Shown here: positions 1 through 64,000 of the stretch, piece after piece
How positions within the stretch are numbered: position 1 is the first letter of the stretch
How the letters are laid out: each line of letters starts with the position of its first letter
NCBI GenBank assembly: GCA_964036195.1
Contig: OZ038459.1
Span: forward strand, 10,413,206-10,477,205
Reading direction: 5' to 3'
From: Sphaerolaimus hirsutus
Taxonomy: Eukaryota > Nematoda > Chromadorea > Monhysterida > Sphaerolaimidae
DNA length: 64,000 nucleotides
Position numbers and translations under genes: made by a program
The notes under the pieces: model-generated
Told to the model about the DNA's origin: nothing
Database searches by the model: none
The model's input: the letters and a program-made list of their open reading frames with translations, nothing else

Positions 1-946
1 CACTCCCGAAGCTAGTCAGTCTTACCCCCGTGCGCCAGCGCCGAGGGCCAGAGGGCAGTGGAGCCCACGAGGGAGGGGTGGCCGGCACCCGCAGCATCAG
101 CCCTACAACACTGGCGAGGGCACCGATGCGGATAACTGGCACGGTGCCAAGGAATTTGACGGCCGGCACAGATCGAGCGGTGGTTCAAGAGATGGTTCAA
201 GCGACACCAGACGTTCCGATCGGGTCTTTACTTTGGTTGTATTAATTTTAATTCCAGTAGTGCGCATTGATTGGTGGTGTTTGAATCATTGGGCCAAGGG
301 CCAGTTCCGCAAGTGGTAAAGTAAAAAGGAATACTTTACTCTTCACTTTACTCTTTACTCTACTCTTTAATTTTTACACTACTCTTTAATGCTCCACTTG
401 TGGAGCCAGCACCAGGGGCAGTCCCAAAGTGTCAACTGTATCCAAATCGTATGCTTTTGTAACCAGATCTTATGTTTTTGTATCCAAATATTATGTTTGA
501 TAATAAGATCTGGATACAAAAAACATCAGATTTGGATACACAGTTGACACTTTGTGACTGCCCTCTGGCGCTGGTTCCACAAGTGGCAAAGTAAAGAGTA
601 AAGGATAGAGTAGAGTATAGAGTGAAAAGTAACTTTTCTTTTTATTTTACCACTTCCCCTGGAGGAACTGGCCCCAGGCAATTCCTATGCATTCGTTGGA
701 TACCTAACTATCATATTGCTCGCAGCGCGACAGCAGCATGGATCGATCAAGGCACAGCGAGAAGGCGGAGCCAGAAGAACGGGCTGATGAGAAGGGATCA
801 GAGTCAGACTTGGATGCAGGGTTGGCTGCCTTGGGTTTGCCCTGCACTTTTGGCGGCAGCATGGTGACCAGGAAAAAGAGGTTTGTCCTATTCTTGTTTC
901 CCGATCATGAAATGTTTTTTAAAATGTATTTTGTGTTTCCAGATGA
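1..946 (+). CDS. 3' end of an unrecognised RGG-rich protein gene (partial)
   Basis: The gene enters from the left edge. Exon 2-223 reads in one frame as Arg/Gly/Ser-rich sequence with RGRGG and a basic, serine-rich end (RRSDR), followed by a GT donor at 224. Exon 726-880 follows a CAG acceptor in the same phase and encodes an acidic and basic stretch ending LDAGLAALGLPCTFGG and a basic VTRKKR. The donor at 881 (AG|GTTTGT) is good. If it joins the acceptor at 942, the stop codon comes at once (944-946), so VTRKKR would be the C-terminus; an acceptor near 1116 is an alternative. The short LGLPxxFG-like motif resembles one near the N-terminus of trimethylguanosine synthase, but that is too little to name the gene. 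RGG content suggests RNA binding (inference). Confidence 0.5.
283..690. mobile_element. Nested palindromic MITEs in an intron
   Basis: The outer element has inverted ends around CCAGTTCC, CAAGTGG and AAAGTAAAGAG, seen near 300-400 and again at 565-680. A second palindrome at about 409-553 sits in its centre, with ends GGGGCAGTCCCAAAGTGTCA and its complement. The inner ends resemble the GGTGCCAGTCCC family that forms introns in the GPCR gene at 43-47 kb. No coding capacity is seen. Confidence 0.6.
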
Positions 947-1199
947 TGCAGACATGTTGCTGATGCCGTGAAAAAATTTCCTGTTGGGTTTCTATGATGC
1001 GAATACATGCGTTTACTGGTAAATGTTTTATCGCCATTTGCGGCATACTTGCCTAGATTTCTATAACTTTTGCTTCTTTTGAAGTCTTGATCGACGATTC
1101 CACCAACTTTTTTCTTATTCAGTTGCATTTCCGGCTGCCGAGTTATTGTGAAGCACTACGCCCGAAGTGTGAGAAATAAATATGTTACCTATTTCTGTA

Positions 1200-1616
1200 T
1201 ACCGTATTTCCTCGAAATACCCCCGGGGGGTTTATTGTTTCAGAGTGAGAATTTTGAGGGGGGGTTAAACGAGGGGGGGGTTATTATTTCGCCAGAAATT
1301 TTTTGAAATCCCAGTACTGAAATGTCGTCTGAAACGTACGCAGATGTCGAAAAATGCAACAAAAACCGCCATTTATAAGACTCTAAAACTTGTATAAGTG
1401 TGTAGACGTAAATACAAACACTGTTCTCACATAACAGAGTCATTGTTTTTAACGAGTGTTTTGCATTTCCCAGATGACAAACCGCAGCCTTTGTCATTTA
1501 CGTTCTCTATACACTAAATTTGGGGGGGGGGTATTTCGAGGGGGGGGGTTATAAGTTCATAGTGTCCATTTTGAGGGGGGTATTTCGAGGGGGGGGTATT
1601 TCGAGGAAATACGGTA
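1200..1616. mobile_element. TACCGTATT repeat, subfamily A, full length
   Basis: It begins TACCGTATTTCCTCGAAATA and ends with the inverted complement. Both arms carry long G or C runs broken by TATTTCGAGG. The core of about 250 bp (TGCAACAAAAACCGCCATTT) is shared with the other subfamily A copies. It is a non-autonomous element with no ORF of its own. Confidence 0.75.
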
Positions 1617-1925
1617 TTCAAAGAAATATTTTTCATATTTCTTTCAGGTATTTTTTCATTCTGTCTGATTTTCACTGATCGATTATTGTGCTGGAACATG
1701 TGATGGTTATAGTTGTAAGGAGTAGATAGTGCGCACTTTAATTAGTGAAGGGTAAAATTGTCACGGCTCTTCTAGTTGCCCTCGCTCTGTGTAATCTGGG
1801 AAAATATAGCTACACATAACACGTTTGTTTGTACACGTGATATGTATTTTTATTCTCTTGGTTCTGACGGTCGAAGTTTTAAATCTGTTTTACTGTGTAG
1901 GTATGTACATATATACCACGAATTA

Positions 1926-2334
1926 CCGTAAATCCTAGATAACGCCTAAGGAAAAAAATTAATCGTTATTTTATTTTTATTGAGGGGGGGGGCTATTCAA
2001 GGAAAGGGATCATTTTTCAGAATTTTAGGCCGCTTTTCTGAATCCGTTGAGAGAACAATGTTAAATAGACATCAAGTTCTGGTTATTTACTACCGGTCGT
2101 GATACCCATAACGTAAATACATGTTTTCGTACGTTCAGAGGTCTCCATTGGGGGGTTATATATTCAGCCTTCGCGAGCCGACCTCCCTCGAGTTATACGA
2201 GGACTTATTCGAGGATATCCATTGTACATGTATAAGGTATATATGCATCGAACGTTCTATTCTGTTCCTACCCGCATCGGCTATTGAACGTCAGGAACTA
2301 TAAGTAGTAGGCGATCTAATCGACGATTTACGGT
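1926..2334. mobile_element. TACCGTAAATCCT repeat, subfamily C (diverged)
   Basis: Ends TACCGTAAATCCT and GATTTACGGTA are inverted, with a G tract at 1985 and GAGGACTTATTCGAGG-like sequence inside. It is related to subfamily A but has a different core. No gene is seen from here to 3143. Confidence 0.5.
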
Positions 2335-3143
2335 AACTGCGTCTTTTCAATATTCCCATGGTCGCGCTTTTGACAATTTTGTTGTAAATCCGGGATGCAG
2401 TGTAAAAACACATTGTTTGGATTCAGATTGCACTTGTCATTTTTAGGCGGTTTAGGATGTTTTGTTTTGTTTTAAATGCGTCGTTACTCTTTTTTGGGTA
2501 TTTACACGTCTGCACTGTGAAGATTCTCATTGTCCATACAAGTTGTAATGAACTGATTTGACAAAATCATGACTTTTCTTGCGTACCTAAATAGCACGTG
2601 TTAATGTAATTCACTTCTTGTGATGAATATTTTCTCGCTAGTAGCAAAGTTGTTAAAAGGTACGTACGTTTACTCGAAAAATACGCGTACGCGAGTACGC
2701 GGTAAATACATTTGCATATACTTTTTTAAATACTGTACGTCATGCGAGCTTGCGCATCATCACTGCGTCGATGCGCTCACATTACAAATAACTCAGTCCC
2801 CCAAAGTGTACATTTAATTGTGGCCGTCACTTTCAATTTGGGCTGGTGGCATAGCCCTTTGCATCTTTGTGTGGACTGCACAAAATCACCCAGCAGATAA
2901 TCCGGCAGGCATGCTAATTTCTGTATGCACACGTTTTTCACATAATACACAAACACATTAAAATGTTAACCAGCTGCAGAAGTGTCAACAAAGATCGCAG
3001 CACACTCCCCACATTCACAACAAAGTTCACATTCATAAACCATTCCAAGCTAGATTACGGTGGGACACACAAAACAAAAGGTTCCCAAGCCAAGCCTGTG
3101 GCGTCTGTTTTGCCAGGGTGGGCAAGTATACATAACGGTTTAC

Positions 3144-3308
3144 AGGTTGGAAAGAAAGTTGTGTCAGTTTTTGGGTTATTGTGTTTGCTGGTGCGGCTTC
3201 GGCGACGATTCTGCTTCGGCCGTTTCCAACAAACAAAAGTTCACAGTTGAACACCAAGGCTCCGCTCTGCTTCGTTTCTACAAACTGACACAACTTTCTT
3301 TCCAACCT
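3144..3308. mobile_element. 165-bp MITE with 27-bp perfect inverted repeats
   Basis: The inverted arms 3144-3170 and 3282-3308 match perfectly, starting AGGTTGGAAAGAAAGTTGTG. The central 111 bp has no ORF. I cannot define a clear target-site duplication. The stretch 3309-4119, upstream of the S-adenosylmethionine synthetase start codon, shows no recognisable gene; any promoter or 5' UTR exon there is unmarked. Confidence 0.7.
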
Positions 3309-4119
3309 AATACTTTAAAAAAAATTCAGTTATTCTTGCAAATAACCTGTCAAGTTATCTGTAGATTGCGCAAATTTAAAACTATCAAATATATACGCAA
3401 ATTGTATTGAGAAAAACAACGACAATTTTTTAAAAACTCCCGATTTGTCGCGAATTTCAGAATGGAAAGAAAATTGAATTGTGAAAAATGTTTGGGAGAA
3501 ACTGCGCATACAGTGCGCGCAGAAATTTCTGTTTTTTATTTATTTTTCGGCCATCGTAATAACCAGACGAAGAGACCCCGTACGGGAACTCGGCAGCCAG
3601 CCAAAAACAGCCAACCGAAACTTGTTTCGAAATCGATTAAATAAAATAGGCTAAAAATGGGTATATAACCATCTATATAGACGAAAATAGCGAAAATACC
3701 TATCTGCACCTCAAAAAATGTGTGTTCCCTGCGAAATGTAAGATATATAGCAATTTAACTCCATTGTTGAGCCACACACAAAAGTGACATGCCTGACCGA
3801 AAATGCGTGCTTAGCGCTCGCGGGCATTCACACCAAAGTGGGCGGAGCTTATGCGGACCGGCGCATGCAAAGCAAAATATCTGCGCGCACTGTAAATTTT
3901 TCATGGGTTCCGTATATTATTCCGCTTAAAACAAATTGTTTTCAGATTTTTCACCAAACAGTAAGGTTCTGTCACGAAATCGGTGGTCTGTTTTCGTCAT
4001 TCCGTGTACTTGCGTAGCAATTTCTCCTCAGTATTTGCAAGCTCACCCAAAAATACAGGCATTCGGCAATCTGCACATGCAAATTAATTAAAATCAACAC
4101 AGTTAACATTTTTGCAAGA

Positions 4120-7100
4120 ATGAACGGAAACGGCGACGTTTCAGCTAATGGAGCGCCATTGCAAAATGGACCTGCATCGCATTACATCGAATATAACAAT
4201 CAGGTGTGTTCCTATGAACCTCTACACAATAGTTGACAATGACACGAGGGCCACTCTCGGATCCTGGCAAGTGTCACGCCATGTGCCAAAAGTCATGTAA
4301 AATGGCCCGTAAAGTGTAAAATATAGTGTTAAGTGTCAAAAGTCATGTAAAATGCCCAGAAGAGTGTCAACTGTCATGTAAAATGTAAATATCATGCGAA
4401 GTGTTAAAAGTCGTGTAAAATTTCAAATGTGATGCAAAGTGTCAAGAGTCATGTAAAATGTTAAAGGTGATGCAAAGTGTCACGAGTCATGTAAAATGTA
4501 AAATGTGATGCAACGTGTCAAAAGTGATGCTAAATTGTTAGCCATTTTACATGACAATCTGCTCACCGCCACATTGCACCCATTTTTGCAGTACGCGGAC
4601 ATCGCCTCCCAATCTGACGTGCCCACGTTTCTGTTCACATCGGAATCGGTGGGTATCGGCCACCCGGACAAGATGTGCGACCAGATCAGCGACGCCGTGC
4701 TGGACGCGCACTTGAAGCAGGACCCGCATGCAAAAGTTGCTTGTGGTGGGTTACTTTTTGGCATCAATTAAGCCTCCAGTTAATTGGGAAAAATGCGCAT
4801 TTATTGAGTTTTTGCGAGATTTGTGTGAGTAAGTATCAATAGATATTTATGTATGATAAGAGCATTTTTGGAGGTTTTCTATGAATATGTATTTATTTCT
4901 TTAAAAATTCCCATTTCTCCTTGCTTTTTTTCTCTCATTTAAATGTCATTCTCTGAGAAGATTCATTAGTTCTGCTTGACATCCCCATCTACTCGTGTTC
5001 AGATTGGGATAATATTAAATGTACATTTTCAACAAAAATTACGAATAAGAAAAAACCTTCGTTCCATCAGTAACATCTGTTTATGATCTGAGAGGTTGCG
5101 TTTACACAAAGCCAAAAGTATTCTGGTTTCGAACCTTGCACCATTTTCCTTCAGTTGAATATTACTACCACCGAGCTACAGGTTTGGAATAGTCAGGTGT
5201 ATTTTCCAACATCGTATCCAGTTATCGCAGGTGTCCAAGAAGGGTAGAGGTTTTATTTGTTTTGTATTTTGGGTAGACTTTGCAGCGAGCCGCCATACAT
5301 AAATAGAAAAAAATTATACCGTATTTCCTCGAAATACCCCCCTCGAAATACCCCCCTCAAAATGGACACTGAAAAGATTACCCACCCCCTCGAAATACCC
5401 CCCCCCAATTGTATGTAAAGGGAACATACATGACTAAAGCTGCGGTTTGTGATCCGGGCAATGCAGAACATACGTTAAAAACCATGTCTGTGTTACGTTA
5501 GAACATTGTTTATACCAACTACATACTTATACAAGTCAATAGAGTCTCATACATAGTGGTTTTTGATGTATTTTTCCACGTCTGCGTACTTACGAGCAAC
5601 AAATTAGTACTGAAAGTTCAAAAAATTTCTGCCGAAATAATAACCCCCCTCCCTCGAAATACCCCCCTCGTTTAACCCCCCTCAAAATTCTCACTCTGAA
5701 ACAATCACCCCCCGGGGGTATTTCGAGGAAATACGGTATGCACAAGATTGTGCATTTACATTCGCAAAAACAACTTTGCAAACCGTATTTGTACATTTGA
5801 GAGTATAGCGATCGGTAACCTTCCCGATCGGTAAGCTCGATTGGTAACCCATGGTATATCGATTGTAAAGCCAATGTCTCGATCGGTAAGCCGCAATACA
5901 AACATACCACACGCATACATACATACATACGTATGGAGTAATTAGATGCGGCGGCAAGATAGTAGACTTTTCGGCGATGTGTCCACACCGCCATCGCTGA
6001 AGTTATCTTTATTTCCCCCATTCCAAAAAATAACAATAAGTGTTTAAAATAACAACCCGGGATATCAAAATTTCAACCCGGGTCCAATTTCGGGTCATGT
6101 TCCGGGTCATTTATTGAAAAATATCTATATTTTTTGGACCCGGAATGCGACCCGGAACATGACCCGAAATGTGACCCGGGTTGAAACTTTGATATTCCGA
6201 GTTGTTATTTCAAACACTTATTCAGTAAATAGGTGTTTGAAATAACAACCCGGGATATCAAAATTTCAACCCGGGTTCAATTTCGGGTCATGTTCCGGGT
6301 CATATATCGAAAAATATCTATATTTTTATATTTTTTGGACCCGGAATGCTGCGACCCGGAACATGACCCGAAATGTGACCCGGGTTGAAAATTTGATATT
6401 CCGAGTGTTTATTTTAAACACTTATTTACTGAATAAGTGTTTAAAATAACAACACGGGATATCAAAATTTCAACCCGGGTCCAATTTCGGGTCATGTTCC
6501 GGGTCATATATTGAAAAATATCTATATTTTTATATTTTTTGGACCCGGAATGCGACCCGGAACATGACCCGAAATGTGACCCGGGTTGAAATTTTGGTAT
6601 TCCGAGTTGTTATTTCAAACACTTATTCAGTAAATAGGTGTTTGAAATAACAACCGGGATATCAAAATTTCAACTCGGGTCCAATTTCGGGTCATGTTCC
6701 GGGTCATATATTGAAAAATATCTATATTTTTATATTTTTTGGACCCGGAATGCGACCCGGAACATGACCCGAAATGTGACCCGGGTTGAAAATTTGATAT
6801 TCTATTATGATTTGATTATGTACACATTGGCGCCGCGTATTTTTACTTCTTTCTTCGCAGTTTGTACATTTGATGAAAGGCGCCCAGTCATAATTGCCTC
6901 ATGTATTGTTTTTACATATTTACCTCAGTAATTATTCCATGTATTACACGTATGTACGCTCGCGGCTTACCAATCGAGATAGTCGGGTTAACAATCGATA
7001 TACTGTGGCTTACCGATCGAGTCAAAAATAAAAATTGCCTGTGGCTTACCCATCGACACACTTTGGCTTACCGATCGCCATACTTTGGCTTACCGATCGA

Positions 7101-10100
7101 GAGCTTACCGATCGGGAAGGTTACCGATCGGGATTCCCTCGTACATTTCCATGTGGAAAAAGTTTTTTGTCAATATATTGGTTCCACAAGCTATTTTACG
7201 GCTTAAAATTGTGTTTAACGCTTAAAAATGTGAGTTTACCGGAATGAGGAAACCGTGATTTTTTAAAACATTTTTGTAATACACCCATGTCCATTTGGGT
7301 TCGGACACGTGCACATTTTTTATAAAAAGCTTTATTCTGCCAGAACTATAGCACTTTGAAAATTTTTGCTGGTACCCCAAAAAAGCCCTAACATTTGTCT
7401 ACAAAACCCATGGGACACCCCCCAGTATAACGCCATGTGGGCCGCGAAAGCGGCCCATACATTTTTTAGACAAAATTTCATTGCTTACTTGGGTTCAGAC
7501 GCGTTGGTTATACAGCTAATATTCTGTCTTTCAAGGCTGAATTTTGGCTTTGAAGCCAGAAATAAACTCTGGCTAGTTGCCAGAGTCCAATGCCTTTAAA
7601 AATCAGATTAGCATAGACTTTTATCACTTCATGCCTTTTGATACTGACTGGGTGAGTAGACAATCATTTTCCCCAGTTCCCCACAAATGTGCATCACTCA
7701 AGCACAGTTGACATGCGATTTTGGGCATTCAGCAGTGTGTAGGGCACTGGAAACAACCAGGCCAGCTAGAGAAGGTTGTGGGGAATCTTTTATACACACC
7801 CCCATTTGAGGAAACCTCCCAAACTCGAGTCGCTCAAGAGCAAAAATGCAAAATTCGAAAAATGGAAAATTTAGTAGTAAAAAGGTAAGATACACACAAT
7901 ATTTTTTTTGCACTTAAGCGTCTTGAGTTTGGGAAGTTTCCTTGAATGGGGGTGTGTTTAAAAGATTCCCCACAACCTTCTCTAGCTGGCCTGGTTGTTT
8001 CCAGTGCCCTACACACTGCTGAACGCCCAAAATCGCATGTCAACTGTGCTTGAGTGATGCACATTTGTAGGGAACTGGGGAAAATGATTGTCAACTCACC
8101 CAATCAGTATCAAGAACCATGAAGCATAAAAAGTCTATCTTAATCTGATTTTTAAAGGAATTGGGCTATGGCAACTAGCCAGAGTTTATTTCCGTCTTCA
8201 AAGCCAAAATCCGGCCTTGAAAGACAGAATATTAGCTGTATAAACAACGCGTCCAAACCCAAGTAAGCAATGAAATTTTGTATATAAAAATGTGTGGGCC
8301 GCTTACGCGGCCCACATGGCGTTATACTGGGGGGTGTCCCATGGGTTTTGTAGACAAATGTTAGGGCTTTGTTTGGGTACCAGCCAAAATTTTCAAAGTG
8401 GTATAGTTCTGGCAGAATAAAGCTTTTTATAAAAAATGTGCACGTGTCCGAACCCAAATGAACACGGGTGTAATTAAGTATGTCGGCTCAAAGCGTAGTA
8501 CCCTTAACTCAAGTATTGACGATTATTTATAACATCATTGAACATAACACCATGTCCGTTCTTCTGTGCACCGTTTGAGTGCTTACTGTACCCAATTTGA
8601 AGTTACCGTAACACTGCAGGGTGGTTCAAATAAAAATGATTTTTTAAATTTATACGCTCCGCCCATATTTACATCATTTTTTTGCAAATAAATATTCTCA
8701 ATCGTATATTTTCTAGCTGGCAGAATTAAATTGTTCAAACTTAGCTCCCTGGAAATCATCAACAACAGTTCTACATTTCCTCTGCCCCTTCAACACAAAC
8801 AAAACAAACAAAAGTCACATCAAAACGTGAATGAACCAGCCTGCACCGTTACCCCTCTCTATGCAAAACGTGTACAGTGTGGCTCAACTACAGAGTCGGT
8901 CACGAAGACGGGCATGGTTATGCTCCTGGGGGAGGTTTCTAGCCACGCGCACGTCGACTACCAGACGCTCGTGCGCGACGTGGTCAGGCAGATCGGCTAC
9001 GACGACAGCAGCAAAGGTGAGCCCGGTGCCCTGCCCCGCTCACTGCGCACCTTGCACGCGTGCTTACCGCTGGAAGCATGCCAACAATATAAAACGATAC
9101 GGTTTTCATATCAAATTTAAGAAACTCTGCAGTTATAACCACCCAGCTATCTATCTATGCCGGAGGTTGCTCATTTATCTATCTAGTTACTATGCCCTGA
9201 ACCCCCCGCCACCAGAAAAAGCGCCCAGCCATTTTTGCCATGGAGCCATTTTTGAGAAATTTTACCCACATGTTCGCTTAAAATCACTTATTTTCATGCC
9301 ATTTTATAGATTTTCATCTTCAAAATGACTTGTTCATATGTTTTATTGCATATTTTCAGCTATTTTTCCTCCGGAGGAGCGATCTGGCGATCTACGGCAT
9401 TGGTGCCACGCACACTGGATGTCAACTGTTTCAGTGTCAACTCGATTTTATGACACTGTAGCTTGCAGAACAGTTTTTAAGGGCACATGCGGCAATGTCG
9501 AAGATGAATTTATATTGAATTTATGTACATTCGGATGTCAACTGGGCCGACACTTTTTCATAAATTTTTAGTTTATGGGCTACGAAACCGTGTTCAAATG
9601 CACATGGCACTTTAAATCCCTCTTCGACATTGCCGCATGTGTCCTTCAAAATTGTCCTGCTACGTAAATTCAACCAAAAACGAGTTGACATCCACCGAAA
9701 CAGTTGACATCCGATGACCGAAACAGTGTGTGTAGCACCATTGAGCCCTATGAATTTTTTCCACTGATTTATGCATGAACGAATGTCGTGTGGCATCCTC
9801 CGTACTCTATTCCTAGTCTCAAAAAAAGTTGCCGCTCATTCAAGTGTCACATTTCATAACTTGAAGGCTAGTGTTTACAGGAAAAATTTGTGATGACAAA
9901 ACTTTGCTTTTTAGTTTCAACTTTCAAGGAAAAAGTTCCCGTATTTGTTAGAATAGGCTGTGAACTACACATACTGCTTGAGTGTACGCCATCAAGTTTC
10001 GGATAATTTGTGCTTGTAGCTCATAAGTTATAGTCGTTTTAAAATAAAGTCTGTTGTCGTAGCTCAGTCGCGGCCGAGAGAACCCTGTGAAAACATTCAT

Positions 10101-13100
10101 TCGCAAGCGCGTATTCTTCACCAGACATAAGGTATTATCCTCAGATTTGCTCCATGTGGCCGCAAATCGCAATAAATACCTTCAATGTTGTGCTTTTTGC
10201 TGTTTTGTATGTATATTTACATACACATACAGCGTTCCATGGCGCTGGCGATAACGCCAATTGCGCAATGACGTGGCGCATACTAAATTTAGGGGGGGGG
10301 CTGAGCCCCCCCCCCCCCTCGCCGGCCTCCGTAAACAAGCAGCCCCCCCCCCGCTCAAAAATCCTGGATACGTCCCTGTAACTATGAGGGACAATGCAAC
10401 TGAAACTTCTCACATGTGCAAGTAGTATTTATGTATACTTCACAGCCTTCTCTAACAAATGCTGAACTTTTCCTTGAAATTTGAAAAAAAATTTCTCCAG
10501 TAGACACTGTTTGAAGTGTGGCGCAGGTTTCGACTACAAAACCATGAACATTCTTGTCGCTTTGGAGGGGCAGGCGCCGGAAATCGCCCAGGGAGTGCAC
10601 ATTGGCAGGGGCGACGAGGACGTGGGTGCTGGCGACCAGGTGCTTTTTTCTTTTTTTGTGGGGTGGGGGTTATTTTGGGAGTGTGAAGTGACTAACAAGT
10701 AAACTTTTGAGTGATTTGTAAATTTAAAGGATGAAAAACACTTTGGTTCATTTTTATAGTCAGTTGACAAGTGGTCAGCATATGCTCCGGCGACTTGACA
10801 CCTTACACATCATCCCTCCGGAGGGGCGATTTGCGGCAAACAATTAGTCAGTGTTCGTTTACTAATTGGCTTAGGTCCAAGTGATACTCATACCTCCTTC
10901 CAGCAAATGAGCGCGCCACCAAAACACTCAGACATAAGCCTAAGCAGAGCCTAAAATATTGTGAAAATATTAGAAATTTGTATGTAAAGCATATCCAAAC
11001 CAAAAAAATGAGAATTACAAACCGTATCCAAATCAAAAATCCCAATCGCAATTTTTGGCACATTATCAAAAAAATCGCAAAAAGAGTGCCGATGAATTGT
11101 ATCACCGATTGGCTAACTATCTAACCCCTCTGAGGGTCTAAATCAACCCCTACCCTTGCACTGCCCCGCCAATCAGCGAGCTATCTATCTAGCCAGTTCT
11201 ACTTACAGACTTTGTCAATATGATTGCAACAATGGTGTCCACAACCAGGGACGTAGCCAGGATTTTTGAGCGGGGGGGGGTGGCGGATTGTTAACGGTGC
11301 CCGGCAAACGAGGGGGGCGGCGCCCGCCCCTCAAATTTCACCCCTGTAGTAAGGGAATGGCGCCATGGCGCTAGCGCGATTCTTTGGCGTAACACCATGG
11401 CGCCACTGGCGTTGGCGACAAAGCAGCAGTATATGTCTATTCTACAGGCATATACAGCGACATGGACAGGAATTCCGTCCGTTTTCACTGGCTTTGAGGG
11501 TGGCACATTTTTTGGTCCTGCCCGGGAAGGGGGGGGGCGCCCCGCCCACCTTGGCTACGTCCTTGTCCACAACCACAATTTTTCACATTTCCAAATTGAT
11601 ATTCTCACGGCAGCTAATTATTCCCCCCTCCAATGAAAATGACAGGGCATAATGTTTGGATACGCGAGCGACGAAACTCCCGAATGCATGCCGCTCACTT
11701 TGAGTTTGGCGCATGAACTCAATGCGAAATTCAGGGAACTCAGGCAGTCTGGGGAACTGCCCTGGGCCAGGCCAGATTCTAAAACACAGGTTTGTGTTGT
11801 TTCTTTTTTAACAAATATACAATTTCTTGTCATGGGACGATCCCATTGTGTAAAATGTCCTGTCAAATGTCATGCAAAGTGTAAAACGTCATGTAAAATA
11901 CCGTGTGAAATGACAAGCCACAGGTAAACAAAAAATCTAATTGCAGGGCACTTGACTAATCATTTTTCATTTTCCATAAAAATCTAATCATTTTCCAGGG
12001 CACTTGACATGACTTTGCATAACACATGACATTTGACAGGCTCTGCGAGTGGCACCTGATAGGGTTCAAACGGGATTGACTTTTCGGGATCGGGATTGGT
12101 TTTTGAGACTTCGGGATCGGGATTGGCTTTTTGGAATTTCGGGATCGGGATCGGGATTGACCTTTTGGGATCGGGATTAAGGCCTAAAAATTTGGTTTTC
12201 AGGGTTTTTTTCCTGAAATTTCACAAAATGACCCAAAACACTAAAAATAATGGATGCCACAAATGTTGGATTAAATTGGCATTCAAAACAATGCTATAGA
12301 TTCATTTAGGCACTGCGCAATGGGCTGCCTGGCATTGTCATTCACACCACTGTCTACCATATATGCATGTGTATTAACCTTAAACTATCTTAATGGGCAC
12401 TGTATCCAGTTCATTTGTTGTGGTGTCCCTGCCCATGGAACAGAGATATAGAGGGAGCGCTTGCGCGCAAGATTTTTGCAAACTGCATATAAAATGGTCC
12501 TTTAAATGTGCCATTTCTGGCACCTTTTGTGGCTGTGAATTTTCCCGGAATCGGGATTGCGGCAATTTTTTCGTGATCGGGATTGGGATTTTCAAAGTCT
12601 CGGGATCGGGATTGGCTTTTTCAAATTTCGGGATCGGGATCGGGACCACAAAATCCCGAAATTTCTCGGGATTCGGGATCGGGATCCCGTTTGAACCCTA
12701 GCACCTGATGAAACTTCAATTTCTTTCAATTCTTTTAGCCATTGAAGTTGTAACCGGTAGCATATGGGCGAGTTAAATCGAATAAGTTCGGAATTGTGCT
12801 GGTGGAAAATGATGAACATTTCCGTGTTTCACCTGAGTTTTTCGCTGATTAATGATGACGAGCCTGATTCCACCAATTTTCACAATTTTACAAATTACGA
12901 TAAAAAAATGACCATTTATCGATGGATGAAACGTTGTGTCGGTAAATTTCGTTACGTCAATGTGGTTCTGTATTAATGATGGAACGAAGGCCCTGCACAA
13001 ACTGGTTGACAATGACACCATGTGAACTGATTTAGATCCAAATTTAAAGCCGGCTCACGTGTGACACTGGCTACCGTAAAGTTCAAAATGTTATTATAAA

Positions 13101-15623
13101 GTAAAGTTTTATGTCTCTGCTCTCCCGCAAAAAGAGTAACGTTATCTATTTTTGCTCGATACGGCATGAAGTTATCGACTCCTTGCTAGGGTTCGAACGA
13201 TATGACTTTTCGATATCGATATTTGATATTCGACGTTTTTTTCTGAAACCCGATATCGATAGGATATGGAACCTCGATATCGATATTCGATATTAAAAAT
13301 AATGGTCGGTATTCGATACGATATATCGTTTGAACCCCACCACTCCTTGCTGGATATTCTATTCGAGTTGATTCTAATTGTTCCAGAAGTGTCAACATGT
13401 GACATTTAAAAGGGGGCACGTGATGACAGAATAAAATTGAAAATGCCAGGGACAAGTTCTAGGTTCACTTTCGAATAATTTCAAGATTTTGGATGTATCG
13501 ACATTTGAAAGTCGACGTCTAAAAAAACACCCAAAATACTCTGAATCAGGTGACAATCGAGTACACGATCGACTGCGGGGCTCTCATTCCCCTGCGCGTG
13601 CACACCGTAGTCATTTCGGCCCAACATTCGGATACGGTGGATTTGGATACGGTCGTGCGCAGGCAGCTCAAGGAGAAAGTCATCGACGCGGTGATCCCCG
13701 TCAAGTTGAGGGATGAGAAAACCGTGTACCATTTGAATCCCTGTGGCAGTTTTGTGTATGGGGGACCTATGGTTAGGGGTAGGGCAACTGTTTTGTTGGC
13801 TATGGGTGATTTTTTTTCAAAAAAATTTCTATGGTAATATGGATCGATGACGAATTTTAACAATTTTTAATAGTTCAAATACATCTCCTCTCAGAACTTT
13901 TGTCTGTGACTTTTTTTCACTCGTAGGTCACTGTAAAATAGCCCCACTTACATTTTCATCTGTGGTCCCAAGTGATTGTGAAAAAGAATTGGGTTCTATT
14001 CCGAGAAACCCATATTTTTATGAAATTTTAACATTTGCCAGTAATTGCCACCAGGGGTATATTGAATTTTGACCATCCGAGTGGTTCGATAGATAGCAAG
14101 TCGCTTCTCTGGGGCGATAGATAGCTGAAAAATTTTCTGGGGGGTTGTGGTGGTTCGATATATAGGCTTTTTCGTGGCGTAGAAGGAAGAAAAGGGAGAA
14201 AAATCGCTAAAAGTAGGTGTAAAATGGCTTAAAATGGGTATGCAAGAGCATATAGTACTAAATACAGCTGAAAATAGGCAAATAGGAACCAGAACTATGA
14301 TTTTGGAAGTGAAAATCTATAAAATGGTATGGAAAATAGCGATTTTGAGTGAAAAATGGTATACCGTATTTCCTCGAAATAACCCCCCCCCCCCTCGAAA
14401 TACCCCCCCTCGTTTGATCCCCCCCTCTCGAGACCACTATGAAACAATCACCCCCCCCCCTCGAAATCCCCCCCCAGATTGAGTGTAAAGAGAACGTACA
14501 TGACAAATACTGCAGTTTGTGTTCTGCGTAGTGCAGAACACACGTAAAACAATGTCGGAATCACGTTAGAACAGTGTTTATACCATCTACGTACTAATAT
14601 TAGTCTACATAACCTTATAAATGGCGGTTTTTGTTGTATTTTTCGACGTCTGCGTACGTTTCAGACGACAATTTCGTACTGGGATTAAAAAAAATTTCTT
14701 ATGAAATAATAACCCCCCCCTCGAAATACCCCCCCCCCCTCGTTTAACCCCCCCCCCCCCTCTCGGGACCACTATGAAACAATCACCCACCGGGGGGTAT
14801 TTCGAGGAAATACGGTAGTTTCGCAAAAATCGCTCCAGATAGGTAGATAGCTGGGCGATTTGGAGGGGGAGTTAGGGGGTAGTAGCCCAAAATTTTGCCT
14901 CCGGGATAGATGATAGCTGAGCGGCCTCCGGGGTAGATAGATAACTGGGCAGTTTCGGGGGGGTAACCCCCCCCCCCCAAACCCCCCCCCCCATTCGAGA
15001 CCCCTGATTGCCACCACGGCACAGTAAATTGTCAATAATGGTGCTATTTCACGCCTAGTTTTAATCTCCAATATGATATCGTGTCGCAGAAATATGTTCG
15101 AATGCATATACCGCAGTACTATGATAGGGCAACTACCGTATTTCCTCGAAATACCCCCCGGGGGGTGATTGTTTCATAGTGGTCCCGAGAGGGGGGGGGG
15201 GGGTTAAACGAGGGGGGGGGTATTGTTTCACAAGAAAATTTTTGAAAACCAAGTACGAAATTGTCGTCTGAAACGTACGCAGACGTCGAAAAATGCAACA
15301 AAAACCGCCATTTAAAAGGTTCTGTAGACTAATATTAGTATGTAGATGGTATGTACACTGTTCTAACGTGACACCGACATTGTTTTAACGTGTGTTCTGC
15401 AGTACACTGAACACAAACTACAGTTATTATCATGTACGTTCCCTTTACACTCAATTTGGGGGGGGTATTTCGAGGGGGGGGTGATTGTTTCATAGTGGTC
15501 TCGAGAGGGGGGGGGGGGTCAAACGAGGGGGGGGTATTTCGAGGAAATACGGTAAAATATTAATAAACATGTCAACTAATTCTCGCTGCATCAACTAGTT
15601 TAACTTACCAGTAACTTTATATA

Positions 15624-15658
<35 letters not shown>

Positions 15659-18600
15659 TACAGGGAGATGCAGGTCTGACGGGACGCAAAATCATCGTTG
15701 ACACCTACGGAGGTTGGGGCGCCCACGGGGGCGGGGCATTCTCTGGAAAAGATCCCACAAAGGTGAATAGGTTTTTTTCCTTTTGGGGGTAATTTATCGA
15801 GCTTGTCCAAAACATTTATCGGGGGGGGGGGTTGTGATAAGCATGTTAAAAATCGGTAATTTTGAAAAAATTCTGGTCGATAAAATCTCAGAAGCTCTCT
15901 CAACAAAAAAATATTTATGATTAGATCTCTCTGAAAATATGCAGAGAAAATATACAGGGGTGGGCATCGTCAGTTAACGCTGGAAAAACGCGATAGCTTG
16001 AGCTACGGTTGAGTTATCACAATGAAAGTTGAACAGAATAGAGTCGACTCCATAGGTAACTTATTCTGAAGTTTGCAACCAAACGGCCCATACGGACAAA
16101 CGGCCCAGTCGATATATTATTTCTTCATGATAATTATACACAAGAATTCGCAATTTTTATTGTATGGGCAATCTGATTGAATATGTTGATAAATTGACAA
16201 TGAAAATGATCTCTTCGGTTTTTTCTGATCATTTTAAGTGTTCATTGACGAACATCGGCCCAGAAATGGTCGAGATACTTTTGAATTTGCGTGCATCGTT
16301 CATCTGGTGATTTATTTGAATGGGAGGGAAAAGATTGAAGTGCTTAACTTTTGATTGGAAAGAGATGTTGAACTCATCATTTTGGTATAAGACTTCTCGT
16401 GGTCTAAAGTATACGATAGCATGTCCAGAAATACTTATTTTTCGCGTTTGTCAACTGAGTCAAATCAGCATAAGGAATTTAGACATATCTAATGCGACTT
16501 CAAAAATGGAATCTATGCAAAGGTAAAGCACTTCAAACTTTTCCCTCCATTCACATAAATTACCACATAAAGAACGATGCACGCAAATTCAAAAGTCCAT
16601 ATCTTGACCATTTCTGTGCCAATGTTCGGCAATGAACACTTAAAATGCTCAGAATAACCTGAAAAGATCATTTTCATTGTCAATTCATCAATATATTCAA
16701 TCAGATTTCCCATACAATAAAAATTGCGAATTCTTGTGTGTGGTTATCATGATGAAATAATATATCGACTGGGCTGTTCGGCCGTTTGGGTTGCAAACTT
16801 CAGAATAGGTGTCCTGTGGAGTCTACGCTATTGTGTTAAAATTTCATTGTGATAGCTCAACCGTAGCTCAAGCTATCGCGTTTTTCCAGCGTTAACTGAA
16901 GATGCCCACCCCTGTATTAAAAATTTAACGAGATATTTAAGGGGAGAGATTTTAAATATTTAGATACTCTTAATGTATCCCAAACATGTGTATCCACTTC
17001 AGGTGGACCGTTCGGCGGCGTACGCAGCTCGTTGGATAGCCAAATCGCTGGTTTCCGCTCGCCTCTGCAGGCGCTGTCTCGTTCAGGTGACTTTGGGGAC
17101 TGGTGGCTGTCCCGCAACCCTGTAATTTGTCATGCCTCCGGGTGGGAGTGGCCTCCGGAATGTCTGAGTGGCCTCCGGGATAAGTACTCCTCCCTCCCTT
17201 GGACACCCCTGCGCAGTGCTCACGTGTCCCCACTATGAGCACCGGGCGATTGCCGTAAATGAGCAGTAGATGAGCACTGGTCCTGAGTACATTCTAATGG
17301 GCCAGACTCGCTGTGCATTTTTACCCGCTGTGCATTTTTAACCGCTGTGCATTTTTCGCTGCCCGGTGTGCATTGTTGCCCGGTGTGCATGGCGGCCGCC
17401 CCTCCATGCACACCGGGCAACAATGCACACCGGGCAGCGAAAAATGCACAGCGGGTAAAAATGCACAGCGGGTAAAAATGCACAGCGGCACAGGCTCCAT
17501 TCTAATGCAGTCCATTGCAGGTGTCGTATGCGATCGGGGTGGCCGAACCCATCGGCGTGGTCATTTTCAACTACGGCACCAGTCCCCTCGACGAAGAAGA
17601 TCTACTTCTGATCGTGCAGGAGAATTTCGATTTGAGGCCTGGAATGATTATCAAGTGCGTTTTATTGAATTTGTTCTGGTGCTAGTCCCGCGCTCTGTAA
17701 AGTGTATCGTGAAACGTTATGTAAAATGTCATGCAAATTTGTCAATTGTCTATGACGAGGTTTTATTTGACATTTTATCGTTTACGTTTTATCTGACATT
17801 TGGGACTTTACATTTTACAGGTTGCGGGACTGCCAAAGGTGCCAATTATGTAGCTCAGTGATGAGAAAAGTGATACGTTCTGCATGTGGAAATGTGCCAG
17901 TCGGCTTTTTTGATCCTAAATAGCTTTTTCAACGCTTAAAATGGATACCGTATTACCTCAAATTATCCCCCCTCGAATTAACCCCTTCTCGAATTAACCC
18001 CCCTCGAATTACCCCCCCCCCCTCAAAATGGGCTGGGGAACTAATACCCCCCTCGAAATACCCTCCCCGTCGGAATGATGTACGTCATGTACGTAATAAA
18101 TATGTCATGTAGACAATGTACATGATGTATATTACTGCTAATTTGCATTGCAGCTACACATGACTAGTTTGTGTTGCTATCTACGTTTTTATGTCCAAAT
18201 ATACCCTGTTTGGACACACTTATTACCTGTTTTGGGTTCGAAAATGCCTACTTTTTCTACGATTTTCTTACGAAAATTTCTGACGAAATAATAACCCCCC
18301 CTCGAATTAACCCCCTCGAATTTTGCTGGCGAAATAATAAACCCCCATGGGGGTATTTCGAGGTAATACGGTAACTGAAAAACTAACGCATTTACCCCTG
18401 AAATTATTGGAACGATTCCCTATCTCTAAAGCCGGGATTGCAGCTCAGCGGCGTTTGACGTGAAATGATGACGTAAAATTGTGTCGTGAAATTGATTACA
18501 TCATAATAGACAGAGGTACAGCGTTGAAATTTCAGAATTAGATAGTTCTAGTAATTGTGTGTAATGTCCCGAAAAAAATTAAGAAAAAAATTATTATTTA

Positions 18601-19566
18601 ATAAGTTAATTATTTTACATCAAAATTACACATTTTATGTCAACATTTTACGTCAAACATTTTACGTCAACAACAAAAATTTGACGTAAAAATAATAACT
18701 ACTTAAACAATTATTATTTTATATAAAAAAAATTGGGAACTAACAGACAATTACTATAACGATCTAATTCTGAAATTTCAAAGCTGTACCTTTATCTATT
18801 TTGATGTAATCAATTTTACGACATAATTAAACGTCATCATTTCACGCAAGGACGTATCCAGGGGGGGGCGGGGGGGGCTGCAGCCCCCCCCCCTTCCCGG
18901 GGTGAGACCTAAAAAGTCCCGGAAAATCCAACTTTTCCAATATATTTTTCGATGTTTCTTAAAAATTTTGCGCGCAAGCGCGCAATTTCTTTCCCATGCA
19001 TTGTATTTTCAGCGGATCGGTCCCTGTAATCAATATCCTTGGAAATGAACACATTTTTGCAACTTCCGCTGTACATGTGAGCATGCTTACCTACATATAA
19101 AGCGGTTCCTGGCGCTGGCGCCAACGCCAATAGCGCCATGGCGTTGCGTTTTTGTATGGCGCTAGCGCCAAAATGCCTTTCCGTCCCTATATAGAGAAAC
19201 AATTTAGGGGGGGGGCTGAGCCCCCCCCCGTTCGTTGGCCTCCGTAAACAAGCAGCCCCCCCCGCTCAAAAATCCTGGATACGTCCCTGATTTCACGTCA
19301 AACGCCGCTGAGCTCTAATCCCGTCTTAAACGTTATTAACAAACAGGGTCGTCGAAAAACACTTTAAATCTGCAGCATTTTTCAACTTTGAACTTCGCAG
19401 GAATCTGGACCTTCTGCGACCGATCTACCAGCAGACTGCAGAGAACGGACATTTTGGCCACAATGAGTTCCCCTGGGAGAAGCCGAAAGAGCTCAAAATG
19501 AGTGCCAAAATGCAAGAGAAACTCGAAAAGCGCAAGATTATGTTGAAGGAAAGGCCACACGAGCTG
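4120..19566 (+). CDS. S-adenosylmethionine synthetase (methionine adenosyltransferase), 10 exons
   Basis: Makes S-adenosylmethionine from methionine and ATP in the cytosol. The exons, all phase-compatible with GT-AG introns, are 4120-4203, 4592-4745, 8894-9016, 10527-10639, 11646-11789, 13550-13771, 15664-15762, 17003-17086, 17521-17654 and 19401-19566. The product is about 441 residues. Family motifs are intact: [12 protein letters not shown] (GHPDK near residues 51-55), DDSSKGFDYKT, GAGDQG across the exon 4/5 junction (near 154), [18 protein letters not shown] (293-310), RSAAYAARW, and the C-terminal [16 protein letters not shown]. The family normally ends within a few residues of that point (about 395-400 aa). 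Here the frame continues for some 22 basic residues to a good donor (CTG|GTGAGC at 19567). Reading through instead reaches a stop at 19642-19644. A further C-terminal exon was not found. The start is the first ATG of exon 1, with a short non-conserved N-terminus as usual. Confidence 0.95.
5125..5190 (-). repeat. tRNA-like relic or SINE head (A and B boxes)
   Basis: On the minus strand TAGCTCGGTGGTAG fits a pol III A box. About 40 bases downstream GGTTCGAAACC fits a B box. The D and T stems do not pair well, so this is more likely a decayed tRNA-derived SINE than a working tRNA. It lies in intron 2 of the S-adenosylmethionine synthetase gene. Confidence 0.35.
5317..5738. mobile_element. TACCGTATT repeat, subfamily A
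   Basis: Both inverted ends (TACCGTATTTCCTCGAAATA and complement), the poly-C arms and the common core are present. It is in intron 2 of the S-adenosylmethionine synthetase gene. Confidence 0.75.
5789..7150. mobile_element. Foldback element with inverted arrays of CGATCGGTAAGCC
   Basis: The left arm (5789-5895) and right arm (6965-7150) carry several inverted copies of CGATCGGTAAGC and TACCGATCGGGAAGGTTACC. Outer ends are TTGTACATTTGAGAG and its diverged complement. The centre holds a separate tandem array (6040-6800). No transposase is present. Repeated short motifs in both arms could be transposase-binding sites (inference). Confidence 0.55.
6040..6800. repeat. Four tandem copies of a ~200-bp palindromic unit
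   Basis: Units begin near 6040, 6233, 6437 and 6638, with periods of about 193-204 bp. Each unit is itself an inverted repeat: AACCCGGGTCCAATTTCGGG then GTTCCGGGTCAT, an AT-rich hinge (AAAAATATCTATATTTTT), and the complement. Adjacent units are joined by AACACTTATTCAGTAAATAG. It is non-coding and could form four neighbouring hairpins. Confidence 0.8.
7280..8471. mobile_element. 1.2-kb near-perfect palindrome (foldback element)
   Basis: The left arm begins TACACCCATGTCCATTTGGG and the right arm is its complement. The arms match closely over most of 7280-7835 and 7917-8471, with a loop of about 80 bp around 7875. The arms contain CACGTGCACATTTTTTATAA and GGCCAGCTAGAGAAGGTTGT. No transposase-like ORF is seen; the open frames are mirror images of each other. 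It lies in intron 2 of the S-adenosylmethionine synthetase gene. Confidence 0.8.
9402..9739. mobile_element. Palindromic MITE, GGTGCCACGCACACTG ends
   Basis: The ends GGTGCCACGCACACTGGATG and CAGTGTGTGTAGCACC are inverted. Inside, GGCACATGCGGCAATGTCGA and its complement form a second stem. It is in intron 3 of the S-adenosylmethionine synthetase gene. The rest of that intron, 9017-9400 and 9740-10185, holds only GATAGATAG-type repeat sequence and unassigned DNA. Confidence 0.6.
10186..10379. mobile_element. Partial hAT-like MITE (CAGGGACGTA family)
   Basis: Only one clear terminus is present, ATCCTGGATACGTCCCTG ending at 10379. It has the family's C/G homopolymer block and the TGGCGCTGGCGATAACGCC palindrome. 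It matches the complete copies at 18847 and 46313. The left boundary is approximate. Confidence 0.55.
11246..11565. mobile_element. hAT-like MITE with exact 8-bp target duplication
   Basis: Ends CAGGGACGTAGCCAGG and GGCTACGTCCTTG are inverted. The duplication TCCACAAC is exact at 11238-11245 and 11566-11573. The 8-bp duplication and CAGGG terminus are typical of the hAT superfamily. The interior is GC-rich with TGGCGCCA-type palindromes. It is in intron 4 of the S-adenosylmethionine synthetase gene, 80 bases before exon 5. Confidence 0.85.
11842..12720. mobile_element. GGTGCCAGTCCC-family palindrome interrupted by a later insertion
   Basis: The left part has the family's AAAATGTCCTGTCAAATGTC and CATGCAAAGTGTAAAA. 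The right part has ACATGACATTTGACAGG and GAGTGGCACC, the terminus seen in the introns at 43.7 and 47.4 kb. The 12060-12700 element inserted just beyond this terminus. It lies in intron 5 of the S-adenosylmethionine synthetase gene. Confidence 0.5.
12060..12700. mobile_element. TAGGGTTCAAACG hAT-like MITE with GGGATCGGGATTG interior
   Basis: The termini TAGGGTTCAAACGGGA and its complement are inverted. The target duplication GCACCTGA is exact at 12052-12059 and 12701-12708. Both arms consist of diverged repeats of GGGATCGGGATTGG around a non-repetitive centre of about 300 bp. Confidence 0.85.
13187..13342. mobile_element. Short TAGGGTTCGAACG MITE with GATATCGATATTC interior
   Basis: Flanked by CTCCTTGC at 13179-13186 and 13343-13350 (exact 8 bp). 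The termini match those of 12060 and 26211. The interior is almost wholly ATATCGATATTCGATA repeats. It lies 200 bases upstream of exon 6 of the S-adenosylmethionine synthetase gene. Confidence 0.8.
14050..15012. mobile_element. GATAGATAGC-rich repeat with a nested TACCGTATT element
   Basis: Motifs such as GGGGCGATAGATAGCTGAAA on the left and GGTAGATAGCTGGGCGATTT on the right are arranged as loose inverted arms with G tracts. Similar sequence occurs at 9120-9240 and 62450-62650. The copy at 14362-14816 lies inside. Boundaries are approximate. Intron 6 of the S-adenosylmethionine synthetase gene. Confidence 0.4.
14362..14816. mobile_element. TACCGTATT repeat, subfamily A (nested)
   Basis: Both inverted ends and the core with AACGTACATGACAAATACTG are present. 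The homopolymer C tracts are longer here than in the copy at 5317. Confidence 0.75.
15134..15554. mobile_element. TACCGTATT repeat, subfamily A
   Basis: Opposite in orientation to the copy at 14362 and about 320 bp away, so the two could pair in the unspliced transcript. Its right end is followed within 110 bp by a TA dinucleotide run (about 15625-15656) that abuts the acceptor of exon 7 (15661-15663). Confidence 0.75.
15957..16913. mobile_element. ~960-bp palindromic element, CAGGGGTGGGCATC ends
   Basis: Left CAGGGGTGGGCATCGTCAGT and right complement GATGCCCACCCCTG. The arms match for several hundred bases (TTAACGCTGGAAAAACGCGA; AATATATTATTTCATCATGA-like segments). I see TA next to both ends but no 8-bp duplication. 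No transposase ORF. Intron 7 of the S-adenosylmethionine synthetase gene. Confidence 0.7.
17309..17488. repeat. GC-rich perfect-looking hairpin before exon 9
   Basis: Inverted arms of about 85 bp carry repeated TGTGCATTTTTACCCGC and GCCCGGTGTGCATTGTTGCC around a GGCGGCCGCC apex near 17395. The 3' arm ends 32 bases before the splice acceptor at 17520, so it could sequester the branch region in RNA (inference). Confidence 0.75.
17690..17832. mobile_element. Short GGTGCCAGTCCC-family element in intron 9
   Basis: Left AGTCCCGCGCTCTGTAAAGT, right TTTTACAGGTTGCGGGACTG. It shares GTAAAATGTCATGCAAA with the intron-forming copies at 43.7 and 47.4 kb. Here it lies inside a longer intron of the S-adenosylmethionine synthetase gene. 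Confidence 0.55.
17946..18373. mobile_element. TACCGTATT repeat, subfamily B
   Basis: Ends TACCGTATTACCTCAAATTA and AGGTAATACGGTA. The core differs from subfamily A, with ATGATGTACGTCATGTACGT, CTACACATGACTAGTTTGTG and ATGTCCAAATATACCCTGTT. Other B copies are at 46523, 54041 and 61785. Confidence 0.75.
18428..19327. mobile_element. Palindromic element with GAGCTCAGCG ends, split by a hAT-like MITE
   Basis: Left AAGCCGGGATTGCAGCTCAG and right complement CTGAGCTCTAATCCCGTCTT. The arms carry repeats of ATTTCACGTCA. A second copy of the family lies at 45942-46285. The 18847 element is inserted in the right arm. Confidence 0.65.
18847..19289. mobile_element. hAT-like MITE, CAAGGACGTATCC ends, exact 8-bp duplication
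   Basis: Duplication ATTTCACG at 18839-18846 and 19290-19297. Ends CAAGGACGTATCCAGG and ATCCTGGATACGTCCCTG. The interior has GCGCGCAAGCGCGCAA and TGGCGCTGGCGCCAACGCC palindromes. It ends 111 bases before exon 10 of the S-adenosylmethionine synthetase gene. Confidence 0.85.
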
Positions 19567-20022
19567 GTGAGCGATTCTTTCTTTTTGTTGGTCGAGACTC
19601 GTTCACGGCTGAAAGTTGGAAATATCAGCGTTGAACGTTATTAAAAACGCGGGCCATTGAAAAAAACGCTTTTTCCATCCCTACATTTGAGTTAACCGAA
19701 ATTTTGTGTCAGTCAACTATGACATTTGACGTAGATCGAATATTATTCATTCTGTTCAACACAAATGCGTTTGTAACAAATTTCGGCGCCATATGAGCGC
19801 ATTGTGGATATGTTTTGAAGGAACGACAAAATTGGGCCAGGGAATTCAGTGTTTTTTTTCGGGCAGCTCCATTTTGACTTTCCAATTCTATTTATACTGC
19901 CTAATTCGAGACCACTTTGATGCATCGGTTTTTCTCACTTCCTAGTAAATGTTTTATGTTGTTTCGGTCGTACTGATTTCGCTGTGCATGATTTAAGAAA
20001 CTACACTACATATAGACCGGGT

Positions 20023-21091
20023 TAGGGTTGGGAATTTCAAAATTTTCGGTTCCGGTTCTCGGTTCCAAAAGATTTCGGTTCGAGTATCGGTTCTCGGTTC
20101 CTGAAAATTTTCGGTTCCGGTTCTCGGTTCGGTTCTTAAACTCGGTTCCGGTTCGGTTCTTTCGGTTCTAAAATGATCAAAATTTCGGTTCCGGGTAATT
20201 AAATAACCGGGTATCGGGTAATAATCGGCTGAACAACAGAAAAACAATATACCCACGTTTACATGTGTAAGTACATTGGTTGGATATTTCATACTACAGG
20301 AGCATATCACAGCTTATTATTTCATGGTAGAATGACGAAATCAGAGTTGTTATAATAATACTGGTATTTAAAAAAAAGTGTAAAAGCAAACATACGTTTT
20401 CTGTACTCGCGTACTTTCAAAAAGTACACGAGTAAATGAGTACTGGTATTTTTTTCTGGAGGAAACGTAAATGTATTTATGTAGTACGCGCGTGAGTACG
20501 CGTATCATTTTGAGTACAAACATAAATAACTTTTGCCAACTACGGTTAAAACTGCCACAAAACCAATGCTACTACCAGTGATAATGTGTATACTGCAGCG
20601 ACATTACACCTTACAATGAAATCTACCATATCCCATCTGAATAAACGAACATACATAAAAAAAATTTCATCATATTTATCAAAGCTATTTGATAAATATG
20701 ATGAAAATTTTTTATGTTTGTTCTTTTATTCAGGGTGGGATATGGTAGATTTCATTGTAAGGTGTAATGTCGCTGGAGTATATGTGAAATTACACGCTCC
20801 CGCGCAATCATTTTGCAAACAGATGAATTTTGCAATTCTGAACATGCACCAAGATGTTCAGCTGCTGTTTAAAGGCTTAGATGTAGGTGTTGAAAAAACG
20901 CTGTTTAAAAACTTTAAGATTCCTAGAAAATTTCGGTTCTTTCGGGTATTTACTTCGGTTCCGGGTATAAGTGCCGGTTCTCGGTTCTCGGTTCCGGTTC
21001 GGTTCTCAAGCTCGGTTCCGGTTCTCGGTTCCAAAAAAGTGCTCGGTTCTCGGTTCGGTTCGGTTCGGGTCGGTTCGGTTCCCCAACCCTA
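20023..21091. mobile_element. TAGGGTTGGGAA hAT-like MITE with GGTTCCGGTTCTC interior
   Basis: Exact duplication GACCGGGT at 20015-20022 and 21092-21099. Both arms are diverged repeats of GGTTCCGGTTCTCGG in opposite orientation. A nested palindrome sits at 20583-20793. Confidence 0.85.
20583..20793. mobile_element. 210-bp palindromic MITE nested in 20023-21091
   Basis: The arms contain GCGACATTACACCTTACAAT and its complement at the right end, and ATCATATTTATCAAAGC in the centre. A close copy occurs at about 37206-37388, also nested in another palindrome. Confidence 0.7.
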
Positions 21092-21686
21092 GACCGGGTT
21101 CCCGGAAAAAACGTCGGGCCAATCCCGTACCCTGTAAAATGTCTGATTACGTTTGTAAAATGCCATGTAAGATCTCGAAAAACTGGAAGAATGTGGGCAT
21201 TTCGGCACTGGTTTTAGAATTTTGGCTTACATTTTACATTTGGGGTAATTGACAGCCCCTACGGCACATTTCGCACATGACAAGTCGCAAAGTGTGAGGT
21301 AGGTTAGGTAAAGTGATAGAGTCAAGTAATAGTAAAATAATGTGACAAGTATTTTTATTTGGGAATTTGCTTACCGTAAATGCTCTAATAATACAACAGG
21401 TCTCCAATTAAAAAAGATTCATAAAACTAGATTTGGGACCAAAAAAGTACACAAATAGGGTTGGGGACTCTTACCCCTCATCTGAACCATCTTTTTTGGC
21501 CTTTGGCTAGGCACCAAGTATTTTCAGAAACAAATTGAAATAAGTCAGAAGGTGCCTCGCGGACCTTAAGCGCTTTGCCCTATAACAAAACGAAGTCTAG
21601 CCAAGTCAGTTCAGAAACGATGGTCAGGTGCAACTCAGCAAAGAAAAAAGTAAAAACCCATCCCCCAGTGCCAACTCTGTAGTTAC

Positions 21687-21867
21687 CCCATCTCCGCAGT
21701 TGTTCATCGCCAAAATTCACATCATGCGCGCGTGGACCGGCGGCGACCGTGCCGCGTCCGCGGCCCGTGCCCCGGCCCGCATTCCCGCCACGTGCACCGG
21801 AACCGGAGGCACCACGGTAGGCACCACGGCTTCCACCTCTGTTCGCGCCGCGGTATTGCACGCTCAT
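21687..21867 (-). CDS. First coding exon of an unknown RGG-rich protein
   Basis: ATG at 21867 opens a GC-rich frame of 60 codons rich in RGG, RGA and GRG repeats, then AHDVNFGDEQLRRW, ending in phase 1 at a good donor (G|GTAACT). Base composition is far more GC-rich than the flanking DNA, and the RGG pattern followed by a non-repetitive acidic end looks coding. RGG repeats usually bind RNA and are arginine-methylated (family knowledge). No downstream exon was found before the S-adenosylmethionine synthetase gene, so the gene may be broken, short, or hidden by repeats. The Penelope-like element lies 197 bp upstream on the same strand, in what would be its promoter or 5' UTR. Confidence 0.5.
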
Positions 21868-22063
21868 ATTCGGTGACAGTTAGTAAAGCCTGTGTAGCAA
21901 GAGATTGAATGCAAGGAAATTGTAAAAAATCTTCGAAAATAGTGATATTTATTTTCGTGGATAAATATCGATTATTGATTTTGAAAATCAGCCAAATTTT
22001 GAATTCGCGCCTACCCTGAAGGGCAGGATTTCAAGTGAAATATAATATTTTTTAAAAAACAGA

Positions 22064-24811
22064 TTAATTGATGTTATTCAATAAATCTGAGATCCAGTTT
22101 GCGGATTTTTCAAAGTCGCCTAGATCAAATTTATAGAGAACATTGCAGTATTTATGAGTGAAAGCTGTAAGGGTTGAGTGAAGTTTTTGCTTATTGTAGC
22201 CATTTGAGATTAGAATTTTTAGCAGTTTTTGTATTCTAGAGGTAACGTCATCTAAATTGTAGCAAATTCTTGAAAAGCGAATACACTGTGAAAAAAGGAC
22301 ATTATAGCAAACGTTTGCTCTGATACAGCTGGTAATGTGAGGCATACTGACTATACGAAAAGAGTAGTCATCTGTTTTGTTATAGACAGCGATATTGAAT
22401 CTATCTGTGATTGTCATATCGAGGTCCAGAAAATGTGCTCTATGCCCATTTTCGAGTGTTTCCATTTCCATAGTCAATGAAGTATGATAGATATTTTTAG
22501 CCACATTTTCAAAATTTGGGTAGTTGACACATAGAGTGTCATCAATGTATCTAACAATTTTATTAGACAGTTCTTTAGCTATGTTAGGATTATCTTTACA
22601 AAATCTGAATTCCATCATAGCCAGAGTAAGGTTACATAGTTCAGGGCTAACTGATGAACCCATAGCAATACCTCTTATTTGTTTAAAAAGTAAGCCAGCG
22701 AAAGAAACATACGTGTTATCCAACACACAGTTCAAAAGGTCGATAATGTCACCAGTCCTGTAGATATTCGTGTCTTTGGCAGTCTTCCAATTGTCATGTT
22801 TTAACACTGCAACGTTTTTCTGCACTGTCACAAAGTGATCAGGCTGAACTAGCAGCGTGATCAGTTTTGTCACTTGCAGCCGTATTTGATCTGTGTCCAA
22901 TGATGTGTAGGCCTGAGAAAAATCGGCAGTGCATAAATGTGAAATGTTGTTTACATTGCTCAAAGTGTCAGTAACAATGAGACTGTTCTCCACAATCCAG
23001 TATCTATTCGATCCACCATTTTCCACTATTCTGGCACAATACTTTTTCAAACATTTTTGAAGCAATGCCAAAATTAAATGCAAAAGCCATGAGAGGCCAT
23101 TTACAGTTGATTGTTTAGCTCCGGCAATGAATCGAAATTTGATTGGGTTCTTGTGGAATTTCGGAATGGCGTAAATAATAGGAAATTTTCTGTCAAACCT
23201 AGTGAGGTCAGTAGTAAAAAGATTTGACTCATTTAGGTGTTTATCCATCAACTCTTCTATCATGTTGGTATTTGAAGTGAAAAACTGATAGGTGTTGTTC
23301 CCGTATAAAGAACTATCATAGATATTTTGAATACCAAACTCTTTGCAAATCGTTTGTAAATAGAATTTTTTACACATGAAAGCATAAGTACCTGATGCTT
23401 TATCTATGCAGGTGATGACATACCGCCGCTGTAAGGAGTTGAGTTCATCGTCGCAGTCCTTGTTCCATACCAAGTTTGTGTGACGACAAGCGTCCACGCT
23501 GAAAGTGGACAATTTGCATTTCAATTTATACATACAGGTACGTTTATATGATTCAATTAAATTGGTGAAATTACCCTCGGTAATTTCATGAAGTTTATTG
23601 ATCACATGTGACACAATGTTAGCGTATTTGTATTCTGTTGAAATCGAATCATGAGTAGTTGATAAACGGTACTTTAAACCCATTTCTAAAAACTTTCGTA
23701 AAGTGCTGTTTGTACAAATACTTGTTTCACCTGTGATAATGTGACGGTGAAAATCATTTCTATACGGCGAGTTATCACAATCGCAATTTGAATTGAGAAT
23801 TTGTTGCAGTTGAGTAGTAGAAAGCTTACGCAATACTTTGTTGTAGTTGCATATTTTCAACCCCAAAGGAGGGTTATACGCAACTCTAAGTTGAAGTCTG
23901 TCCAAATATTTTAAAGCAATTTCAGGAAGATTTTTCTTTATCCTATTTTTGTGTAAAATGTTGAGCGAAATAGCGTCGTCAGAGTGATTTGTGTACTTAA
24001 AAGGTATCAATATAGGATTTTTTATCGAATTACGTTTAGTATAAAAGTGACGACGCTTTGATTCCGCTGCAAATTGTAAACACTTGCAAACATTTGAAGA
24101 AATTAAATTTTGAAATTTAGCTGAATCAGCTAGGTGATAGATTTTGGACAAATCGTTTTTGCGGAGGGAATTAATAAAAACGTAAACGTCTCTAGGTGAA
24201 AGTAAACGAGCAACACACTCTAGAGTGACTTTTGACAACTTTGGGTGGTGGCGTTTGGGTCTTGTTTTAGGATACCTAAATAACTTGTCATTGAAAAAAG
24301 GAAGATTTTTATTAGAATTTATTAAATCAAATTTGTTTATAAGTCCAAGATTTTTGATCTTTTGATTCAAACCAAAAGGATAGGCACAAAATAGAAGTGA
24401 AATCCAGCGGAATTCGATTTCGGTGAAATTTGAAGGTTTTCTGTCAGTAACTTCAGGTAGTTTATGAATAATTCTTACTTTCAAGTTATTAAAATTGCAA
24501 TTAGAATTTTTGAAATGAGAATACAAAACGTTATTGGCACATCGTTTTTTGATGTGATATAAATGTTGACTAAACCTTTTGTGTAAACTATGTTTTGTCT
24601 CTCCAATGTATTGCATACCACATTCACATTTCAACATGTAAATGACACATTTAGTTTGACAGTTTAGGCTTACATTAGTAACCGCGATGAAATTTTGGTG
24701 AGTAATTGAGGAGGTAAAGAAAGAGCTTTCATCCATATGTGGGCATGTCCGGCAGCTGGCACGCTCACAACGTTTAGATGGGGTCCCTAGGTACTTATCC
24801 GTGGTACTCAA
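22064..24811 (-). mobile_element. Penelope-like retroelement ORF with N-terminal GIY-YIG (Naiad/Chlamys type)
   Basis: An uninterrupted ORF of about 915 codons. Near the N-terminus, cysteines in CERASCRTC (15-23) precede a GIY-YIG nuclease core: VIYMLKC (56-62), YIGET (68-72), then KRFSQHL (78-84). The reverse transcriptase follows in the second half: FSQAYTSLD (motif A, near 630), GIAMGSSVSPELCN (motif B, near 715) and RYIDD (motif C, near 755). Classical Penelope elements carry GIY-YIG after the RT; the permuted order is known from the Naiad and Chlamys clades. The protein would nick target DNA and reverse-transcribe element RNA. No in-frame ATG is seen at the start: the frame opens near 24890 and the first codons include TTG at 24811. 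The copy may therefore be 5'-truncated or use an upstream exon. No frameshift or stop is seen in the body, so it looks young. Confidence 0.92.
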
Positions 24812-24835
24812 CGAATTAAGGTCAAAGTCAACAAG

Positions 24836-24985
24836 ATGGGCAAAACCACGCCCACCGGAAGCAACAGACCTGTTCTGCGAATTGGGAACTTTGTTAAATC
24901 AGACTGCGCTCTTTATAGAGATATGTTACAGCCATTTGAACAGTTTTTGAGCGAAGATAAAATGAAGTTTTTCAAATGGGTTACG
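24836..24985 (+). CDS. Possible exon of an unknown protein, divergent from the retroelement
   Basis: ATG at 24836 opens 60 codons. The first 50 (to about 24985, a GTTACG donor) have coding-like composition, with MGKTTPTGSNRPVLRIGNFV then FEQFLSEDKMKFFKW. No domain is recognised. Its start overlaps, on the other strand, the open frame upstream of the retroelement TTG. It could be host sequence into which the 5' end of the element joins. Downstream (25020-26085) I see no further exon. Confidence 0.25.
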
Positions 24986-25495
24986 GTAGATTTCATTTTT
25001 CAATTGTGCATTCGGTGAATTATAGAAAACATCAAAGTTAAATAAATTTTTCGAAAAGGGGTTCCAAATAAAGCACTCCTTTTACAAGTGTATCTCCTGA
25101 ACTGACCGGACTAATTACTTTGCACCATAATTTTATTTATATTGACCTTATATTTTCTCGGCTACTTGAATTTTCCCACGGTTCCCATTTTCGAAAACAT
25201 GTCCCATTCATTATGGATTTTATGGTAGATTTCCATGCAAAGTGTGCAGTCCCATGGAGTATATTCATATTTGATTTCTACGGCTGTTGTATGCACTTGG
25301 AAGACCGATCTTTCATTCCACTAGTGTAAGTTTTTTTGTGAACACCCATGTATTTTTTTTTTAAAGGACATCACATCTGAAAATTTTTTGAAACAAGACA
25401 AAAAAGTTCTTTCTGTCGTTTTTACTCAAATGCAAATTATTGTGTTTCATTACTTTGGACAGTTTTATACTTAGACTATGTGTATGCATAATATT

Positions 25496-25576
25496 ACCCC
25501 AATTTCCTCGAATAGTTCCCCATATTTTGCTGGCCAAAAATAATACCCATGGGGCTTATTTGGAAGAAATACGGTA
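25496..25576. repeat. Short degenerate TACCGTATT-family remnant
   Basis: AATTTCCTCGAATAGTTCCCC and GGAAGAAATACGGTA survive as inverted ends with a truncated core. The surrounding 25020-26085 otherwise holds no recognisable gene or repeat. Confidence 0.4.
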
Positions 25577-26215
25577 TTATAATATATTTATATTAGTGTA
25601 TTGCATTGATCGCTGTACTTCTGTCGCGTTTTTTTTTGAGGGGGGGGAAACAGGTAGTGCAGAAATCAAAGCCTTACTTTGTGTTTGTGGATGAAATATG
25701 ACAGTCACTTTTTAGTCATTAAAACAACTGAATGATCATTTTACCAATGTCTGTTTTTCTGTCTCATTATAAATACTAGACTGGGATTTCACGTTTCCTT
25801 GTTGAGTTCTATTCGAAATGAATGTGTCTTGTTTCTTTGGTGAACATTACTGCGAATAAAATGGGTTATTTACAATTTCCACAATTCGAGATATTTCACT
25901 CGTAATTTTTGAGAAACAAACCAGCTCGATCCAAAATTGGAGGCAGTTAAGTGGCCTGTTCAGTGTAAGCCAAGAGACAAATGTCATGCAAACTTGTCAA
26001 ATTTCAATACAAAAGTGTCAAAAGTTTAGTTACTAATGTTTTTATTTTGATTGACACTGCATTGACATTTGACGATTGACGGAACACTACAGGTTGCGGG
26101 ACTGCAACCTAGTTCCAATCCCAGAACCCTGTAAAGTGTAGAGTAGAGTGTCAAGTCAATTGTCATGCAACGTGTCAATTGTGATGACAAATGTAAAGTA
26201 AAGTGTTAATTAGGG

Positions 26216-27293
26216 TTAGCATTGAAAAAATCTCTGGGATATTTATATTTAAAAAATCTCAGAAAATCTCAGAAAATATAAGATTTTCGGAGATTTATAT
26301 TTTTTCCAAGATTTTCCAGAGAGATTTAATTATATTTTCTCCCGATTGAAAAAATCTCTCTAGAAAATCTCCCTACATTCGCCCATTTTCACCTTCAAAT
26401 TCACTAGTTCATGTGTGTTTTTTTACCAATTTTCATATATTTTTAACTACCGTAAATCCTCGAATAAGTCCCCGGGGGAGTTATTTTTTTCGTCAGAATT
26501 TTTTGAGGGGGGACTTATTCGAGGGGAGGAGTTATTTTTTCGTCAGAATATTCAGGAAAATAAGTATAAAAGTAAGTATAACATAAGAAGGAAATTAGGA
26601 GAATACTGCATATATAAGAGCATAATTTACGTCGCCGTAGCAGGTAAAACATTCAAAATAGTTTATCGTTGCACGCTGCACTGCATTTGCATTCGGTGAA
26701 TGACGCAATGCATTTGCGGCATCGATCAGAGGGGGGAGTTATTCGAGGGGGGTAGTTATTTGGTTCTCACACTCACAACAGGGGGGAGTTATTCGAAGGG
26801 GGAGGACTTATTCGAGGATTTACGGTATATATTTGCTTATACACCCATTTTGACTATTTTCCCCCTATTTGTAGTTTTTCCTCCCGTTTTTCTGTTCTAT
26901 GGCATGAAAGAGCCAATAAAAAAGGTATCTGAAATACATTTTCTGTACTCAAGTACTTTCAAGAAGTATACATAATTATATAGTACTGGTACTTTTTCAG
27001 AGGAAATTTAGATGTATTCACTTAGTACTCAAGTATGTATTTTTGAGTAAATGAACCATACCCCTGAACCATACCGAACCCCTGCAGTCCCATGAAGACC
27101 CAGAAATTCGATTAAATAATACTTTGAGTTGAGAGATTTTATGAGATTTTTTTGAACTGCAAGAGATTTTCTCAGAGATTTAATTATATTTTCGAAAATG
27201 ACACAAGAGATTTAATTATATTTTTTTCTTCAGAGATTTTCTGAGATAATATTTAATTATATTTTCTCAAAATCGGTCGTTTTTTTCAATGCT
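26216..27293. mobile_element. AGCATTGAAAAA MITE nested in the previous element
   Basis: Exact duplication AATTAGGG at 26208-26215 and 27294-27301. The inverted arms carry repeats of AGAGATTTAATTATATTTTC. A subfamily C TACCGTAAATCCT copy is nested inside at 26448-26826. Confidence 0.85.
26448..26826. mobile_element. TACCGTAAATCCT repeat, subfamily C
   Basis: Ends TACCGTAAATCCTCGAATAA and GAGGATTTACGGTA. Runs of GGGGGGAGTTATTCGAGG replace the TATTTCGAGG motif of subfamily A. This is the deepest of four nested insertions. Confidence 0.7.
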
Positions 27294-28359
27294 AATTAGG
27301 GTTCAAACGATATCACTTTTCGATATCGATATTCGATATTTTTTCAAAATTTTCGATATCGATATTCGATATTTTTTCAAAATTTTCGATATCGATATTC
27401 GATATTCGATAGTTTTTCAAAATTTTCGATATCGATATTCGATACGATATGGACCCTCGATATCGATATTCGATATTCGATACTAAAAAATGGTCGATAT
27501 TTGATATCGATATTTCGATATTTTTGATATTCGATATTTAGCTTTTGGTATAGCAAGGCATATTTCAAGCAGCATGTTGTATTTTCATATGGTTGCAAAC
27601 ATGGTTGATTATCTCTTTACTGAAAAGTACAATTGATTTTAACAAGGTTTACAATGGTCAGAATGAAAAAATCGAAGAAAAAACATGACGAATCAAATTG
27701 TATCAGACAAACAAAAATTGGTAGATACAACAATTCATACTTATAACCCAATTGTTTAAGGGCATGTTGCAAAAAAGCAGCATATCAGCATTTTCTGGCT
27801 TCAAATATGAGGTAGGTAGTTCAGTAGGTATGTGGCCAAACCAAATACAAGAAATGTGGAGTAAGCACTCCAACAAAGATAACATTAAATACTTTACTTT
27901 TACTCATCAACTTAGATACTATAAGCAAATCAAATTAATCACAAATATCTCAAAACAAAAATAATAACTCAATTAAGGACATTATACAGGTTCGATATAT
28001 CGAAAATATGGTCGATATTCGATATCGATATTCGATATTTTTTCAAAATTTTCAATATTGATATTCGATATTCGATATTTTTTCAAAATTTTCGATATCG
28101 ATATTCGATATTCAATATTTTTTCAAAATTTTCGATATCGATATTCGATATTCGATATTAAAAAATGGTCGATATCCGATATTCGATATTCGATACGATA
28201 TATCGTTTGAACCCTAGTGTTAATTGTCATGTAAAGTTCAGTAATAATTTTTTTGTTTTGATTGGAATCTTACATGACACATGACTGGGTCTGGGACCGC
28301 CTGTTATGTATCAATGCTGCATGAAGCCAACTGAGAAAAAAATTCAAGCGGTGAATAGT

Positions 28360-28500
28360 GATGGAAAGGCACCGGGGCCCCGGTGCTGCGTATATTTTAA
28401 ACACCAGCACCGGTGCTGGTGCGGTACGGTGCCCTTTTTCGAAGGTGCCCTGCCTGTGCCGGTGCCATTTTTTTCAGAAAGGGAAAGGCACCGGCCAAGT
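28360..28500. repeat. GGTGCC-rich palindromic repeat
   Basis: Diverged GGCACCGG and CCGGTGCC repeats flank GGGGCCCCGG and CACCAGCACCGGTGCTGGTG palindromes. It looks like another low-complexity-interior MITE, but I could not find a target duplication. The stretch 28501-28988 shows no gene. Confidence 0.4.
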
Positions 28501-28988
28501 CTTCATAGGGTGTAAAATTTCGATCACTGCAAGAGCAGCACTATATTTACCCAACTGTTTTTAGTCTATTTTGGAAAAAACTACCCATCCAATAAACTTT
28601 GAAAACTGCCATACCCTTTTGAAGAGGGAACAAACTATTGTGTTGTATTTGCTGTCGTAAATATTACGTTTCTTTCAACATTAGTTCATAGTAGTCAGCA
28701 CGTGAATGAAGAAAATGATTTCATTGATAAATCCTTCCGTTGGGAAAATTCAACGCTGATATCTCGAATCCTACCCAATAAACTAGGTGCTTGTAAATTT
28801 TAACCCTCGTGGAAAGGCCCCGAAATTCAATTTTTCAAAATCTAGTTTCAGTCACTTGTTCCAAAAAAATTTGAGCGAGTCAAGTTGATTCGGTGAAGAA
28901 TACCAGTTGAGTCTGAAAACCAAGTCTTTCCAAAAAATACGTAAAATACAAGTTCATATCAGATGAAAGTGTGCCGCTCGCGCGCGTG

Positions 28989-31900
28989 ATGTGGACAAGG
29001 GTCAATAAGCGCTTCTGCGCCCGAAGACCCGTCGGCAGTGTTCGCTGTTTGGCGCAGATCTTTTTAGATCCGAGCGGGAAAGCGTCTCGACAACGGACCG
29101 TATTGTCTTTTTACTATACTTTAGTCTACGGTTGTCAGTATTCGCAAAGTACCAATTGTTGCGCAGCACCGCCTACGTGACGCTCGGCCTCGACCCCACC
29201 GACGCGTCCCACGCGCATAGCTGAACTTTGGGGTAGCATTTATGTGAGGGGGTGTTCGCCCTCGAGCGCGTGCTTAGAGCTCTCGAACCGCTCGGCGAAA
29301 ATTGTTTATAGTTGGTTATATTTACCCTAATGTAGTTTCATGTCGGGGCTAACACGAAAATCGAGAGCATCCTACAATCACCCCGACAGGAGGTAGCTTT
29401 TATCTCAAGAAGGTAAAATTCCTACCCCAAAAAGGGACTGCCACTGGTGACACCCAGAAAATTTCGCTCCCATACCCACTACCGTATTTCCTCGAAATAC
29501 CCCCCGGGGGGTTATTGTTTCAGAGTGAGAATTTTGAGAGCAAAACGTGAAAAATGCAACAATAACCACCATTTATAAGTTTTTACAGCCTTTTTTAAGG
29601 ATGTAGATGGTATAAACGATGTTCTAACGTAACACGGTAAGTGTTTTGAACATGTTATGCGTTTCCCGGGCCACAAATTCATAGTGCCGATTTTGAGGGG
29701 GGGTATTTCGAGGAAATACGGTATATTTCCAGTCAGGGGGTCGTAGCCGATCGATTTTATTGTTTTAATCGATGCGATCGATTTTATTGTCAGCCCTGAC
29801 ATGCAACTACGCTGTAACAAAATATCAACCATTTTTACGAAACGGTTTGTGAGTGATAAGCACACGTTCGAGGGCTGACCCCCACCCCTAAAATGTGACC
29901 CCAAATTTCAGCCATGCTCGCAGGTCGCCGGAAGCTGTCAAATCTGCATACGCCGATTTGTGCAAGCGGCTGCACCCGGACACCGGTGGAGTGCACGCGG
30001 ATGTGCAGAAGTTGGACGATGTCAGGGCTGCTTATAGGATAATTTGCGGTGACAAGTGGGTGGATCACCGTGCTTGCGTCAATTGTGTCAATTACGCATC
30101 ACACTTTACAGAAACAATGAAAATTAAGTGTCACGATATCAAATTGACCATAGGGAAAGTTGAAATCACATGATAAACCAAAATTCAATTGACACAAATT
30201 TCGATGTCAACTAGTGTATGGGCCCAATGTGGTTTGCTCCACTTTCAGATCGGACAACGAGCGCACCGATTTGGAGGATTTCGCCGCGCGCTTTGACATT
30301 CGTCACACGGCGCCGCAGCACTGCAGGGTTGGCCTTCGAAATTTATCACCATGCAAAATCAAGTTATAGCCTCAAAAAAAGCCTTGTTTTGATAATTTGC
30401 ACAGTATTTGGAATACGGAGGACAAGGCAGCGGAACTCCATTCATGCGCCAAAAACAACAGCGCAGACGGAGGGCGGAGTCGGCACACCACTCTTCATCT
30501 GAATACATGTTTAGAAAGGTGTGTGTCTCTTCATCTGAATACATGTTTAGAAGGGTGTGTGTTTAATTTGTCACGATTTGATGGCAAAAGTAATTTATGT
30601 TTTCTGAGAAGTTTTCTAATTTCATGCGTGGTATAATTACGGGAAAAAAACGCTGTGTTTATGTTCAATCACTGAAGTAAATACTTGTACCATAGGGACA
30701 TGACACCGCATCGGAAAGTGTGCCTGTCTTTTAATAGCTTAACAGCTTTTGACGATTTGGTGCACATTTCACATCTTGAAAATGTGATCTTGTTCATAGC
30801 GGCCGTGCATAATTTTCGGTCCTCTGCCATTTTTCGTTGAGATTTCCCATTGATAGTCATTGGTTTCAGTTTTTCAACGCACTTGGCACATTCTGACTGT
30901 TTTTACATACCGTATGTCCCCTTGAATCAACCGCCCTCGAAATACCCGCAGGTCTGAGCGAGCTGGTGAAATAATAGATCCCTTGAAATAACCTCCACCC
31001 AATTTGCGTTTGAAGAGAATGCTTATGACAATAACTATATTTTCTGTTCTGTGTTTTGCAGAACACACCTTAAAGCAAAGTGTGATTTGAATTAGGACAT
31101 GGCTTATACCGTCTACCTAAATACTTAGATAAAATATGTCTATTAACGCTATACACTGGAATTAAGAACAATGGAATTCCGTAAAATTTCTGGCGACAAG
31201 ATAAACCCCCTAAAATAGCCCCCTCGAATAAACCCCCCTCGAATTACACCCCTCAATATTTTCTGGCGAAATAACAAAAACCTGTGGGTATTTCGTGGAA
31301 ATACGGTATAATGTAAAGTAAATACATGCGCGTTTTCAAAAATATTTACATTATGCAATTCTAGTTGTGAAGTCAAAAATATATACCTACATATAAATAT
31401 TTATGAATTCATTTTGCACTAACATTTTCCTTCCGAAGCAGCTGTATTTTTTGGTCAAAATCTTGAAATTTTGTTATCAAAATTTGTCTTTGTCCGTTGG
31501 TAAACGTCGATGTCCATAGTGCAGCCAAGCACAAAAGAGAAAGTTTAGTCATTGCAGTCGACATAATTTTTCTGCGAATTTCTCACTGTTTTGATATTTT
31601 TACGTGTTAAATGTTAACGATTTAGCAGCTTCAGCTAAGTATGAAGTTTGTTTTCACCTATGTTAATGCGTATTTTACGACTGTTTCTGAGTGGTTTTGA
31701 TGCTGTGCTCATCATGATGCGTAGAACCTGGTGCGTAGAATTACAAAATTTATTCAAATGTATTCAGCGACGAAACGAACTAGGTATTCAAACAATTCTA
31801 CAGTAACTTTTCACTCTCTGTTACTGATCGCGTACAATTTTACAATTTTGTAAATAAATACAATTTTTTACATGTCTGACGGTCGCACCGCCAAATTGTC

Positions 31901-33011
31901 TCGCAGGCCTATGCGAACGATGCCGTAAGCGATTTGGTAATGCAAAGTGAACAAGAGAAGGCTTACGCTCGCCGCTGGAAGTCCGGAAATGCGATGGAAC
32001 GTCTGGTGGAAGACATGATTCAAGATTCCATCCAAAATGGCGATTTTGATAATTTAAAAGGCACTGGCAAGCCGTTGAGACACGACACGAGTCACAATCC
32101 GTATTTGGACACTGTCACTGTGAAGATAAACCAGATTTTGGCGCACAATGGCTTCTCGTTTGTTGGGGGTAGCTTGGAATGGGTGATTCTACTCTTACAT
32201 ATTGTGGGATCTCACATGCCGCAATGTGACTATAACAGAATGTGGAATTTCACATGCCCGATGGTGAATTACACATTCCCATAAGTGAACTTAAAATCCA
32301 AAGGCCAATAAATAATTGAAAAGTACACTAATGCCATGAACAATTCTATGATATGCAGATGGGGCAATTTGCAATACCGCAATATAATTATACAAAATCA
32401 TGACAAAATGATGCATGACACATGCCTTCAGATGGCATTTGCATGGGCTGCGCATGTGAGATTCACGTTTCGGCGCGGGCATGTAAGATTCACTTTTGGG
32501 CATGTGTAATTCACATTCGGGCATGTGAAATTCCACATTATGTTAGAGTCACATTGCGGCATGTGAGATTCCACAATGTTAGAATGACTACACTCGCTTG
32601 GAATCGTTTTAACGTTATCTTTCGACTTTTTCCAGACCAGAATGGATCCTTATCGAGAAGGAAATCCGACAGAGTATTGCCGAATTGCGAACAAAACTGA
32701 TAAAAATGTCTCACCTACCAGAGGACGATGTGCTGCAGCATTTTCAGGGATATGTTGTATCTGTAAACAAACAGATCGATTCGTATAATTTGCAAGTGCC
32801 GATATTGTCAAAACAGATGTTTCACATTGACTTGAAAAAAGAACTTCTGAGAGCCAAGGCTGCTTCGCATGAGCCAAAGACTGAGTTTGTTCATGACAAA
32901 AATAAATCGCTGGATATTGAACTTGACACTACGGCTGACAGAAATTCATCATCTGTGTTGGACACTGTCTTGGATGTGTTGAGTAATATTGTTTTGAGGA
33001 GGTTTAATTAG
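28989..33011 (+). CDS. DNAJC28: DNAJC28-like protein (J domain plus DUF1992)
   Basis: Exons read in phase: 29167-29205, 29924-30055, 30249-30327, 30405-30518, 31907-32157 and 32636-33011 (TAG stop). The J domain spans exons 1-2: AYVTLGLDPTDA joins SPEAVKSAYADLCKRLHPDTGG, with the HPD triad intact, then AAYRII. Exons 3-4 give a linker with TAPQHCRYLEYGG and GTPFMRQKQ. Exons 5-6 give DUF1992: AMERLVEDMIQDSI, GDFDNLKGTGKPL, INQILAHNGF and PEWILIEKEIRQ. The family is a putative J-type co-chaperone. An ATG at 28989 starts an Arg-rich stretch (MWTRVNKRFCARR) that could be a mitochondrial presequence, but its join to exon 1 is unresolved, so the 5' end is uncertain. Exon 4 ends in a duplicated donor (see 30491-30562). 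Confidence 0.9.
29480..29723. mobile_element. TACCGTATT repeat, subfamily A, internally deleted
   Basis: Both termini are present, but one homopolymer arm and part of the core are missing (244 bp). It lies in intron 1 of the DNAJC28-like gene. Confidence 0.7.
30491..30562 (+). repeat. 36-bp tandem duplication spanning a 5' splice site
   Basis: CTCTTCATCTGAATACATGT and the following bases through GGTGTGTGT occur twice (30491-30526, 30527-30562) with about one mismatch. The first copy ends exon 4 at AAAG|GTGTGT (30518). The second offers AAGG|GTGTGT 36 nt later, which keeps frame and adds 12 residues. Confidence 0.85.
30908..31308. mobile_element. TACCGTATT repeat, subfamily A (diverged)
   Basis: Left TACCGTATGTCCCCTTGAAT and right GGTATTTCGTGGAAATACGG. 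The G/C tracts are eroded, suggesting an older copy. Intron 4 of the DNAJC28-like gene. The rest of that intron (31309-31906) shows nothing recognisable. Confidence 0.65.
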
Positions 33012-33014
33012 GCG

Positions 33015-34274
33015 TAAACTGGTGGCACATTTAAATGAGAAATCAGGTACCTCATTTTTCATAACAATCTCACAGGGAAACGTGCAGCTCAATATGGCTG
33101 CCATTTGTTGTGGGGGTGCCCACAACATTTGCCTACATAAATGCCAAGTGGCATCCCATGGCACCCCCCTGTTCTGCTGCTACAGATAAATGAAAAAAAC
33201 TTGCCAATTTTTTCCCGGAAAATATAAATGAGAATTTTCAAAAAAACACACAAAATATGGCTGCGGTAAAGTGTGCAGCCTTTTTTTGGTGTGCTGACAA
33301 CACAAGTGATGAATACACTTGTGTTGGTGCTTTTTCAATAAATAAAAATTCCTTGTGGCTTACCCAAAGCCATCGTTTGACCCACTGGTAAGTAGGGGGT
33401 ATATTTTGACCCCCAGCCCACTCCCCCACACAAAAATTACCCCCAATATACAGACATGTGCCACGAAGCCATGTCAACAATGATTTTAACTTTGTGATTA
33501 ACTAAATTGTGGTTGTAATTAAAAAACTGATGATTGATTTTCTGGACATGACCTCTTTATTTGTCTGAGCCAGTCACACTAGATACAGGGCACATTGCCC
33601 ATCGGCCCCTATATGTTTTTATCAGATAATTAGTGCCCACATTGAATGGGCACAAGTATTTTGTGATTAGCATGATGACACTGCAGGCGCTGGACGCGCT
33701 GTCACGTGAGTGCCCTCTTTACACAGGGCTGTTTTTATCATTTGCTATAAAAAATACATAAGTGCAAAAATGGGGCCCAGGAGCAGCCATATGTTGCCCC
33801 CGACACTGAGCGAGCCAATTCTGGCCCCCATGTGCTCCATAAATAGCTTGGGATAGTGGATTGTCCACTTTTTCTAACCTATGTTTTTCTCCAAAAAATT
33901 TTTTTAATTTGATCAACAACGCCATCATTGTGTGGGGCTTCTGGGGTTTCTGAGGGGGTAGAAAAGTTGCACGTACTTACACTCTACCAATGTCAAAAAA
34001 ACTTTTTTGTCTAAAGTGTCTAGAAAAAAATTTATTAAAAATATAAATTTCATCGGGAACAAAAATTTGTATGGAATTCTCATTTATATTTTCCAGAAAA
34101 AAATGATAAAAAATTTATTTTCTGCACCAAGGATGGCCTGTGGGGGGGCCCCCTAGGGTATATATAGTGAACACTTGGGGTCACCCTCACACAAGATGAC
34201 AGCCTGACAGCTTTCATGTGGGATCTGTAAAATACAATAAAGTGATTTTCTCATTTATATTTTCCACCAGTTTA
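33015..34274. mobile_element. Element with TAAACTGGTGG ends just after the DNAJC28 stop
   Basis: Left TAAACTGGTGGCACATTTAA and right complement CCACCAGTTTA. GAAAATATAAATGAGAA and its complement recur inside. It begins three bases after the stop at 33011, so it probably forms the 3' UTR. No transposase ORF. Confidence 0.6.
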
Positions 34275-34315
34275 CTTATTTCATTTCTGGTTGTCAATAA
34301 ATATGTAAATACCTT

Positions 34316-34412
34316 TACGTATATGCTCGAAATGCCCCCAGGGGGTTTATTATTTCAGGGTGAAAAGTTTGAGGGGGTGTGCGAGGGAGGGGGTATTTCG
34401 AGGAAATACGGT
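34316..34412. repeat. TACCGTATT family remnant, core deleted
   Basis: Only the two arms survive (GCTCGAAATGCCCCCAGGGG and GTATTTCGAGGAAATACGGT). From here to 35514 I see no gene; 35150-35460 is a degenerate repeat of GTGAAG and CTTCACA motifs, and GATACTCGAGGATATACGGT ends near 35002. Confidence 0.5.
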
Positions 34413-35514
34413 ATCTATTGTACAAACATGTGATTCAAAACTGCGTGTTGCTTCTGTCCATGCTCATATTTAAATTTGTCGATTGTATATATACATATAT
34501 TTAATATGTATACCTATATATATGCTATGTATATGTATAAATATATATATAAAGTACTTTGTGGCCAGTGCGCATGTGAAATTATTTCACCGTGTATATG
34601 TGGTTGGTAACAGAACAAGTATTTATTTACCTAGTCTCGGATAGCTCTATCGTCTGAAACGAATGTAACCACTTTCTCAAAATGCTTGAATTCAAGACTT
34701 CCCTAGGATTGCTGTCCAAATACGATTATTTGATACAGCTTTCTTTAAGGAAATGTAATTCTTTTTTCTTCATCTGCAATTTCTTCATGTAAATAGTTGT
34801 TTTGAGTGTGCTATACTTATAAATATGTTGGATTGTCATAAACAACAACAAAAAGAATGTATCCATGCAAAAATTCATGTTCATTGTCATCAAAATCATT
34901 CAGATACATACTGTGGATACACATCAAATACCCTTATGAGTGATTTTTTCCTCACTTGGCCAACATGGAGGAGTTAATCAAGGGATACTCGAGGATATAC
35001 GGTAATGGACAAGCACATTATGAAATGCCTAGTTGTATTTCCTGATTTCGCTAAATTCGACAGTGGATGATTGTGAAAATTCTGGCGGATAAATAAATAC
35101 CCCGTTGAAAAACACCGCAACCGTAAAGTTCTCAGAAACGGATCAATCCTGGGCGTGTCTTTCACAGCAAAAAATGGTGTGTGTGTCACGCTGTGAAGAG
35201 CTGCCTGGCGCTTCACAAAATTTGTTGTGAAGACACCTCAGATCACAGACGTGCGTCACAACGCTGCACAAATGTTTTGTGTAGTGTCTTCACTTCGTCA
35301 GCGTCGGGAAGCGCGTTTCACGAAATTTTTAACTTCGTTATGATAGTGAAGTGTGTGGAAGACACTTCACCAAAATTTTCGTGAAGTGTGTGGATATGTC
35401 TTCACAGAGGCCGCTTCACGCACATCCAGCCCGCTTCCACACACTTGACGAACCTATTTTTGCCGTCTTTCGAGGTCATACGGTGATAATTTTTCACGAT
35501 TTTCTCTCCTACAG

Positions 35515-38500
35515 ATGCTAAGCGTTCGTTTACTTCGACATGGCGGCAGTATGGCGTTCGTTTCAAATGCATTTGTGCGGTCACCACAAAATGCAGTGGT
35601 GGTCATTTCGTACAGACCCACGAGTGCATTTTCAATGAATAAAAGTCGGTACCGCGAACAGAGAGAGCAGGACAAGGGTGAAAGCAGGAGAATACCTGTT
35701 GGCGGGTATGTGACATTGGTGTGTTTATTCCGCCATTTTGATTACTGTATTTGCTGGAATAATTACCTTAGGTTTTTTTTTGGAGCGGGGTGTGGCTATT
35801 TTTATTTTGTCAGCATCTCACGAATATCCGAAATATGCTTGAGTAACAAAATATCATTCCGTTTTTATTCAAATTAAACACAATAAATTGATCATTGGCC
35901 TCGAGGAGGAGGAATTTTTTTCCTCACTTGTCTTACAGGATTATTCGAGCAAGGGGGAATTATTCGAGCAAACACGTTATCTGCCACTGCGCTGGAGTTG
36001 TCAATATGTTATGTGCGTTGCCCTTTACTCTAACAGGTGATTCCAGTGACTGCGTTTTGCCTGGGCGTGTGGCAGGTGCGCAGACGGCAGTGGAAGCTGA
36101 ACATAATTGAGCAGCTCAAGGAGAGGACTGCGGCGCAACCTGTGTCTCTGCCCGACGAGTTCGTTTTGGGTTTTTGGTGAATTGTGGTCTTGATCTGTCG
36201 CAGTTCACGCGGGTACAGAGTTAAGATGCAGCACTGTGATTAAGGGGAGGTATGAAGTTGCATAGACGGCCACTGGCGCTGGTTACCTACATATTTAGCT
36301 TGTATGTAAAATTTTATGAGTCGAATTGGTGTCTAATTCATGCTTATTTGTCAATTTTTTTCAATTTTTGAAGAAAAGATTCTCCGCACTTCTGTCACCA
36401 TTGCATGAACTAGTCCAATAACACCCCTCGGGCCAGATTAAATTCTCCCTACAAATTTTCCTTACAAATTCCTTACAAATTACAAGTTATGCACTACACC
36501 CTACACGCATCACCCTACACGCCCGACAAAACCATGTACAATCCAAAGCGGAGTTATGCGCGTAAGGCGCCCTACAAACAAATATTCTATTCAATTCTCA
36601 CGTTTTGTCGGGCGCGTGGCCTACAAAACAAAAAGGAAAATAATATTCTGCCCTCCAGCAAAATGCGGATGGGCAGGAAGAAAACTACATTCATAAAAAA
36701 ATAAAAAAGCTTCATTTAGAAATGTTTTATGAAATTTCATTAAATACAACGACACACACACTTTACAACATATCCATAGTTTATTTAGAGCCTATTTCCT
36801 CCTATCGCAAAGCATTCTGAGCACACGGTGCCCCTCGCCAAATACATGTTGGCCCAAATACATTGAAATTCAACGTTCAGTTAGGTTGGCATGTTTCATT
36901 CCACTGACTGCGGTTTATATGTCTGAAATGGGCATTCCGATACATGGTGGCCCAGATTTTTGTATTCGGAAAAAAAATTTTGATTTTTTTATCATGAATA
37001 TTTTATGAGTATAATAGAAAGATGTTTCACAATGGGCCCACACACACAGTTGTCATCAAAGTTCATGTCAACTGAATGTCAACTAAATTACAAAAAATTT
37101 AAAAGCTTTTGTTAAAAAGTTCACTTAACAGGAACAATGAAAATAATGTTGCTATATAAATTTTATTAGGGTCTATCACATAAAGTTAAGATCATATTAC
37201 TATACCCCAGTGACATTACACCTTACAATGAAATCTACCATATCCCATCTGAATAAAAGAACAAATAAATTTTTTTAATTATATTTATCAAATTGCTTTG
37301 ATAAATCTAATGAAAAATTGGTTTGTTTGTTCTTTTATTCAGGTGGAATATCGTAGATTTCGTTGTAAGGTGTAATGTCGCAGGAGTATAACCAAAAAAT
37401 TTTTGGATTTAGTTGACATGAATTTTGATGTCAATTATGTTGTGTTGGCCCATTGTGAAACATCTTTCTATTATACTCATAAAATTTTCATAATTAAAAA
37501 ATCAAGAATATTTTTTATGAATACAAAAAACTGAGCCACCATGTATGGCAATCCCCATTTCAAAATACACAAACCCGCGGCCAGTGGAGTGAGTGCCAAA
37601 CATGCTACAGCGGGTAGGCACACCACACACTGTGTAAACGCTGCCAGTGTCCCCACATGTTACATAACATGGGGATGGTTAAAATATTAAAAGCGTCAAC
37701 TACTGGTCAATCACACTGGTCTACTACTAATCATGTCAACATCGCTATCTTATTCTCATTTTTCCCTTGTTAATTGATTTTTCTCTCTCTTTTCTTATTT
37801 CTCTAACTTTCGTTTTTCTTTTTCTTTTTCTTTTTTTATAAATTCCACCTGAAACTGGACATATGCCCTACACCCGACTTGGACTTCCCGACACGCAATT
37901 GATTTGCGTTTTGTCGTGTCGGGAGACTGACGTGTAGGGTAGGGCATCCGTAAACAATTTGTAAGCCGACTGCCTGATTTTGGGCGCATTACCTTCGGGT
38001 AGGGCACATTACTCGAGAATTAAATCTGGCCCCAGGGGACTTATTCAAGAATCCGCTTCAAATCGCTAACTCCCATTTCATCTGTTTGTTTTCAATTCGA
38101 ACATACCCATTTAGCCTGTCCGCAATTGACCCTCTCGCCTGGGACTACCAACCAGTGATCGTCACCGGCAATTTTGACCACTCTCGCGAAATTCTTATCA
38201 AGCCACGCTCTAGAATGGACAAAGATTCTGGCGGCGGCAGTTTGTTATCGAGCAGCGAGAAAGTGGGCGCTCATGTAGTCACACCATTTGTGATGGCCGG
38301 CACCGGGTTTGTCTGGGATTTTGGGTGGGGTTCGGGGTGGGGGGACCCGACCCCAACATTTTTTAGACCCGCGATAGGTATTAGACGGAGTTTTTTTTAC
38401 CTTTTTGTAAAAACGTTTTTGTTTTGAAAAAATGGCACCGAAATCGTCCAAATCACACTGGAATAGGACGGCACAAAGGACTGTTGGCAACGATGGGTAA

Positions 38501-39609
38501 GTTCTCTAGAGAAAAAAACACTTTCTGTGTTTTGAGTTTTTCAAAAAATGAATACCTGTGTTTTGAGTTTCCATATTTCTGTGTAAAACAAAAACACAGA
38601 AACTTAATGAGTTTCTGTGTTCAATTTCTGTGTTTTTTCCATTGTTGACCATTGGAGCCCCCCCAAAGGCCACCCTCACTTTCTCTCTCAGTGATGCTCA
38701 ATTTTCTTCCGTGAATTTATTTATACATTTACCCAGCGAAACCATCCTTGTCAACCGCGGTTGGGTGCCCCTGTCGACGGCAAATGCAAAGAATAGAGCG
38801 GCCGGTCAAATTGAAGGAACTGTTACCATAAATGGTGTCTATAGAAAGACGGAAACTGTTACTTCTATTGATCGTTTTTATAATGTTAAGCAGATATTGT
38901 TTTTTAGTTGAATCTCGATTTTTTTGCACAGCGACCGCAGTTTGTGGGGCGAAATCGACCGGATCGGGATTATTACACTTTTCGGGATGTGGAAGCGATG
39001 GCTCAATCTAGAAACACCCTCCCTGTTTATATTGAAGCTGGAAAAGGTTACCTAGTTGGAGTTTTTTATCTTCCCTGTTTTACGTAGCTCAGCGGCTGTG
39101 GACATCCGCGCTCAGTGGATGAGGTAAACATGAAAATGGAAACGTGGGCAGGATGAGGGAAACAGTGACAATTGGGTGCATCATACAGCGGCAAAGCCCA
39201 GATAAATCAGCTCATCAAGCCCAGACGCGAGGCAAAAAGTTTGCACGCAGCATTGTGTGCACGCCAGCAGCGCTACTGGCAACAGCTTGGAAGACCATGC
39301 GGGACAGAGCACAGAGATGTCCACTGAGCACAGATGTCCACTGATGTCCAGGAGTTTTTCGCCGTTTTACGTGTATGTTTACCACTTTACCGATTTTCAG
39401 AATGCACTGTTCCTGGTGGTCCTATTGGTGGTCAAACCGCAGTAAATCCGCGGAATGAACACCTGCAGTATGTTATGACTTGGTGAGTATCTGAAGGTTT
39501 GTTTTGCATCGATAAATTAAAGTTGTCGAATATGGTGAACCTCTACAGGTGGTCATTGGCTATTATTACCAGCTACATGTGGTATTTACGCTTTCTGAAG
39601 GTCAAGTAG
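35515..39609 (+). CDS. SURF1: SURF1, cytochrome c oxidase assembly factor
   Basis: Mitochondrial inner-membrane protein needed to assemble complex IV. Exons 2-7 join in phase: 36037-36158, 38115-38306, 38737-38857, 38932-39046, 39401-39482 and 39549-39609 (TAG stop). Exon 1 starts at ATG 35515 with an Arg/Ser-rich, presequence-like N-terminus and ends near 35697-35705; its exact junction is unresolved. Family hallmarks: first membrane segment with [94 protein letters not shown] with [10 protein letters not shown], and a second membrane segment ([16 protein letters not shown]) at the C-terminus. Length and order match the family. The 38307-38736 intron holds TTCTGTGTTTT repeats. Confidence 0.94.
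36898..37602. mobile_element. Palindromic element in SURF1 intron 2 with a nested MITE
   Basis: Left CCACTGACTGCGGTTTATAT and right complement ending near GGCCAGTGGAG. The arms share GATGTTTCACAATGGGCC. A copy of the 20583 palindrome sits in the centre (about 37206-37388). The remaining intron (36159-36897, 37603-38114) is unassigned, with a CTTTTTC tract near 37815. Confidence 0.65.
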
Positions 39610-39661
39610 CGACACTTTGACAAATTGAAATTTTACGAATCGGAATATTTCATAGATTATA

Positions 39662-39667
39662 AATAAA
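39662..39667 (+). terminator. Polyadenylation signal of SURF1
   Basis: AATAAA 53 bases after the SURF1 stop codon is the only canonical signal nearby and is well placed for 3' end formation. Confidence 0.55.
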
Positions 39668-39778
39668 TGTTGAAATGTGTATTTATCGTTACCCAGCTAA
39701 CGTAGCCGTATGAATTGATAAAACAAAAACAACAAAAAATATGAAAATGAGATCAAAAAATATCACGTTGTGAATACG

Positions 39779-40240
39779 GTTTATCGTCGAATAAAGGGAG
39801 TTTTTATTTCGTCAGCAGTTTGTGAGGGGGGGTTCGAGGGGGGTATTTTTCCTTCAGAGAGCTTAAACGTAATTCATTATATTAATGCATTCTGTCACCT
39901 CATGTAATGCAGGTGTTTAACTGTTTAACGATAACAAAACGGTGTGTGTGTGCACTGTGTACATGTATTTATGTAAATATCGGCTGTCGCCGCCGTAGGC
40001 TAACATTCTTTTGTACATACCTATTTCTCGTTTTCACATACTTCACTGCATTTGCATTCGACGAATCAGCCCAGACGTAGCTTAATTTTGTCTGTCTGTC
40101 TCATCGATCGTTTTTTAAATTCTGCAGCATCTTTTTCACCCAGAGTGGTGAGTTATTCACTAGAGGGTGGGTAATTTTTTCGTCATCTGGCCAACACAAG
40201 GGTCTTATTCGAAGGGGGCGTTATTCGACGATATACGGTA
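39779..40240. mobile_element. TACCGTATT-related repeat, subfamily C
   Basis: Left TACGGTTTATCGTCGAATAA and right TTATTCGACGATATACGGTA with G tracts. It fills most of the gap between the convergent SURF1 and GPCR genes. Confidence 0.5.
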
Positions 40241-40299
40241 ACTAGAACATCTGAGCAGGCGTCCAAAACGTTCAAATGCTCAAACACCTCTGCGCTTTG

Positions 40300-40516
40300 T
40301 CAGCTCTCCGCGTCACAATGGCCATTCTGCACTGCTTGCAGCAACAGTTCATCCCTTTCATAGGGCACGCTCCTTTTCGCGTGCTTCCTTCGATTGTTGG
40401 CAGCTTTGATACGGCACGAGTCGGTTTTATACTGCGGTTCGGATTGGTACTGCGATGATGCAGGCGACACGACCGGCTCGCTGAGCGAATTTTGTCTGTG
40501 TTTCGTGGGGGGTTGG
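40300..40516 (-). CDS. Probable C-terminal exon of the GPCR gene (alternative or final)
   Basis: A 72-codon frame after a CACAATAG acceptor at 40517, ending in TGA at 40300. It is rich in Ser, Gln, Arg and Lys (NSLSEPVVSPASSQYQSEPQ), like the preceding tail exons. One leading base makes it phase-compatible with the strong donor at 43371/43370 (TATAG|GTGAGT), and with a possible donor (AA|GTTACG) inside exon 42698-42878. It could therefore be an alternative last exon. It could also belong to an unseen gene. Confidence 0.5.
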
Positions 40517-40620
40517 CTATTGTGGGACTTTTCGATGTGCATATGGGATGCGGATGCATGTCGTTATTCGAGATCTGCTACTATACGCTTTATGAACTTT
40601 GACAACGATGCATATTTTAA

Positions 40621-42558
40621 TACCGTAATTCCTCGAAATACCCCCGTCTCGAAATACCCCCCCCCCCCCCCCAATTGAGTGTAAAGAGAACGTCAATGAC
40701 AAAACCTGCGGTTTGTGATTCGGGCAATGCAAAAGACACGTTAAAACAATGAATTGCTACGTTAGAACAGTGTTTATGCCGTCTACATACTTATATAAAT
40801 AAGTCCATAGACTCATATAGCGGTTATTGTTGCATTTTTCTAGGTCTGCGTACGTTACAGACGACAATTGAGTACTGGAATTTCAAAAATTTCTGGCGAA
40901 ATAATATGCCCCCCTTGAAATGGGTCAGGCCTAAATGGCATCTAATCCGCTTGGCATCTGGACCCGGATAGCATGGATTTCTGCCTGCTTGGCATCTAGA
41001 CCTGCTTGGCATCTATCCTATGCTGGATGCCAAGCGGACTGTGGCATAGATACCAAACGCGCGGGCAGGGCCAGATGCCAAGCGGGCAGGGGGGTCTACA
41101 TGTCCAGTGTATCATGTGCACAAAAAATATGAATTCAAAATGTGTAAAAATTTCAATGTTTTTCCCAATTATTGTTTTCAGATGTCAAGTGTCTCTGAAT
41201 TTTTATATTTAAATGCAAATATGAGTACCATTTGAAATGGGGAAGAAGGGTAGATACATGCATGCCCATGTAAATTCATAAATACAATTCTTTAGTAACC
41301 CTGTAACAGTGCCTACTAGAATAAATTTTTATCAAGCCATTTTTTTTGTGGGAATTGCATTTTGGGACACAGTGCATGTAAAAAGCCTCAGTGTTAAGGG
41401 GCAACACTCAAATTGATTGATCATTTTTGGAAACAGCTTTGTAAACTTCCATGTGTATTGGGTCACCCTGTTCAAGTGGCTTTCAACATTGAGTTCCAGC
41501 AGTGTTCACATGGAATTTTAACTCATTTACAGGGTGGCCTACATTAGTGGATTCCTAGTTTCCCAGTTTAGTGCATATGGCTAAATTTAAATCAAACACA
41601 GTATTTGGATGAACACAACACTAAATATATTGATCAATATTTTATTTCAATTTCACATTTCAAATTGGCTGATTTTGAGAAAATTTAATTAAATATGATC
41701 CCAAAAAATCTGTTAAAAATATATCATTTGACCATCTATTTCTCAGACACCATGTACACAATATTCAATGCATATCTCACCACACTACCCAGATCAATTT
41801 GAGTGTTGCCCCTTAACACTGAGGCTTTTTACATGCATGGTGTCCCAAAATGCAATTCCTACCAAAAAATGGCTTGATAAAAATTTATTCTAGTAGCCAC
41901 TCTTACAGGGTTACTAAAGAATTGTATGTATGAATTTGCATGGGCATGCATGTATTTATCTACCCTTCTTCCCCATTTCAAACAGTACTCATATTTGCAT
42001 TTAAATAAAAAAATTCAGAGACACTTGACATCTGAAAACAATAATTGGGAAAAACATTGAAATTTTTACACATTTTGAATTCATATTTTTTGTGCACATG
42101 ACACTGGACTGGATAAACACATGTACTCCTATAACAATAAGTTGCAGAGTTCAACAAGTAATATTTCAGCTGTGCAAGTAAAGGTTCAGCATGAATTTTT
42201 GAAAAAAAACAACATTTTTTGTCAGAATTCATTTTGGGACACCATGCATGCACAGGCACGCAACAGCCCGCCATCAGGCACAGAGGCCATGAGACTGTCT
42301 CGTGGGTGTGTGTGTGGGGGGGTTCAGCCCGCTTGGCATCTACAACCACACAGCATGTAGCCTGCTTGGCATCTATGGGACGATAGATGCCACGCGGGTC
42401 TAGATGCCATGCGGGCAGAAATCCATGCCACGCGGGTCCAGATGCCATGCAGGTTTAGATGCCGAGCGGTGCAGACTCCCTTGAAATACCCCCCCCCCCC
42501 CTCAAAATTCTCACTCTGAAACAATCACCCCTGGGGGGTATTTCGAGGAAATACGGTA
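40621..42558. mobile_element. TACCGTATT repeat, subfamily A, split by a foldback element
   Basis: Left end TACCGTAATTCCTCGAAATA at 40621 and right end GAGGAAATACGGTA at 42558. The sequence is continuous once 40922-42477 and one duplicated target copy are removed. Confidence 0.75.
40922..42477. mobile_element. 1.56-kb foldback element with GGCATCTA arrays and 10-bp duplication
   Basis: The two arms are complementary over almost their full length, with the axis near 41690. Each end has four to five copies of CTGCTTGGCATCTAGACC-like motifs in inverted orientation. CCCTTGAAAT flanks both sides (40912-40921, 42478-42487). A 9-10 bp duplication with long inverted arms fits Mutator-like elements better than hAT (inference). 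No transposase ORF. Confidence 0.8.
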
Positions 42559-42697
42559 TATATGAGACAATATTAGACAAGAAATTATCGCAATTGTTGC
42601 AAATCGCTGTACCCATGGTTCAGCTGACATGTTAAAAGCTTTTTGATTTCCTTCAAGAGTAATCTTTTTGAACTACAGCCACTCGTTGTCCCAAAAC

Positions 42698-45600
42698 TCA
42701 CGATTGCGGCACGGACATTGTCCTATTTTCCTGATTGTGTGTAAATAGCGTAATGTTTCTGTTGTCCGCGCTGGTCCTCAGCAGGTGTCGTAACTTTTTG
42801 TGGCTGAATCTGCTCAAATATTGCGGTTTTGCGTTCGTTGGGTCGTCGGATTCCGGTGACGCCATCGGCTGGTGCAGTCTGTTTCGTTGTTTCTATTGTG
42901 GTTGCGTTAATTATTGTACAAACGTGCGAGTGCGACTGTGCTCACCTGCGGTGCAGTTCAGAGTCGTAGTATTTTGATGATAATGAGAAGCTGAGACCTT
43001 CGTCGACTTGTTTGTCATCAGCCACACTCAAGGGCCGGCCGTACTGTCTGCGAGCATGGTTTCTGGGTATTTACTTACGTGGTATACTCGGTGGACTTGA
43101 CGCTCTGGACTCTTATTTATGTATGATATTGGAAGCGTGCCAATGATAATTGAAGCATGCGATATTTGTAAAACGATAAAAAATTCATTGTTGTGAATAC
43201 GTTCACATAAATATAATGTTGTAACAGTGACCAATTTTTCAACTTTTTTGAAAATCGCCTGCATTGTGAGTATATCGCTGGCACGCTTCCAGCGCGTATC
43301 ACGGGTGCAAAGCGTAAAGTCGCTGGAATATTATAATGCATGCACCCAAATTTGCCCATCCATGACTCACCTATAATTCGGGGTCGCCACCGCACTATTA
43401 GGTCCCATTTTGACCCTGACTTGTTCGCTCAAAAATCCCAGACGAATCTCGCCGATCACGTAGCTGGCGAATTTCGACGCCACTTGCTTCCTGCCGTAAG
43501 CGTTGCACTCGTTCAGCGTGGAAGTGCTGCCGCGCAGGTGTTTTTTGACCGACTGGATATTTGCCTGCGACTGCGTTTTCGCGCCGCCCAGCGCTTTTTG
43601 CGGTGGCGTGTTGAATGGTTCGCTGCGACGTTTGATAATCGCCGTGGCCGGCTTCAAAGTTGATGGTTTCGACAGCTGCGTAGCGGCGCTGTTGTGTACG
43701 GAGGCCTGGGGGCAGTCCCAGACCCTGTAAAATGTCAAATGTCATGCAAAGTGTCAAAAGTCATGTAAAATTCCCTGCAAAATGGCAACCGCGTTGCGAT
43801 TTGCAGGGCATTTTACATTACTTTTGACACTTTGCATGACATTTGACATTTTTACAGGGTCTGGAACTGGCACCTGGTTGTGAGCGGGCGGCGGTGTGTC
43901 GTCGCAGTCGAGCGAGTTGCTGCAGGACGCCGGCTGGCTCAGACGCGTCGTGATGTACCTGCGCGCGAAGACATCCATCGAAATTGATCACACCGAAATG
44001 TGATACGCAGCGACGTAGACCTATTGCCTATCTAAACCCGTTGCACATCTAGGCCTGCCGCATTGTCTAATTCTACCCATTGCCCATCTATTTATACCAT
44101 TGCACATTTTGAGGGGCCTGTAGGTGGACAATGGGTAGCGGGTTAGCGATCGATATGTAAGCGAGCGATCGATCACTAATCCCCTGCCCATTGCCCATCT
44201 AAGACCCCCCAAAGATGTGCAATGGGTGTGGGCAGCGGCTAGATGTGCAATGGGTTTAGATGTACAATGGGTTTAGATGTGCACCGGTACAGGTTTATGC
44301 GCAACCGCCTCACCTCTTGATGTAGTTCCAATGGGTGGTTTTCAGCACGACGCCCCTGCTGCTGTGCACCAGGCCGATGGTGCGCAGTTGGGCTCTGAGT
44401 GCCGCGGCCGACTGGTGGCTCGCCGTGCAGCTGCAGTTGGTCCACGCTTGCTGCACGGCCAGTTCCAGCCCCAAGTCGATGTGCGCCGCCACGCGCAGTA
44501 TCGCCTGGTCGCGGCTGGTGCCGCTTCCGCTGGGGCTTATGCTGCGTAGGGGGTATGCGTGTGTCGCTGTGGAAAAATTGATTGATGTGTGTGTGCATCT
44601 GGCTGTCGCGTCGGTTGTGCATGTTTTCCGACCGACAGAAATCTAGTGCAACAATTTCCCGTGCCGTGATGAGCGGTAATTGTGGAAGATTTGCACCTTT
44701 ACTTACACCACAGATTTCTTATGCCAGTTCTTGTTTTAGCTGTCAGCATTTCAATATTCAATCTCTATAATCTCCCAAATGCTCAAAATTCTCCACCGGC
44801 TAACCAGCAATCGACCGCGAGGGTTTCACTCTTGGCCGAGGGCGTTTGCGCGTTCACGTCCAGGTGCGCGCTGGGCCAGCCGCTGTAGTGCTCGCCCATG
44901 TTGGCGCTGTGCACCGCCTGCTGCCTGTGCAACCTGGCGCCCGCGCCGCCGCTCATTCTGCTGCTCACCGCGCTGTGCGAAGACAGACGGCGGCGGGTCG
45001 CCGGCTGCAGCTCGCTGTCTTGGCCGTAGCGCAGCTGCTTGCGATGGAAAATGCGATTTTATGATATTGCTTGATTTTTCTTTTGAAAATGGCCTGTCAA
45101 TTTTCCGTTTTCAGTTTCCGCTTTCAGCAGGCAAAATTTTTTTTCCGTTTTCCGCCAAGTGTAACAAATTTACGTTTCCGTTTTTCAGCAAGTGAAAAAA
45201 ATTTCCGTTTTCGCTTTACGCAGGCAAATTTTTTCCGTTTCCGTTTTCCGTTTCCGCTTTCCATAGGCAACAATTTTTCCGTTTCCGTTTTCCGGCAAGT
45301 GCAAAAAATTTTTCGTTTCCGTTTTCCGGCAAGTGCAAAAAATTTCCCGTTTCCGTTTTCCGTAAAAAAAATTTGCTCACACCTAGGCGAGAGTAACTGT
45401 ATTTAGTTGTCGCTGCTCACCACGATTTTCAACAAGCTCTCATCATTATCGACCAGGTGGGACACCATGTCGTATGCGAACGGGGTGCCCCTCTTCTCGG
45501 CCGTCTCGCCGCCGCACACGCTGTGGCTGTCGCTATTGGCCGCGCCGCCGCCGCCCCAGGCGTCGTCATTGGGGGACTTGCCCTTGGCCAAAAGCGCCGC

Positions 45601-48600
45601 GCGCCACATGTCCACCAGGATCTGCAACTCGAACGCGTCGAAGTGCTCCGTGTCGCGATGGTTCTGTATCGAGTTGCTGCTCATGCTGGCGTTGTTCTGA
45701 CTGGCGCAGGTGCCCAGGTTGGATTTGCTGGCTGTTTGCACTGTGCACGGGATCGCCTCGCTGCAGCACGAGTGCGTGTGGGTGTGCGCTGAAAAGTGAT
45801 GTGCGCCGTATTGCCCATTGGAATTGCAAACATTGCTTGCATAGGCTAAGCTATAAAATTTACTAGAATTTGAAAAGCTGCAAGTGCAGATCGACGTAAA
45901 ATTTCACGGTTTGTGATGCCGCATTATACGTCAAGCTGTAAAGCGGGAATTAGAGCTCAGCGTCGATTCGACGTGAAATGATGACGTGAAATGTCGTCGT
46001 GAAATTAATTACACGAGTGTGGATCATGCTACGGGTCTACAATTTTCTAAGGATAATATATGAATCAATACCTTAATCGTGTCCAATACTGAGTGTTATC
46101 AGCCACAACTAGAGCGAATTGAAAAATTCAATTTTTATCATTTCACGTCATCATCATTTCACGTCACAGTGTCAGGGAACAACTTGACATTTCACGTCAG
46201 ACTGCTGCTTGCAATTAATTTCACGACGTCATTTCACGTCATCATTTCACGTCGAATCGACGCTGAGCTCTAATTCCGGCCTAATAGACATAGGTAGCTA
46301 GATAGGTGCAGACAAGGACGTAGCCAAGGGGGGCGGCCGTCCCCCCCTTTCCCGGGTGATAGTAGTAACATGCCCGGAATAGTGATTTTGGGATCGAGTT
46401 TTAGGGTGATTTTCAAAAATTTAGCGCGCAAGCGCGCATTTTTTCTTAACACGACAATTTTTTTAACTCACCGGTCGCGACAACTTTACCTAAATGTGTT
46501 CACGTCAGCGTCTGAAGCGGTATACCGTATTACCTCGAATTATCCCCCTTGAATTACACCCCTCGAATTAACTCCCCCCCCTCAAAATGGGCTGGGGAAA
46601 TAATAAACCCCCCTTCGAAATACCCCCCTTGAATGATGTACATCGTGTATGCAATGCACATGATGTATTTTTTCCTGTTAATTTGCATTCCAGCTACACA
46701 TAGTTTGTGTATGCTATCTACGTTTTTATGTCCAAATATATACTGTTTGGACACATTTATTACCTATTTTGGGTACGCAAATGCATACTATTTACTACGA
46801 TCCTTACGAAAATTTCTGACGAAATAATAAACCGCCCCCCCCTTGAATTAACCCCCCCCCCATCTCAAATTCTGCTGGCAAAATAATAAACCACCATGGG
46901 GGTATTTCGAGGCAATACTGTATGTTTGTAAAATACCTACATACATATGGAGCGGTCTGTGGCGCCAATGCCAACGCCAATGGCGCCATGGCGTGGCGCC
47001 TACGAATGGCGCATTTCCCCTACTACATGGGTCAATTTTTTTTTTTTGGGGGGGGGGGCGCCCCCCCCGTTCGCCGGGCTCTGTATGCAATCCGCCCCCC
47101 GCTCAAAAATTCTGGATACGTCCCTGGGTGCAGAACGTGCGGCAACCAGCTTAGTAAATACAGCCGCCTTCGAACTGACCATCAGGGTTGCGACAGCAGC
47201 ACTGAGCGACCGTGGCGCACACTTTGGCCCCGCCCATACGCACCCAGACGCCGTCGAAGCGGACGCTGTGCCACGGGAAGAAGAGTATCCAGTTGGTGGC
47301 CGAGTGCAGCACCAGTAGCACGTTGGATATGTCCGTCAGGTACAGGGCGATCATGAAGCTCGACCGGGGGGCAGTCCCGGACTCTGTAAAGTCCCCTGTA
47401 AAATGTCAAATGGCATGCAATGTGTCAAAAGTCATGTGAAATGCCCTGCAAAATGGCAACCGAGTTGCCATTTTGCAGGGCATCTTACATGACTTTTGAC
47501 ACTTTGGATGACATTTGACATTTTACAGGGCATTTTACATGGTCTGGGACTGGCACCAGCGCGACCACATGCTATAATCCAAAGAGTCCAGGATGGCCGA
47601 GATCAGGAACACCGCGTGGCACGCCAGCAGTTTCACGTTCAGCATCTGCGTGGTCTTGCTTAGGTTAATGGTTTTATACCACATGCACATAAACTGCAAA
47701 CCTGCAAATATGACCCACAATTAGAAAAATGTCAATAACTTTTTCAGAGCACTTACATCATTGATTACCTATTTACAATGCACTGTAATTGCTTGAAATA
47801 CCTCCAGGGGTTTACAATTGTATCAGTTCGCCCAAACCTGGGGGTATTTTGTGGAAGTGTGAGTAAAGTTGAGTGTCCAAAAATTTTGAAAAAGTGTAAA
47901 TTTGGCTAAAAATGTTTATATGTGATTTATTAGTGAATTCATGTAACAAAAAAAACAATTATTGGTGTACACTTCCGAGCTTATAATTCTTTAAACAATT
48001 CAGCACTACTTCAACGTTGGTTTTGGGCGATTCGGTGGTGAACATGGCGTTGGCGTTTGCGTGTACGTACAAGGGGCGTTTACGTCTACACGGTGGTGCT
48101 ATGTTTGGCAGAGTTTTTCCAATGCCCTACTTTTGTGTGTGTGTGTCAAGTCGGCCAAGGCGGGATAAAATGGAGGTATTGAGGATCTGTCAAAGTTAAC
48201 TGTGATGTAGTACAGATAGGTATTTTTCGTATTTTTTTGAACTTTTTGACACTTTACCAAGTTGAGAACTAGAGAACTATTTATCTAAGAGATATGGTGG
48301 TGTTTTATGCACAAATGATGCGGCAATATCTAATTTAATTGGCTAAAGAGATAGGAAATGAGTGCAGTCCAGATTGTATGAAAGTATTTATATTTTAATT
48401 AGCTAGAAAAAAAGTGTTATCGGTGTCACATGAAGTAATGCGTAAATGGTCAGTGGCGGTTGAGGACACATAAATTTAAACTCGCTGCGAAAATTTAAGT
48501 GAAAAAGTTTGATGGCACCATGACTGTGAATCTAGTGTGGATTGTACATTGCCGAGATTGGGCGAGTTGATTCCAATGCGATTTTACAGAGTACACTGAA

Positions 48601-51600
48601 ATATAGTTGGTGCGGTGATGCTTGGTGTTGAGATGAGAGGCAATTAAAATAATTGAGTTGAACTCAACAAACATGACCCCATGTTTAAATGCCTACTCCC
48701 TTGGTTTGCTAAGAGCAGCCCAGTCCGCCGATCTCACCGAAACATGCACCCCTACAGTGACAAGTGTACTCATTTTTATTTAGAGAAAAGTTTTGTGCGG
48801 GGCTTTGTACAATGCACATGGGACTGATGGTAATGGTTGCCTTAGCTGGTAGCAGATGAGTGGTGTGGCAACAGAGTGGTTTAAAAATTGTCTTTGATTG
48901 TCAATGGCTGTTGCGTTTTGGCATGTGGCGATGGTTTCACTTAGAATTTTAATGTAGTTTATAAAAAAGTGCAATTTGGACATGCATTCATTTTTCCTCA
49001 ATAATTTTTGAAGTTGACAAGTTGCCAATCATTTGTGTTTTGAGTTATACTGATCCCATATCCATGTTATTTGTTTAAATCTACAATTTTATGCATTCAA
49101 ATTTTTTTATTAAGTTAAGTAGAATATAGGAAAAACTCTAACATTGTATTTTTTCTCATTTTATTTTATTTTTCTCAGCATCATCATTATTTTCTTAATT
49201 TTGTTACCTTATCCCGGTTCTAAAATGTGTATTTCCTTTTTCCTCAAACTGATAAGTTGGCTGGCATTTAGATATGTAGAAATATTTATGCAAATTTTGT
49301 ATCCGATTTTATGTGAACAAAGAGTTGAAATAATAATGCCGCTCATTTCTAGATTGTAGTGAGTTTTGATAGTGGAAAAGGTGATTCTGGTCGTTTTTGT
49401 AGTTGATCAGTTAAACGGAATTTCCGCTAGCTTTCTTTATAAGTACCGTAGTATTCCAAGTTTCCTTGACAGTCAGTGTTGATAGAATTTTGTTCGCTTT
49501 ACCGGTATCCTAATTTTATCATGTATTACGCTTATGACATTTTATCATTGTGCATAAACAATATGTGTGCTTCTTATACTTTGGATATCAATGTTGTGTT
49601 CGTTTATTACATGCTTTTTCTGCTGATGGGCTTATTGTTCGCTGGTTTATTCGCAACCATTATCGCCGTGTTTCCCTGTGCGTGGTGGTGGTTTTGGTAT
49701 CTCAGTTGAATTCACCGAATAATTTTTGAATTACGCGCCAGTTTTTTGGTGTTTTTCGCGCAAAAGTCAGTTTCTATAGTGTTTTTCCGTTTCTCTCTCA
49801 TTCCATGTGAGTCTTTTGTGTGTTTGATCGACATATCTGTGACACCGTGAGTAATTTTTGGTATGCCTGAATTGAAATTCCGCTTGGCTATTAAGTCATT
49901 TGTGGGTCGGCAAGCGGAGTCTGGACTTGTATTATGTTGATGCGTATGAAAGCTTACCGTTATTTGGAGTGAGAGAATTCAGTTTTCAGAAGTTTTATTT
50001 TTTCAAAGTCTGTTCCGAGGGTTTTAACTCGCTCTTGAAGTTGTTTCCTATGCTGTACTTTCCTGAAGTGTGATTCCGAGTCTAAAAATCGCCTAAATAA
50101 AATCCTTTCTAAAAAAACTTCAGACCCCTTGGTGTAAATTAGACATTCAACTAACCTATTGCGTTGATAAAAAACGCCATTCGCTAATGGGCTAAATAAT
50201 ATGACATTACGTACACCTGTGAACTCATCTCAGTGGGTTCACCATTGTGTGGTTGCGATTCAATCAGTAGTCGATCTTCCGTTGCCTTACTTTGAAACTC
50301 AATCAAAAGCGTAGTCAGAACGTGAAAAGTAGGAGATCGGTAAAACTTGGCACAGTGCCAGATTGAAATTGGTTGAGTAAAAAGTAGTTGAGTGAAAATT
50401 CATGACAGAAGGTCTATCCGAGGAAACACAGTAGTTGCCTTAGGAAGGGGTGGGACCGTATTTGCTATAGGTATATGCTTGTACGATACTTGCTTGCAAA
50501 ATTCTGCTCGGGAATTATTTTTTCGTCAGACTTTTTTGAAGGGGAATAAGTCAAGGGGAGGATTTATTCAAACAACAACAGAAACTTATGCATCTCTGTT
50601 ATTGTTCAATTTTTCTGTAAGAGTATGTTACAAGCAATTGATTGATACCTAGGTAATATAATTTCGCAAAAGTTCTAGCGAAATAATAAACCTCACTCGA
50701 ATCAGCCCCGTTGAATCCTTCAAACTTTGCTGTCAACACAATACACCCTCTGGGCGTATTTCCAGGAAATATGGCACATAATATTCATGATACGATGTTT
50801 TGTGGCTCGAGTTATGATGATATACAGCCAGAAATAGGGAATTTTAGTGTTGGCGCTATTTTGGCGCTTGGCGCCATTTTTCCTGGCGCTTTTCCATCAC
50901 TAATAGCAACGTCATGGTTGAACGCACCGTCAACATAAAGGTCACATAGCCCCTCCTCCTGGAAGTGCCGCCGTACTTGCGTACATTGGTCTGGTGAAGG
51001 GCCTTGGCGCTGTCGCCGGGCTCGTCCCTGTCGGCGGTGCTCATCTGCGACATGTCCACCGTCTGGTGCGCGGGGGTGCTGCTCAAGGCGGCCGTGCGCC
51101 GCAGGCGGATCATCATGATGGCGGTCATGATGAACACCAGGATGAATGGCACCGGGCACCGGAAGATCAAGTCCGGTAGCAGGTGGAACGCTGCGGTGGG
51201 CGATGTTGGGTGGAAATGTTGCGTCGTTCAACTGGGGTTAGCTAAACGCAATGTTAATGAGACACAACGCTGGTTCAATTGTAATCGCATTTCTGCATGG
51301 TTGTAAAACTGGTTTTAAATCTAATTACTTTGCTAGGTTCAGTCTTTTCACCAACCCAATGTGACTCTCACTCGAAAGAAAGCTCACCCACCAATCATGT
51401 ATGCCCTATAATCTGTCAGCTTCGTCTTGACAATTTGCACACTCAACACAGTGTTGCTCTGATGCGAGTGTCGCATTCGATCGGCCAATTCGATGGCGGG
51501 CACCCGGCACTCTGCGAGCTCGTGCTCGGCCACGTAGGTGGGCACGTTGAGCAGCGCCGCCAGCATCAGGATGACCACGCTGGCCGTGTTGACCGAATAC

Positions 51601-54600
51601 GGCCGCCGGTGCGACATGCGGCGGGTGATCGCTACGGGGTAATGATGGGTTGAGTGAGGGGTCCACACAATCAGTACACTACTGGATAAGGTATCGTAAA
51701 GCTGCATTGCAGATTGGATCACCGGTGAAACGTGAATTCAAACTTCACCATAAAATTTATATTTTCATGTTTTTTATTGAACATTAATGTTCAAAATTAA
51801 ACTTTTCACGATAATTTATAACACCTCATATGATTTTAATGTTTTTTTTCACATTCTTTATTCAAAATTCGCGTTCAAAACTTCTAAATTATAAAATTGA
51901 TTCTCAAAATTTTTCGTCGGATTATTTTCCATCATACATCTTTCATTTCAAATTGGAAAATAACATCTCTTGTGAAAAAACTTTTTGAGAAAAATTGAGT
52001 TTTGAAAATGAATTTTGAAAAAAAACTTTAAAAACATGGAAATTTTCCCTGACCTTTTGGTTTATGTTTCACCTTTAATTTTTTGTCAAGCCGTGAACGC
52101 AGCTCAATGGGTGATTCTAGATGTTAGCCGCGACACTGAACCAGGGTTGGCAAAATCTCAGAAAAAAATAAAAATAAAATAAAAATAAAATGGAATATTC
52201 AAGAATAAAATAAAATAAAATAAAATGGAAAATTTAAGAATAAAAATAAAAATTGTATAAAAATTCAAATTTTTGTAAAATTGTATAAAAATTTGTATTT
52301 TTGTAAAATTGTATAAAAATTCATATTTTTTTGTAAAATTTTGTCTCATTGCTTGAGTCTCTACCTGTTTATTCAGGGATCTGGGGGCAGTCCCAAGCAT
52401 TGTAAAGTGTCAAATGTCATGTAAAATGTCATGAAAAGTGTCAATTGTCATGACAAATGTAAAGTAAAGTGTAAATTGACATGACATGTAAAAATTAAAG
52501 TATCAATTGTCAAGCAAATTGTGTTCAAATCTTATGTTTTAATTTGAAATCTTATGTTTTGTATCCAAATTATGTTGTTGTTGACTCCAAATCTTATGTG
52601 AACATTTGGATACAAAAACATAAGATTTGGATATAAAACATACTATGGATACAAAAACACAAGATTTGGATACACAATTTACACTTTGCATGACATTTGT
52701 CATGACAATTGCCACTTTGTATGAAATTTTACATGACACTTGCATTTTGCATGACAATTGATACTTTAATTTACATTTGTCATGACAATTGCCACTTTGC
52801 TTGAAATTTTACATGACACTTGACATTTTGCATGACAATTGATACTTTAATTTACATTTGTCATGACAATTGACACTTTGCATGACATTTTACATTTTAC
52901 AGGGCTTTTTATGTTATCTGGGATTGGCAGCTGTTGATTGTGTGATTGCGTTTGTTCCATGTATGTGATTGCTGGCTGAGCATTTGATGGCACTTTAGCA
53001 GATATAAATTTGAGATGTCAAATGTCATGCAATGTTAAAAGTCTCATAAAGTGTCGTGTACTTGCCATTTTGGCGGGCATTTCCCATGACTTTTCACACT
53101 TTACATGACATTTGACATTTTACTGGGATTTTTGCCACAGATAGGGAATAAGCCACATGAACCAGGATTTTGAAGGTAAAAATGGGCGTATAGGTATGAA
53201 AATTTTCATATTTTCAAATTTTCATGTGTCCAGCACACTCCAGCTGCTAGCTGCCAGCTAGCTAACAATACATACTGCATGCAACTTTTGAAAAGTAAGG
53301 GAAAAATTTGTCACAGGTTTTTCATGTATAGGTATAATAATAACATTTTTCTGGTATTGCATGCATGTTTCTGATTTTTTGTAAAATTTTTGTACAATTT
53401 TTGTAAAATTTTTGTAAAATGTGTCATTTTATTTTATTAATGACTTTTGGGAATAAAATAAAATAAAATAAAATGAAAGAAGAATAAAATTAAAATAAAA
53501 TAAAATTTTTATACAATTTTTGAACAATTTTACTAAAATGAATTTTTATAAAACCAACCCTGCACTGAACCAATTGAAACAATGCCGGCTGTAAACCCTT
53601 CCCAGCGCACCAACCCGCAAACGAATTCCAATTCGACAGCGTATCGCTTCCCAGACTCTGCGCAGCGTGTTGGCTTCTCGCGGCGGCGACGGGCGCGGGT
53701 GCGCTGCGTCTGCGCTCAGCCAGGGGGTCGACCACGGCTCGGAGGCGGTCGACGGTGATGGCGACCACCTGCCACAGGGTGCCCACCACGCACGCGAACG
53801 ATATGGGCCGCGAGATGTAGAGGAGGTAGGCGGACAGGCCGTAGAACTGCAGGCCGCCGTACCTGCGTCGTCCGTTGGCGTTACGCAGCTGAACTTGTGT
53901 ATTTTGCTTTTCTTAACGGTGGCAAAACGTCGGAACGAGTAGGTATATATTTTTTTACTCGATTTAAAAAAAAGTTTATCAAAATTTGAAAAAAAAATTT
54001 TGTCCACTTTCCGCCACAATTTACAATGAACCGTACAACATACCGTATTACCTCGAATTAACCCCCCCCCTTGAATTAACCCCCGTCGAAATACCATCTA
54101 ATATTTCGCTGAGGAAATAGTAAACCCCCTTCGAGATACCCCCCCCCCCCGTTTACTGTAAAGAGAATGTACAAGACAAATTCCGCAGTTGGTGATTTGT
54201 ATTTATGATGCAGAACACACATTGAAACCAATGACTGAGTGACGTTAGGGCTGGGCGTATATACAGTTAGGGTGGCAGAACTTACCGTACCGTACCGCAT
54301 TTTTGGAAAATTTACTGTACCGTACCGTTTAACGCACTTTTAGGAATTCACCGTACCACGTACCGCATTTTGTGAAATTTACCGTACTGTATCGCGTACC
54401 ACACTTTTCAGATTTACCGTACCGTACCGTTTACCGCAATATTGAAGATTTACCATACCGTACCGTTTACCGCAGAACAGAAAATTTACCGTACCGTACG
54501 GTTTACCGCAAGGCTGTACCGTCTGCCACCCTATATCCAGTCATATATTTATGTCTATGTAATTGTTTGATTTTTCTATGTCTCAGTACGTGGAATTTCA

Positions 54601-56939
54601 CAAAATTTCTGGCGAAATAATAGATCCCCCTCGAATTGACCCCCCTTGAAAATTTGCTGGAGAAATAATAACCCCCCTGGGGGTATTTCAAGGCAGAGTT
54701 GAGAAAATGTATTTACACTCACCCGAAATACCTGGGTAAATGGGTATTTATATTTACACTTACACTTACAGGTTCATAAAATACCCATACACTTTTTTCA
54801 CACTTTCCTGGGCAAAATACCCGGGTACAGAAAGTGTATTTTTTTTTTGATGGCCCTGTTTTATGCTTTTGAGAAAGCATAAAATAGGGTCATGTACAAA
54901 AAATACCCGCACAGTGTGCACATGCAGTTATGCATTGAATGTAGAAAATATGGCAAATGTACAAACTAGCCTTTGATCTCCAACCTTTGATCAGTACTCA
55001 TGGTACTCATCATCATACTTTTGTAAAAAGGTCAAGATCAATGGAAATTCACCAGCTGGACACAAAGTCAACTGGCTTTTGCATTGACATTTGCTGCATG
55101 TCCATTCTTGCATTTAAACAGTGTGTATCGCATTGCTTAATCAGTCAAATATTGACACAAAAAGTGCCATTATTAGGGAACTTCATACCACTACAGTATT
55201 TTTTACAGTCTGAAATGTTTCATAAAAGGCAGTAAAATGTGAAATAATGCATGAAAATGATAAATAAATTGATCTAAAGGTGAAAATGTTGTGTTTTCTA
55301 ATGCTCAACAGTGACAGCTCTTTCTGAACAAATTTTTTACACTTACCGTACTTCTCCGTGTAAAGCACCCGGGTGTTATACAAAATTGAGGCACTTTTCA
55401 GCAACCTTTTTATAAAACTTGTATAACACCCGGGTGTTATGTCAATGAGGATGTTTACATGGAAACGTGACTAGAACAAGCAATACCGCAAAATGTCAAG
55501 TGTAAAAATGCTGTTTTCTTTGAACGTCTTTACATATTTAGGTACATATTTTGCAACTGAGCATAGCACCCCGGGTGTTGTGCACGGAAGGTCCTTTACA
55601 CGGAAAAATACGGTACACTTTATTTTACACTTTCCTAGGTATTTTTAAAATATCTTACACTTTTGGTATGCATACTCAAAATTTGGAAAGTGTATGCTTA
55701 CACTTACACTTTCCAAAAATATCAGTATTTTAACAACTCTGTTTCGAGGTAATACGGTTTCATCCAAAAGATTCAGAAAACGTGCGTAGTAAAAGACACA
55801 GAGACTTTATGGACAAAAAAGAAGGTTCAAATCATATTTTAAAATTTTGCCGTCTCCATTTAAACCGCCATAGTTATAATGACAGAAGGACACATTTCGC
55901 CCACCAGATGCTAGTGAGTCCGTGCGACAGGAAATAAGCGATAAGCAAGGTGCTGTCCCAAAAGCACAGGTAGCGTAGATGTCGTAACAACCGGCCCTGG
56001 AACGGACTGCGCCATCGTAGATGTCTGCGCATTTCATCGGGTAGTCACTTACTTACTTGACAAAGACAGCAAATTAAGTGCTCATGAAGTGCACTGCAGT
56101 TATCTGAAGTGCCCCTGTGAATGATCACACTTCAGAGCCCGATCACCGGTGGCATGCACTTCACACACGCTTCATGAAATCTATTACTAAATTGTTTATG
56201 ATACGTCTGACAATTCAGTGAAGTGTGTTGAAGTGTCTGCGTAAAGTCACTTGACCGCAAATTACAGCAGATCACCAGCACTGTTTTTGCTGTGAAATGC
56301 ATTTCGAAAACGGCATGAAGTACATATTTATTTGGCCCTAGTTGTCTACCGAATTATCGAAACACTTGGAAAAAATTTAAAATAAGTTTTGAACGCGTTT
56401 GGTAAACATCCAAAGCTGATTTATTTACAGGTTTTCTAAATTTTTCAAAATTTCGGTGGAAGACTAGTATGCGAAGGCGCAATATGCAATAAATACAAAA
56501 CAAACAAACAATTTATTTAGGTGCTGCGCACACCACTACACCACCGAAATTTGGGGCACCCATAAATGTTTTGAGTTTTTAATATTTGAGTTTACCAGAA
56601 TAAGGGGTCTGTCAACTATCAAAAATCATTCATTCTGTGGTAAACTCAGACGTATTCAACACAGATTTATTACTTCCACAAATTTCGACGCTATAAATAA
56701 ATACTATTAGTGTGCATCGCCACATTCAGTACATGAACGGTAGCAGCCCACCTGAATAGCATATAATAGCCGCCCAATCCGAGAACCACCACAATTGGAC
56801 AGACGATAGCGTTAAGCACATAGGCTATCACAATGTACACTTCAAATTCTGCCTGCCTCCCCAAGCCCGTTGCCACCATTCTGAGTGATAATAGTGATAC
56901 GCACGGAACTGGACCAGTCGTACCATTTTGTTTTTCCAT
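42698..56939 (-). CDS. FMRFamide-receptor-like GPCR with long C-terminal tail
   Basis: Class A receptor at the cell surface, probably for an amidated neuropeptide. Exons, 5' to 3': 56939-56752, 56006-55905, 53862-53720, 51631-51392, 51190 to 50946 or 50928, 47693-47557, 47358 to about 47180, 45760-45421, 45037-44797, 44566-44314, 43958-43874, 43705-43371 and 42878-42698 (TGA). Phases agree at each defined join; the 3' end of exon 7 is open, so linkage of the tail exons is likely but not proven. TM1 is near residues 34-62 after an NGT glycosylation site. TM2 contains LCFWDSTLLI. TM3 ends AITVDRLRAVVDPL (DRL replaces DRY). TM4 is VVILMLAALLNVPTYVAE, TM5 PFILVFIMTAIMMIRLRR, TM6 QMLNVKLLACHAVFLIS. 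TM7 is LTDISNVLLVLHSATNWILF, like ISNLL..NSSVNF of FMRFamide receptors, then a CCC palmitoylation-type cluster. Two introns are transposon-derived, and the exon 3 donor reads CT. Confidence 0.85.
43706..43873 (-). mobile_element. Introner-like element: a whole GPCR intron made of one MITE
   Basis: On the minus strand the intron begins GTGCCAGTTCCAGACCCTG right after exon ...CACAACCAG and ends CAGGGTCTGGGACTGCCCCCAG before GCCTCC. The element is palindromic (GTAAAAATGTCAAATGTCAT and complement; central TTTGCAGGG..AACGCGTTGC-like hinge). Removing exactly 168 nt keeps phase 0 on both sides. CCAG at both exon edges may be the target duplication. Confidence 0.85.
44004..44293. mobile_element. Element with CCCATTGCACATCTA arrays in a GPCR intron
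   Basis: Repeated CCCATTGCCCATCTA on the left and TAGATGTGCAATGGG on the right form inverted arms around GCGATCGATATGTAAGCGAGCGATCGATCACT. It resembles the arms of 40922-42477 in design but not in motif. It occupies most of the intron 43959-44313. Confidence 0.6.
45070..45375. repeat. TTTCCGTTTTCCG low-complexity repeat filling a GPCR intron
   Basis: About twenty diverged units of TTTCCGTTTTCCG with GCAAGTGCAAAAAA spacers fill intron 45038-45420. It resembles the interiors of the TAGGGTT elements, but the terminal repeats are not clear here. Confidence 0.6.
45942..46285. mobile_element. Palindromic MITE with GAATTAGAGCTCAGCG ends
   Basis: Left GCGGGAATTAGAGCTCAGCG and right complement CGCTGAGCTCTAATTCCGGC. 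ATTTCACGTC repeats fill both arms. Same family as 18428-19327. Confidence 0.75.
46313..47126. mobile_element. hAT-like MITE, exact 8-bp duplication, interrupted by a B repeat
   Basis: Duplication GGTGCAGA at 46305-46312 and 47127-47134. Ends CAAGGACGTAGCC and GGATACGTCCCTG. The TACCGTATT subfamily B element 46523-46922 is nested inside. It ends close to the 3' end of GPCR exon 7. Confidence 0.85.
46523..46922. mobile_element. TACCGTATT repeat, subfamily B (nested)
   Basis: Left TACCGTATTACCTCGAATTA and right GAGGCAATACTGTA (two terminal mismatches). The core has ATGATGTACATCGTGTATGC and ATGTCCAAATATATACTGTT, shared with 17946 and 61785. Confidence 0.75.
47359..47556 (-). mobile_element. Introner-like element: GPCR intron between TM6 and TM7
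   Basis: On the minus strand the intron starts GTGCCAGTCCCAGACC immediately after exon ...GCGCTG and ends GGGACTGCCCCCCGGTCGAG before CTTCATG. All but about ten bases are the palindromic element (ACATTTTACATGAC.. arms, CAACCGAGTTGCC-like centre). The join is phase 2 to 1 and restores the TM6-TM7 loop. Confidence 0.85.
47709..50927. other. Large GPCR intron, mostly unassigned
   Basis: AT-rich sequence without recognisable exons on either strand. A hydrophobic + strand ORF at 49476-49709 lacks any family match. A degenerate TACCGTATT-family copy lies at about 50455-50773 (GACCGTATTTGCTATAGGTA to TTTCCAGGAAATATGG). Confidence 0.4.
52142..53562. mobile_element. CAGGGTTGG hAT-like MITE with AAATAAAAT interior
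   Basis: Exact duplication CACTGAAC at 52134-52141 and 53563-53570. Inverted termini CAGGGTTGG. Both arms carry AAATAAAATAAAAT and TTTGTAAAATTGTATAAAA repeats. A GGTGCCAGTCCC-family copy (52383-52930) is nested inside. It ends 158 bp from GPCR exon 3. Confidence 0.85.
52383..52930. mobile_element. Long GGTGCCAGTCCC-family copy
   Basis: Left GGGGGCAGTCCCAAGCATTG and right ATCTGGGATTGGCAG. It is longer than the intron-forming copies because of duplicated GTCATGACAAATGTAAAGTA arms and an internal AACATAAGATTTGGATA palindrome shared with 409-553. Confidence 0.65.
54268..54533. mobile_element. TAGGGTGGCAGA MITE with ACCGTACCGT interior
   Basis: Termini TAGGGTGGCAGA and TCTGCCACCCTA. Duplication TATACAGT/TATCCAGT (7 of 8) at 54260-54267 and 54534-54541. 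The interior is wholly TTTACCGTACCGTACCG repeats. Confidence 0.8.
54694..55741. mobile_element. CAGAGTTG hAT-like element with TTTACACTTACAC interior
   Basis: Inverted CAGAGTTG ends. Duplication TTTCAAGG/TTTCGAGG (7 of 8) at 54686-54693 and 55742-55749. Arms have CACTTACACTTTCC repeats. The centre has CACCCGGGTGTTATAC palindromes and no transposase. Confidence 0.8.
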
Positions 56940-57792
56940 GTGGATTTAGTTGGTGATGGAATGTGTTGGATTGTAGTTTTTTTTGGTTTTTAGTTATTAG
57001 TATTGATATGTATTACATTTTGTGATATAGTAAATATGCGGACGTGGTACTTGCGGGAACTCAATCTGAATGTTGTGGAGAATTTTGACGTTTTTTCGTC
57101 ACTTTGCATGGTCCATTTCTACTACCCTTCACTAAATATGCACTACTGCGGTTTCAGATTTTCGTTATCGTGTAAATATGAGGATATATCTTTAGAAGTA
57201 ATGATAATCAGATTACAAGCAAGCCGCAAAATGATAAGTGTTGATGAAAACAACCAATTTCTCGCCTAACTTGACATGTTTACTTGTTGCAACTGCACTT
57301 TGCAGTTTACAGCCACGGGGCAGGCACTACATTTCCACATGCACTGCATGATATTGCGCCAACAGAGTGATCGAAAGTAGCCACAGCAAATAATGGCCGC
57401 GAATGTAACGGCTACGTTACTGGCCTTTTTTTGGCTTCACTCGTTCCTGGGGCCAGTCCCGCAAGTTGACAAGTGTTTTACTTTTGTCCCTTGACTTGAC
57501 TCTTGACGTTGCTCTTAACTTTTAACTTGATTCTTGACTTTGTCACTTGCGGAACCGGTAGGTAAAATGCGGAGATATGCCCTAACTACTCAAAGTCCGT
57601 TTTGCTTCTATACCATGCCCACAAGTTGAGCAACATGTATGTTGCACACTTCACGAATAAGCGATCTCACCATGGGAAACTTCACATTGGTAAGTAAGAA
57701 TGTGGCTGCGTACACCAGTTCACCTTCTACTGAACGAAAGTCAACTAGAATACCAGTTTGAAACATTAGTTATGCGGAAGCATCTTTCTACA
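56940..57792. other. Region upstream of the GPCR start codon
   Basis: No TATA box or 5' UTR exon can be assigned. A palindromic element like 283-690 lies at about 57447-57560 (GGGGCCAGTCCCGCAAGTTG to CACTTGCGGAACCGG). An 88-codon + strand ORF (57003-57269) has no recognised domain. Confidence 0.4.
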
Positions 57793-57998
57793 TACCGTAT
57801 TTCCTCGAAATACCCCCCCCCCCTCGTTTGACCCCCCCTCCCCTCTCGAGACCACTATGAAACAATCACCTCCCCTCGAAATACCCCCCCCCCCAAATTG
57901 AGTGTAAAGAGAACATGACAAATACTGCAGTTTGTGTTCTGCGTAGTACAGAACACACGTTAAAACAATGTCGGATCACGTTAGAACAGTGTTTATAC

Positions 57999-58913
57999 CA
58001 GAGTTGTGCAAATACTGGTATTTTTGGAAAACGTAAATGTAAACGTAAATACCTTTTCCAAATCAAAAGTATAAATACTAAAACGTAAGGTATTTTTAAA
58101 ATACCAAGGAATACGTAAAAAAAACGTAAACGTAAATTTTTTACACACAGTAGGTATTTGCCATTGTGCTTTGGAAAATATCATTATTTTCACATTTAGA
58201 TGGGTCAATCGCTCCATCCGCACCACTTTATGTTGTAAGTGCGGCCAAATCCAACTACGTTGGTGATTCTGGGTGAGTCCCAGACCCTGTAAAATGCCTT
58301 GTAAAATGTCAAATGGCATGCAAAGTGTCTAACTCAAAATGCCCTGGAAGGTGGCAAAACTTTGCCATTTTGCTGGGCATTTTACATGAGTTATGACATT
58401 TGCATGAAATTTTACATTTTACAGGGCATCCTACAGAGTCTGGGATTTGCACCAGAGCTTGCACTCACCCTGCCAGTTTCAAAACGTGTGCTACTCACAG
58501 TTGTTGCAAGTGGCGTCGTTGGAATTCGTCACAAAAATTTATAAACACAAGGCTCCACAAACAAAAAGGCTTCTGTGTTCAGCATTTGAACACATTCATG
58601 AATATGTACCCAGTATTCCATGTGTGGAAGCGTGCAGTCACTTTTTTCATACATCGCTTTTTTGTATGTATACATGTTAAGTTTATGCAAAAACATTAGA
58701 ATATTGTTGGCTGCGGATGGTGCGGCCCATTTGACCATTTGCATGTGTGAACGATCATAAGTTTTTTACGTTTTCCCTAGTACCCGGGTATTTTGGTCAG
58801 GAAAACGTAACAAAACGTAATGGTATTTTTGGAAAACGTAAATGTAAACATAAGTATAAATACCCGAATAACCAGGTATTTCGGGTAAACGTAAATACGT
58901 TTTTCCAACTCTG
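57999..58913. mobile_element. CAGAGTTG hAT-like element with AACGTAAACG interior
   Basis: Inverted CAGAGTTG ends and exact duplication GTTTATAC at 57991-57998 and 58914-58921. Same termini as 54694-55741. The arms are ACGTAAATGTAAACGTAAAT repeats. A GGTGCCAGTCCC-family copy (58272-58453) is nested inside. Confidence 0.9.
58272..58453. mobile_element. GGTGCCAGTCCC-family copy, intron-sized
   Basis: Left GTGAGTCCCAGACCCTGTAA and right CAGAGTCTGGGATTTGCACC, 182 bp, almost the size of the two GPCR introner-like copies. Here it sits inside a transposon and no flanking exons are seen. Confidence 0.8.
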
Positions 58914-59151
58914 GTTTATACCATCTACGTACTAATATTAGTCTACAGGAGTTTTTACATGTCAGTTATTGATGCATTTTTTTACCCCAGCGCACATCAC
59001 AAACAACGATTTTGTACAAGGATTTCAAAAAAGTTCATGCGAAATAATAACCCCCCCTCGAAATACCCCCTCGTTTAACCCCCCCCCTCCCTCCTCTCGG
59101 GAGCACTATGAAACAATCACCCCCCGCGGGGTATTTCGAGGAAATACGGTA

Positions 59152-60393
59152 TCCATATGTGCGTGGTGTACGCAGAGTGTACAGTGTCCTATATTTAACA
59201 CAATCCACATAGCTTTTTCCTATTCGATTTGATTGTAATTTGCAATAGACCTGGCGACTGAATAATGCAAAATTTTAGTGCAGTGCACTCACCAAGCAAA
59301 GGATTGAATGCCTCTAATTACATAAATACATACCTAAGAGTTAACGATGTGCACCCGTGTTAGAATCCGACCCAACCGATATCCGAACCCGATACCTCAC
59401 AACAATACCCGAAACCCGCACTCAACGCCCAAATATTTCACACAGAATCTTCAGTTAAGAAGTGAGCAGTTGAGAATTCATAGCCTGACTGCTCCAACAG
59501 CCGCACTCGATTGGCGCCCCTGTGAAGGCCACTGGAATACTGCCCTCAACCCTTAACAAAGATGTTTCAAGCACCATTGAAGGATCTTTTTGTCAGGTCT
59601 AGAATTTAAACATATTCCAGTTTCCTACTGGTATTTCTGGGACTGAGATCAAAACTGGTTGTCCAAAATATTCTGAGATAAAAACTGTGGGCCAAACTGG
59701 AGCTGCAAAAAATATGGCTCACTATTCTACTACCTATTATAATATTCGATGGCTCACTATGTTCTAATATAGTATACATTGGCGACAACACCAGCGCCAA
59801 TCACACCATGGCGCGGCACCTACGAATGCACATTCTGCTATTATAGGGGCCAAATTTCAGTGCGGGGGCACCACCCTTATTCGCCACGAAATTTCTGAAA
59901 CTGCTACCCGATGAAACTCAAGCCTCAAATTCCCAACCCTAATGTGCACTCACCTGTTCCTCATTAGCGCTACACAGATATGTTGGTGCATGGATCAAGA
60001 CTAGCTGCATGATACTTTACCTAATTTATTAATTATCCGTAAACACGCTGTAATTTGATGATAACATATACCATGTGGTTATTTAAACTTAGCTGCGTTT
60101 TTAATCTGACTCATTCTCAGACATCACAATTTATCCTAATTGCTCTTATTATTATAAGCACCCGTGCGTGTAATACGTTTAGCGTACTCAAAATCTATGG
60201 GATATTTATAGTTCAAAAATATAAGATTTAATTACCTAGATTTTCAGAATATTCATTTAAAATAAAACTTTCGTTATTTATCGGCAACATTTCTCGTTGG
60301 AATTGCTCACAAATGGCGAAATTTTAATTTGTTTTTTTATGTGAAGACCACTGGAGCTTTTTGGATAATGGTATGCAGCCATGAAAAGAAAAA
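59152..60393. other. Unassigned DNA
   Basis: No recognisable gene. CCGAACCCGATACC-like repeats occur near 59370-59430, and CAGCGCCAATCACACCATGG near 59790 recalls the CAGGGACGTA family. Confidence 0.4.
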
Positions 60394-60405
60394 TTGTTCA
60401 GTAAA

Positions 60406-60627
60406 ATGGCTGAAAGCCAATTCAGAAATTCAGCCAAATTTGACCTTGCAGCAGGGGTTGTGGTTTGGAATTTTCACAGTCAGAACAATCAACTAGTTCA
60501 CTATTGCGATCAGGACAAAAGTGGAACATTGGTTGTCTGCTGCCACCGGATTATTCAGAAGCAGTGGTTTACAATTTTCCACAAAAATAGGCCCAAAATA
60601 GTTCAAATGCAATGTCCGGTCTGTTAG
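60406..60627 (+). CDS. Weak ORF of unknown function
   Basis: ATG at 60406 opens 73 codons ending in CPVC and TAG. The sequence is mixed and soluble, with several Trp, His and Cys residues (VVVWNFH, HYCDQDKSG, VVCCHR), faintly recalling a small zinc-finger exon, but no spaced Cys/His motif is complete. It may be chance. The flanks 60628-61784 show no further exon. Confidence 0.2.
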   Translation: MAESQFRNSAKFDLAAGVVVWNFHSQNNQLVHYCDQDKSGTLVVCCHRIIQKQWFTIFHKNRPKIVQMQCPVC

Positions 60628-61784
60628 TGTGAGTTTCTAGTAGCTCACATAGATATCTAGTTATGGAGTTTGTGGCATGATATTTTTTGAAACAAATGTG
60701 AAGTTTCATTATAATCGGCGGACCGCAAAGTATGTGCCCAAAATTATTTATGTCTTGGTCGATAATGCGCGAACTGAATACTTATGTATCCACTTTCACA
60801 GGAGAAAAATATTTTAAAAAGAAAAAGGCAGAGTCGCGTACAAACGAGGAATGTTTTTCCCGTCATGTTTTTCTTTTTTTTGCATGAATTATGTTTATTT
60901 TATTAACGATGACGTCATGATGGAGTGTTTCCTTCAGGAAAATGCATAGCGTGCGGTCCGTCGAGTATACATCCAAAATGAAATTTCACTGCGAATTAAA
61001 TAACAAGATTTTGCTTCGAATCTACTCTGTATACCTGTAGTGCAGCTAGTGTTTTCAGTCAAACTTTGATTGTGACAATTGAATTTGAGTAAAAAAATTT
61101 TGCAGCTAGACTAGAGAAATTTGTGAAGATGGAGTTGGAGTAAAATTTGTCACATTTGATTGTTTTGAATTGTTTGAAAAATTTTTTTATGAAACCCTCA
61201 AAGCTACGCTCAAGTGCGAAGTGTGCGCTCCACTTGGTAAAAACCATAAGATTTTTCTTGTCGTCACTAACGATGTCAATAAAAATTCGAAAATTCAAAA
61301 ATGTTTTCAAATTTTCGATTTTTTTCTAGTATTTATGGTTGAAATCGCATATAAAATGCAAAAACGCAATTATTTTGACATGGATTCATAGCGGCGGCAG
61401 AACATGAATGTGCCAATGTGTCTGCGGTAACAGTTTGAAAAGCACAAAAGGTAAGATGCATTCAAAATTCAGCAGAAAAGTTCAATTCAAAAATGCTATA
61501 ATTTGGAGCAATTTTTTTCAAAGGTAATCAAAAAGACTTGAAAATTCGAAACGTAGCAATAAGATTCGAATCAAAATTCAAAATTCGAAAGTCTATTTCG
61601 AAAAAAACACTTATAAATTTAAACACTTTTTCCAAAGGATTGCCATCGTTAGTCGTCAGAGGTAGTCGGTGCCATTTCTTCTAGATAGCCTCATTAACGA
61701 AGCTGCATAGAACGCATAGAACGAATGGAACCGACAACCTGTGACGACAAGAAAAAATGTTATCTTATCGTGTATGTTACGTCA

Positions 61785-62201
61785 TACCGTATTACCTCGA
61801 AATACACCCATGGGGTTTTATTATTTCGCCAGCAAAATTTGAGGGGGGTTAATTCGAGGGGGGGGTTTATTCGAGGGGGTTTATTCGAGGGTTTTTTTAT
61901 TATTTCGTGAAATTCATAGTAGAGAATACGTTTTTCACACACAAAAATGGTAATAAACGCGAGAAAATAGGTAGTATTGGGGCTATAGATGTACATCTGT
62001 ACACAAATGAGCGTATAAGTGTATCTTCAATGCAAATTAGTAGTAATAAGTACATCATGTACATCGCATACATGATGTACATCATTCCTGAGGGGGGGTA
62101 TTTCGAGGGGGGGTTATTATTTCCCCAGCCCATTTTGAGGGGGGGTTAATTCGAGGGGGGGTTTATTCAAGGGGGGGGGGATAATTCGAGGTAATACGGT
62201 A
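61785..62201. mobile_element. TACCGTATT repeat, subfamily B
   Basis: Left TACCGTATTACCTCGAAATA and right GATAATTCGAGGTAATACGG, with core ATGATGTACATCATTCC. It is the most complete B copy in the window. Confidence 0.8.
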
Positions 62202-62299
62202 TATGAATATTTACCTATGTTTGTCCTAGGCGAAAGGGGTGATTCAATTTGCGAGACATAAAGAAGGTTGAAAGTCAAATTTTTTTGTCGTCAGACGTC

Positions 62300-62665
62300 A
62301 CATGTAGTATAAAAGGCAGAAAGGCAGAAAGAAAAATCACTAAAAATAGGTTAAAAGTAGCCACAAATTGTTAAAAATGGCTAAAAATAGGTATATAACG
62401 ATGTAAATAGCCGAAAACTGTGATTTTGAAGGTGAAAAACTATAAATTTGGGGCTAATTTTCTCAGAAATCGCTCCACATATATGGGTAGCTGACCGATT
62501 TGGGGGGGGGGCTCAGCAGGTAGTACCCAAAAATGTTGCCTCAAGATAGATAGATAGCTGAGCGGCCTATGGGATAGATAGATAGCTGGCGGATTTGGGG
62601 GGGGAGGTTGCATCCCCCCAGCCCCCCCCCCCCCTCCTTGGAGACCCCTGAGTGTATAGTCGCTC
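62300..62665. repeat. GATAGATAGC-type repeat
   Basis: ATATGGGTAGCTGACCGATT, GATAGATAGATAGCTGAGCG and G/C tracts, as at 14050-15012. Boundaries are uncertain. Between 62666 and 63120 I see nothing recognisable. Confidence 0.4.
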
Positions 62666-63130
62666 AAGGTGCTGCGACGCAGCTACCTACTAGTCACTGA
62701 AAAAGTGGCACCATGTCAGCACTGAGCATTGTGGCGGGGCAAGCCGTGCTATTAGCACGCAAAGGAAGCACACCGTGACGTGATGCGCAAGTGATCAGGG
62801 CGTTTTTCATATTTGAGCTGCGGCTTGCACACTGCATGTTGCGACCAATTCGCCAATTGCAAGCAAGATATTTTTATTATTTCTATAATCTAATGATGGG
62901 CGGAATGTCTTGCCGCCCCTGTGCAGACTGCGGCGATTTAAAAGTGAAATTGAAGTAGAAACATGTAAATATGACGAGTATGACACTTTGCAATTCATCA
63001 CTCAAGCATACGTAAAATACCATATTAACATTATAAAAATGCGATTAGGATAGGTACATACCTATCCACTCAAGCGCAAACATTGTGTATTATTGATGGA
63101 TTACCACACAAACAGGAAGGTAAATATGTA

Positions 63131-63145
63131 CATATATAAAAGGAG
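63131..63145 (+). promoter_or_regulatory. Candidate TATA box
   Basis: ACATATATAAAAGGAGC fits a strong TATA element, with GC-richer sequence starting about 30 bases downstream. A gene reading right would start near 63165. The only ORF nearby starts at ATG 63437. Confidence 0.3.
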
Positions 63146-63436
63146 CTGGGAAACCGAATCAAGACAACGTGGGGACAAGCGGCGCACTTGATTCACTCGA
63201 AGCTCGCCGTTTGGTCGTCCTGAAAGTGTACACACACGCATTTATTATTCCGCGCATGCAATGAAATATTCCATGGGCCCGTGGAACGCAACACAGCTGC
63301 AGCGGCAATAACTATGTAATATTTTGTATTGACGCCGGCCCTGGCTGGACGGTGCACTGCATGCAGATCACAGCCAAACCGGCCGCGCCCACGGATTGAC
63401 AAACTCAATTTGTTTCCAGCGCGCACACACTTTCAA

Positions 63437-63592
63437 ATGGCCGCCGACTTGCACGTATTCATCATTGCTTATCGTAAACCGCTGAAAGGGAGGCCCGTGG
63501 CACTTGGCATGGTGCCAGGATTTTTAATTAAAGTCCGTATACCGCGTTTTATGCTTGCCAGAGACCGATTTCACGTCCTCTACAATTTTTAA
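63437..63592 (+). CDS. Weak ORF downstream of the TATA-like site
   Basis: ATG at 63437 opens 51 codons (MAADLHVFIIAYRKPLKG ...), ending in TAA. No domain is recognised. Its position about 270 bases after a possible start site is the only support. Confidence 0.2.
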   Translation: MAADLHVFIIAYRKPLKGRPVALGMVPGFLIKVRIPRFMLARDRFHVLYNF

Positions 63593-63639
63593 AATATACA
63601 CCATGTATTTACGCCATTGTCGTAAATATGTACATAGGT

Positions 63640-64000
63640 ACCGTATTTCTTCTAATAGAAGGGCAGGTCTCCAACAGAAGGGCGTCTCCAATAGAAGGTA
63701 CACTTTTTCGACTTAATTTGGGACACAAAATAAACAGAAGGGAGGTCTCCAATAAAAGGTACACCAAGCGCTGGAATTGTGCCAAATGCATGAAAAAATT
63801 AAAAATACCAGCGGATGCCGTGCTTTGGTGGCTTTGATCCATTTATTTGATGCTATTTTTACATCAAATATTGAATGAACTCCATAAGTTATCATTCTAT
63901 GAACTGTCTGCGACGTAAAACTTTGAAAAACCTTGGCAGAACGTGAAAAAAATTCGCTGAAAAAAAGAAGGGCGGTCTCCAATAGGGGGGGGGCGTCTCC
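63640..64000. mobile_element. TACCGTATTTCTTCTAATAG repeat, cut by the window edge
   Basis: Left end TACCGTATTTCTTCTAATAG, then repeated AGAAGGGCAGGTCTCCAAT motifs, running off the right edge. It shares the first nine bases with subfamilies A and B but has its own motif. Confidence 0.6.

Follow-up and report, generated by a model that had tools for sequence, protein, structure and literature searches.

The stretch of DNA analysed here (hereafter the window) is 64 kb long, and all of the element and intron results described below refer to this window only, in whose coordinates every position is given. A SAM synthetase gene (4120-19641), with ten exons running from ATG to TAA, lies on its plus strand; the protein of this gene is closest to that of Plectus sambesii (74% identity and the best E-value among the 120 matches listed). 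In a tree of 34 rows, comprising this protein and 33 chosen matches and containing no tardigrade, nematomorph or priapulid sequences, a split supported at 100/100 groups it with the nematodes, on a long branch whose placement within the nematode side is without resolution, and the assignment is accordingly taken no further than a nematode or close ecdysozoan. Elsewhere, an unbroken frame of 944 codons on the minus strand (22067-24898) shows a GIY-YIG domain at its N terminus (E 2.1e-5 in Pfam) and, by eye, an apparent reverse transcriptase with a YIDD motif, a combination that we take to resemble a Penelope-like element, and a short frame on the plus strand (29907-30080) has coding-like codon use and a likeness to the DnaJ domain, again by eye.

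The two genes of main concern lie on the minus strand. One is a receptor gene, of which the upstream exons (50928-56879) are TM1 (56752-56879), TM2 (55905-56024), TM3 (from 53862, its end being uncertain), TM4 (51392-51631) and TM5 (50928-51190), followed by the TM6 exon (47557-47693), which has an open frame and ends in phase 2, and by TM7, the last exon (47151-47358), which ends with TAA. The hookworm protein P0001 is the sole match at E <= 0.001 that a search of 3672 candidates gave for it. The Pfam 7tm_1 profile matches a 330-aa model of the receptor partially and under its curated cut-off (E 4.6e-4), and no 7tm match was reported by Pfam on the 203-aa and 412-aa models. TM1 and TM2 join in one open frame, as do TM4 to TM7 under the condition described below. 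At about 53720, the donor expected for the TM3 exon reads CTGG/CTGAGC, one base off GTGAGC (slashes mark splice borders here and below). A pseudogene broken at this donor was considered, but coding signal runs in frame past this point and the exon may simply be longer; an error and a lesion are the other two readings of the end of TM3 near 53720.

Between the TM6 and TM7 exons lies candidate intron 1 (47359-47556, minus strand, 198 nt), which is made up of an element body (47367-47556, hereafter copy 1) and 8 flanking nucleotides (47359-47366). The body is a 190-nt palindrome running from GTGCCAGTCCC (47556-47546) to GGGACTGCCCCC, and the candidate intron is bordered by CTG/GTGCCA at the donor and CGGTCGAG/C at the acceptor. 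An earlier note on this DNA had placed the start of the intron at the terminal repeat GTGCCAGTCCC, as is indeed the case, and its end about ten bases past the opposite terminus, a distance that we correct to 8 nt (GTCGAG/C, 47359); the same note had the element itself supplying the donor GT, and this GT does lie inside the element body. If left unspliced, the receptor frame meets a stop 7 codons past the last intact upstream codon, while removal of the intron restores the frame, as had been claimed: the TM6-TM7 join is open (the TM6 exon ending CGC TG and the TM7 exon starting C TTC ATG), TM4, TM5, TM6 and TM7 form one open frame to the stop once copy 1 is removed, and the alignment with P0001 spans the junction (FMIALYLTDISNVLLVLHSATNWILFF against YMNSFYLTDASNMLLVLHSATNWLLFY). 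Taken singly, the TM6 exon aligns to P0001 with a score of 44, equalled in 9 of 2000 shuffles, and the TM7 exon, in which LTDISNVLLVLHSATNWILFF matches LTDASNMLLVLHSATNWLLFY of P0001, with a score of 109, equalled in none of 2000, as is also true of the two exons together. The coding score of the TM6 exon is 0.57 bits/codon, but this exon is part of the training set. In a scan for splice pairs spaced at least 40 nt apart, which began 30 nt ahead of the element and stopped at the first conserved codon of TM7, five GT-AG pairs gave an open in-frame join, all with one common acceptor, and the best-scoring of these is the very pair that the earlier note had proposed.

The second gene, gene D, has exons A (45421-45819, its start uncertain), B (44830-45034) and C (44314-44566), which together span 44314-45819, followed by D1 (43874-43958, with the acceptor GCGCGCAG/G) and D2 (43371-43705, ending TAG/GTGAGT). 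Between the last two lies candidate intron 2 (43706-43873, minus strand, 168 nt, phase 0), a copy of the same element that is flush with the splice sites at both ends, the borders being CAG/GTGCCAGT and TGCCCCCAG/GCC; read through, exon D1 ends CACAACCAG, the element runs from GTGCCAGTTCC to GGGACTGCCCCCAG, and exon D2 starts GCCTCC. This copy 2 is the second-best copy of the family and was absent from the list given in the earlier note. With the element removed, an open frame of 425 codons passes through A, B, C, D1 and D2 with GT-AG borders; unspliced at copy 2, the gene reaches a stop 39 codons on. No usable homologue of gene D was found in Pfam, PDB sequences or a large protein set, so that its coding nature is judged from the frame, the splice sites and codon use. 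Codon scores were trained on the SAM synthetase and receptor exons, with non-coding maxima taken from 3000 draws of segments of like length. By this measure exon D1 scores 0.68 bits/codon, where its best other frame gives 0.62 and the non-coding maximum is 0.60. For the D2 stretch 43374-43715 the predicted frame gives 0.35 bits/codon and the non-coding maximum is 0.01, although over its first 120 nt another frame does better (0.29 vs 0.13 in the predicted frame). The minus strand is the best in all five gene D exons, narrowly so in C (62.2 vs 59.6) and D1 (29.8 vs 28.7). The flush pair, with a score of 7.46, comes third among the 16 splice pairs that keep the frame, slightly behind the flush donor combined with an acceptor 30 nt inside D2 (9.05) and a pair wholly within the element (7.65).

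In both copies the donor GT lies within the element, while the acceptor AG is formed by the end of the element in copy 2 and by flanking sequence in copy 1. By a small scoring matrix, the donors of the two copies reach the 90th and 96th percentiles among all GTs in the window, and the GTGC that they share is not foreign to the genome, since native donors in the window include CAG/GTGCTT, CAA/GTGCGT and ACG/GTGCGT. The acceptors are weaker: among all the AGs of the window, GCCCCCAG/G of copy 2 stands at the 50th percentile and CGGTCGAG/C of copy 1 at the 7th, on a matrix built from only 10 native acceptors, all of them CAG; the TM4 exon of the receptor, which is outside the matrix, would take a TAG acceptor. 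The element terminus on this side reads CCCCCAG in copy 2, as does the end at 52394, and CCCCCCGG in copy 1. At 168 and 198 nt, the candidate introns are shorter than the nine introns of the SAM synthetase gene (388-4148 nt) and than the three other introns of gene D (263-386 nt).

The element is short, with bodies of 166-190 nt in the two intron copies, has terminal inverted repeats and is without coding capacity (the codon score gives no coding signal in copy 1), and is in these respects a MITE. The inverted repeat arms of copy 1 (47360-47460 and 47464-47564) are 101 nt long, 85% complementary and 3 nt apart, and extend a few bases outside the element body. Copies 1 and 2 share 154 of 166 aligned bases (93%), with 24 gap columns, and in a comparison of four copies each is most similar to the other. 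Their 40-nt flanks, by comparison, agree at only 10/40 and 14/40 positions and are unrelated, and the similarity therefore stops at the intron ends, except for the 8 nt in copy 1. The two candidate introns are thus similar from end to end and lie in different genes, as introners do, there being two such copies only. Copy 2 is shorter than copy 1 by 11 nt in one arm and by 12 nt at the mirrored site of the other, as if both arms had been altered together.

A BLAST search of the window with the family consensus gave 69 pieces, which merge to 13 stretches and roughly ten loci, while each of 20 Markov sequences used as a control gave 0 matches. Two of the roughly ten loci are the candidate introns and seven to nine further ones lie outside known coding sequence, from which it follows that the family is mobile. 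A third full-length copy (58272-58452, minus strand; 84.0% identical to copy 1 and 84-86% to the two intron copies) was considered as a third intron and rejected as an ordinary insertion, the coding scores of its flanks being negative and non-coding. The SAM synthetase gene holds family-related repeats in intron 1 (4265-4535, plus strand, from the consensus BLAST), a copy in intron 5 that starts 52 nt past the donor (11842-12056, minus strand; BLAST pieces 11861-11916 and 11989-12038, ends by eye) and a diverged copy in intron 9 (17679-17834, plus strand; 73.2% identical to copy 1 and 73-75% to the intron copies). Long and fragmentary copies occupy the TM3-TM4 intron of the receptor gene (52383-53132, minus strand), and fragmentary copies are found at 25978-26193, both by consensus BLAST. 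Of the seven loci that had been put forward earlier as ordinary insertions, those at 11842, 17690, 26088, 52383 and 58272 are supported as members of the family (BLAST gives only a weak match at 17690, with E 0.003, but its global alignment score is 126 against 44 +/- 8 when shuffled), 21108 is marginal (E 0.009) and 409 gives no BLAST match, while the copies at 4265-4535 and 53015-53132 are members which that list had missed. Around 409-600 there is a palindromic element that has only the end motif GGGCAGTCCC in common with the family and whose inverted repeat extends outward (CCACTTGTGGA, by eye). By eye, SAM synthetase intron 8 contains GC-rich inverted repeat units (CACCGGGCA and GCACAGCGGGTAAAAAT, 17300-17500) of a different palindromic element, and a C-run/G-run repeat (TCGAATTA...CCCCCC and GGGGGTATTTCGAGG; for example at 46540-46900, 54080-54150, 59040-59230 and 61760-61870) is apparently another abundant family. 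A search for relatives of the element by exact pattern found none in viral or prokaryote contigs, the source genome being perhaps outside both collections, and a comparison with Rfam yielded nothing that reached gathering scores.

Each candidate intron folds with its short flanks into one long hairpin with the intron ends near its base: 47340-47575 at -139.7 kcal/mol and 43690-43890 at -118.1 kcal/mol, each with a z of about -16 and none of 200 shuffles as good. A conserved RNA hairpin acting as a working part was nevertheless rejected, as the changes between copies break pairs despite the strong fold: in a comparison of three copies, compensatory change is seen at just 1 of 80 pairs and the covariation term is unfavourable (+8.71), so that the fold looks like that of a decaying palindrome and not of a constrained RNA. 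No target-site duplication stands out in five copies at lengths of 2-10 and over a range of offsets. The best 3-nt end match, CWG, has a count of 11, hardly above the mean of 10.2 obtained by pairing ends taken from different copies, and is read as part of the termini or chance. An 8-nt near-repeat around copy 1 (GGTCGCGC and GGTCGAGC, 7/8 by eye) was dismissed as a duplication, having no counterpart at the other copies.

The anatomy of the two loci suggests that a splice-competent, introner-like MITE probably formed both predicted introns by insertion. The element would be a non-autonomous, almost fully palindromic DNA transposon of the MITE or foldback type, of about 165-190 bp, with a potential splice site at each end, C(A/T)G/GTGCCAGTCCC on the donor side and GGGACTGCCCCCAG/ on the acceptor side. 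After an insertion in the sense orientation within coding sequence, splicing at GT-AG borders, presumably by the normal spliceosome, would take the element out of the pre-mRNA and allow the gene to survive, with the intron itself created by the insertion. Non-element sequence within the candidate introns amounts to 0+0 nt in copy 2 and 0+8 nt in copy 1, between flanks that are coding-like and match in frame and phase. Copy 1 may have lost its own AG, since it has CCCCCCGG where CCCCCAG would be expected, and may now use the following AG in frame, within what would formerly have been exon; should that AG be unused, this receptor copy is broken and copy 2 is the sole intron. The earlier proposal of a mobile family able to become introns is upheld in its anatomy and made more likely by the second intron copy at 43706-43873, with splicing still a prediction and the acceptor of copy 1 a poor one. 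It is possible, though we hold it only tentatively, that the terminal repeats, similar as they are, have become specialised for opposite splicing roles, one as a GT donor end and the other as a C-rich CAG acceptor end, making sense insertions cheap for the host and seeding many introns across a nematode or close ecdysozoan genome.

Three other explanations were weighed against formation of the introns by insertion. In the simplest, the MITE has plainly disrupted coding exons and is never spliced, making the receptor, and perhaps gene D, a pseudogene, as could be read from the stops met in the unspliced frames after 7 and 39 codons, the weak acceptor of copy 1 and the TM3-TM4 junction without a clear donor. 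Yet the downstream exons, D2 included, remain open and keep coding-like codon use, both copies are sense-oriented with frame-compatible GT-AG pairs, and copy 2 places a CAG/G acceptor at the exact end of the element, all of which leads us to regard disruption as unlikely.

A considerably smaller probability attaches to the element having entered pre-existing introns that then shrank until just the element was left. Larger introns do hold further copies, as at 17679 and 11842, but copy 2 leaves nothing besides the element and copy 1 only 8 nt, shrinkage to the termini would be needed twice, and origin within an older intron is made unlikely by the absence of the intron remnants it should have left. 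Least credible, and very unlikely, is a structure-guided excision like that of the euglenid nonconventional introns, with the hairpin joining the ends and canonical splice sites being needless; it would suit the long stable hairpins of both introns, whose ends lie near the base, and is opposed by the GT-AG borders present at each and by the single compensatory pair in 80 across three copies, with its covariation term of +8.71.

Formation by insertion, if true, bears on the origin of animal introns, which is an open question, introners being known from very few animal groups: intron gain driven by transposons would then reach the nematode side of the animal tree as well, and two candidate introns 93% alike over aligned bases in nearby genes would be young enough for testing recent intron gain. 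Among systems of this type, Huff et al. reportedly described in 2016, for Micromonas and Aureococcus, DNA transposon insertions that create introns with one splice site in the element and the other provided by an 8-bp target duplication, whereas no such duplication is demonstrated in five copies of the worm element. Henriet et al. are said to have derived introns of the larvacean Fritillaria in 2019 from MITE-like elements, likewise in an animal, but with borders that are, going by the title of that work, often non-canonical, unlike the GT-AG found here. The nonconventional introns of euglenids (PMC4770533) have inverted repeats near their ends and a stable structure pairing the ends, and a MITE-like origin has been proposed for them; they are alike in all three respects and differ in their variable non-canonical borders, where both worm candidate introns are bordered by GT-AG. 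For nematodes, a 2022 study of intron gains (PMC9169325) discusses the failure to find the source sequences of new introns, and no nematode introner family was found in the literature searched, most subscription papers and all preprints being outside its scope. Introners as a kind are defined in the survey of 3,325 genomes by Gozashti et al. 2022 (PMC9860276), which reports them in just two animal groups, names copepods, is without the string 'nematod' in its main text, and includes an Acanthoeca family with inverted repeats and without duplication (Fig. 2D) and an Aureococcus family that adds whole codons to the transcript (Fig. 2F). Set beside the introners described there, the worm element differs in its nematode-side host, in being a hairpin over nearly its whole length and in having two candidate intron copies so far, and it shares with them the character of a non-autonomous DNA element with terminal inverted repeats, the similarity of introns across genes and, as predicted, the drawing of splice sites from either the element or the flanking sequence; the candidate introns would in this sense be a new family of introners, a known kind of intron, and not a new phenomenon.
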